IMG/VR virus record: IMGVR_UViG_3300025418_000125
Coordinates: 1 to 43,077 of that record
Length of the DNA: 43,077 nt
Source: a virus
Direction: 5' to 3' (one strand)
The notes under the pieces are model-generated. The model did not search any database, had not been told where the DNA came from, and was given only the letters and a program-made list of their open reading frames with translations. A program made the position numbers and the translations under genes. Positions 1-43,077 of the stretch are shown here, in pieces. How positions within the stretch are numbered: position 1 is the first letter of the stretch; each line of letters starts with the position of its first letter.

Positions 1-596
1 TTCTTATACATATCGGGAAACCATTCCCAGAATGCATCAACGTATGGGTTCTCGTCTTTGTTAGGTATGGGTAATGCGTTTTGCCCTTTTAACCAATTTA
101 AGTTGTTGAACTTTTCACTTGTAGGATAGGGACCATAACGTTCAATTTCTTCCATCCATTGACTACTAATCTGAGGAGCACAATAACTACATTTGAAATT
201 ACACACGTTACCAAAACTAACTTCAACATAACTAGGATCAATATCCTCATCCCAAGACTTGCTGAGTATTTCGTTGATATAAGGCTTTGCCCAATACTTG
301 TCTGCGCTTTTGTATACCCTGTCACTCATAGAACCTGCATCTTCTACGCGCCAGCAGTAGTCACATTCTTCGGGGCGTTTGCCCTCAAGCATAAGTTTAC
401 GTTGTTCTTTTTTATATTCACTGTTATGTAGTGCAGTCTTGTTGCGTTTCAATTCTTCTACTGAAACATAGTGTGTTTGTGGATGATGGCAACTATGCGT
501 ATGTCCATTCTGTAAATGTATTGTAACTTGTTTCCACTTAGCTACGCAGAATGAGGGACTAATCTCATTTAGTTCGTCACGAAAATCTTCTAGCAT
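1..596 (-). CDS. Radical SAM protein, N-terminal part (cut by window edge)
   Basis: The first 198 codons are in the window and the gene runs off at position 1. Residues 132-139 read CNFKCSYC, the CX3CX2C motif that holds the 4Fe-4S cluster of radical SAM enzymes. Ahead of it are extra Cys/His residues (C17, the cluster H32-H38 with C36, and C78/C81), as in the twitch-domain radical SAM proteins common in marine myoviruses (family recalled, not searched). The enzyme would cleave S-adenosylmethionine to start radical chemistry; its substrate is unknown. The start ATG at 596 overlaps the stop of the upstream gene (TAATG), so translation is probably coupled. It is the last visible member of a cassette of glycosyltransferase-like genes, which hints at modification of a sugar or a surface peptide. 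The radical SAM call is firm; the role is not. Confidence 0.85.
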   Translation of the reverse strand, partial: MLEDFRDELNEISPSFCVAKWKQVTIHLQNGHTHSCHHPQTHYVSVEELKRNKTALHNSEYKKEQRKLMLEGKRPEECDYCWRVEDAGSMSDRVYKSADKYWAKPYINEILSKSWDEDIDPSYVEVSFGNVCNFKCSYCAPQISSQWMEEIERYGPYPTSEKFNNLNWLKGQNALPIPNKDENPYVDAFWEWFPDMYK

Positions 597-1531
597 TACC
601 AGCCCTCTATTTTTCTAATTACATCAATCTCTTTAACAAGAGGACCAACGTTATGTCTGTCTTTATTATAGTGACGCTTAAAGAATCTTGATTGGTCACG
701 GTCAAGTGTATTAATAGGTAAGTCTAGCTTATTGCGTAAACTATTACCAAATAACTCTGCGTTAATTCTTGGGTCGTTATCTTTATGGTCTTGCCATAAC
801 TTTTCTAGGTTATCAAACCATTGAACTTGTATAGGGTCAAAGTCTTGTAGCATAGTCATAAACGTACCAAGTCTTGCTCCATAGATAGCCCACATGCCAT
901 TCTCTACGTCTGCGCCCACGTTGTGCCACACTGTTAAGTTATCTAAATTGCGGCTTGGGATGCGCTTAAATTCAGTTACATTGGGAACTAAGCCGCCCAC
1001 TAAACACATCTTTACACCCTCTCTGAAGCCAGCACGCCATGCTTGGAACGGAGTATAGTTAGGATATGTTGTACTGTAACAGTCATTCATTGCCCAGTAT
1101 AGACTATCATTATAATCTAAACAAAAGTCAACAGTTGTTTTATTATTACCATTACTGTTTTCATGTGTCTTCATGTTCATAACATATTCTTTTGTCCATG
1201 AACTAATGCCACCGTTACCATACACTAAGCCATTGATATTGTTTCTTGCTTTCCAACGATACTGTGCTTTATTATATGATTCTTCTTTATCTGTATAGTC
1301 TAGTGTGAGGTCGAAGAAACTACTATCAGGTATGTTGTCACCATCAATTAGAATAAATCGTTCAGTATCAGACTCTTCCGCGGCTCTTTTATGAGCCGCA
1401 TCACTGCCCTTAACACCGTCGACACGTCTGGCCCAGGGTACCATGTTTTTAATCTTGAGCCAAAATTCTTCTTTTTGTGGTTCATCATAGCTTAAGTAGA
1501 TACAATCTAAATCTTGTATTTCAATTTTCAT
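596..1531 (-). CDS. GT-A glycosyltransferase-like protein
   Basis: A 311-residue protein without signal peptide or membrane segment. The N-terminal part has alternating hydrophobic strands and the segment FILIDGDN, with D63-G64-D65 in the place of the DxD metal and sugar-nucleotide motif of GT-A glycosyltransferases. VPWARRVDGVKGSDAAH just upstream resembles a family I recall from T4-like cyanophages, usually left unannotated. The C-terminal third is rich in Trp, Asp and Arg and has no motif I recognise. It overlaps its upstream neighbour by 11 bases and its downstream neighbour by one base, so it is part of a translationally coupled cassette. The likely role is transfer of a sugar to a phage or host surface molecule, which is inference from fold and context. 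A nucleotide-binding protein without transferase activity is the main alternative. Confidence 0.6.
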   Translation of the reverse strand: MKIEIQDLDCIYLSYDEPQKEEFWLKIKNMVPWARRVDGVKGSDAAHKRAAEESDTERFILIDGDNIPDSSFFDLTLDYTDKEESYNKAQYRWKARNNINGLVYGNGGISSWTKEYVMNMKTHENSNGNNKTTVDFCLDYNDSLYWAMNDCYSTTYPNYTPFQAWRAGFREGVKMCLVGGLVPNVTEFKRIPSRNLDNLTVWHNVGADVENGMWAIYGARLGTFMTMLQDFDPIQVQWFDNLEKLWQDHKDNDPRINAELFGNSLRNKLDLPINTLDRDQSRFFKRHYNKDRHNVGPLVKEIDVIRKIEGW

Positions 1532-1799
1532 AAACGGTTAAATCCCAGTAAACTGGATCAATATCATCAATGACCAGTATGTTTTCTTTGTGACACATGG
1601 TGCCTTTATCTTGTGGGATTAATTTAAGAATGTGTGCACCTGATGTTAATCTTACTGCTTTGTTATTGATTACACGCATATCATGTCTTGCCATGATATA
1701 TGTTATCTTGTCGATGACCACATAATTACCCTCAAGGTTATCAGTAGTATAGCATATTACCTTACCCGCGTCATCATAATAAAGACGATATTCAACCAT
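1521..1799 (-). CDS. Small hypothetical protein of the glycosyltransferase cassette
   Basis: A 92-residue protein I do not recognise. The N-terminal half is strand-rich (MVEYRLYYDDAGKVICYTTD). No membrane segment, signal peptide or metal-binding cluster is visible; the few Cys and His residues are scattered. It overlaps the upstream glycosyltransferase-like gene by 8 bases and the downstream one by 11 bases, which is strong evidence that it is translated. A small accessory subunit of one of the flanking enzymes is possible, but nothing in the sequence shows it. Confidence 0.7.
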   Translation of the reverse strand: MVEYRLYYDDAGKVICYTTDNLEGNYVVIDKITYIMARHDMRVINNKAVRLTSGAHILKLIPQDKGTMCHKENILVIDDIDPVYWDLTVYEN

Positions 1800-2547
1800 A
1801 ATTTTTATCCAATTTGTAACTAAAGTTTTTCACATGATAATGAAATGGGTAACGCTGAGGGAACGTTTGAATGCGTAATGGGTCAGTAAACTCATACACC
1901 AACTCGTTTGTCCAATTATCAGATTTAGTATCGTTAATAAACTTTTTCATATGCACCATACTGAACTGTGTAAATTCTGGCAATGTTGTTTGTTCTACAC
2001 CTATCAAGTGGCAAGCAATACTATACACCCAATCAGTTGTCGCAGGCTCATCAGGATCACACTTAAAAATTTGTTTATATTCATCCCAATTTTCAAAGAT
2101 GTTCTTAACTGTTATATAGAACTGTTCGGCTATGTCACTTTTTTTGAAGTATGTAATTGCGTTATATACATCAGGTAAATTATTGTCTTCTATAAATTTA
2201 CGATAGACCTTAACATCAGATATCTCACCTTTGTAGTTTCTTATAGTAGTACTTACTACCAAATCTCTATCTTTTAGAACATCCCACCAATAGCCAATGT
2301 CACTTGGAATGTACATGTCTGCCTCTAGTTTGATCGTGTAGTCATATGGACTTGCGTCATACACTTGCCAATCATTGATGAGTTTCCAATCACTATCAGG
2401 TGCTTGATCTCCGTAAGGTAATACATCAAGTATAGTGACGCTGGCGTCTGGCATTGCCTTCAGTATACTATTTTTTAGTACCTCAGCACATTTAACATAA
2501 TCAACACGAGCCGTGTTTTGTGCAACGATTACAAATCCCTTATTCAT
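1792..2547 (-). CDS. GT-A glycosyltransferase-like protein, tandem paralogue B
   Basis: A 251-residue soluble protein. It starts with a Rossmann-like strand (GFVIVAQNT), typical of nucleotide-sugar binding folds. Around residues 62-80 it reads VYDASPYDYTIKLEADMYI, with E75-A76-D77 at the DxD position (the first Asp replaced by Glu). The same framework occurs in the next upstream gene (YQAYDLSPYDETLLLDTDYV), so the two are paralogues from an old tandem duplication. The start ATG lies inside the end of that gene (8-base overlap). The likely role is glycosyl transfer with a nucleotide-sugar donor, acting in the infected cell on phage fibres or host envelope glycans; the substrate is unknown. The Glu-for-Asp change may mean altered metal use or lost activity. 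Confidence 0.6.
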   Translation of the reverse strand: MNKGFVIVAQNTARVDYVKCAEVLKNSILKAMPDASVTILDVLPYGDQAPDSDWKLINDWQVYDASPYDYTIKLEADMYIPSDIGYWWDVLKDRDLVVSTTIRNYKGEISDVKVYRKFIEDNNLPDVYNAITYFKKSDIAEQFYITVKNIFENWDEYKQIFKCDPDEPATTDWVYSIACHLIGVEQTTLPEFTQFSMVHMKKFINDTKSDNWTNELVYEFTDPLRIQTFPQRYPFHYHVKNFSYKLDKNYG

Positions 2548-3328
2548 TTATTATCTCTATAAAATTCTTTTTGTTGAGCATATGAAAATCAACACTTTTA
2601 ATTTTTATATACTCTGTTCTTTTAATTACTCTAGTGGCAACATATTCAGTATCAAACTCATCACCTGTCTTATATAGTTTTGCCTTATCGTTCACATGCA
2701 ACAAATTCCAAGGAATATAGTTTGAGGGGTCTTCTAAACCACCGTTCACTATATGCAATGCAATAGCAAGCGCATAATCGTTTCTATATGGTGCTGAGAT
2801 AAATCCATACAAATTACTATAGTGAACATAGTTCTCTTGTACCATTCTCATGCACTCAAATATTTGCCTTGCTTTATCTGTTTTCTTAAAAGCCATAACT
2901 GTTGCCCAAGGGCAGTCAAAGCTGCTAGGACTTATAATATCTTTTGGTACTTCAGGAAACATCAAATAAATTGCAGTTTTGGCACACATAAAGTCTGTGT
3001 AAATATCAAAAATTTGATTTAGTTTGTCAGTGTTTACAACATAGTCAGTATCTAATAACAATGTTTCATCATACGGAGAAAGATCATATGCTTGGTATCT
3101 TCCTTTGTTTATCCATGTTTCTTTTTGTTTATAGTTATCGGTCTGTGCATCAACCAATATAACATTATCAAACGTATATTCTTGATTGTCTGGCAACGAT
3201 TTGTCATCAGTAATCAACGTTACTGGTAGATTCAAAAAGTAATTGACTCGTTTAGCACAATACACTGCCATATCATAATAGTTAACAATGTTGCTGTTGA
3301 ATGCAAATAGTAATACACCTCGACTCAT
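2540..3328 (-). CDS. GT-A glycosyltransferase-like protein, tandem paralogue A
   Basis: A 262-residue soluble protein. GVLLFAFNS at the N-terminus is a Rossmann-like first strand. Residues 81-97 include SPYDETLLLDTDYV with an intact DTD motif (D93-T94-D95), the expected metal and UDP/GDP-sugar site of GT-A enzymes. Its layout matches the downstream paralogue over at least the first 100 residues. It starts within the stop of the upstream 101-residue gene (ATGA overlap of 4 bases) and overlaps the downstream paralogue by 8 bases. It is probably the active member of the pair because its DxD is intact. Acceptor and donor cannot be read from the sequence. Confidence 0.65.
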   Translation of the reverse strand: MSRGVLLFAFNSNIVNYYDMAVYCAKRVNYFLNLPVTLITDDKSLPDNQEYTFDNVILVDAQTDNYKQKETWINKGRYQAYDLSPYDETLLLDTDYVVNTDKLNQIFDIYTDFMCAKTAIYLMFPEVPKDIISPSSFDCPWATVMAFKKTDKARQIFECMRMVQENYVHYSNLYGFISAPYRNDYALAIALHIVNGGLEDPSNYIPWNLLHVNDKAKLYKTGDEFDTEYVATRVIKRTEYIKIKSVDFHMLNKKNFIEIINE

Positions 3329-3630
3329 CTGGTATTCTTTAATTCTTCAAATTCGTTATACCAATCTTCCATAACTTTAGAATATACATTCTTTGCTTTT
3401 GCTAACAATGTTGAGCGATTGACTTTGATTGGGTTTTTATAATCATCCAATAAAACCAGTGTATCATCTTCTAAAGCACTTAAGGCTGATATAAATTCAA
3501 TACTAGCTCTCCACAAACCATTTTGGTCTGCAAAGATCAACTTGCTTGTGTACTTGTCATGTAGATATGTTTTAGATGCGTTAAAGCTAAAACGGGCTTT
3601 AGCATCTGCGATTAAGGTTTTGGTATCCAT
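3325..3630 (-). CDS. Small conserved phage protein after the fibre genes
   Basis: A 101-residue, mostly helical acidic protein (MDTKTLIADAKARFSFNASK at the start; VMEDWYNEFEELKNTR at the end). I recall closely similar small proteins at the end of the tail-fibre cluster in T4-like cyanophages, where they are hypothetical; this is memory, not a search. No enzymatic motif or membrane segment is visible. An 'LDDYKNP' turn sits near residue 60-67. The gene follows the virion protein at 3667-4650 after 36 bases and overlaps the first glycosyltransferase-like gene by 4 bases, so it bridges the structural and accessory blocks. A weak late-promoter-like box lies just before its start. A chaperone or minor virion protein is possible. 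Confidence 0.7.
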   Translation of the reverse strand: MDTKTLIADAKARFSFNASKTYLHDKYTSKLIFADQNGLWRASIEFISALSALEDDTLVLLDDYKNPIKVNRSTLLAKAKNVYSKVMEDWYNEFEELKNTR

Positions 3631-3635
3631 GTGAA

Positions 3636-3643
3636 TATTTACA
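3636..3643 (-). promoter_or_regulatory. Weak late-promoter-like box TGTAAATA
   Basis: Read on the minus strand the box is TGTAAATA, one base from the T4 late consensus TATAAATA. It ends five bases before the ATG at 3630, so transcription from it would begin at or next to the start codon. It is listed because of its position and similarity to the other boxes in this window. A chance AT-rich match is quite possible. Confidence 0.25.
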
Positions 3644-3666
3644 TAGATACTGCATTACCGTTATTT

Positions 3667-4650
3667 TTATATATAAGTTGCTGTATACTGAACTTTTGGT
3701 GTGCCCCAAGAGTTTGTAGTAGATGAGGATGTATCAGTTGGATATGTAGATGACTGTTTCAATGTCAATGCAATTGTTGTTCCCGAACTTACTGACAATG
3801 TTGCAGGAATCTCGCTCCAAACTACGTTAATAGTAATAGAACTACCATTGTCTCCGTGTAATCCTTGTGTTCCATTTGTTTTAGCACTGATTGCAATTGC
3901 TGAACCAAGGTAGTTTGAGTAAAAACCTGTATCCATACGTTGCTTGAAAATCTCAGCACTAGATGCGGTCAATCCATAATAACCAGCTTGACTTACAAAC
4001 GTATCTGGAACTGCACCTTGAAGATCAGTAACCTGTGTTAATCCTGTATAATCAGATCCAGCGATATGTGCGGTTGATGGGCTAATACCGGGAGCACTGA
4101 TAATGATAGATCCAATTTGTTGACACAGTACTGCGTACATGCTATCTAATGGAGTACCGGTTGGATGTGACATCGTGATTGCAATTTGTCCACCACTATT
4201 GAAAAAGTATCTAGCAGCGTCACCTGATGCAAATGAAACAGTGAATGAGTAAATTGCTTCAGTTGACCATTGTTGAGTAGATGTAATTGTAGCAGGTGTT
4301 AATGAAACTTGACCATGCGAGTTCAAATAATTACTTGACAATGTTGTAATATTTGTAGATATTACAGACATATATTGAATCAACGTTTGTGCGTCACTTC
4401 CACTGTTAGAAGGTACATAGGTAGGTTGAGTAATTATCGAATGTGGACCTTGTTGATATGAAAGTGCATTAGAAACTGCAATGATAGAATCCCACTGAGC
4501 AGCAGTCACTTTACTTCCTACTGCAACTGTTTGAATAGGAGTTTGACCTAACCCTCTAGGACCAGTACCAGTAGCCCATAGTGTGTTAAGTTGTGTGGCA
4601 AAAGTATTAAAATCTGATGCCTGAATTAAACCGTTGACTGCGTATGACAT
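3667..4650 (-). CDS. Virion structural protein of the tail-fibre cluster
   Basis: A 327-residue Ser/Thr/Ala/Gly-rich protein starting MSYAVNGLIQASDFNTFATQ, followed near residues 30-60 by GLGQTPIQTVAVGSKVTAAQ. This N-terminal pattern matches a virion protein family I recall from marine myoviruses, with the later segment FASGDAARYFFNSGGQIAIT (about residues 140-160) also typical. The composition fits a beta-rich adhesin or baseplate-attached protein outside the cell. A Shine-Dalgarno-like AGGAT lies 6 bases before the start. It follows the fibre gene by 9 bases and so shares its transcript. The exact place in the tail is unknown; a fibre tip or a baseplate decoration are both reasonable. Confidence 0.7.
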   Translation of the reverse strand: MSYAVNGLIQASDFNTFATQLNTLWATGTGPRGLGQTPIQTVAVGSKVTAAQWDSIIAVSNALSYQQGPHSIITQPTYVPSNSGSDAQTLIQYMSVISTNITTLSSNYLNSHGQVSLTPATITSTQQWSTEAIYSFTVSFASGDAARYFFNSGGQIAITMSHPTGTPLDSMYAVLCQQIGSIIISAPGISPSTAHIAGSDYTGLTQVTDLQGAVPDTFVSQAGYYGLTASSAEIFKQRMDTGFYSNYLGSAIAISAKTNGTQGLHGDNGSSITINVVWSEIPATLSVSSGTTIALTLKQSSTYPTDTSSSTTNSWGTPKVQYTATYI

Positions 4651-4659
4651 TCTTTATCC

Positions 4660-5904
4660 TTACTTAGTGATTGAAACCACTGCAAGAACCATTCCTGTTG
4701 CTGCATCTGTCTTATTTTCTAAGGCACGACCAATAACATTGAATGCTGTCAATTCTTCTTTCTTAGCAGCACGTGCGTAGCCCTTAATACCAGCAGATAC
4801 TAAACGTTGACCTTTTTTAACTTTACCGATCACTTTAACAAGCACACGCCCTGATACAGCAACAGATGGATGTGTCTCATCACTACCAGCAGCACCGTTC
4901 ATAGTGAAACCTGCAGTAGTTGAAACAACACCAAATACTTCTTCACTTGCATCTTTTGTAACGGCAGTGATTTCTTTGTCTCCGCCAATTTCAACAACTG
5001 TGCCTGCATCATAGATATCATCAGCTTCAAAGCGTTCTGCTAAGTCAGCATATGTTGCATTAATACGAGCGCCAGTTGTCAATGTCCAAATGCCACTAAT
5101 AGTACCTGTACCTGAAAGTGTAGAGATTGTATTAGATGATAAATTGTTTGGAGTAATGTTGCCATTAAATTGTGTGACATTATTAGCACCAGTCAAATAA
5201 TCACTGACATTACCGTTGTTGTATGTGCCGCTTGGATTAAACGGTGCACCGTTTGCATACATATAGTTGTCACATTTGATACCGTTAGTACTTGATGCAG
5301 TAAAACTGACGTTACCATTTATAATAGATAATGCATTGCCACTTGGATTTCCATTAACTGTCCAAGCACCTTGAATATTACCTGGATTAGTTTGAGAACC
5401 AGTTGAAATATATCGTGCGTTAAGAACACTGGTTACGTTGGCAGTAGTGATAGTAGCAATGTTAGATGTGATTGCGCTGGATACAGTAACTGTTGCAACT
5501 GCTAGAGTAGAAGTAATTAGATTGTTAGTAATAGTAGCATTGTTAGCAGAAACAATGTCACCTGTAATGGTGACATTTCCTAGTGTAGTTGCACCGGCAC
5601 TTGTTGCACTTGTCAATTTAATCCATTGACTGGCAACTGTAGTTCCGTCAGCAGGACATACACACAATACTGGTTGATTAGGGTTAGATGTGTTAAACCA
5701 CAATTGACCCTTCAATGGGTTAGCAGGAGGGTTTGCGCTTGCAAAGTTTTCCAACATTCTAACAAAATTTGTATCTTGGATTTGACCATAACCTGCATAG
5801 TTACGTCCAGGAAGTCCTAGACTAGTACTGGTTGTATTGACCGCGCCGTCTTGAATAGTTGTAAGAACCGTTGAATTATCGCTTCTTATGATTGTATATG
5901 CCAT
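4660..5904 (-). CDS. Tail fibre with C-terminal YADLAER domain
   Basis: A 414-residue protein. Residues 1-110 form a conserved attachment region with WFN motifs (GQLWFNTSNPNQP). Residues 110-275 are a low-complexity stretch rich in Thr, Asn, Ile and Val with short repeats of the 'ITSNIATITTANVTS' kind, typical of trimeric beta-helical fibre shafts. From about residue 285 the sequence YADLAERFEADDIYDAGTVV begins a C-terminal domain that I recall from many phage fibres and related to intramolecular chaperone/autoprotease (peptidase G2-like) modules. That suggests trimer folding and possible self-cleavage, although I cannot point to a proven catalytic residue. It would act on the outside of the virion, in host recognition. 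A perfect late promoter box lies 20 bases upstream, so it probably has its own late transcript. Confidence 0.8.
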   Translation of the reverse strand: MAYTIIRSDNSTVLTTIQDGAVNTTSTSLGLPGRNYAGYGQIQDTNFVRMLENFASANPPANPLKGQLWFNTSNPNQPVLCVCPADGTTVASQWIKLTSATSAGATTLGNVTITGDIVSANNATITNNLITSTLAVATVTVSSAITSNIATITTANVTSVLNARYISTGSQTNPGNIQGAWTVNGNPSGNALSIINGNVSFTASSTNGIKCDNYMYANGAPFNPSGTYNNGNVSDYLTGANNVTQFNGNITPNNLSSNTISTLSGTGTISGIWTLTTGARINATYADLAERFEADDIYDAGTVVEIGGDKEITAVTKDASEEVFGVVSTTAGFTMNGAAGSDETHPSVAVSGRVLVKVIGKVKKGQRLVSAGIKGYARAAKKEELTAFNVIGRALENKTDAATGMVLAVVSITK

Positions 5905-5924
5905 TTAAATGCTCCGATATCTTG

Positions 5925-5932
5925 TATTTATA
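5925..5932 (-). promoter_or_regulatory. Late promoter box TATAAATA
   Basis: On the minus strand positions 5932-5925 read TATAAATA, the exact T4 late promoter consensus recognised by gp55-bearing RNA polymerase. The box ends 20 bases before the fibre start at 5904, leaving room for a leader of about 15 bases. It is the best late box in the window and agrees with gp55 being encoded at 34156-35049. Confidence 0.7.
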
Positions 5933-6553
5933 TTAGACTGTAACCAAATTAGTTAGAGTCTGAATTCTGATTGTATAATCAATCTGTATTTGACGATTCA
6001 ATGCTTTTTGCACTGGGTGAAAGATAACGTGAGTCATTAACTGAGTTAATTCGTTGCCTGAATTGTCGGTTCCATAGTATCCTAAAATACCCAATTCGTC
6101 AAAGACATACGCACTTGATAGCGAGGTGCTATTGTCGAATGCCATTTGTCCTGAAGGTTCACCGTAATCTAACAAACATTGAATAATAATATCTGTATAG
6201 ACTTTACCCGAAACATGACTGATGGTCATTTTATTTCTAGATGGGTTTGTATTCAAAATGTTAGTGTCGTCCACAACTTTTGTATATGTTTGATTATACA
6301 AACTAGCATTAGTACCAACTGTATTAGGTGGCAAATATGTAATGATACCAGTTTGGTCAATACTTGACCCACCATTACCAAAAGCCATTTTGTAGATAGT
6401 GCCTGTTCCCCGATTAGATAAAGCATTTGCAATACCAATACTGATATTCTCATAGTGTATTGCATTGCATTTATCTACGAAGACTTCACCATCGTTTGGA
6501 TCGTAAATCTTTAAAAAACCCTTAATTTGCATGGGTAGTAAATTGTGTAACAT
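5933..6553 (-). CDS. Baseplate/fibre-associated virion protein (DPNDGEV family)
   Basis: A 206-residue protein. Residues 8-35 carry the pattern IKGFLKIYDPNDGEVFVDK followed by NAIHYENISIGIANALSNR, then a Gly-rich turn (AFGNGGSSID). I recall this pattern as a conserved structural protein of T4-like marine phages, next to the fibre genes; its place in the virion is not established to my knowledge. The C-terminal half is beta-rich with Thr and Asn. It starts on the stop codon of the 55-residue gene (TAATG), and that gene's C-terminus resembles its N-terminus, so the pair probably arose by partial duplication. The late promoter box of the fibre gene lies within the last codons of this gene. Confidence 0.65.
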   Translation of the reverse strand: MLHNLLPMQIKGFLKIYDPNDGEVFVDKCNAIHYENISIGIANALSNRGTGTIYKMAFGNGGSSIDQTGIITYLPPNTVGTNASLYNQTYTKVVDDTNILNTNPSRNKMTISHVSGKVYTDIIIQCLLDYGEPSGQMAFDNSTSLSSAYVFDELGILGYYGTDNSGNELTQLMTHVIFHPVQKALNRQIQIDYTIRIQTLTNLVTV

Positions 6554-6720
6554 TAGTTGTCGCCTCGTTTGTGAACTAATACTTCATTGGTATTAGGATC
6601 GAATATCTTAATACTTGAACTAAAATATATACCTGAAAACTCATTAAAACCACCCGATTCATTAACCGGGGGTTTTTCTGATGTTGTATTGTGTGTTGTA
6701 TCTTTGTTCTCGGAATTCAT
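6553..6720 (-). CDS. 55-residue protein, short paralogue of the next gene
   Basis: A small gene of 55 codons plus stop, starting MNSENKDTTHNTTSEKPPVN and ending in SIKIFDPNTNEVLVHKRGDN. The C-terminal 20 residues match the N-terminus of the following 206-residue protein (LKIYDPNDGEVFVDK), which supports it as a real gene. Its TAA overlaps the next ATG by one base, so the two are translationally coupled. The N-terminal 25 residues are polar and probably disordered. It has no visible Shine-Dalgarno sequence; a GATAAATA box sits only seven bases before the ATG. A small virion or assembly protein is the natural guess from its neighbours. Confidence 0.75.
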   Translation of the reverse strand: MNSENKDTTHNTTSEKPPVNESGGFNEFSGIYFSSSIKIFDPNTNEVLVHKRGDN

Positions 6721-6727
6721 AATCTAT

Positions 6728-6735
6728 TATTTATC
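6728..6735 (-). promoter_or_regulatory. Late-promoter-like box GATAAATA
   Basis: Read on the minus strand the bases are GATAAATA, one mismatch from the T4 late consensus. The box lies just after the stop codon of the giant gene, before the small gene that starts at 6720. With the usual spacing, RNA would begin at the ATG itself, giving a leaderless message. It could also be a chance AT-rich match. Confidence 0.4.
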
Positions 6736-6737
6736 TC

Positions 6738-9700
6738 TTATCTATTTCCGGAATTTAAGAACTCAGCAGCAGCCGTTGTACTGACTGAAACTGGATCACC
6801 AAATGGTGCATAATTTGAACTGTTCCATAATATTGACATTTGGCTAGGGTCAAGTTTTCTAGTTGGACTCAAACTATACACATAGTCATATTGGTTATGT
6901 GCTGTTGTGGCAGTGTTTTGTGCGTTTCTAGTCAATCCAGTGATTGTGTTGGTTGTTGGATCAACTGATGTAAATTGAATTCTTTCACCATTAGTCTCAA
7001 TCAAGTTACCAACATAAACTGTGAATTTAATTAAATCTCCTACAACAGTGTGTGGATCGTAGAATGCGACTCCACCTGCACCTTTGTACATTTCAAGTTC
7101 AACATTTTCTGATGGTATAATAGTACCTTTAGTAACGTTAAACGCCTCAACACGTGTAATTGCGTTTGTATTGAAGTTCAACAAGAAACCAATGTCATTG
7201 TCATTATCAATGTTAATCAAAGAACTAATCTGAGTAACAGTGTTGGTTACAGTTACAACTTCAACAATTTTTGACACATCATTCAAATACATAGTAGTAT
7301 CTGTTAGACCAAAGTCAACTGTCAACCAAGTTCTATCCGTTGGGTTAGCTCTGTAAGCGGATTGAACACCTGTCTTGTCAACAAGTAATTTGAAGCCTGA
7401 TGGGTTTGGACTACCACCGTCAACAAATGCAGTCACAATAATGTTGTCACCGTTTTGTACACCAGGAATTACAAGGTGATTAGCTGAACTATAATGATAT
7501 GCAGTTGAAGGTAAACGTCTACCGTTCAACGTAACCCATGCTTTATTTACATCAGTATATGTCATATTAGGCATTGGGTTAGGTACTGTTGGGTACGGTA
7601 TAGTAACAGTCAATGTACCAGATGATCCTGCATGTACTTTAGTAGTTGTTGCAAACAATCTACTAGCATCAAGGTATGATGTATATGCAATGATACGTGT
7701 TTCATCTATTGGATCACCAGAGAATGTTAATGTAGAACCTGAAATAGTGTATGCTGTTCCCAGTGCTTGTCTTACGCCATCAATTTCAACAATACCATCA
7801 GCAATATTCTGACCTGTTGTAGGTAAAGTCAATGTATAGGTATTGCTTCCTCCAACTGCACCAGTAAATGCCTGTGTTTGTGGGTATGAATAACCATACT
7901 GTGTTGAGTTAGTAGGTGTTGTGGAGTCAGCAAAGATTGAATACAAAATCTTAGTATTAGACTGGTCATATTCAGTATTAAATTGAATCTTCATTGGTTG
8001 ACTACCTGTACCAGTATCGTAAGGTAAGATTTGATAATCAACGTTGTTTACCAATCGTGTATTACTTGTTGAAGTTTGTACAAAGATTAGTGGATCAGTA
8101 ACTAAGTCTTGGAACAACACATCCAACACAATCATTGTGTGACCTGTATTAGGATCGACTCGCAATGGAATCAAATCTGAGTTTCCTCTTGCAAGTTCAA
8201 CACCATTGCCAACTTCATACACTTCAATCATAATTGATTGAGTAATATCAATTGATTGGTTTAACGTGACAACACGATTGAACCAATCAATTGTATAAGT
8301 GTATGGGTTGTTCAAGTTTGTTGAGGTGTTCTCATAGATTCTAGTGTAGCCTGCATAGTTAGGGTCAAAATAGAATACTGCTAATTGAATTGGGTTCACA
8401 ACCAAGTTAGCAAAACTAATTTGATTATTACTGTCAGGTCTGCCCAATACTTGTGTCATACTAAAACCAGAGTTCTTATACCATGCCAGTTGTGTATTAT
8501 CTAAATCCCAGTATGCGCTAGGTGCTGTAGTAACTTGCATACTAATAGAATCAGAAATAATTCCAGGAACTAATTCTTCTGGACCATATCCAAACAAGAA
8601 GTCGTTGCCCTTGACAACATAAGTTGGGTCTTCTGATGCCAAGTTAGATTGACTTACCCAGTTGACTCCGTCAATACTACGCAAGATGGTATCATTAGCA
8701 CCAGACGCATAGAAGAATGTACCATCGAAAGTTACGTTGTGTAGATTTTCAGTAGTGATTGCACTATTAGTTTCTTGTACCCATGTGATACCATTAGATG
8801 ATTTTAATAACAGTCCCGAATCACCTACTGCAACAAACAAGTTATTACCATACGCAATACTTGTAATATTAGTTGTAATAGCTGATCCCATAATTGTACT
8901 AGCTACCCAGCTTGTGCTGTTGGAACTATAATAAATTTTAGCATGATTACCTACAACCACCATTACTGAGTCGTTATGTGCAATTCCATTTAAAGCATAC
9001 GCCGCTAAACTACTTGATTCAGTGTTCCATGTTACACCATCCGTACTAGTTATAATTCTAGTGATAGGATTGATGATAGGTGCTGATGTATTTGCACCTG
9101 ATACAATTTGACTTCCCAAACCCACTGCCACATAACCAGTGAACCCTGATATTGAAATATAGTCAATATCATTGATTACGTTAGTTAGACGACTATAGAA
9201 TTGGAATAAACTGTTCCAAGTTAAAGCATCAGTACTTTGTAGAATTTGTGTTCCAACTGCAAAGAATGCACCATTCAAATACTTGACTTTCTGTAGTGGG
9301 ATACTAGGAGCTGTCACCGTAGAAATATCGTAATCACCTATATCATATGCAAGATCATCATAATTTTCTTCACTGCTAATAGTTAACCATGTACTCAAAT
9401 CATAACTAACCATCAAGTTTGTTGTTGCGGTGTTTGTTGTTATAACATACACTCCATTATTGTATACAATACTTGTAATATTCAATGGAGTATCGGCTAG
9501 TCTAGTAGTATTCCAAATAGTGCTATCTGTACTTCTAATTAAAACTGATGTAGTTGGTGTGTCAACAACTGCAACGTACTCATTTCCGTCATAAGCAATA
9601 GACTTAATATTAGGACTGACTGGGTAGAAAGGTCTATCTACTAAGTATGCATCAATTGGAAGAATATCTTCTGGACTAAAGCTATTACCATAGTATACTG

Positions 9701-12700
9701 GGTTTGGATATGCAGTTCCCTTCAACAATTGTTGAACATCTTTTGCTGGCATATCTAAACTAGGTTGGTAAAAACCTTCAATTCTATCCAATGCATTCAA
9801 ACCAAGATCGCTTTGACTTAATGGTACCCATTTATTAGGATCAAACACTGCATCATGGTTAGTTTCAATACATTGCCAAATAGTATTTGCATAACTTGTA
9901 ATTGAACTTGTCATATATTCAAAGTTCATGTTGCTGTACAACGGTTCTGGTAAATAAGCATAATCAGTGCCTGGGTATCCATAACCATGTGTATCATATG
10001 ATGTGGCACCATTCCAAATGAATGAACTGTATGCCACCGGTACTTGCATTGACGGGTCAGCGAATATTGCCAACTGTGTATCATTGATAGCGTCTACATA
10101 ATACTTGCCTGTATCATTTACAGGTGTTCCATTGACAGTTGCCATGAAAATTGAAGTATCATCGTTAACAGCAGTAACTTGAATCACCGCATCATTAGTG
10201 CCATTTGTTCCGCCTAGATTACTACCCAAAATTTTGAATGTTTGTCCTTGTGAGTACCCTGTACCACTTGATATCATCTTGATATAGTAGTTACTTACAA
10301 CACTATCATTCGTAAACGTAGGTCTGTAAATCTTGAACTCTGCACCACCGCCGTCAACAAAATCATAAGGAGCATGAACACGATAGAAGAACATGCTAGT
10401 ACCACTAGCTTGTCCTGGTAACAACCCACTATATGAGTAATCTACTGTGATAACTGCACCACCGTCTGTTGAACTATCTAATTGTCTGATAGGTAATACT
10501 GCACCTTGCAAACTAGTTGTATCAACAGTAGGAGTTACACCCATAACTTGGAATGTTAATATACCACCTGAACCGTTGACGCTAGTTACGAATATGTAAC
10601 AATTATTTGCAGTGCTTCCTTCTAAGTTCAATCCGGATATAGTAATAATACTACCAGTGAAGTGAGCTAAAGCATATGCTAAGGTCCATGAACTATTCCA
10701 TGTTCCAGCAGTATATCCAGTTCCTGCTGTAGTGACAGCAGCTTGATAAACACCTTGTTCAACCCAGTTTTCAACAGTGAACACTGCATTGTTTCCACCA
10801 GTTGGTGTTACTGTACCAGTTTGATGTACATAAGTTGCTGCATAACCGATTGTTCTATCAGTGTTTACACTAGCCAATGAGTTGTGGTAAGTACTTGACC
10901 AAAATTTATTTGGTGTCCAAGGAATTACATGTGATCTATAACTAGTTCTATCAAACTTGATAGTAGTTCTAAATCCACGAACCAATGTATTGTTTGCATA
11001 CACGACTGCATATGCACTTACACCAATAGTATGCGTATAGTCAGAAGACAATAATTCTACTGAGGTAAATGAGATTGGATTTACTTTTCTTACGCTATCA
11101 CGATAGCTCTTGTGGAAAGTAATAAATGACAACCCAGTATCTGCTTGGTTTAATACATTGATATAATACACTCCGTTAGGAATAAATGTTAATCCATTAG
11201 ATCCAGTACCAGTTGATCTTACTAAATCTCCTGTATTTAACTCTGAGGTATCTAATACAATGAATCCATTGTCGTTGACTGCACTTGTAGAGAAAGACAT
11301 TGATATGCTTGGATCAATGATAATTTTTGGCAACACTACATATCCTGCACCAGGATCCTTCACAGTAATACCAATGACTTTATCACCTGCCATCACTGCT
11401 TCTAACACTGCAGGAGTTGTTGGAGCTGGATACAATGTGGTATCAATGTATGCAGTTACTCTAGGTAAGAATGCATACGCTCTACCCTCATTTAACAACG
11501 TGACGCTAGGTACATCCATTACAATCTGTACGCCAGGGATATGGAATGTAGCCTGAGTTGAGTTAAATCCCCTATTCAATCCATAAAGAATTCCTAATTC
11601 TCTATCAACACTACTATAAGAAATTACCTCAGTATCAACTACGATTGTTCCTGTTGCAGGCATTCCTCTAGCGTTATCAACATACATGATAGTGTCACTA
11701 GGATTAACGTATTTTGCAACAAACGCAATAATAATTTCTGGACTATCAACTAATGACAAGCCAAAATGATTATACCAACGTTTGTAATCCATTGAACTAT
11801 ACCATAATGGATCAGTATAAGAATACTGTTGATTAGTTTTAGGACCACCAAATGTTAATTGAGGTGATACGAATTCACCTAAATTATTATCAAAGAATGT
11901 AGGTAAGTCAAAATCTGTAACTGTTCCTGCAATTGTTTCTAATGCAGAATAAGATAACGTGAACTCTTTAATAACTACGTGGTATGGTTTGATTTCATTC
12001 AAGTAACCATCAAGCAAGTTTAGATTATCAGGACGATACTTAGTATCTTGTCCCAATGTTCTTACATTATAAGTTACATCAGTGAAACTTGTTTTGTTCA
12101 ACCAAGGCAAGTATCCACCGTTTGCAACACTTTCACTTGAAATATATTCAAACATCAAAATTAATGCTTTGTTTCTGTATGCGAATAGGTCGTCAACAAA
12201 GATTTGTTCAAATATACCACGAACTATATAACGTGATTCAACGGTTGGATGTGCATCAAAGCCAGATGAGTCAAAGAAGTCATTACCAAAACCAATCTTG
12301 TTGTCAGCGTAGTCATATAGACTACTTAAGAATTGGATAGTACCATCTTGTAAACCAATACGAGTCCAAACATTACTTGAGTAAACATAAACTTCACGTT
12401 TGCCTTTGCCGTTTTTAGCAACACCTACTAACATTCCATCTGTTGGGGTGAATGTCATCAAGTCTGCATAAGTTTGAACTTCTAAGTTTGTTTTAGTTGT
12501 TGAAGAATAACCAGTTGCCCACCAGTATGTGTATTCCCAATAGACTCTTGTATCAAAGTTATCGCCGTATACGTTCAACAATGTTAAGTTTTCAATTTCA
12601 CTGATAGGATAATTAACAATGATACTGTTAGTATATTCAATGAAGTTTTTCAAAGCACTGAATCTGTCAATAAACATGCTTTGACGAGGTCTGATGTTTA

Positions 12701-15700
12701 CACCAATCTGTAGCATTTTTGGTAGTGATGGGTCAGGCACAACTGCACCAAAACTATCACTACCTGCAAAACTATCTATTAATTTTTCATATACACCTGT
12801 TGGATTTGATCTGCCTAATTTTGCATTAGGGAAACCTGTTAAGAAGTCTTCAGGATAATCTGTTCTAATCAACTTAAAGTCAATGTGTGCAGGTGTATCA
12901 TTGTTACTTGTACTGAATCCCAAATGCAAGTTAGTTGTTTTACCGTTGATATAACTTGCTGCATTGTATATAGCATATGTATTAGTACGCAATGGTGCTA
13001 AGAAAGCAATGCCTGAGTTAGCAGGATTAGTGATATATTGAGCAATTGTATAATCGCTTAATGTCTTGCCTTGCAATGAGTACAATGAATTTGTATTCTT
13101 GACCCAAAAATAGTACACAGGTACAAGATTATGATTAGCGTCAGTTACGAATGTTACTGCGTACTTAGTTACATCATACGGAGTTCCTGTTGTATCCTTG
13201 TATTGATTAGGTGGAGTTAATGACTCTACCCATGTATATACATCTACACTGCTTCCTGGAAATACTTGACCCCAATACTTGCTATTGTACACAACATCAT
13301 TTTGATGGTAGTCTAAGAATCTTGCTGTTGATGTGTTAAACCAAATTTTACCAACTTGATTCTTGTTCCAAACAAGTTTACCTGTATTATAGTTAGCACT
13401 GTTGTAACCTGCAGGGTCGATTGACGTCACAAAATCTAAGTTTTCTGCAACTGCACCCAAGAATTTACCTTGCAATGGATCAATATAGTCTAATGACAAT
13501 AGTGTTTTGTCTGTAGAATTATCAAACAATTGAACTTTTTGTACTTTGCTAATGTCAACAACACTATCTGGATAACGATATTTTGTCCAGTCGCTTGTTC
13601 CAACATTATTTCTATACATTACAACTTTACCAGCAGTTGTTCCTGATTGGTAGTTAGGTGCGCTAATCATTAGTAAATTATTTCTAAAGTCTAATGCAGC
13701 ACCGTAGTTAGATAAGTAACCATAGTTGTTTAATGCACTTGCAGATGTTGATGGAATATCGTTACAAGGTTGTGCGTATATAAAATTACTTAAGTTTAGT
13801 AATGACTCATTATAACAAGGGATATAGTCAAACATATAGACTGCACCGGCTTTAGTAAATGAATCAATAAACTCAGTTAAGTTACTATCAAACGTAGTTT
13901 GATTATGTAAATCTGTGTTAACATCATAGTCAAACTGTGTTTTTAAATAGCTGTTTGTAGTAGGAGCACCCACTGCAATAGAACCAGTTTCATTAAACTT
14001 AACCACTGCACCAAAATTTGAACTATGTTGTGAGTGAGGGTTAGAGATTGTCTGTGATTTAGTATACAAAGACATACCCATTTCAGTAATGATGTTACCA
14101 TTCAAAGCCATGATGTTGAGTTTGTTCTCAGCTTGACCCAATGTTTTGTCAATCAAAGAAATAATCAATCTATCTTCTGAATCAGCAGCAGCAAATACGT
14201 TTAGAATGTTAGTACGATTGATAACCTCAGCAACATTAGATGCATCACCCAAAGGAGCAATAATTTGAACATCACTTGCATGCCATGCATCTGTAGGTGA
14301 CGTATTTGATGTAACACTGTGTCCAAATGTGGTTGGTGTTATGACTTTGGTCACAGGATCTCGGATAATAAAATTCAATTGTCCAGTAGGTACTCCCTGA
14401 CCATCACGAGCCAATTGATATGTCAATGTATAATTATTTGAATAGATATTCTGGATTGTAATTATACCAATGTCGGGCATTCTTGCTGCATCTACTTGGC
14501 TTACGCTAATAGATGTTGAACTTGATTTTACGTTGGTAGTAGCAGCAAATGTATGGAATAAGTTGACAACATAACCATTAATGTACATGTAAGTTGGTTG
14601 AAATACATCTGCTTGAATCAACGCAGACATGCTACCAAACTTTCTTCCCTCACAAGTAAATCTGATTACTGCACCTTCTTCGTCATTGTTTACAACACCT
14701 CCTGGTGCACCAACCATGACTTCACTAGCCCATTTGTTACATGAAATACTTGCACCAAATTTTTCACCTGGATGCAAATCACTGTATGTGATTGATTTCA
14801 TTAAGAATTGTGAGTATACTAGGTTGTAACTTCTGAAAGAAATGATGTCACCTGCTTTAAAACCTACTGGACCAATCAAAATAACTGTGCCTACGTTTGT
14901 TTCGACATTACCAGGCAGTACAATATATTTTGTTGTTGGCAAAGGTGTGCCATTCCAATAGATTACAGAATTGTTAGTAGGAATCCATGCAACAGTAATT
15001 GCAAAGAAAGGAGTAAACAAGTTTTGATCGAATTGAACTTTGTAATTCTCAACGATTGCATCAGCTACCCAAACACGACCTACATCAGATACGTTATGCA
15101 AACCATCGGTTGTAGTAAAATCTGCATTTGGTGAACCAACAAAAACTCTAGTTCCGTCATAGTTAGTAGCTATTGAACTACCAAAATTATCACCATAACT
15201 CCATACTGGTGATTGTGATGTACCAATGAGTTGGAAGTTGACATGAGAATGGTATACAGCAGCGCCTGCTTGAGACACGTGCTGGATAGTTCCTACAATG
15301 TAGAATGTTGTTTGGTTTGTTGGTATATCATATATACCTGTAATTACAGTATAGATAATATCTTGGTTGAACGATGCAGCATAGACAATAGTACCGTTGT
15401 AGACAGTAGCAATTATTTGTTCTTCCGTATAAACAGTTGTAGTATCTGCATCAGAATCATATGATGTATGTGTAACAGTATATAATTGATCTCCTGCAGT
15501 TCCTGAATTACTAAATGACACTTGCAAACCAGTATAGATTGCTTGTCTTACATCACCTTCACAAACAAAATATTGATCGTTTAAGTTTGCATTGACATAC
15601 AATGTACCTGCTTGGAAGTATTGTGTAATGAACGATACACGTTGTCCTGGTGTAATGCTTGATAATACGTTGCCATGAACTGAGAATTTATTATCATTAA

Positions 15701-18700
15701 CTACTGTTGGTTTAGATAATACCATTCCCAAATTAGTGAATGTTAAATTAGGATTTCTTGCATAGACTGCTAGTAGCTCAGTTGCCTCATCTTTAACAGC
15801 AGCGTATAGTACATTACTGTCGCCTGAGATTGCCATAGAATATCCAAAGTTACCACCACTAACAGACAATACTTGTTCAAGTACAGGAGTACGTAGATTA
15901 GATTCTGAAGGGATTCGATAGATATAAACTTGGCTCAATGTCAATGATGCATCTGGTGCACCAACTAACATTAACTCGTCACTATAAACAATAGCAGAAC
16001 CATAGCTAGTATCAGGATATGATAAGAAGTAATCAGTGATGAATGAACCGTCACCATTTACATTATCAATGTAATGATATACTACTCCAGCACCGCTATC
16101 ACCCACAACATAACCTAGTGTAGGTACATTGGCGACGGCTGAACCAAAATTAACAGTAGTAAATTCATTTTGATTTTTAATCTTCGGTAACGAATTGTAT
16201 ATGTAGTTAGGTGTTTTACTGTACACAGTCCAATCACCATTCTCATTTTCATCTACCCAAACTAAATTTGTGTTGAATTCAACGTTGTTCAATGGTAGTG
16301 AAACAATATCTCTTGATGTAGTGACACGATGGCTCTGCATCATAAACGCAGCACCGTTACCAAAAACTTGAGTTGCTGTTTTTGTTAAGTTGGATGTGAC
16401 TACAATAGTTGTTAAGTTTGTTATACTCTTAACTAAGTAATACCCATCAATTCTAGGATCAAAATTGACAATACCTACAATTTGATTAGTAAGTAGATTA
16501 TGTAATCCAGAGAATGTGATAGAAATAGTTCCATTCAAATTGTTAATTACGTTTGTTACAGATACTCCTAATGGAGTAGGAGTATATACATCCCAGCTAC
16601 CGTTGATATTTGCTAACCAAACAAAGTCACCACGATAGATAGCATAGATACTACCGCTAGTCAATGAAGACAAGTTATATCCTAACTCAACTACGTCATC
16701 AACGTTTACGTAACCAGCTGTCGGTATCTTACCAACAATGCTAGATTCACTTAATGTTGATAAAATGCTAGTGTTTGAAATGTTTCTAGCATAGTTCTTA
16801 ACTTGATTTAACGGAACTTGTTGTTGACTTCCAACAACATAGGTATCTCCTACGATACTTACAATAGAAGGATTACCGGTAAGTTGTGTTTGGTCAAGTG
16901 TAATTTGAACAAAGTTGTGATTGTTCAAACCACTATACTCACTATTTTTAATAGCCCAGTTCTCATGCACAGTATATGACATTTGATTGTCATTAAGAGT
17001 AATACCATTCAATCCGTTTGCTGATTGTGTGGTACCTTTAGACTCAATCATACTCTTGTACAAGTTAACCTGCGTAGGATCATCTAATTCTGCCTCTGAC
17101 AAATATGGTCTTGGTCTATATCCAATCAAACTAAAGCTCAATAGGTCTGCATCGTTTGCTAAATTAGCTTGGTTTGGGTTATAGTATTTGATTGCTTCAA
17201 CACTCTTAGTACTTGGGTTTGGCAACATGTTTTGTTGAACCATGTCATAAGATGTTTCATCCCAATATGTTTTATCAAACGTTGGACTAGGTTGAACAAC
17301 ATCAATGTTAGCCATCCAGTATGAATTCTTATAACTCACTACAGTGCCCTTAACATACTTGGTGTTTGCTTTCCAATCTTCGATGTTGTCTTGTGAGATA
17401 ATAAAGCCAGCAGCAGATAGAGTTCCGTTCCAGCCAGCACTCTTAGAACCCTTCATAAAGATACGTTGTTGACGTAATCCAGTGATTGGGTTATAAATCA
17501 AGTCACCAAACAATGTTGTGTTGTCAAATACAATCACGTGTTCAATGGTACTAATAGTAGCATTAAAGAAACTAATAGAATCACCTGCATTCAATGTTTT
17601 AATTGACAATTGTGTACCTTGACGGTCAATTGCCAAATCATTCAATGCGATAGGTATTAAGTTTTGATTTAAAATGAAGTTTTCTTTTTGCAACGTCAAT
17701 GGTTGAACAATAGAATTGCCATTGTCAATCACTAACTGACTATTTGCAGGATTAATGTTGATGATAGAACCAACTTCCCAACCAGTCTTAATCCAGTACA
17801 ATGTTTCATACAACATCTGTGTCCAGTTGGTCACAATACCATTATCTAATCCATTGAATTGGAATCCTTGATTTTCTAAGTATATACCATAACCTCTGAT
17901 AAAAGTTAACAAGTCGTCAACCGTTTCAAATTCAGCGCCGTATGGATATGTGATAGTCTTGTCGTTAAAATAATTTCTAGGCACTTGAGCACTAACCGTA
18001 TCAATTGCAATAGTATCAAATATTCCTAACTTAGGAGCTGATGTAATGAAGTATGCATTGACTTGTTTATTACCATAAACTCTGAAACCATTATTAGATA
18101 TTTGAATAATAACTGGGCTATAGATTAATGTATCTGTTGGTTGGTTGTTGTACAACAACACTGAATAACTATCTTCAGGAACTAGTAATGAATTCGCTGA
18201 TGCTGAACCCATTTCTAACATAAAGTTCAACAATGTCTTATCACTAAATCCTGCCATTCTGTAAGAAAGTCTTACATCAGAATTAGTAAACAAATCAACG
18301 ATTTGGCTGGTGCCGTTCATACCAAATTGTTTTTGATAATCAATAATCCAGTTCAAGTAACTATGTTCAGCAGCAGTGGCATCAGTTCCATAGAAATTTA
18401 ATAGATTATTAGGATCACCAATGTTTGTACGTAACCTACCATAGACTAGCCATTGTCCAAACTCTTGATTATGTGAATATACATCCAAATCAATGTTGTA
18501 TGTAAAGAACTTAGCTGGGCGCATCAATGCTGCAATTTTCATCAAATCAAACGGCCATGCGCTACTTGAACGATATGAGTACTCAGTAGGACCCATGTCG
18601 CCTACTTTCCAATTATTTTTAAATTGTTCAAAGTTATAGCTACCTATGAAGTTGCTGAACGGTAATATCAAATTACCTTGATTGTCAACAGGAATCATAG

Positions 18701-21700
18701 ATAATAGATCAGGTCTAATGCGTTGTTTGTTAATATATGAATCACCGTTGTTATAGACAAAACCATTACTAATGTCTGTCCACATCACTGTGTTTTCACT
18801 TGTATAAGGTGCTGCACCGTAATAACTATCCCACCATGTTGGTTTAATTGTTAACCCTAACATTTCCCACGGGCGTGTGTGAGGGTATACAGTGTCGTAT
18901 AACCATAGATAGATGCCCTTCCAGTTGCCAGAAGTTAACAATGATCCATCTGATTTTAAACTACTACCTGAATAGTTCCATGTTTTCTCATTGAACGCAT
19001 CATAATTCTGTGTTGTATAATTAATACGATTCGTACCAACCCAGTTTAAAAACAATGTTGAATAAACTGAAAGATAGTCGTTGTATGTGTAGCCAACATC
19101 TCTGTCTTTACCTGGTACTAGTTGATCTAGTCCAACTGAAACAGAACTGGAAACTTTTAAGTTGTTAAAGACTCGTAATTCAAATTCTAACAATACTTTG
19201 TCACGTAAGTCAGTCAACAATTCATTGACATAATCTCCATATAATTTAGTCTGAGAACCATCGTGACCTCTGATAAAGTATGTTGGAGTTGTGTATGTGT
19301 CATCCAATACTACTTCTGGGATGAATGCAGGATACAATCCAAGTTTAGTTGGAGTGCTAGGTACAAAATTACCATATGTTTGTGCATATTCATTGATTGT
19401 GATAGTATCGTTTGGTAACAAATCTGCAACAATTTCTAATCTTGCAGTAGTGTCAGAAACAATATAATCAATACCCCTTACCAATTGCGTAATCGTTGTA
19501 CCTTGGTCTACCGTAGTGCGTGTTAAATAAACCAAGACACTATTGTAATTTGCTTTAGTAAAGTCATATATCTGATTCAATTGAAAGAATGAGATAGGTA
19601 GATTAGTTTTAAAGCTGTATGTGTTTGAATATGTAGGTGTTTTACATGGGAGCATATCGCTCCAAAAAAACGAACTAGAATCTAAACCAGATGCAGTTAA
19701 GAATCCAAGTATGGTATCTAACAAACCAGGCGCAGGTTGTGTTAAATCAATGTTAAGTGTATCAATACTAGAAACTAGTAAATTCTTAAACTTGTCATAT
19801 TCATATGCATTGAATGTAGTTGCATTAAAGAAATTATAGTCATTGTTTCTAATGAATGCGGCAGGTAAAACCAATGGTGCACTATTCTGAACAATACGAG
19901 TACCAAATGGTACTAGATTACCTAAATCTCTGTAGTTGTTTGCACCAAATGCAATACCGGTAAGAGTAGATATGTTGTTGCAAATACTCTTATAATGTCC
20001 ACGAACATCACCCAATGTGATAGAACCAATCGCCTGATTGAAAGGATTGCTTTCTAGTGTAGGTGGGATTTCATAATAACCTATCTTACTTACTTGGTCA
20101 CTATATAGCATAATCACAACAGGTGTTCCAATTTCAGGAGTAGTTGTTAATGTAACTGTTGTACTATTGCTAGTTGTAGTAACTGTGTAACCAGTTGGAT
20201 CCAAACGTACATTGTCTGAATAAACAACAATGGTAGGCCACTTAGTGGTTGCAGGATCTTTCATTGCAATGTCTACAGTAAATGTAGGAGTTCCTGGAAT
20301 TCCAGTATATTGCAAATCAAATACTTGATTTTGATAGCTTAAATCAGCAGCAGTTTGCCAACCAATCTTTCTAATAAAATTAGTGTTTGAAGTATATTCG
20401 TATGCATATGCGGTTTTAACTAACGCAGTAGTAGATACACCGTTCAATGAGTAGTTAAAGGTATCGCTATTCAGGGAAATATTAAATTCAACATCACCTA
20501 AGTTGTTGATACTTGTGTAGCTGATAGGGAATCCTAAGATAGAATCGTTTGTGCCAGTGCCCTTTTTGTATTCAAGTAATGTACAACCAACAAAGCTAGA
20601 ACTTGGGTAGCTATGTGGGTCACCTAAGCTGTTGCCTAGATAGTCAAACAAATCGAACAAAGGTGGTTGATTGATATTGTTTTTCTGTTGTGATTCGTTC
20701 CATTCAGAACCATCAAAATAGAATGTCTTGCCACCAAACGTGTCACCTGACAATACAGAAATCATATCGTTAAACTTGATATCTACAACAGGTACTAAAA
20801 CGATTTCTGGTTGTACAGTAATAGTTGTTGCTGTGTTACCAAATATACCTGGATCCGCTGGATACAACAAAGTCACTGATGATTGTGTGCTATCAGTAAC
20901 AATGTATGTTCCGTTATAGCTAGAATTAGAGTTACCTGCTACAGTGTAATATCTACCAACTGTTGGTGGAACTGTAGTTTGTGGAATAGCAAAACGAACT
21001 TGAGTATCAATTTTTCTGAGTACTGTTGTTAATGTATTTGAATTTGTAGGAGCAACAGTCTCGACCTGTGCTTCATAAATTTTACTTCTAACTTCTAAGT
21101 TATTATCTGCTGCAAAAATAATTCTAGTACCATTAGTGATAGCACTAGTAGAACCATCAGGTCTGAAACTTACTTGACCGGCAACTTGATTAAATGCGTC
21201 ATATGAGTTATTGTCAATGTATGTTACTGCACCACAATCTACAGAACCATAATTAAATAATTTTAAATTTGGATAGAACTCTAAGATTGGGCGCTTAGCC
21301 ATACTTGATGAATTACTTAATGCTGCGCTTGCTAACGGTGCAGACACATTATTTGCAATAGTGAGTTTCAATACATCAGCGTGAAACCAACGATTGCTAC
21401 GGCTCCATGCATTTCTATTCAATGCCCCGCGATTAATAGTCAAGTAATCTTGATCTACTGGTAATCTAACAGTAGTGTCTCCTACAGTAATAACTTGAGC
21501 AAATTGTTCAGGAACTGACAGTGCTGATTCAGGTACCAGCACGATGCTAGAACCTACGCCCTCAACATAATAGTTATCTTGTAAGTATGATTCTGGAACT
21601 ACATTACCTTGGAATGTGATCTTTAAACCATTTGTGAAAGTAATACCGTTAGGGCTAGTGTAAGTTGTTTTGCCTAAAATATTGTTAACGTCAATGTAAG

Positions 21701-22889
21701 ATGATGTTGCCGTATCAACTAATTTGATTACACCGACTTTATTTGGGTCTGTACCATCTTGGTAATACAATGTGTCATATGATGCAGTAACAATAGGAAT
21801 CAAAGAAATGTAATCATATGAGTTTTTAACAAACTCTCTACCAATATATTCTGTACCTGTTCTGATTAGAATAGCTTCATTATCTGGTAATAAGCCAGCT
21901 TCTGATAATTGTATTGTGCTTACCCCATCAACTAGTACATATGAAACTGTATAGTAATGTTTGTTGATTTGTGTGATTGAACCACTGATAGTACCAGTGT
22001 CTAGTGGTGCAGCACCATAGAAAATGATTGTTTTGTTATCTAAGTAACCAACCCCATCAATAGTAACATCCTGTGCAGGCATGTCTTGTAAGTCTGCAAA
22101 ATTCATCGTAGCTACTAAATCAACTTCTAATCCTTTAGGATATACCATTGAGTTTTGTGCATCACTAAAAGGTACATTAAAAGTAAGTGTACCATTCATT
22201 ATACCGTTATTACTAACACCAAAAATTTCTCTAGTTGATTGATTTACTCTTGCACTATCAATTCCAGATGTACCGGGAATAGTTTGAATCCAAAAGTCAG
22301 TATTTTGATTAATATTGAATTCATATGTTCCACCACGAACTAATGTAATCTCAGGGTTACCCTGAGACAACGCAAACTTATCAGAAACAAAGGTATAGTC
22401 AATCCCAGTAGACGTTACTGTATATGTTAATTGACTATAATTAACAGAATTCGTGACAGTTACTGCTTCAGGACCTTCTGGAATCCAGTAGTACTGACTA
22501 TAGTTAATCATTTTATCTAAGTCAACAAAACTATCCCATGAGTAGAATTCACTGGAAAATAATAAGTTGTGGTTGTCAGTTGCGGCACCATTCAATTTTA
22601 GTGCATCAATGATACCTGGATATGTTAATACATCAACTGCCTTACTTGTACCAGTTTTTGTGAAAACAATACTAGGTTCCAATTGATAGTTAGTACGGAT
22701 ACTATTTGGTTCTTTGATATATTGATCTGTACTCTTGACTCCATAACCAAACTTACTACCAATAAAACCTTGCACTCTATTGAAGTCTGGTTGTTGAACC
22801 AACACATCTAACGTAGATGATAAAAATTGTTGGTTAGGTGTAGTTTGAAAAATCTCTGGTAAAAAATCAAGTGTTCTAATTGTTGCCAT
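6738..22889 (-). CDS. Giant virion protein with two predicted beta-propellers
   Basis: An uninterrupted 5383-residue reading frame, about three eighths of the window. The N-terminus (TLDFLPEIFQTTPNQQFLSS, then YQLEPSIV and SQYYWIPEGP) matches a structural protein family I recall from T4-like marine phages. No signal peptide or membrane segment is seen. Features in order: a CBM5/12-like aromatic motif near 1834-1880; six clear and one weak FG-GAP-like repeats between about 2296 and 3150 (SYGSAIVYSDELMLVGAPD, KFGASISC...VMVGAPGG); ETITY-type modules near 3752 and 5302; three GxGY modules near 3853, 4060 and 4213; a second aromatic motif near 4337; seven Asp-box (BNR-like) repeats at about 4450-4745 (STDGVTW, SSNGITW); and IDGVRQ/LNGRRL linker modules to the end. 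It follows gp6 by 14 bases, where T4 has gp7. It is probably a wedge or rim adhesin binding host glycans. AGGT lies eight bases before the ATG. Confidence 0.85.
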   Translation of the reverse strand: MATIRTLDFLPEIFQTTPNQQFLSSTLDVLVQQPDFNRVQGFIGSKFGYGVKSTDQYIKEPNSIRTNYQLEPSIVFTKTGTSKAVDVLTYPGIIDALKLNGAATDNHNLLFSSEFYSWDSFVDLDKMINYSQYYWIPEGPEAVTVTNSVNYSQLTYTVTSTGIDYTFVSDKFALSQGNPEITLVRGGTYEFNINQNTDFWIQTIPGTSGIDSARVNQSTREIFGVSNNGIMNGTLTFNVPFSDAQNSMVYPKGLEVDLVATMNFADLQDMPAQDVTIDGVGYLDNKTIIFYGAAPLDTGTISGSITQINKHYYTVSYVLVDGVSTIQLSEAGLLPDNEAILIRTGTEYIGREFVKNSYDYISLIPIVTASYDTLYYQDGTDPNKVGVIKLVDTATSSYIDVNNILGKTTYTSPNGITFTNGLKITFQGNVVPESYLQDNYYVEGVGSSIVLVPESALSVPEQFAQVITVGDTTVRLPVDQDYLTINRGALNRNAWSRSNRWFHADVLKLTIANNVSAPLASAALSNSSSMAKRPILEFYPNLKLFNYGSVDCGAVTYIDNNSYDAFNQVAGQVSFRPDGSTSAITNGTRIIFAADNNLEVRSKIYEAQVETVAPTNSNTLTTVLRKIDTQVRFAIPQTTVPPTVGRYYTVAGNSNSSYNGTYIVTDSTQSSVTLLYPADPGIFGNTATTITVQPEIVLVPVVDIKFNDMISVLSGDTFGGKTFYFDGSEWNESQQKNNINQPPLFDLFDYLGNSLGDPHSYPSSSFVGCTLLEYKKGTGTNDSILGFPISYTSINNLGDVEFNISLNSDTFNYSLNGVSTTALVKTAYAYEYTSNTNFIRKIGWQTAADLSYQNQVFDLQYTGIPGTPTFTVDIAMKDPATTKWPTIVVYSDNVRLDPTGYTVTTTSNSTTVTLTTTPEIGTPVVIMLYSDQVSKIGYYEIPPTLESNPFNQAIGSITLGDVRGHYKSICNNISTLTGIAFGANNYRDLGNLVPFGTRIVQNSAPLVLPAAFIRNNDYNFFNATTFNAYEYDKFKNLLVSSIDTLNIDLTQPAPGLLDTILGFLTASGLDSSSFFWSDMLPCKTPTYSNTYSFKTNLPISFFQLNQIYDFTKANYNSVLVYLTRTTVDQGTTITQLVRGIDYIVSDTTARLEIVADLLPNDTITINEYAQTYGNFVPSTPTKLGLYPAFIPEVVLDDTYTTPTYFIRGHDGSQTKLYGDYVNELLTDLRDKVLLEFELRVFNNLKVSSSVSVGLDQLVPGKDRDVGYTYNDYLSVYSTLFLNWVGTNRINYTTQNYDAFNEKTWNYSGSSLKSDGSLLTSGNWKGIYLWLYDTVYPHTRPWEMLGLTIKPTWWDSYYGAAPYTSENTVMWTDISNGFVYNNGDSYINKQRIRPDLLSMIPVDNQGNLILPFSNFIGSYNFEQFKNNWKVGDMGPTEYSYRSSSAWPFDLMKIAALMRPAKFFTYNIDLDVYSHNQEFGQWLVYGRLRTNIGDPNNLLNFYGTDATAAEHSYLNWIIDYQKQFGMNGTSQIVDLFTNSDVRLSYRMAGFSDKTLLNFMLEMGSASANSLLVPEDSYSVLLYNNQPTDTLIYSPVIIQISNNGFRVYGNKQVNAYFITSAPKLGIFDTIAIDTVSAQVPRNYFNDKTITYPYGAEFETVDDLLTFIRGYGIYLENQGFQFNGLDNGIVTNWTQMLYETLYWIKTGWEVGSIININPANSQLVIDNGNSIVQPLTLQKENFILNQNLIPIALNDLAIDRQGTQLSIKTLNAGDSISFFNATISTIEHVIVFDNTTLFGDLIYNPITGLRQQRIFMKGSKSAGWNGTLSAAGFIISQDNIEDWKANTKYVKGTVVSYKNSYWMANIDVVQPSPTFDKTYWDETSYDMVQQNMLPNPSTKSVEAIKYYNPNQANLANDADLLSFSLIGYRPRPYLSEAELDDPTQVNLYKSMIESKGTTQSANGLNGITLNDNQMSYTVHENWAIKNSEYSGLNNHNFVQITLDQTQLTGNPSIVSIVGDTYVVGSQQQVPLNQVKNYARNISNTSILSTLSESSIVGKIPTAGYVNVDDVVELGYNLSSLTSGSIYAIYRGDFVWLANINGSWDVYTPTPLGVSVTNVINNLNGTISITFSGLHNLLTNQIVGIVNFDPRIDGYYLVKSITNLTTIVVTSNLTKTATQVFGNGAAFMMQSHRVTTSRDIVSLPLNNVEFNTNLVWVDENENGDWTVYSKTPNYIYNSLPKIKNQNEFTTVNFGSAVANVPTLGYVVGDSGAGVVYHYIDNVNGDGSFITDYFLSYPDTSYGSAIVYSDELMLVGAPDASLTLSQVYIYRIPSESNLRTPVLEQVLSVSGGNFGYSMAISGDSNVLYAAVKDEATELLAVYARNPNLTFTNLGMVLSKPTVVNDNKFSVHGNVLSSITPGQRVSFITQYFQAGTLYVNANLNDQYFVCEGDVRQAIYTGLQVSFSNSGTAGDQLYTVTHTSYDSDADTTTVYTEEQIIATVYNGTIVYAASFNQDIIYTVITGIYDIPTNQTTFYIVGTIQHVSQAGAAVYHSHVNFQLIGTSQSPVWSYGDNFGSSIATNYDGTRVFVGSPNADFTTTDGLHNVSDVGRVWVADAIVENYKVQFDQNLFTPFFAITVAWIPTNNSVIYWNGTPLPTTKYIVLPGNVETNVGTVILIGPVGFKAGDIISFRSYNLVYSQFLMKSITYSDLHPGEKFGASISCNKWASEVMVGAPGGVVNNDEEGAVIRFTCEGRKFGSMSALIQADVFQPTYMYINGYVVNLFHTFAATTNVKSSSTSISVSQVDAARMPDIGIITIQNIYSNNYTLTYQLARDGQGVPTGQLNFIIRDPVTKVITPTTFGHSVTSNTSPTDAWHASDVQIIAPLGDASNVAEVINRTNILNVFAAADSEDRLIISLIDKTLGQAENKLNIMALNGNIITEMGMSLYTKSQTISNPHSQHSSNFGAVVKFNETGSIAVGAPTTNSYLKTQFDYDVNTDLHNQTTFDSNLTEFIDSFTKAGAVYMFDYIPCYNESLLNLSNFIYAQPCNDIPSTSASALNNYGYLSNYGAALDFRNNLLMISAPNYQSGTTAGKVVMYRNNVGTSDWTKYRYPDSVVDISKVQKVQLFDNSTDKTLLSLDYIDPLQGKFLGAVAENLDFVTSIDPAGYNSANYNTGKLVWNKNQVGKIWFNTSTARFLDYHQNDVVYNSKYWGQVFPGSSVDVYTWVESLTPPNQYKDTTGTPYDVTKYAVTFVTDANHNLVPVYYFWVKNTNSLYSLQGKTLSDYTIAQYITNPANSGIAFLAPLRTNTYAIYNAASYINGKTTNLHLGFSTSNNDTPAHIDFKLIRTDYPEDFLTGFPNAKLGRSNPTGVYEKLIDSFAGSDSFGAVVPDPSLPKMLQIGVNIRPRQSMFIDRFSALKNFIEYTNSIIVNYPISEIENLTLLNVYGDNFDTRVYWEYTYWWATGYSSTTKTNLEVQTYADLMTFTPTDGMLVGVAKNGKGKREVYVYSSNVWTRIGLQDGTIQFLSSLYDYADNKIGFGNDFFDSSGFDAHPTVESRYIVRGIFEQIFVDDLFAYRNKALILMFEYISSESVANGGYLPWLNKTSFTDVTYNVRTLGQDTKYRPDNLNLLDGYLNEIKPYHVVIKEFTLSYSALETIAGTVTDFDLPTFFDNNLGEFVSPQLTFGGPKTNQQYSYTDPLWYSSMDYKRWYNHFGLSLVDSPEIIIAFVAKYVNPSDTIMYVDNARGMPATGTIVVDTEVISYSSVDRELGILYGLNRGFNSTQATFHIPGVQIVMDVPSVTLLNEGRAYAFLPRVTAYIDTTLYPAPTTPAVLEAVMAGDKVIGITVKDPGAGYVVLPKIIIDPSISMSFSTSAVNDNGFIVLDTSELNTGDLVRSTGTGSNGLTFIPNGVYYINVLNQADTGLSFITFHKSYRDSVRKVNPISFTSVELLSSDYTHTIGVSAYAVVYANNTLVRGFRTTIKFDRTSYRSHVIPWTPNKFWSSTYHNSLASVNTDRTIGYAATYVHQTGTVTPTGGNNAVFTVENWVEQGVYQAAVTTAGTGYTAGTWNSSWTLAYALAHFTGSIITISGLNLEGSTANNCYIFVTSVNGSGGILTFQVMGVTPTVDTTSLQGAVLPIRQLDSSTDGGAVITVDYSYSGLLPGQASGTSMFFYRVHAPYDFVDGGGAEFKIYRPTFTNDSVVSNYYIKMISSGTGYSQGQTFKILGSNLGGTNGTNDAVIQVTAVNDDTSIFMATVNGTPVNDTGKYYVDAINDTQLAIFADPSMQVPVAYSSFIWNGATSYDTHGYGYPGTDYAYLPEPLYSNMNFEYMTSSITSYANTIWQCIETNHDAVFDPNKWVPLSQSDLGLNALDRIEGFYQPSLDMPAKDVQQLLKGTAYPNPVYYGNSFSPEDILPIDAYLVDRPFYPVSPNIKSIAYDGNEYVAVVDTPTTSVLIRSTDSTIWNTTRLADTPLNITSIVYNNGVYVITTNTATTNLMVSYDLSTWLTISSEENYDDLAYDIGDYDISTVTAPSIPLQKVKYLNGAFFAVGTQILQSTDALTWNSLFQFYSRLTNVINDIDYISISGFTGYVAVGLGSQIVSGANTSAPIINPITRIITSTDGVTWNTESSSLAAYALNGIAHNDSVMVVVGNHAKIYYSSNSTSWVASTIMGSAITTNITSIAYGNNLFVAVGDSGLLLKSSNGITWVQETNSAITTENLHNVTFDGTFFYASGANDTILRSIDGVNWVSQSNLASEDPTYVVKGNDFLFGYGPEELVPGIISDSISMQVTTAPSAYWDLDNTQLAWYKNSGFSMTQVLGRPDSNNQISFANLVVNPIQLAVFYFDPNYAGYTRIYENTSTNLNNPYTYTIDWFNRVVTLNQSIDITQSIMIEVYEVGNGVELARGNSDLIPLRVDPNTGHTMIVLDVLFQDLVTDPLIFVQTSTSNTRLVNNVDYQILPYDTGTGSQPMKIQFNTEYDQSNTKILYSIFADSTTPTNSTQYGYSYPQTQAFTGAVGGSNTYTLTLPTTGQNIADGIVEIDGVRQALGTAYTISGSTLTFSGDPIDETRIIAYTSYLDASRLFATTTKVHAGSSGTLTVTIPYPTVPNPMPNMTYTDVNKAWVTLNGRRLPSTAYHYSSANHLVIPGVQNGDNIIVTAFVDGGSPNPSGFKLLVDKTGVQSAYRANPTDRTWLTVDFGLTDTTMYLNDVSKIVEVVTVTNTVTQISSLINIDNDNDIGFLLNFNTNAITRVEAFNVTKGTIIPSENVELEMYKGAGGVAFYDPHTVVGDLIKFTVYVGNLIETNGERIQFTSVDPTTNTITGLTRNAQNTATTAHNQYDYVYSLSPTRKLDPSQMSILWNSSNYAPFGDPVSVSTTAAAEFLNSGNR

Positions 22890-22903
22890 TTATATTACCT
22901 ATA

Positions 22904-25900
22904 TTATCCTGCAGGGGTCAATTCAGCCGGGGTCAATGCTGTGATTACTGTGATGTCTGATGCTGTAGCAGCACTGACAAAAATTTCATATGGGGCAGAC
23001 TTAATTTCATATAAGTCACCAAATACTAATGTTGGATCACTTGGTACTAAGATAGCTGAACTAATCATATCTCCCATCTTAGAATGCAAGTATGCACTCA
23101 ATTCGCTGAAATAGAATGTATCTCCAAAGTCCCAATTTGAAATATCAAAATATGCGTTAATGTTTGTCAATGCAGTTGTGATGATTTCACCATCACTTGC
23201 GTTTGTAGTGGATGCTTTTACAAGTTTGATTTTACCTTGTAACTCAGAAGGAGCTTTAGTTCCAAACAATGGTTTGAATTTTGCACAGTTTAAAATAATG
23301 CTGTCGGTTAACATCTTATAACTATTTAACTGATTATATTCTTGTGCTAATTCTGTTATTGTTGGTACTAATGGTTCACTTACTTTACCAGTAGTATCAG
23401 CTAACCAGTTTTGATAGCTAGTGTAGTAGCCTTGCGGCAACACATACAAATCAATAATGTTTGTAGTTGCCGGATCAACTCTATTAGAATCACCGGAGAC
23501 ATGTCTATATTGGAAGTACAATCCTTGACGACCAAATTTAACATTGTATGTTGGTGCTAATACCAAATCAACAATGTTACTATATGTTGGATCTTGAATT
23601 AGTTGATAGAAATTACCTTCAAGTACTGCATAGAATATCTGGCCAACCGGGTAGTCATATTTTACGTTGGCAATGTCACTTAGTGTTCCATAGCTATATT
23701 CTACATTAATAGATGCAACCATTTCATAACGTGTTAACAAGTTTGTATCGGTTACTTGGTTGAAGAATACAAATTGTCTTAGGTTCAATGCACCAAATTC
23801 AAATCCAGTTAGTTCATTAAAGAAGTCTGGGTTCTTGTTTGTACCCGGAACTGTCAATGCCGATGTTGAAACTTCAATAGAATAGTCATCAACATATCCA
23901 TCACTTTCAATCATTTGACCAACTACTTCTAATTTTACATCTTGTGCGATTGGATAGTTTGATCCAAACTGACTGTTTGATTTCAAAACGGTGATTGTAT
24001 CCTTCATTAATTCACCTGTGACAGAATCATAAATGATTTTGTCAGCATCAAATACAAATTTAATATTAGATACACTACCAAAATAATAGATTGTTGATCT
24101 ATATGTTACTTGATATGAATTGTTACCTAAACTAGTAAACTTAACAAAGTAACTAGGGTCACTAATTGTGCTCATTGACCAACGCTCTTGGTTAGCTAAC
24201 AATGAGTTGTTATAGACCAACGTGAAACTTTGATTCAATGTTATAGAAGTGATGATATTTTGAATCAATGTGTTACCAAACACGTTTGTGAATGATGGCA
24301 TGATTGAAACTAAGATACAACCACTTGGCACTGGGTTTGTTAAAGTGATTGGCCCAACCCCAGTTGAAAGATTACCTTGACCAGCATTTGATCCATCACC
24401 TACTATATTTGATACGCTTGTCCAAATAACAGTAATATCACTAGGTCCAGGCAATCCTGGAACTAAACGATTGTTTGTGTCAAAGTAGAATCCGTCAGGA
24501 GGAATAAAACCTAGTAATGCTCCTTCAGTAATGTACTTGACTGTGTTACTTGCAGCTACGCCTACGTTAACTGCTTGACTCGCACCCGTGTTTGTTGTAC
24601 TTAAAAAGAAACCTGTACATTCAGTTGCATCATTTGTTGTTTGATTCCAAAATACTTCACCAGTGCCGTAATCAGATTCAGCAAGATAACGTGTGAATTC
24701 TTGAACATAGAATTGATAAGAACGGTTACTGCTTAGGATGCTTGCTAAGTTATCTGTTAAAAATCTAACAATATCATTAGTAGTTGAAACTGTTAAATTG
24801 ACAAAGCCATCATCAGTAATTTGGAATAAACCACCATCATCACTAAAATCATTAGTGCTTGAATAACGTGCGCTTGGGTCTAGTAAATCGTAGTTACGAC
24901 TTACGCCAACACTACTACGGTTCAATGCTTTACTTTTGATGATTGAACTGTATAGTGTGAATGGGAAGTTATTATAGTCTTCACCATTTACCATACGATT
25001 TTGTGTATAGTAACGTTGTGGAGCACGTTCTTTAATATTAGCTAATGTTTCACGTGCTTGTGCATTTGAAACAGGCAATGTTAGTTCGATGCCAATTGTC
25101 AATGTCTCTGTACGACCTTGAGCACTTGTGTATGGGATTTGAATTGTTGTACCCTGTAACTCGCTAGGATCAATTGTATATGTCGTTGCATCTCCTGCAC
25201 GAACATAGGAAATAAAGCTACCTACAGGAATTTGTCCAAAAGTTCCATCACCAAAGTTATATGTAACTTGGTCATTATATCCTGATGTTACACTGAACAC
25301 TGTTTGATTTGGTGTCTTTGTGTATGTGGTTGAGTAGATGCTATCTACTTGATTCCATTGACTCAATGCTTGTGAAATTGGATCAATCTTATACAACCAA
25401 GTATCTTCATTGTTAATACCTTGAATTGGAATATCAACGGTTTGATTAGCTAATTGATTAGCTAAGGTAAATGTATATGTTTGTAGTGTACCTTGTTTAA
25501 AGTACAAGAAAAACCCTGTATTAGCACTACCATAACCTAACAAATCATTACGATATAGTACGTTGAAGTATGAATTAATACCCGGATCCATTTCATACAA
25601 TGTATTTGAATTTACGCTAGACATACTAACGCATTCAAAATTCATGTTGACATTGTTGATATTAGCATTAAATTTGATAGCGGGAGTAGTTCCTAATGGA
25701 AGCTGAATACTATATTCATCAGTTTTAATATCTGCGATTGTTGCTGAATGCCCAGGATTACCAACTCGTTGTGCGTTGATAAATGCGGCATTTAATACTG
25801 TGTTAAACTGTTGTTGCCAATTTGAGTTTGCTGCGTCATTCCATAGAATAGTCAAATTAGTCAAGTTCACATTATTGATATCACGGATCTGCTCAGTGGT

Positions 25901-26272
25901 AGCAATATTGATAATCTTAACAAACCCTTGACCGGCTAAATTACGTTTGGGAGTGTAGCCAACTAAGTTAGCTAGTTTAACAACACTGTCTCTACGTTCA
26001 GCGGTGTCAATAAAGTTTTCACGGGTGTTTAAGTCGTTACGGAAAGCAAGGGCTTGGCCCATGTATGCGATAACGTCAAGCAAAGCAACGTATTCACTAG
26101 ACTCAACATAGTCATTAAATGTTTCAGGGTAGTTGGTACGTAGATAATCTACAAACACTTTTCGTAGTGTTTCATAGTCATAGCTCTGGAAATCGGCTTG
26201 GCTATAATTTTTATAGATTGATTTCCAATCGTTTACCCCAAAGATTGCTGATTGTCTTGAACTTGTTGCCAT
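22904..26272 (-). CDS. 6: Baseplate wedge protein gp6 (baseplate J family), enlarged
   Basis: A 1122-residue homologue of T4 gp6, the wedge protein that forms the inner ring of the baseplate together with gp25, gp53 and gp7. The N-terminal signature is clear: FGVNDWKSIYKNYSQADFQS, then VALLDVIAYMGQALAFRNDL and RRDSVVKLANLVGYTPKRNL within residues 1-112. The baseplate-J-like core continues with AQGRTETLTIGIEL and ERAPQRYYTQNRMVNGEDY (about 385-430). T4 gp6 has 660 residues, so this one is much longer; the extra length lies mostly in beta-rich Asn/Thr sequence in the middle and C-terminal parts. A late-type box GATAAATA lies 21 bases upstream. gp25 is the upstream neighbour after 49 bases, as in T4-like baseplate clusters. 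Confidence 0.93.
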   Translation of the reverse strand: MATSSRQSAIFGVNDWKSIYKNYSQADFQSYDYETLRKVFVDYLRTNYPETFNDYVESSEYVALLDVIAYMGQALAFRNDLNTRENFIDTAERRDSVVKLANLVGYTPKRNLAGQGFVKIINIATTEQIRDINNVNLTNLTILWNDAANSNWQQQFNTVLNAAFINAQRVGNPGHSATIADIKTDEYSIQLPLGTTPAIKFNANINNVNMNFECVSMSSVNSNTLYEMDPGINSYFNVLYRNDLLGYGSANTGFFLYFKQGTLQTYTFTLANQLANQTVDIPIQGINNEDTWLYKIDPISQALSQWNQVDSIYSTTYTKTPNQTVFSVTSGYNDQVTYNFGDGTFGQIPVGSFISYVRAGDATTYTIDPSELQGTTIQIPYTSAQGRTETLTIGIELTLPVSNAQARETLANIKERAPQRYYTQNRMVNGEDYNNFPFTLYSSIIKSKALNRSSVGVSRNYDLLDPSARYSSTNDFSDDGGLFQITDDGFVNLTVSTTNDIVRFLTDNLASILSSNRSYQFYVQEFTRYLAESDYGTGEVFWNQTTNDATECTGFFLSTTNTGASQAVNVGVAASNTVKYITEGALLGFIPPDGFYFDTNNRLVPGLPGPSDITVIWTSVSNIVGDGSNAGQGNLSTGVGPITLTNPVPSGCILVSIMPSFTNVFGNTLIQNIITSITLNQSFTLVYNNSLLANQERWSMSTISDPSYFVKFTSLGNNSYQVTYRSTIYYFGSVSNIKFVFDADKIIYDSVTGELMKDTITVLKSNSQFGSNYPIAQDVKLEVVGQMIESDGYVDDYSIEVSTSALTVPGTNKNPDFFNELTGFEFGALNLRQFVFFNQVTDTNLLTRYEMVASINVEYSYGTLSDIANVKYDYPVGQIFYAVLEGNFYQLIQDPTYSNIVDLVLAPTYNVKFGRQGLYFQYRHVSGDSNRVDPATTNIIDLYVLPQGYYTSYQNWLADTTGKVSEPLVPTITELAQEYNQLNSYKMLTDSIILNCAKFKPLFGTKAPSELQGKIKLVKASTTNASDGEIITTALTNINAYFDISNWDFGDTFYFSELSAYLHSKMGDMISSAILVPSDPTLVFGDLYEIKSAPYEIFVSAATASDITVITALTPAELTPAG

Positions 26273-26293
26273 AGGTTTATTCTCTCAATAATG

Positions 26294-26301
26294 TATTTAT
26301 C
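26294..26301 (-). promoter_or_regulatory. Late promoter box GATAAATA before gp6
   Basis: On the minus strand the box reads GATAAATA followed by C, one mismatch from TATAAATA. It lies in the 49-base gap between gp25 and gp6 and ends 21 bases before the gp6 ATG, the same spacing as at the fibre and tube-cap genes. The predicted leader contains GAGAG, a weak ribosome-binding match. Confidence 0.55.
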
Positions 26302-26321
26302 ATTAAGGAAAATGGCGTTTT

Positions 26322-26771
26322 TTACCGTGCTGCTGCTGTACCTGACGCTTGGTCGAATAGAATTTCTAGTGTTTGCACGTTGTTGAAGGGCACGACTGCA
26401 AATTCAACTTCAAGCAAAACACCGCTATCTTGAGGGTATATTTGAATTGTGTTTAATGCTAGTCTAGGATCGAGCGATCCAATTCTTCTAATTTCATTTT
26501 CTAACTCAACTTGCATTGATACGTCATTGGGTTCAAAAATAAAACTCCACAATGTAGTTCCGTAGCCAGGATTCCCTGTCTTAGAACCCTGTGGAATATT
26601 CAATGCATTGATAAAGTCTTGAATCACCATTTGCTCATCATATCCGGTAAACTTTTTACCAAAAACAGTAGGTGTTGCAAATGAACCAGCACCACCGTCA
26701 GCACCAGGGCTTACTCTAGGTGCTCTAACAGTATCGTAGTTTTGTGTGTTGAATCCAATAAACTTTGCCAT
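26322..26771 (-). CDS. 25: Baseplate wedge protein gp25
   Basis: A 149-residue homologue of T4 gp25 (132 residues), the lysozyme-like-fold wedge protein that nucleates sheath contraction and pairs with gp6 and gp53. The body carries the expected helix and strand pattern: DEQMVIQDFINALNIPQGSK, then GTTLWSFIFEPNDVSMQVEL and IRRIGSLDPRLALNTIQIY, ending in a strand pair (VLLEVEFAVVPFN). The DPR in the third segment sits where the conserved EPR/DPR-type triplet of the gp25/TssE family is expected. It lies seven bases after the gp5 stop. A CATAAATA box overlaps that stop and ends four bases before this ATG. Confidence 0.92.
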   Translation of the reverse strand: MAKFIGFNTQNYDTVRAPRVSPGADGGAGSFATPTVFGKKFTGYDEQMVIQDFINALNIPQGSKTGNPGYGTTLWSFIFEPNDVSMQVELENEIRRIGSLDPRLALNTIQIYPQDSGVLLEVEFAVVPFNNVQTLEILFDQASGTAAAR

Positions 26772-26775
26772 GACG

Positions 26776-26783
26776 TATTTATG
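26776..26783 (-). promoter_or_regulatory. Late-promoter-like box CATAAATA at gp25
   Basis: The minus strand reads CATAAATA across the end of the gp5 gene; its TAA is the gp5 stop codon. Only four bases separate it from the gp25 ATG, so a late transcript from it would be leaderless. Because the stop codon contributes part of the match, chance is a real alternative. Confidence 0.35.
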
Positions 26784-29700
26784 CTACTAAAGAATCGACA
26801 TTTGCTGTCGCTTGTTTATATGCTGCCTGTGCAGTTAAAGTGCGTGAATCACTTTCCCCGTAGGTGGTTCTAGCAGTATTCCAATTATCCAATGCAGATT
26901 GTTGCTTAGACAATGCTACATTAATTTGATCCAATTTCTTACTGTTGGCGACAACTTCCGATGCAGTTTGTGCTTGTTTACCTGCAAAGTTTGGAGCAGG
27001 AATCTTTGGATCTCCTAACAGTTTTGCAGTCTGAGCCTGTACAACTGCTGCTGTTTTGTTAGTACCTGTTGCTACTGTTGGTAATATAGTTTTGAACGGA
27101 CCGCCCAATCCCAAAGAACCCAATGCACTTGATATTTTAGATACAGTACTTGGGTTCATATTGGATGTTACGATACCAACTAAACCAGTAGATTCTAACT
27201 TATTAACTGAATTTTGAACTGTAGATATTACATTCTTAGATGAGGTAATTGATCCAGAAATGTTATTAATTACTGAATTGACCGAATTGACTTGTGGAAT
27301 ATCAGTAACCGTATTTTGTCCATTAGACACAATATTATTTAGACCAGCAAGACCACCCGGCACTCCTCCTAATATACTATCAGGGGTAGTTGTCGTTGTA
27401 GTAGTCGTAGAGCTTCCTCCTGTAGCGGTTACTAATTGGTTAATATCAGTAGAAGATGATCCTGCACTAACTGCTGAGTTTTTAGACAAATCCATAACAC
27501 CAGCAATGCTAGTCATAAACACTTGGTTAGATTTGTTTAAAGTAGTTTCTGCTTGTGAATATGTAGTGGGAACAACCGGAGCAACATCTGACACTGCCAC
27601 TTCTGCTTGAACTCCCTCATTTGCTGCGGCTAAACTAATAGGCACGTTTGCTTCATATGCTTTAAATGCAGAGATAACTTGATTGAAGGCACCCGCTGTA
27701 TTATCACTTAATCCTTTTAAGAAAGATTCCACGCTAGAAGTGTTTAATTTTTCTTCAATGTTAAGTGAAGCAAATAATCCACCAGACATTAAATCGTCAA
27801 TTGAAGAACTTATATTGTCATATGCGTTCGACACTTGATCTTCTAAGTTATTAACAGTTGAAGAAATCTTATCTTCAAGACCAGTAACGGTAGACGAAAT
27901 CTTATCTTCAACGTTATTGATTGTACCTGTAATAGAATCACCAATTGCTGATATGTTTTTACTGAATCCAGCAGTGTCTCCGGTGATTAATGACTTAACA
28001 GCACTTCCTGCATAGTTAAGCGTTGGCTTCAATCCAGCAACCGCAGTGCTCATAATCAAACCACCTGTCTGAGACATTGACTCTTTTCCAGTAATGATAC
28101 CCTTATTGACTAGTGTATCTTTTGCTTGGTTTAATAATGATGCTGCAATGTTTGTTTGTGTGCCCGTATTTTTAACTAAGTCTTGTAACGAGTTAACACC
28201 ATCTTTACCTGTGAATAAATTTGGAGTCATTGCTGCTTCTAAACTTTGTCCAGAATTAATTGCAGTGTTGATTGCGATATCAGCGCCTGGTTTCAAATGA
28301 CCAGATGTAACTAATTGCTGCGGAGTTAGACCCAAAGAACCAATAACTGCTTGTTTTCCGTTTGGCGTGTCAACTACCGCAACAGTTTGTTGCACCGCAC
28401 TTGCTGCAGGTCCATTTGCAACACTTACAGCCATTTGTGATACCATTGAAGAAGTAGTTGCAGGATCAATAGAACTTGAACTTGTTACTTGTGCTGTAGT
28501 AGGAACTGTTGTAACCAATGATGCACTTGTAGGATTTGCCGGGGCCGGTGGCAATGTTGAATTAACTTGCGTAACAGCAGGAGATGGAACTGATGCTACT
28601 GCATTACCTGAATTTAAATTAGTTTGTACATCAATACCCTTGTTTGCCGCGTCCCATGGAGCGTGTGCAGGAGCACGACTAACAATACTTAATAATTTCT
28701 TAGGTGCTGTTGCATATCCCACATTAGAATCATACAATGTATCGCTATGTTGTACTCTAGGTAACTGTTTGCCTGGCAATGGTAGTGTTGGGCAGATACC
28801 ACTGTTCATCAAAATCATTGGACCACCTTTAAGATATAATGATCCTAATGTAGATGTGATCCCAACATCATTACCTGCCAATACACTATAACTACCACCC
28901 ACATGTTCAGTATGCGTACCTAATACCGTAGTATTCATTGCTTTACCAGTGAAGTGTGTCGTATTTTCTTGGCTTTCAATATGTGTATTCTTACCAAAGA
29001 TATTTAAATCTCTACCTGCATTCATGTTGATATCTCTATCTGCATGTAAGTTTAAATCACCTTGTGTTCTAATGTTTACTGAGTTAGTTGAGTACATATC
29101 AATCGTACCCTCTTTGCCCAACTCAATGTAACTTTGTCCATTAGAATGCATAATGAACAATGTTTGTGCTGCATCGTTCAATAATATAGTATGGCCCAAT
29201 GCTGTACGAATTCTAACTAATTGGTCATTGCCCTCAACGTCACCGTCATCCATGACGAATGTATGTCCACCAACACGTCCGGTAACCTTTAAACTAGCAT
29301 CAGGTACTCCGCTATCATTGATTGCATCTTTAATCGTACTGTCTGTATAACCACCTGCATAGATTGGACGTCCTGGTGTACTGATACCAAATACTCTGCT
29401 TGGACTTTCACGTTGAGCACTTGATCCAATAGGACCTCTTTCAGGGTCACGCAATAAACCCTGAGAATTGTATATTGCCGCTTGATAACTATGTACTGGT
29501 CTAGGTTGATCTGATAATGTACCAGAAAAAGATTGTTTATCGTTTGCGTTGTTAATTTCACCAACAGGTAATTTTGGTGATCCACCGTAACTTGCTGCCT
29601 CTTGATTGTTTAATATAACTTTATCTGCTGCACCTATAGCAGGAACCATTTGATTTAACCCTGCTGAAGGGATGCAACCAATATAGTATCCAAAGTTAGG

Positions 29701-30054
29701 ATCACCGTTTGCAAACACACATAATACTTCCGTACCCAAATCAGGTGGTGTTGCCCACATACCATAACTATGCGGGTTGCCTGCAAAACTACCATAGTCA
29801 TTTTTGCTTGATTCGTTTGGAGTATAACCAAAGAAAGGACTCATATAGCTAATAGGTGCTGACCAATTAGATGTAATGTTTTCAGGATATGATCCGTTTA
29901 ATCTTTTTAAGATAACACGAATTCTTCCATTATGCAATGAGTCAACATTGTGAACTACTTTACCTATAATAGGGTGTGGATATAACGGCGAATTACCCCT
30001 GCCGTCTGTATACTCTCTAGGTATCTTATTTGGATTATTGGTGTTTTGTGTCAT
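26779..30054 (-). CDS. 5: gp5-like baseplate hub/spike protein, no lysozyme domain, long C-terminal extension
   Basis: A 1091-residue spike protein. Residues 1-130 resemble the gp5/VgrG OB-fold domain (PIIGKVVHNVDSLHNGRIRV; later GTEVLCVFANGDPNFGYYIG). Residues about 255-405 form the triple-stranded beta-helix needle: GRVGGHTFVMDDGD, LGHTILLNDAAQTLFIMHSN, then short-period repeats such as NLHADRDINMNAGRDLNIFG. The T4 gp5 lysozyme domain between OB-fold and needle is absent; I see no Glu-Asp-Thr catalytic triad context there. Beyond the needle is a 680-residue Ser/Thr/Ala/Val-rich tail with heptad-like repeats (GLEDKISSTVNNLEDQ near 720-740) and a final helix. AGGTGA lies before the ATG with good spacing. 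It follows the hub-like gene by 11 bases and precedes gp25. Confidence 0.88.
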   Translation of the reverse strand: MTQNTNNPNKIPREYTDGRGNSPLYPHPIIGKVVHNVDSLHNGRIRVILKRLNGSYPENITSNWSAPISYMSPFFGYTPNESSKNDYGSFAGNPHSYGMWATPPDLGTEVLCVFANGDPNFGYYIGCIPSAGLNQMVPAIGAADKVILNNQEAASYGGSPKLPVGEINNANDKQSFSGTLSDQPRPVHSYQAAIYNSQGLLRDPERGPIGSSAQRESPSRVFGISTPGRPIYAGGYTDSTIKDAINDSGVPDASLKVTGRVGGHTFVMDDGDVEGNDQLVRIRTALGHTILLNDAAQTLFIMHSNGQSYIELGKEGTIDMYSTNSVNIRTQGDLNLHADRDINMNAGRDLNIFGKNTHIESQENTTHFTGKAMNTTVLGTHTEHVGGSYSVLAGNDVGITSTLGSLYLKGGPMILMNSGICPTLPLPGKQLPRVQHSDTLYDSNVGYATAPKKLLSIVSRAPAHAPWDAANKGIDVQTNLNSGNAVASVPSPAVTQVNSTLPPAPANPTSASLVTTVPTTAQVTSSSSIDPATTSSMVSQMAVSVANGPAASAVQQTVAVVDTPNGKQAVIGSLGLTPQQLVTSGHLKPGADIAINTAINSGQSLEAAMTPNLFTGKDGVNSLQDLVKNTGTQTNIAASLLNQAKDTLVNKGIITGKESMSQTGGLIMSTAVAGLKPTLNYAGSAVKSLITGDTAGFSKNISAIGDSITGTINNVEDKISSTVTGLEDKISSTVNNLEDQVSNAYDNISSSIDDLMSGGLFASLNIEEKLNTSSVESFLKGLSDNTAGAFNQVISAFKAYEANVPISLAAANEGVQAEVAVSDVAPVVPTTYSQAETTLNKSNQVFMTSIAGVMDLSKNSAVSAGSSSTDINQLVTATGGSSTTTTTTTTPDSILGGVPGGLAGLNNIVSNGQNTVTDIPQVNSVNSVINNISGSITSSKNVISTVQNSVNKLESTGLVGIVTSNMNPSTVSKISSALGSLGLGGPFKTILPTVATGTNKTAAVVQAQTAKLLGDPKIPAPNFAGKQAQTASEVVANSKKLDQINVALSKQQSALDNWNTARTTYGESDSRTLTAQAAYKQATANVDSLVA

Positions 30055-30065
30055 ATCGTTTCACC

Positions 30066-32582
30066 TTAATTTCGTGAACTGTCTGTTTGTACTTTTGGTT
30101 TTGTAGGTGTATCACTGTCCCAGCCATTGCCTACACCGGGATCAAATTTACCAAACGTGGGAGTTGCGCTAGTACTACTAGTAGTAGTATTACTAGTAGT
30201 AGTTGATTCAGTATCAGTGTTTCTTTCATCAGTTGGTGTTGACACGTTTACAGTATTATTACTATTGAACGGTGGCAACACTGTTTTCAAATCTTGTGTG
30301 AACAGACCTTTACTAAAGTGACTTTTCAATGAAAGCAACATGTAAATCATTCTATTCCCGGTCATCTTTTTAATTTCAGGTGTATAGTTCCAAAAAGTAA
30401 TGTCATTGTTTGGTCTTAGTAATCCATCATTCGTTTGATAATTATAATCTTTTACTTGACTAAATCCCAATTCAATAAACACTTGACCTGATGCAGGGTT
30501 AATGGTATAATCTTCACCGTATGTTTTTTGTGTTATGATTTGATAGATACTTGCTTCTGACGTCATCAAATAATCAGGATCACCTAAGATTTTAATCTGT
30601 GCATGTAAACTATCATATGGGCTATACAATGATGTTTTTACTGTATTGACTGTTTCTTTTGAATTTGGTAAACTACCTGTAGGTGATGAATCAGTTGTGG
30701 TAGTTGGATGAACCGGTGAAGGATCATCATATTGATTTGTACTGTTAGCTATTGCACTATTTGCTGCGGCAGTCACATAATATAACATATTGTATGATTG
30801 CTCGTATGATAGTATTTCTTTGTTTTGACCACTGTACCAATAATCATATCTCTTGTATGGTCCCTTGTATGTGGTAGTGCTGCCAATAGCAAGTGCTCTA
30901 ACATACGGTATCTCTTTTTGTTGAATAACAAATGTGATACTATAGGCAAACCGATTTGATTTCTTGTCGATGCCCTTGATTTTTACCGATGGTGTAATAT
31001 GATACCAATATAAAGGTTCTGGTTTGTTATTAACGACTGCATCTCTATCAGTTGATTTAACTTTATCAAGTTGTTCTTTATCCACAACTTTTAATGCTGA
31101 AATAATGTATTCACTTTGAGTAATGATTTGGTCAATAATCTTATACCAAGATACACCCGGTGCAGCAGTAATTTGACGCTGTTGTTTTACAACTTCGGCG
31201 CTTGCACTTTCTGACAAACGAACATTAATACCAAGAGAACTCAAAACAGCAGATTCTGGTGGTTCGGGTTGTCCTGAAGGCATAGGAGTTTTATCAACCA
31301 AATAGTGATTTTTATCAATCAACAAGGCTGATGCTATTTTAGAATTCTTCTCAAACTTGATGAAGAACTCATTAGGAATCTCTTGATTTTTATCAGGACC
31401 TGATAAAACTCGTTCACTTGCATTAAATGCAGCAGCTAGTTTATTCAATGCATCTTCAACAGTAGTAGCTGAAACAGTAGTTGCTTCTCTAAAGTTACTA
31501 ATTGTTTTACTGGTTGCAATATATTCAGGAGTTAGTTTTGCATTGATTTCGTATACGGTTAGTTTATTCTCTAACTTAAAATTCATCTTAATGATTTGAA
31601 TTGGGAAATAGCGAATCAGTGTTTTATCGTTTGTTTGAATCACACCGTTATTATCATATCCCACAAATTCAATTGCTAACAAGTAATGTTGATACAATGC
31701 ATTGATTGGATTGTTGATATCCATTCGTTTGTTTTCTCTTTTCTGCATTTCAATAGCTGCGTTGACTAAATTATCAGAAAAGTTAATGGCATAAGGTTCC
31801 ATTATTTGAAATTTGAAATCATAAGATGTAGTAGAGATACCAGTTACTTTTTCACTAACGATTGTTTGTATCTCCAAATTATCTATGTACAAATCTAGGT
31901 CAAAATACCTACTACGATTTGAATCTATTCCCGGAGTTATTCCACCGCTTTTAACAATCAATGTTAAGTTCTTTAAGTTCCATGTTCCTGTATCTTGGTA
32001 GATATTGAATTCGCTTATTGGAACCATATACAAACTTAAACGATACGTAGAACTAGTGAATTTGCTTAGCGGATTAGTTGGGCGTTGTGCTGTCGCTGAT
32101 GCAGGTGTAATGTTTGCTTGTTTTTTAGTTGGAGTTACTGGTCTCTTGTCAGTGACAACTACAGTGTCAATTGGTGAATCATCTTCACTTTTATTTTGTG
32201 TTGGAGCTGACTTTGCCTGATTGGATTTTGCACTTGTAATAGCATTTGAAATATCTTTATCCAAAGAACTTTTGGTTATTTTTTTAGATATAGAGGTGAT
32301 ACTTCCCCATTCTGCATCAAATGTATTAGCATCATCACCACTAAGACTTTCAAAGATAGCTACACCCTTATCTTCAAAATTACCTGCGTTAGTACTTACG
32401 GTACTTTTGAAATTAGCAAAATCAGATGATAACTTTTGAAGGTTCGCTGAATATCCAGGATCAGTTGAATTTGCTTTTAAGTTAATAAATTGATTGGTGT
32501 AGTTATTGTACTGTGCCAATGCAGTATTAGCATAGTTTTGGTATTGACTTAAAAATGAGAGTGCCTCGTTGCTCAACGCCAT
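30066..32582 (-). CDS. Large baseplate hub-like protein (possible gp27 counterpart)
   Basis: An 838-residue structural protein I cannot place with certainty. Residues 1-115 are helical and Gln/Asn/Ser-rich (EALSFLSQYQNYANTALAQY); 115-170 is a polar linker. From about 165 a folded core begins (STYRLSLYMVPISEFNIYQD), followed by mixed strands and helices. VSWYKIIDQIITQSEYIISA and PLYWYHITPSVKIKGIDKKS (about 480-540) recall the hub domains of gp27/gpD-type proteins. The last 60 residues are Thr/Ser/Asn repeats. T4 gp27 is about half this length and sits on gp5; the position directly before gp5 and the absence of another gp27 candidate in the window support that role, as inference. AGGAA precedes the ATG. 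Confidence 0.5.
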   Translation of the reverse strand: MALSNEALSFLSQYQNYANTALAQYNNYTNQFINLKANSTDPGYSANLQKLSSDFANFKSTVSTNAGNFEDKGVAIFESLSGDDANTFDAEWGSITSISKKITKSSLDKDISNAITSAKSNQAKSAPTQNKSEDDSPIDTVVVTDKRPVTPTKKQANITPASATAQRPTNPLSKFTSSTYRLSLYMVPISEFNIYQDTGTWNLKNLTLIVKSGGITPGIDSNRSRYFDLDLYIDNLEIQTIVSEKVTGISTTSYDFKFQIMEPYAINFSDNLVNAAIEMQKRENKRMDINNPINALYQHYLLAIEFVGYDNNGVIQTNDKTLIRYFPIQIIKMNFKLENKLTVYEINAKLTPEYIATSKTISNFREATTVSATTVEDALNKLAAAFNASERVLSGPDKNQEIPNEFFIKFEKNSKIASALLIDKNHYLVDKTPMPSGQPEPPESAVLSSLGINVRLSESASAEVVKQQRQITAAPGVSWYKIIDQIITQSEYIISALKVVDKEQLDKVKSTDRDAVVNNKPEPLYWYHITPSVKIKGIDKKSNRFAYSITFVIQQKEIPYVRALAIGSTTTYKGPYKRYDYWYSGQNKEILSYEQSYNMLYYVTAAANSAIANSTNQYDDPSPVHPTTTTDSSPTGSLPNSKETVNTVKTSLYSPYDSLHAQIKILGDPDYLMTSEASIYQIITQKTYGEDYTINPASGQVFIELGFSQVKDYNYQTNDGLLRPNNDITFWNYTPEIKKMTGNRMIYMLLSLKSHFSKGLFTQDLKTVLPPFNSNNTVNVSTPTDERNTDTESTTTSNTTTSSTSATPTFGKFDPGVGNGWDSDTPTKPKVQTDSSRN

Positions 32583-32583
32583 G

Positions 32584-32883
32584 TTATATTCCTAAAGCAG
32601 TTTGTAGGTTTGACAATTGTGGAATATAAATTGATGTACCCTCAACAAAATCAAATAAAGGATCTTTAAGTTTGTTAGGATTTCTTTGTGAGAATACCCA
32701 CCACAATCTACTATCCTTGTATAAGTCATAGGCTAGTAGATCAGGTCTTAAATGATATGTAGTGTTTATAATCCAAAGGGTATCAGTGTTATCTGGAAGA
32801 ATACTAACATTAATCATAATGTCTAAGAATTGTCCATTGTAAACATCAGTGTTGTAATATGGACTAGTTTGTGGATAAGTCAT
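32584..32883 (-). CDS. 53: Baseplate wedge protein gp53-like
   Basis: A 99-residue protein matching the conserved part of T4 gp53 (about 196 residues), which joins gp6 and gp25 in the wedge. The diagnostic segment is YHLRPDLLAYDLYKDSRLWW, followed by VFSQRNPNKLKDPLFDFVEG and TSIYIPQLSNLQ, the 'W-WVF...NP...DPl.D...Gt.IyIP' pattern of the family with its LysM-like end. It is shorter than T4 gp53, having only a brief strand-rich N-terminus. Its ATG overlaps the stop of the tube-cap gene (TAATG), and the next gene starts after one base, so the three are translated together. Confidence 0.88.
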   Translation of the reverse strand: MTYPQTSPYYNTDVYNGQFLDIMINVSILPDNTDTLWIINTTYHLRPDLLAYDLYKDSRLWWVFSQRNPNKLKDPLFDFVEGTSIYIPQLSNLQTALGI

Positions 32884-34037
32884 TACCAGAATCCTCCAGA
32901 GTTTCGTTGCGATCCTCTCAACAAGCTACCAGTTGCATAATCTTTCAAACTGAACTGATTACTTACGTTGTCTCGTGACACAACAGGTAAGCATGTAATT
33001 GATAATTGAATTTTTGTCGGTACATATGTTGAATAACCAGTAGATACAATATTAAACACTGGTTCACTAGATTTACCACCTGAGTTTAAATTTGCATGTA
33101 ATAGTCTAGTTGCAACAAAATCTAGACCAGGACTAAACGAAGCATTACCCTGAACACCAACGGTAGTTCCTAGTTGAGTTTTGGTTGCAGATGTTGCTCT
33201 AATATAATCAACATCGTTTGGTAATGTATAATTGAATGAACTGATTAGCATTGGGTGTTTGTTAAATTGAAACTCACCATATCCATCAAGATATACTAAT
33301 GGTGGGGGAGTACCTGCTCTTGGTTCAGTATCTTTTCCATAGAACATTTTAGTTGCTGATTTTAAGAAATGTATCACAGCTAACATGTATGTAGCCTCAT
33401 TGTTGTCCTGTGCAGTAAAATCACATGTAATTTGAACTTCATCAACGTTACTGTTTCGATAAAAGTACATTTTATAGTTTGAATGAGTCAATTCTGCTGG
33501 ATCATAGTTTGCACGATATGCAGTTTGTATAGTTGGTGTGTATGGAAAAACAATACCACCTGTAAGTTTTAATGGGTACAACAAGTCGTTTGTACCAGCG
33601 GCGTTATATAAGTAGTTAGTTCCAGACTTCAAACTTAATTTGACTCTCCAATCACTGATAGGAGAAGGAGCAGTTTCTTTTGATTTTAACACTGCCGGAC
33701 TAAATGACGGTGAACTTGAATTTGAGGGGTCACTTGCCGCAGTTTGTCCATAAGTACTAGCACTTGTACTATTATATGTTTGGTACTGGCCACTAGCGTC
33801 AGTTATCAATGTTGACCCGTCAGCAAAAGTCTGAGTTATAGAACCATCTCTATTTGTCACCGTTGACACGGGGACTTCTTGTTGTGTAGTAGGAGTATTA
33901 GGCGCAGCCGTAGCTGCAGGAGCCTGAGTACTAGTAACAGTTACTGGACTATTTGTTGTTTTTGTGGTCGTTGTGGATGCATTGGCATTTGCTTTCGCTG
34001 CTGCCGGGTCTGAGTTAGAAACTGTTGGATCTGCCAT
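32883..34037 (-). CDS. gp48/gp54-like baseplate tail-tube cap
   Basis: A 384-residue protein. Residues 1-125 are low-complexity Thr/Ala/Ser/Pro/Gln (ANASTTTTKTTNSPVTVTST) and probably disordered. From about 128 the conserved domain begins with SDWRVKLSLKSGTNYLYN and continues LTGGIVFPYTPTIQTAYRAN, NNEATYMLAVIHFLKSATKM and GTPPPLVYLDGYGEFQFNKH, then LPNDVDYIRA. I recall this pattern from the gp48/gp54 tube-initiator proteins of T4-like cyanophages; they share the tail-tube fold and link the hub to the tube. It cannot be assigned to gp48 or gp54 by sequence alone. It is the first gene of the minus-strand tail operon and has its own late box 23 bases upstream and GAGGT in its leader. Confidence 0.8.
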   Translation of the reverse strand: MADPTVSNSDPAAAKANANASTTTTKTTNSPVTVTSTQAPAATAAPNTPTTQQEVPVSTVTNRDGSITQTFADGSTLITDASGQYQTYNSTSASTYGQTAASDPSNSSSPSFSPAVLKSKETAPSPISDWRVKLSLKSGTNYLYNAAGTNDLLYPLKLTGGIVFPYTPTIQTAYRANYDPAELTHSNYKMYFYRNSNVDEVQITCDFTAQDNNEATYMLAVIHFLKSATKMFYGKDTEPRAGTPPPLVYLDGYGEFQFNKHPMLISSFNYTLPNDVDYIRATSATKTQLGTTVGVQGNASFSPGLDFVATRLLHANLNSGGKSSEPVFNIVSTGYSTYVPTKIQLSITCLPVVSRDNVSNQFSLKDYATGSLLRGSQRNSGGFW

Positions 34038-34060
34038 GGTGAATATACCTCTACTAAATA

Positions 34061-34068
34061 TATTTATC
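34061..34068 (-). promoter_or_regulatory. Late promoter box GATAAATA of the tail operon
   Basis: The minus strand reads GATAAATA followed by TATTTAG. It lies 23 bases before the tube-cap ATG at 34037 and a GAGGT ribosome-binding match sits between them. It is the first possible late start for the 34-kb minus-strand structural block, back-to-back with the sigma70-like promoter of gp55. Confidence 0.6.
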
Positions 34069-34099
34069 GCATCAAAAAACCCCCATTTTTACCGTAATC

Positions 34100-34117
34100 T
34101 GTTGCATTTCTGCAACA
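34100..34117. other. Hairpin in the gp55 promoter spacer
   Basis: TGTTGCA (34100-34106) and TGCAACA (34111-34117) form a perfect 7-bp inverted repeat around the four bases TTTC. It overlaps the -35 hexamer and spacer of the predicted gp55 promoter. It could be an operator for a repressor or a stem in the divergent region; there is no T-run on either side to make it a good terminator. Confidence 0.5.
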
Positions 34118-34130
34118 AAAGTATTACAAT
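34102..34130 (+). promoter_or_regulatory. Sigma70-like promoter for gp55/gp47/gp46
   Basis: TTGCAT at 34102-34107 and TACAAT at 34125-34130 are separated by exactly 17 bases, close to the bacterial TTGACA/TATAAT consensus. The predicted start near 34137 leaves a leader of about 19 bases that includes GGAG eight bases before the gp55 ATG at 34156. This would allow the unmodified host polymerase to make gp55 before late transcription begins. Confidence 0.6.
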
Positions 34131-34155
34131 ATCTACATCATAATAACGGAGAACT

Positions 34156-35049
34156 ATGAGCCTCATACCACATAAAAAGCCGGTTAACTACCTAAATAAT
34201 AAAGACATTCTAAAAGAGATTCACACAAGTAAAAACGCATATTGTTCATTCAAAGACCCATCGGATCATAGATATGACTATATCGTTGACATGCCCACTG
34301 AAACTCTTGAAAAGAGTTTTGAACATATGCAGAAACCTGAAATTATTCAGGAAGCAAAAGAAACTCGTGCTACACGACTAAGTGTTGAAACTGGTGAAAA
34401 AGTAAACCCAGAAGATATCAAAGACACCGACTTAGTATTTCGTGTCATGACCTGGGATCATATTCCAGTCGCACCAAAAGCTCCGCGAAAAGTGGACAAA
34501 AAGAAAACAGCAAAAGATATCTTTTCGTTTGAAGAAGATCCAGATGAAATCTTTTCTGACCTAGAAGACACAACTACCAAACAAGAAATTGACGACATGG
34601 TTCATGTCAAAGTAAACTTCCCACCATTTCAACATTACAAGTTTACCCGCGGTGGCAACATCAAATGTGTGGGTAAGAGTCATTGGATTGGTGATTTGAA
34701 AACAGGCGAATTTTCAAAAGATCACGGACAAATCACTAACAAACTAGCACGTATGTACATTATGATGTGTGAAAAATATGCTATGAAATTTAATTGGCGT
34801 GGGTACACATACAACGATGAGATGCGTAACAGCGCCATTCTACAGCTTACGTATGTTGGCTTGCGCTTTAATGAAGCTAAATCGGCTAATCCATTCGCAT
34901 ATTATACAGCGGCTATCACAAACAGTTTCTGCCGTGTGTTGAATAGTGAGAAGCGTAACCAAAACATTCGTGATGACATCTTAGAACTAAACGGGCTTAA
35001 CCCAAGTTGGACTCGTCAAGGTATCACTGCCGGTTCATACGAAGAATAA
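34156..35049 (+). CDS. 55: Late transcription sigma factor gp55, enlarged
   Basis: A 297-residue homologue of T4 gp55 (185 residues), the sigma-like protein that directs host RNA polymerase to late TATAAATA promoters. The N-terminus NYLNNKDILKEIHTSKNAY matches the T4 start, and the sigma region-2-like core lies at about 200-275: LARMYIMMCEKYAMKFNWRG, YNDEMRNSAILQLTYVGLRF, then ANPFAYYTAAITNSFCRVLN and EKRNQN. Between them is an insertion of more than 100 residues with an acidic segment (EEDPDEIFSDLED near 138-150) that T4 gp55 lacks. The T4 C-terminal clamp-binding SLDFLYE is not seen here; the protein ends in PSWTRQGITAGSYEE. A good ribosome site (GGAG) precedes it. An 11-bp hairpin follows its stop. 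Confidence 0.92.
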   Translation: MSLIPHKKPVNYLNNKDILKEIHTSKNAYCSFKDPSDHRYDYIVDMPTETLEKSFEHMQKPEIIQEAKETRATRLSVETGEKVNPEDIKDTDLVFRVMTWDHIPVAPKAPRKVDKKKTAKDIFSFEEDPDEIFSDLEDTTTKQEIDDMVHVKVNFPPFQHYKFTRGGNIKCVGKSHWIGDLKTGEFSKDHGQITNKLARMYIMMCEKYAMKFNWRGYTYNDEMRNSAILQLTYVGLRFNEAKSANPFAYYTAAITNSFCRVLNSEKRNQNIRDDILELNGLNPSWTRQGITAGSYEE

Positions 35050-35057
35050 ATTTAACC

Positions 35058-35083
35058 ATAGGGATTGCTTTTGTAGTCCCTAT
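35058..35083 (+). terminator. Hairpin after gp55
   Basis: An 11-bp stem (ATAGGGATTGC with GTAGTCCCTAT, two G-T pairs) closes a TTTT loop and is followed by TCCTTTATAC. It lies in the 52-base gap between gp55 and gp47. The downstream T-run is short and broken, so it is more likely a partial terminator or RNA-stability element than a full stop. Confidence 0.55.
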
Positions 35084-35101
35084 TCCTTTATACTAACACT
35101 T

Positions 35102-36115
35102 ATGAGTAACCTTTTTAAGAAAGCTGCTGTCTTCACCGATATTCATTTTGGTTTGAAGTCAAATAGCCTAGTACATAACACCGACTGTTCCAATTTTGTG
35201 GATTGGTTCATAGAAGAAGCTAAAAAAGAAAATTGCGAGACTTGTTTTTTCTTGGGCGACTGGAATCATCATCGTGCAAGTATCAACATTCACACACTTC
35301 AATTTGGTTTACAAGCATTGGAGAAATTAAACAATGCATTTGATACTGTATATTTTATCCCCGGTAATCACGACTTATATTATCGTGATCGCCGTGATAT
35401 TCATTCTGTTGAATGGGCAAAACATCTACCAAACGTTAAAATTATTAATGAGTTCTTCAGTGAGGGTAACGTAGCAATCGCACCATGGCTTGTACAAGAA
35501 GATTACAAGAAATTGCAAAAACTCAAAGGCAAATATTTGTTTGGTCATTTTGAGTTACCACACTTCTACATGAACGCTATGGTTGAGATGCCAGATCACG
35601 GTGAACTTAACACTGACCATGTGAGTGGTTTTGATAAAGTCTTTAGTGGTCATTTTCATAAACGACAAGCAAAGAAAAACATTTGGTACATTGGTAATGC
35701 TTTCCCGCATAACTATGCTGACGCAGGTGATGACCAACGTGGTATGATGATGTTAGAATGGGATAGTGAACCAGAGTTTCGTAGTTGGCCAGGACAACCA
35801 TTGTTCAGAGTCTATAAGTTATCAGAGATACTAGAGAACCCACAGGGTTTGCTATTACCTGATAGTCATGTTAGAGTACATCTTGACATTGATATTAGTT
35901 ATGAAGAAGCAAACTTTATTCGTGAAACACTTATTCCCGAACACAAATTGCGTGAAATGGCATTGATACCTATGAAGGTTGAACAAGCTGAACAGCAAGG
36001 ACCTGATGGTCTTAAGTTTGAGTCAGTAGACCAGATCGTCATCGACCAAATTAATAGTATTGAGTCAAATAGCTTTGACAAAAAGATTTTGCTAGACATT
36101 TACAATAACCTATGA
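35102..36115 (+). CDS. 47: Recombination endonuclease subunit gp47 (SbcD/Mre11-like)
   Basis: A 337-residue metallophosphoesterase nuclease, about the length of T4 gp47 (339). All motifs are visible: D13-I-H15 (TDIHFG), GD with D53 and N55-H56 (FLGDWNHH), GNHD with N89, H90 and D91, H149 (LFGHFELPH) and GHFH with H184 and H186. These bind the two metal ions. With gp46 it forms the Mre11/Rad50-type complex that resects DNA ends for recombination-dependent phage replication. It overlaps gp46 by 4 bases (ATGA), the usual fixed pairing. No clear Shine-Dalgarno sequence precedes the ATG, which may lower its translation relative to gp55. Confidence 0.95.
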   Translation: MSNLFKKAAVFTDIHFGLKSNSLVHNTDCSNFVDWFIEEAKKENCETCFFLGDWNHHRASINIHTLQFGLQALEKLNNAFDTVYFIPGNHDLYYRDRRDIHSVEWAKHLPNVKIINEFFSEGNVAIAPWLVQEDYKKLQKLKGKYLFGHFELPHFYMNAMVEMPDHGELNTDHVSGFDKVFSGHFHKRQAKKNIWYIGNAFPHNYADAGDDQRGMMMLEWDSEPEFRSWPGQPLFRVYKLSEILENPQGLLLPDSHVRVHLDIDISYEEANFIRETLIPEHKLREMALIPMKVEQAEQQGPDGLKFESVDQIVIDQINSIESNSFDKKILLDIYNNL

Positions 36116-38181
36116 TCCTACTTAAAAACATAACATTACGAAACTTTCTATCAATTGGCGCAGTAACACAAGCAGTTGACTTTAACAAACAAGATTTGAC
36201 ACTTATTCTAGGTGAGAACTTAGACTTAGGTGGCGACGGTGCTCGTAATGGTACAGGTAAGACAACATTGATTCAAGGATTAAGTTATGCCCTTTTTGGC
36301 GTTCCTATCAATGATATTCGCAAAGATAACTTAGTCAATAGAACCAACGCTAAAAATATGATGGTTACATTAGAGTTTAGCGTGAATGGTATTGAGTACA
36401 AGATTGAGCGTGGTCGTAAACCCAATGTGCTTAAGTTCTATGTTAACAATACATTGAAAAAAACTGATGATGCACAAGGTGAGAACAAAGAAACTCAAGC
36501 AGAAATTGAGCGTATCATCCACATGAGCAGTGAAATGTTCAAGCATATTGTTGTGTTGAATACCTACAGTACCCCATTCTTAGCACTGAAAAATAATGAG
36601 CAGCGTGAAATTATTGAGCAGTTGCTTGGTATCACTATGCTAAGTGAGAAGGCTGAAGTAGTTAAAGAATTAATGAAGAATGTCAAGGATGACATTCAAG
36701 TTGAAGAATTCAAAGTCAAAGCAATTGAAGAAGCCAACAAGCGTGTCAAAGAACAGATTGAAAGTTTGAAACGTAGACGTGGTCTTTGGAAAGCAAAGTA
36801 TGATAGTGATATTGCGTTCCTTGCTGACACATATGAATCACTAAGCAACATTGATATTGAAAAAGAGTTACTAGCGCACAAAGACTTAGTGATTTGGAAT
36901 CAAAAGAAAACTGCATATGATTCACGCAATAGATTGCTTGCATTCCAAACAGAGTGGCAAGATCGCCACACTAAAGATATTGAAAGTTTACAAAAGCAAC
37001 TAACTAAACTTGAAACAATTGACATTGTTGAGGAAATGAATGCACATCGTCAATTATCTGACTATGCTATCAAGAGTAAAGAACTTGAAGACAAGAACAA
37101 AGAATTAGCTCGGTTATCAAAAGACATTGATAAAGAGAATAAACTAATTCAAAAACTAACAAGTGAGATTGCTACATTGCATGACCACAAGTGCTATGCG
37201 TGTGGACAAGAGTTCCATGATGAACAACATCAAAAAGTCTTGAATGACAAAGAAAAGATGTTGAAAGATGCACAGTTCCATGCTACTACACTATTGAATC
37301 AGTATAACGAATTGAACGATAAAGAAATTATTGTCGGTGACAAGCCCAAGACATATTACAAATCAGAAGCAGAAGCAATTCGTCATGGTAGCGAAGCAAG
37401 TAACTTGCAAAACAAGATACTAGAAAAACAAAAAGAAGTTGATCCTTATGCAAAACAGTTGTTGGATCATCCTGAAGTTGTACTAGGCACACAACCTAAA
37501 ACAATATATGACACAGAAGAAAAGGCAGTTGAGCATCGCAGCAAACTAGCAAGTGTTGAAAAACAATTAGAAGACAAAGCGGTTGAAACTGATCCATATA
37601 CTGAGCAAATCAATGAAATGGAAAGTGATGCACTACAAACAGTTGACTTTAACAAAATCAATGAGTTAACCAAGAAACTAGAACATCAAAAGTTCTTGCT
37701 TGACTTATTGACCAGCAAAGATAGTTTTGTTCGTAAAAAGATTATTGACCAAAACTTGAGTTATCTAAACAATCGTTTGACGCATTACCTAGACAAGATC
37801 GGGTTACCTCACAATGTTGTATTCAAAAATGATTTACAAGTTGAGATTACAGAACTAGGACGTGAGTTAGACTTTGACAATTTAAGCCGCGGTGAGCGCA
37901 ATCGCTTGATCTTGGGGTTAAGTTTTGCTTTCCGTGATGTTTGGGAAAGTTTATATGTTCCTATCAACACATTGTTCATTGACGAGTTAATTGACTCGGG
38001 ACTTGATACAATGGGCGTTGAAAACAGTATTGCTATCTTAAAAGACATGAGTAGAACTAGACAAAAGAGTATTTGGCTAGTTTCACATCGTGAGGAACTT
38101 GCAGGTCGTGTTCCTAGCGTACTGAAAGTAGTCAAAGAAAACGGTTTCACAAACTATGCAACTTCTACTGATATAGAATAA
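36112..38181 (+). CDS. 46: Recombination endonuclease subunit gp46 (SbcC/Rad50-like ATPase)
   Basis: A 689-residue SMC-type ATPase (T4 gp46 is 560). The N-terminal Walker A is ARNGTGKTT with K50. Two long coiled-coil arms (about 175-340 and 380-540, rich in Lys, Glu and Gln) flank a zinc hook with C361-Y-A-C364 (CYACGQEF). The ABC signature is LSRGERNRL at 591-599 and the Walker B is LFIDELIDS with D624 and E625, followed by LVSHREEL with the switch His. It tethers DNA ends and powers the gp47 nuclease. The arms are longer than in T4, which accounts for the size difference. It is translated from a start inside the gp47 stop. Confidence 0.95.
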   Translation: MILLKNITLRNFLSIGAVTQAVDFNKQDLTLILGENLDLGGDGARNGTGKTTLIQGLSYALFGVPINDIRKDNLVNRTNAKNMMVTLEFSVNGIEYKIERGRKPNVLKFYVNNTLKKTDDAQGENKETQAEIERIIHMSSEMFKHIVVLNTYSTPFLALKNNEQREIIEQLLGITMLSEKAEVVKELMKNVKDDIQVEEFKVKAIEEANKRVKEQIESLKRRRGLWKAKYDSDIAFLADTYESLSNIDIEKELLAHKDLVIWNQKKTAYDSRNRLLAFQTEWQDRHTKDIESLQKQLTKLETIDIVEEMNAHRQLSDYAIKSKELEDKNKELARLSKDIDKENKLIQKLTSEIATLHDHKCYACGQEFHDEQHQKVLNDKEKMLKDAQFHATTLLNQYNELNDKEIIVGDKPKTYYKSEAEAIRHGSEASNLQNKILEKQKEVDPYAKQLLDHPEVVLGTQPKTIYDTEEKAVEHRSKLASVEKQLEDKAVETDPYTEQINEMESDALQTVDFNKINELTKKLEHQKFLLDLLTSKDSFVRKKIIDQNLSYLNNRLTHYLDKIGLPHNVVFKNDLQVEITELGRELDFDNLSRGERNRLILGLSFAFRDVWESLYVPINTLFIDELIDSGLDTMGVENSIAILKDMSRTRQKSIWLVSHREELAGRVPSVLKVVKENGFTNYATSTDIE

Positions 38182-38214
38182 TATTGGGCAAGTTTTCAAC
38201 AGCTAAGTAGTTAT

Positions 38215-38745
38215 ATGCCAAGTCCACAGAAAAACAAAGGTTCAGGTTACGAAAGAGAAGTAGCCAAGTTTCTATCAGAAACTTACGGAGAATCGTTCAT
38301 TCGTGCTCCCGGTTCCGGCGCATATGTGGGTGGCAAGAATCAAGCAAGAACCGAAGTCTTGCACGAAGGTCAGATTCGTTCATTCAAAGGAGACATTGTT
38401 CCAGGACAAAGTTTCAGTAGAATGAATATAGAATGCAAATTCTATGCTGACTTTCCGTGGCACTTAACTCTTACGGGTGAGTGTAAACAACTTGATTCGT
38501 GGCTAGAGCAACTACTTGATGTAGAAGACGAAGGCGATTTAAATCTTCTTTTTATGAAGTTTAATCGTAAGGGTCAATATGTCGCAGTCCAAGGCAAGCT
38601 AACATGGAAAGCAGATTCATGCATTCTATACAGTAGCAAGCAATGGGGCGATTGGATCATCATGGAACATTCTAACTTTTTCAACAAAAACAAAGATTTA
38701 GTAAAATCATATTCGCAGACACCAAGTCAAAATCAAAATAATTAA
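38215..38745 (+). CDS. PD-(D/E)XK nuclease, Holliday-junction-resolvase-like
   Basis: A 176-residue basic protein with the order of motifs of Hjc/archaeal-type resolvases and related phage nucleases: KGSGYEREVAKFL with E13 or E15, FIRAPGSGAYVGG, G59-D60-I and IECK with E73 and K75, the core D-ExK of the PD-(D/E)XK fold. An aromatic and acidic region (DFPWHLTLTG, LDVEDEGDLNLLFMKFNRKG) follows. It would cut branched or recombining DNA, and sits 33 bases after gp46 on the same strand, which fits processing of recombination intermediates. A restriction-like nuclease attacking host DNA is the main alternative. The ribosome site is weak (TAAGTAG). A small hairpin lies after its stop. Confidence 0.75.
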   Translation: MPSPQKNKGSGYEREVAKFLSETYGESFIRAPGSGAYVGGKNQARTEVLHEGQIRSFKGDIVPGQSFSRMNIECKFYADFPWHLTLTGECKQLDSWLEQLLDVEDEGDLNLLFMKFNRKGQYVAVQGKLTWKADSCILYSSKQWGDWIIMEHSNFFNKNKDLVKSYSQTPSQNQNN

Positions 38746-38767
38746 TATACAGAACCCTTAATTCGTT

Positions 38768-39112
38768 GACTGAGTTTGTCAGTCCTCCTTGAGATTGTAC
38801 AGATTGTGCTGTGCCGTCAGATTCTGGAGAAGAGCACATGATCTTTTGATTGTGTGGAACACCGAGAGAGCAATCGAGTAAACAGCGAACTCTCAATGAG
38901 TCTATACCTACTTTGTTTTGATGGTATAGAACATGCGTTGCAGAATGAAACACTAAACCGTGCGTATATTCAACTACAGACCATAAACCTTATAGGGCAA
39001 CCGGTGGCGTATATTTGCTTAGTAAAGTTGGCAGAATATACGGGTATAAACAACGTGGAAGACGGGCATGGCAAGTTAATCCAATGGTAGTGCTTGAACA
39101 GCACTACCATGG
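38768..39112 (+). ncRNA. Candidate structured RNA (strand uncertain)
   Basis: Five stems follow each other in 345 bases. They are: 38768-38773 with 38779-38784 (GACTGA/TCAGTC); 38805-38810 with 38833-38838 (TGTGCT/AGCACA); 38901-38908 with 38923-38930 (TCTATACC/GGTATAGA); 39008-39018 with 39031-39042 (11 pairs with one bulged A); and 39084-39094 with 39100-39110 (11 perfect pairs, loop TGAAC). A second copy of CGTATATT at 38963-38970 could pair alternatively with 39035-39042, suggesting a switch. The stretch looks less AT-rich than the flanking gap. No tRNA T-arm, CCA end or tmRNA tag was found. The strand and boundaries are guesses. Confidence 0.4.
39084..39110. repeat. 11-bp perfect inverted repeat
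   Basis: ATGGTAGTGCT (39084-39094) and AGCACTACCAT (39100-39110) pair perfectly around TGAAC, with CC/GG able to extend the stem past a bulged A. No T-run follows on the plus strand, and only GATTAACTTG follows on the minus strand, so it is not a standard terminator. It is the strongest hairpin in the gap. Confidence 0.85.
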
Positions 39113-39195
39113 CTTCTAAGCGGCAAGTGTATTCCCCTTAAAGATATTACTACTAGAATTACTAAAAGAATACAAAACAATAACCGAGCGTAATT

Positions 39196-39243
39196 TCTGA
39201 GCAAAGCGAAGAAATAAGTGAAGGTTGATGAGCGAAGCTCATC
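39196..39243 (-). terminator. Tandem hairpins after the hub-assembly genes
   Basis: On the minus strand GATGAGC and GCTCATC (39243-39237 and 39233-39227) form a 7-bp stem with a TTC loop. It is followed by a second stem ATTTCT/AGAAAT enclosing GC-TTT-GC. They lie 43 bases and more beyond the stop of the small gene that ends at 39286. There is a loosely T-rich stretch (ACTTATTTCTTCGC) but no clean T-run, so termination is plausible rather than certain. Confidence 0.45.
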
Positions 39244-39285
39244 GTTAGTGTTAACCCTAAGTTGTGATAAATGAATAGTTACGGC

Positions 39286-39498
39286 TTAGAAGAATGGCAA
39301 TTTACTTGTCTTAGTTGTTTCCAAGTTACTTTCAATAATTTTACTAATTGCTTGTCTTTCACTAATTGAGAGGTTAAGGATATCTTCATATGAAATACCA
39401 CCTCTCATATACCATGCCATTTTAAGTGAGTCTGCCTTAATCTGACTACATTCTTTTTCCATGTTGTCTAGTAGACTTTTAACTTCCTCCGGACCCAA
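39286..39498 (-). CDS. Small baseplate-hub/tail assembly partner (gp51-like position)
   Basis: A frame of 70 codons from a TTG. The protein is helical and charged, with WYMRGGISYEDILNLSISER and a C-terminus ESNLETTKTSKLPFF. I recall this pattern from small proteins that follow gp26 in T4-like marine phages, sometimes called hub assembly proteins, but the link to T4 gp51 is positional only. The start is unresolved: the TTG at 39498 has no ribosome site, whereas a strong GGAGGA lies inside the first codons, and the first ATG at 39462 is 22 bases beyond it. Either start preserves the conserved part. It follows the gp26-like gene by 11 bases on the same strand. Confidence 0.65.
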   Translation of the reverse strand: MGPEEVKSLLDNMEKECSQIKADSLKMAWYMRGGISYEDILNLSISERQAISKIIESNLETTKTSKLPFF

Positions 39499-39509
39499 AG
39501 TTAAAAGTC

Positions 39510-40334
39510 TTAGTCGAAAAAATCACTAACGTTGATATTGAATGCTTGTTTAAATTCGTGTTGGCATTGAGGACATGTAATGTTCAATGGTTTATTCTCA
39601 GTGCTTTCTTTTAGTTGTGTGCTATAGGTTTTGATCTGGTCAAAGGTTTTAGCATCACATTCACGTAGAAACTCAATGATGTATTCACGTTCAAACACTG
39701 TTGCTGTTGGGGCTTTGATATATTCAATCGTTGTGGAAATCAAGTCAACTGTTAGTGACAATATCTCTTTCATCAAAATATCGCTTTTTGCGGTTCTTTC
39801 GTCTTCATCCTCTGTATTCATTACCGTTCTTAGTGATTGTTGAACATTGAATTGTTTTAAACTAGCTTCATTCACTTGTTTGTATGACATTGGTTTAAAC
39901 TTGATTTTCAAGTCTCCCAACTCTAGTAATGATTGATAGTCACCGGGATTAAATCCAGCAAGAACACCAGTTAAATTAACGTCAAACTTAGAATATTCTT
40001 CACAGCTTGGGCATTTAGTTTCGATCTCCATAGTAGAACCGTGTGTTGCTGCACGTATTGCAACTAAGATAGGATCCAAATCAATGTTTGGAACTGCCCA
40101 AGGGTCTTTGATACTAGGAACACAGCTTCTAATCAATTCAACAACAGCAGCACCGTTGAACAAACTGTCAGGTGTTTTGCTTGTAATCTCGTCAATTGCA
40201 GTCATTGGGTACACTGGAACTTCACCGTTCTCTGGAATATCAATTGATCCTAAAGGATATCCTTGGCCCCCGCTAGGCAATTTTAGATATACTGATGGTC
40301 TGCGAAAAAACTGTTTAAGTGGATTGTCTGACAT
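39510..40334 (-). CDS. 26: gp26-like baseplate hub assembly protein with split zinc site
   Basis: A 274-residue protein resembling T4 gp26 (208 residues), needed for hub assembly. The N-terminus carries RRPSVYLKLPSGGQGYPLGS and EVPVYPMTAIDEITSKTPDS, with LFNGAAVVELIRSCVPSIKD after it, a pattern I associate with gp26 of T4-like cyanophages. Two CPxC knuckles, C108/C111 (KCPSCEEY) and C254/C257 (TCPQCQHEF), are 143 residues apart and probably meet to bind one zinc. The middle is helical and acidic (MNTEDEDERTAKSDILMKE). A clean AGGAG lies before its ATG, and a late box GATAAATA lies further upstream at 40385-40392. It would act in the cytoplasm during tail assembly. Confidence 0.8.
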   Translation of the reverse strand: MSDNPLKQFFRRPSVYLKLPSGGQGYPLGSIDIPENGEVPVYPMTAIDEITSKTPDSLFNGAAVVELIRSCVPSIKDPWAVPNIDLDPILVAIRAATHGSTMEIETKCPSCEEYSKFDVNLTGVLAGFNPGDYQSLLELGDLKIKFKPMSYKQVNEASLKQFNVQQSLRTVMNTEDEDERTAKSDILMKEILSLTVDLISTTIEYIKAPTATVFEREYIIEFLRECDAKTFDQIKTYSTQLKESTENKPLNITCPQCQHEFKQAFNINVSDFFD

Positions 40335-40364
40335 GTTTACTCCTAGAATGTCATGTTTTTAGGT

Positions 40365-40372
40365 ACTAAATA
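40365..40372 (+). promoter_or_regulatory. Late-type box ACTAAATA for the tape-measure gene
   Basis: ACTAAATA lies 29 bases before the ATG at 40402, two mismatches from TATAAATA but with the core TAAATA intact. The predicted start near 40378 gives a leader of about 23 bases. It faces the minus-strand box at 40385-40392, so the two late promoters interlock. Confidence 0.4.
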
Positions 40373-40384
40373 CTATATACCCAA

Positions 40385-40392
40385 TATTTATC
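40385..40392 (-). promoter_or_regulatory. Late promoter box GATAAATA for the gp26-like operon
   Basis: The minus strand reads GATAAATA followed by TTGGG, one mismatch from the late consensus. The predicted start near 40379 leaves a leader of about 44 bases containing TAGGAG before the ATG at 40334. It lies in the divergent gap, 9 bases from the start codon of the opposite gene. Confidence 0.5.
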
Positions 40393-40401
40393 GGTCATAT
40401 T

Positions 40402-42849
40402 ATGGATGAAAATTTAAACGAAGAAGTCAAGAAATTAGTTGAAGCATTAAACGACTTAAAAGAAGCAACTGATCCTTTGGCTGAAAGCCAAAATGCCGTC
40501 AGTGGTGCTGCTAATAAAAGCAAAGATAAACTAGAAGACCTTGCAAGGGAGTCATTGCGTACAGTTGTGGCAATGGGAGCTTTTTCAAAGGCAATGATAT
40601 CTGCCGATGAGGGAACTGGTAAGTATGCTGCAGGTATAGGTAGTGCGGCAAATGCAGCTTCAGGGTTTGCAGGTGAGTTGGGTATTCTTGGTAAGGGTGT
40701 TGGGTTTTTAATATCTGCATTTGGTGGTCTTGTAGGTGGTGTACTAAAACAAAATGAAGCATTAGCTAAAACATACAAAGGTTTAACCAACATTGGTGAC
40801 TTGGGTAATGCTGATTGGAAACAACTAGCACAGGACATTCAAAGTGTAGGTTTAAGTGTTGATGAGGGTAGTGCTACATACACCAAAATTATTCAAGACA
40901 ATGCAAAATATCTTACATCATTTGGAGGTACAGTTGAGGGTGGTAGAAAGTCATTATTAAAACTAGGACAAGATGGTATAACACCGTTCGAGTTTATGCT
41001 AAAACGCCTTGGGTATGACGCTGAAGATACATTACGTCATGGCGCATTTTGGTTAGGATTAGTTGCTTCAACTGGTCAAAAAAGTAAACTGTCTCAGGAA
41101 GATATTACTAAAGGTTCTAGAGAATATCTAACTATTTTAGCAGAGTTAACATCAATTACAGGACAAACCAAAGACCAAACAGAACAGAAGATATTGGCAG
41201 ATCAAAATGATTTGCGTTATCAAATGGCTTTATCTGAAATTCGTGATCCAAAAGAAGCACAACGTTTGCAAATGTTTGTTGCTAATTCAGGTGATGCTGC
41301 TGAAGGGTTAAAATCTATTATTGCTAATGCAGGTGCTTCAATTGATGATATTGCAGTATATGCAGATATGACATATGGTGCAAATAATTTACGTAGAATT
41401 ATTAATGCCGCGAAACTACCAGCCGAACAAGCACAGCTTGAGTTTGCAGAAGCATTGAAAGCTGCAGGAAAACAGTATATAACTACGACAAAAACATTTA
41501 GTACTAGTATTAGTCCAGTAAAAGATGGAATGAAAGACCTTGGACTTGCAGGTAAGGGTTTAGTTGAAGCAAATCAATGGGCAAACATCAATACTAAAGA
41601 ATATGCTGCTCAACTTGGTAAACACAACAAAGATAGTGAGAACCAATATCAAGATGAATACACACAACAGGGTAGAACTCAGCGTTTGGTAAGAAATGCA
41701 TACGAAAAATTTGAACTTATTTTACGTGATGGTATAAACCCTGCACTTGAAAAATTTCAAAAGACTGTTTTGAATTTGGGTAAAACATTTGCTGACCTAT
41801 TGTATAAATTTGGTGGTCCTGACCTACGTGCATTGTTTGTTGATATGAGTGATTTAGACCAAGTTAACGAGCTAATAATCTCAATGAAAGAAGATGTAGA
41901 TGCGTATGATAAAGAGATTAATAAGTTAAAAGCTGACAGAGAAGCATTGTCAACAACACCTTTGGGTAAAAACCTCAATGCTAAAGATATTGCAGAAATT
42001 GATAAAAAAATTGCCGATCTAGAACGTAAGAAAAGAGAAAGTGAGACAAATCAATCACCGCTAGAACAAAAATTAGCTAATGAAAGTATAGTAAAAAATG
42101 GAGGTGCATCACCTGTAATTCCTGACACATTGAGGGCCAAAGAAAATTATGGTAATGGACCCATCACGCCCGCCCTACAAAATACATTGAATCAATTGGC
42201 TAAAATTATTCCTGGAGCAGTTATTACTTCATTAAATGACGCTGAAACTTTCAGGGATAAACAAGGTAAAATGTCACATGTGGCAACAATGAGTGGTCAT
42301 GGAAGAGGAACGGACGTTGACTTTACGGTACCGGAAAACACAGTTTGGACTAATCCTGAAGACAACATTGCATACCCTATTACACCTGGTTCAGTTGGTG
42401 AAAAAAAATTATTGGATTACTTGAAAAAGAATGGGTTTGATCCAAATAAAACTATGATTGAAGAAGAGGGTCAGAAGGGAGAAAATGATAGCATATCGAC
42501 TGGTCATCATTTCCATGCTCGTGCTCCGGGTGCAAGAAGTGGTGGAGTCTTTAATGGGCCTACTACAGGTTATCAAGTTGAGTTGCATGGTAAAGAAGCA
42601 GTTGTTCCTATGAGTTATTTCAACAATTTTTACAAAGAAATGAAAGATAACTCTAGCTCACAAAGTCAAGTTACAAAAAACAATTTGAGTGATTTTGTTC
42701 AAAGTTCTAGTGGATCAAACTCAAATGAGTTGATTAGAATCTTTAGTGATATGATGGAAATGATGTCCGACAAGTTTGATGACATGATTAGTGAACAACG
42801 TAAAGTGTTGGATGTGAACGAACAAATACTAACGCAAGCTAGACATTAA
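40402..42849 (+). CDS. Tape-measure-like tail protein with M15-type peptidase motif
   Basis: An 815-residue protein. Residues 1-55 are helical; 70-115 is a hydrophobic Gly/Ala-rich segment (GKGVGFLISAFGGLVGGVLK) typical of tape measures. The middle (about 120-450) is helical, and 490-560 is a charged coiled coil. Residues 630-705 carry the metal site of M15 (VanY/D-Ala-D-Ala peptidase-like) enzymes: SGHGRGTDVDF with H633 and D640, matching SxHxxGxAxD, and GHHFHA with H703 or H705 as the third ligand. After it, GGVFNGPTTGYQVELHGKEA is a module common at tape-measure C-termini. It probably sets tail length and cuts peptidoglycan cross-links during DNA entry. T4 gp29 (590 residues) has no such enzyme. 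The gene directly precedes the portal gene. Confidence 0.75.
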   Translation: MDENLNEEVKKLVEALNDLKEATDPLAESQNAVSGAANKSKDKLEDLARESLRTVVAMGAFSKAMISADEGTGKYAAGIGSAANAASGFAGELGILGKGVGFLISAFGGLVGGVLKQNEALAKTYKGLTNIGDLGNADWKQLAQDIQSVGLSVDEGSATYTKIIQDNAKYLTSFGGTVEGGRKSLLKLGQDGITPFEFMLKRLGYDAEDTLRHGAFWLGLVASTGQKSKLSQEDITKGSREYLTILAELTSITGQTKDQTEQKILADQNDLRYQMALSEIRDPKEAQRLQMFVANSGDAAEGLKSIIANAGASIDDIAVYADMTYGANNLRRIINAAKLPAEQAQLEFAEALKAAGKQYITTTKTFSTSISPVKDGMKDLGLAGKGLVEANQWANINTKEYAAQLGKHNKDSENQYQDEYTQQGRTQRLVRNAYEKFELILRDGINPALEKFQKTVLNLGKTFADLLYKFGGPDLRALFVDMSDLDQVNELIISMKEDVDAYDKEINKLKADREALSTTPLGKNLNAKDIAEIDKKIADLERKKRESETNQSPLEQKLANESIVKNGGASPVIPDTLRAKENYGNGPITPALQNTLNQLAKIIPGAVITSLNDAETFRDKQGKMSHVATMSGHGRGTDVDFTVPENTVWTNPEDNIAYPITPGSVGEKKLLDYLKKNGFDPNKTMIEEEGQKGENDSISTGHHFHARAPGARSGGVFNGPTTGYQVELHGKEAVVPMSYFNNFYKEMKDNSSSQSQVTKNNLSDFVQSSSGSNSNELIRIFSDMMEMMSDKFDDMISEQRKVLDVNEQILTQARH

Positions 42850-42857
42850 GATAAATA
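42850..42857 (+). promoter_or_regulatory. Late-promoter-like box GATAAATA before the portal gene
   Basis: GATAAATA lies just after the tape-measure stop codon and ends five bases before the portal ATG at 42863. No Shine-Dalgarno sequence fits in the 13-base gap. With normal spacing the RNA would start at the ATG, giving a leaderless message. Confidence 0.4.
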
Positions 42858-42862
42858 TATCT

Positions 42863-43077
42863 ATGGCATATAAAAAGCGTTTTTCCAATTTAACCGGTCA
42901 ACTAGGTCCTATTTCTGGTATCAACAGTAATAAGGGAGCCTGGAATAATGGCATGGGTAGCGAACAAGATGGCGGCTACAACAATAGTGAGTTTGGTTAC
43001 AAGAACTACATGAGCCGTTTACCTGAAGTTTATACAGGACACCCAAACCGTATTGAACGTTATAATCAGTATGAAAT
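42863..43077 (+). CDS. 20: Portal vertex protein gp20, N-terminal part (cut by window edge)
   Basis: The first 71 codons of a gene that runs off the right edge. The N-terminus is basic and Gly/Asn-rich (MAYKKRFSNLTGQLGPISGI), and residues 51-70 read MSRLPEVYTGHPNRIERYNQ followed by YE. The 'LPxxYxGxxNRIERYxQYE' motif is the conserved start of T4-like portal proteins, which form the twelve-subunit DNA entry ring of the head and nucleate capsid assembly. It follows the tape-measure gene by 13 bases. Only the first part is visible, so the length and the rest of the protein cannot be judged. Confidence 0.85.
   Translation, partial: MAYKKRFSNLTGQLGPISGINSNKGAWNNGMGSEQDGGYNNSEFGYKNYMSRLPEVYTGHPNRIERYNQYE

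Follow-up and report, generated by a model that had tools for sequence, protein, structure and literature searches.

A 5383-residue protein in the gp7 position is of ordinary size for its widespread jumbo-phage family of giant tail-baseplate proteins

Background

In phage T4, gp7 has 1032 residues and follows gp6. Phage proteins at the gp7 position that are as long as the one described here, or longer, are already present in public databases. In cyanophages, proteins annotated as gp7 lie directly after gp25 and gp6. Their lengths are 5195 aa (P-SSM2), 7312 aa (P-SSM4), 3884 aa (S-CAM9) and 4107 aa (DSL-LC03), and in S-SSM7 two proteins, one of 3007 aa and one of 3001 aa, carry this annotation. 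Giant size at the gp7 slot thus has precedents: cyanophage gp7 reaches 3001-7312 aa, and the P-SSM4 protein was listed as the largest bacterial-virus protein in a 2021 survey (PMC8553790).

The closest described relatives of our protein belong to PHROG 10938, and tblastn detects homologues with 25-30% identity in some 85 jumbo phages that have been sequenced. We examined eight isolates, and in each of them the homologue comes next after gp6 or after whichever gene occupies the slot of gp6. The names and lengths of the homologues are as follows.

Phosso 294, 4555 aa; Atu_ph07 gp180, 4449 aa; PA5oct gp355, 3857 aa; SCTP-2 gp140, 3807 aa
Vibrio 2.275.O 424, 3771 aa; CBB_236 of CBB, 3340 aa; RaK2 ORF070, 3326 aa; 121Q 582, 3323 aa

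Mass spectrometry places homologues in the virion. The record of PA5oct gp355 carries an ESI-MS/MS note, CBB_236 was detected in the virion with 21 peptides (PMC5259590), and phAPEC6 gp245, a protein of 381.88 kDa that adjoins the baseplate wedge protein gp244, was detected there with 17 unique peptides (PMC7247149). A preliminary description of the locus analysed here had proposed a virion protein, and these data on homologues support it.

Results and discussion

A 16-kb frame directly after gp6

The window, that is, the whole stretch of DNA analysed, is the complete IMG/VR virus record IMGVR_UViG_3300025418_000125 of 43,077 bases, and is clearly a fragment. Its baseplate genes are listed below.

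32584..32883, minus strand: gp53-like wedge subunit (neighbourhood annotation)
26779..30054, minus strand: gp5-like hub and tail lysozyme, 1091 aa (neighbourhood annotation)
26322..26771, minus strand: gp25-like wedge subunit (neighbourhood annotation)
22904..26272, minus strand: gp6 baseplate wedge subunit, 1122 aa (phrog_10646, E 6e-247; hhalign to S-CAM9 gp6, probability 96%)
6738..22889, minus strand: giant gp7-position virion protein, 5383 aa, PHROG 10938 family (ATG start; PHROG profile E 3.4e-200)
5933..6553, minus strand: conserved protein of 206 aa, phrog_11259, downstream of the giant
4660..5904, minus strand: protein of 414 aa, downstream of the giant, with a C-terminal region like Peptidase_G2 (tail-spike autoprocessing)

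The giant protein is encoded on the minus strand by a single frame (22889-6738) that begins with ATG and runs for 5383 residues without an internal stop, and only 14 bases separate the gp6 stop codon from its start. The open frame of 16 kb, its place directly after gp6 in the gp7 position and its length of about five times that of T4 gp7 are thus as previously described. Alignments with relatives take in 99.98% of its residues, and a single relative can account for as much as 98%, so the frame is not a product of chance. The proposal that it takes a large share of the coding capacity was overstated, because the window is only a 43-kb fragment and the IMG/VR contigs that carry its relatives reach 367 kb.

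The gene order on the minus strand, gp53, a virion protein of 838 aa, gp5, gp25, gp6 and the giant, is common to the relatives. The layout of the window is that of PA5oct, and much the same order, with some rearrangement, is found in RaK2, Vibrio 2.275.O, 121Q and CBB. The giant sits between gp6 and peripheral baseplate genes, as gp7 does. Seven of the isolate phages have a homologue of the 206-aa protein; in five it is encoded immediately or a short way downstream of the giant, and in 121Q and CBB it lies elsewhere. The homologue of the N-terminal part of the 414-aa protein in PA5oct is annotated as T4 gp10-like or as a fibre. The plus strand of the window carries a gp55 sigma factor, gp47, gp46 and a RusA resolvase. 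A frame of about 55 codons (6554-6720, minus strand), in which a TAATG overlaps the next start, also lies between the giant and the 206-aa gene; Atu_ph07 and PA5oct have a small gene (129 and 126 nt, respectively) at the matching place.

A widespread family of giant proteins

The PHROG 10938 model is matched in four stretches (E 3.4e-200), with E 1.7e-53 for its second half, so that most of the model is covered. In a scan of IMG/VR, at least 585 of 599 candidate stretches proved to hold relatives. The 33 relatives with a stop inside the fetched DNA have 3789-5333 aa, and the 32 whose full frames were read on whole contigs have 4540-7757 aa. Several IMG/VR relatives have about the same length as the giant and can be aligned over 93-98% of it; for L038, L026 and L059 (5291-5315 aa, with L038 cut by the end of its locus) 98% of the giant is aligned. 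A length of 5383 aa is therefore a mid-range value. The giant is an ordinary-sized member, of a length found in many phages, of a widespread and already catalogued family of giant tail-baseplate proteins of jumbo phages, and the earlier impression that its size is unusual was wrong, both within this family and for the gp7 position generally, where cyanophage gp7 is equally large. One relative, IMGVR_UViG_3300032331_000813 (L041/G009, also L182 and L183), has a frame of 7756 aa from an ATG, with no undetermined bases, which can be aligned along most of the window protein and exceeds the 7312-aa gp7 of P-SSM4.

The isolate homologues resemble the window protein in their slot after gp6, in their conserved blocks (22-35% identity) and in their large size (3323-4555 aa). 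These homologues are 800-2000 aa shorter than the window protein, which has an additional N-terminal beta region and a longer C-terminal tail. The long middle region of the window protein is shorter in PA5oct and RaK2 and longer in Atu_ph07 and Phosso. PDB sequence and profile searches with the giant gave nothing notable and matched no solved structure of the family. It adds to a large, structurally uncharacterised family that recurs in hundreds of viral contigs, and is itself among the largest phage proteins.

Conserved and variable regions

The blocks conserved in the giant are residues 1-146, 401-624, 691-1086, 1174-1614, 1638-2014 and 3096-3672. All of the regions and modules listed here are on the minus strand.

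22452..22889, minus strand: residues 1-146, conserved N-terminal block with an LPEIFQT motif (in 8/8 isolate homologues and nearly all IMG/VR relatives)
21720..22442, minus strand: residues ~150-390, additional beta-sandwich region (conserved among the IMG/VR relatives; not within the blocks alignable to the isolates)
17400..21689, minus strand: residues 401-1830, conserved core (alignments of relatives)
17256..17378, minus strand: residues 1838-1878, CBM5/12-like module of the chitin-binding type (Pfam E 0.016)
16980..17129, minus strand: residues 1921-1970, KGT segment (alignment with a conserved helical segment of cyanophage gp7)
13605..16847, minus strand: residues 2015-3095, variable middle region (~200-1500 aa among relatives)
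11874..13604, minus strand: residues 3096-3672, second conserved core block (alignments of relatives)
6741..11873, minus strand: residues 3673-5383, variable C-terminal tail (~530-1780 aa among relatives)
8619..9272, minus strand: residues 4540-4757, BNR/PSII-type propeller segment (weak PSII_BNR signal at ~4640-4740)

Across the jumbo genera the mean column identity of the approximately 2000 N-terminal residues is 34%, and among IMG/VR relatives that of residues 1165-2030 is 54%. The AlphaFold models have a mean pLDDT of 84 (residues 1-1172) and 77 (residues 1165-2030). In Foldseek searches with both models (residues 1-2030) we found no baseplate fold, gp7 included, and only short CBM-like matches. 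The top matches of residues ~150-390 were cupredoxin-like, at low confidence (probability at most 0.44), and the laccase/cupredoxin and adhesin matches were set aside on account of this probability. The CBM5/12 module (PF02839) scores 15.7 bits in the window, below the curated cut-off of 26.2, and reaches E<=0.01 in 11 of 57 relatives; in a local Foldseek search residues 1838-1878 matched chitin-binding domains with probabilities of 0.96-0.99, yet with E values of 0.36-0.86. The weak FG-GAP signal at residues 2566-2591 (Pfam) and the weak PSII_BNR signal suggest propellers, and the BNR segment has 27-33% identity, with E values down to 1e-10, to the C-terminal part of cyanophage gp7. The chain of different modules noted at first is supported, and includes carbohydrate-binding-like and propeller-like pieces.

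Relationship to gp7

By hhalign, segments of the giant's family had no direct match to T4 gp7 (probability at most 0.4%), and a protein search with T4 gp7 among the relatives, which had no positive control, found nothing. In the positive control for hhalign, cyanophage gp7 matched T4 gp7 with a probability of 51-94%, through one segment only, which contains the KGT motif (T4 residues 677-759). We compared all 105 scan windows of a nine-sequence alignment of the giant with a profile of 42 cyanophage gp7 sequences. The sole scan windows above 5% probability were two that contain K1951-G1952-T (35-36%), 3651-3850 (44-53%) and 5201-5350 (25%), of which the last two match a beta module of the cyanophage gp7 profile. 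The KGT segment is the only core region of the giant that can be aligned to the conserved helical segment of cyanophage gp7. With the all-relatives profile it has a probability of 54%, E 1.3e-4 and a score of 33.2, and with the extended gp7 profile a probability of 36% and a score of 30.4, against a best score of 19.6 in 100 column shuffles. The alignment is short, with 45 columns, a probability of 35-54% across profiles and P of about 1e-4.

In module-level BLAST searches against baseplate proteins, all of the 47 matches in S-CAM9 and DSL-LC03 fell on gp7-type proteins, as did 81 of 81 in P-SSM4 and S-SSM7 when the gp7-like PSSM4_082 is counted; this focus is only moderate evidence, because gp7 is also the longest target. 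A Tail_P2_I (PF09684) search and a comparison with P2 gpI and Mu gp48 around the KGT segment gave no match, a negative that is uninformative because the cyanophage gp7 control failed too.

The giant and cyanophage gp7 thus have comparable sizes, the same position, the short KGT similarity, and beta and BNR-propeller modules in common. They differ in that there is no full-length homology between them and that the KGT segment lies near residue 200 in cyanophage gp7 and at about 1950 in the giant. Of the family link to marine T4-like phages that had been proposed for the N-terminus, what stands is a weak and localized similarity to cyanophage gp7, through which the giant is indirectly linked to T4 gp7; the segment concerned is at about residue 1950. 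The position after gp6 and the short KGT alignment point to a gp7 role, and we think it likely that the giant works in the place of gp7. It is possibly a very diverged gp7.

A probable wedge scaffold with inserted modules

In our best reading the giant would be a wedge scaffold of the gp7 type into which beta and carbohydrate-binding modules have been inserted, and there is a good chance that it serves as the gp7-position baseplate-wedge scaffold of a jumbo myophage of the RaK2/PA5oct/Atu_ph07 type. By analogy with T4, residues 1-146, about 400-2015 (the KGT segment included) and 3096-3672 probably form the wedge and hold it clamped on the gp6 ring, with, again probably, one chain in each wedge and six in the baseplate. 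The middle and the tail, which are variable and contain beta-sandwich, propeller and CBM5/12-like modules, probably stand out from the baseplate, where they would contact the cell surface or reinforce the skirt. From the resemblance of the modules, the exposed ones would most likely make weak contacts with glycans before fibre-triggered contraction. The projecting modules have probably been gained and lost between phages.

Alternatively, a fibre, whisker or adhesin unrelated to gp7 may have taken over its locus, the function of gp7 being carried elsewhere. The chain is rich in beta structure, has CBM-like and propeller-like modules and lacks a direct match to T4 gp7, and fibre-like whiskers have been seen on the tails of CBB (PMC5259590) and phAPEC6 (PMC7247149), all of which would fit such an origin. 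We nevertheless consider it unlikely, as conservation across the jumbo genera extends over approximately 2000 N-terminal residues, in contrast to the variable tail, the protein is positioned after gp6 in all eight isolates, and the KGT segment can be aligned, over a short stretch, with cyanophage gp7.

It had also been proposed that a single chain may merge gp7, gp8, gp10 and tail fibres. In a true merger it would take over their work, for the fibres in part, and separate gp8 and gp10 would not be needed. If this were true, the jumbo group would build the whole peripheral wedge and its surface-binding modules from one giant chain per wedge, and separate gp8 and gp10 would have been lost in such phages. 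Consistent with this, gp8 (PF09215), whose profile scores in T4 and in cyanophages, was unrecognised in eight complete or near-complete jumbo genomes and in large IMG/VR relatives, and these genomes had at most a weak match to the N-terminal domain of gp9/gp10 (PF07880), with none above the cut-off. However, a Pfam search for gp8 and gp9/gp10 over the window had no match inside the giant, hhalign profile searches against gp8, gp9 and gp10 also gave none, and no such fold was seen in residues 1-2030. With no trace of these proteins in the chain the merger is unsupported, though the chain may still contain remote equivalents of them. Cyanophages with an equally large gp7 still encode a separate, recognisable gp8 downstream of it, peripheral roles could fall to the 206-aa and 414-aa proteins encoded downstream, and weak, partial gp9/10-type domains are present in other frames of the relatives. 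The missing gp8 is not evidence of fusion, because gp8 could be diverged or could have been replaced, for instance by the candidate 206-aa neighbour. We regard the merger as somewhat less probable still than a fibre at this locus. The protein would gain in importance from a baseplate structure in which one chain replaces several T4 wedge proteins, which sequence alone does not show.

Fusion of several genes by an assembly or annotation error, for which we found no supporting point, is refuted to near certainty by a second IMG/VR contig (L020) that is 99.97% identical to positions 17903-32889 of the window across 14,987 bases, by same-length homologues that can be aligned over 98% of the giant, and by the identical layout in many separate phages.

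Other observations

In the window, a T4_baseplate (PF12322) protein of 274 aa (39510-40334, minus strand; E 8e-21) lies some 5.5 kb away from the main group of baseplate genes, amid plus-strand replication genes. For a plus-strand frame of 815 aa (40402-42849), PHROG and Pfam searches gave no match. In Salicola phage SCTP-2, gp141 (L004 8633-17923), upstream of the giant homologue and in the gp6 slot, has about 3100 aa; it is possibly an enlarged gp6, which in other relatives has 1100-1300 aa. The gp6-position protein of Vibrio phage 2.275.O, gp425 (L006 9101-12964), is annotated with a CBM5/12 module, and gp6 may therefore also carry carbohydrate-binding modules. In S-SSM7 (L186 19998-39092) the two gp7 proteins are separated by a gp9-like connector, and the pair suggests duplication or splitting of a giant gp7.
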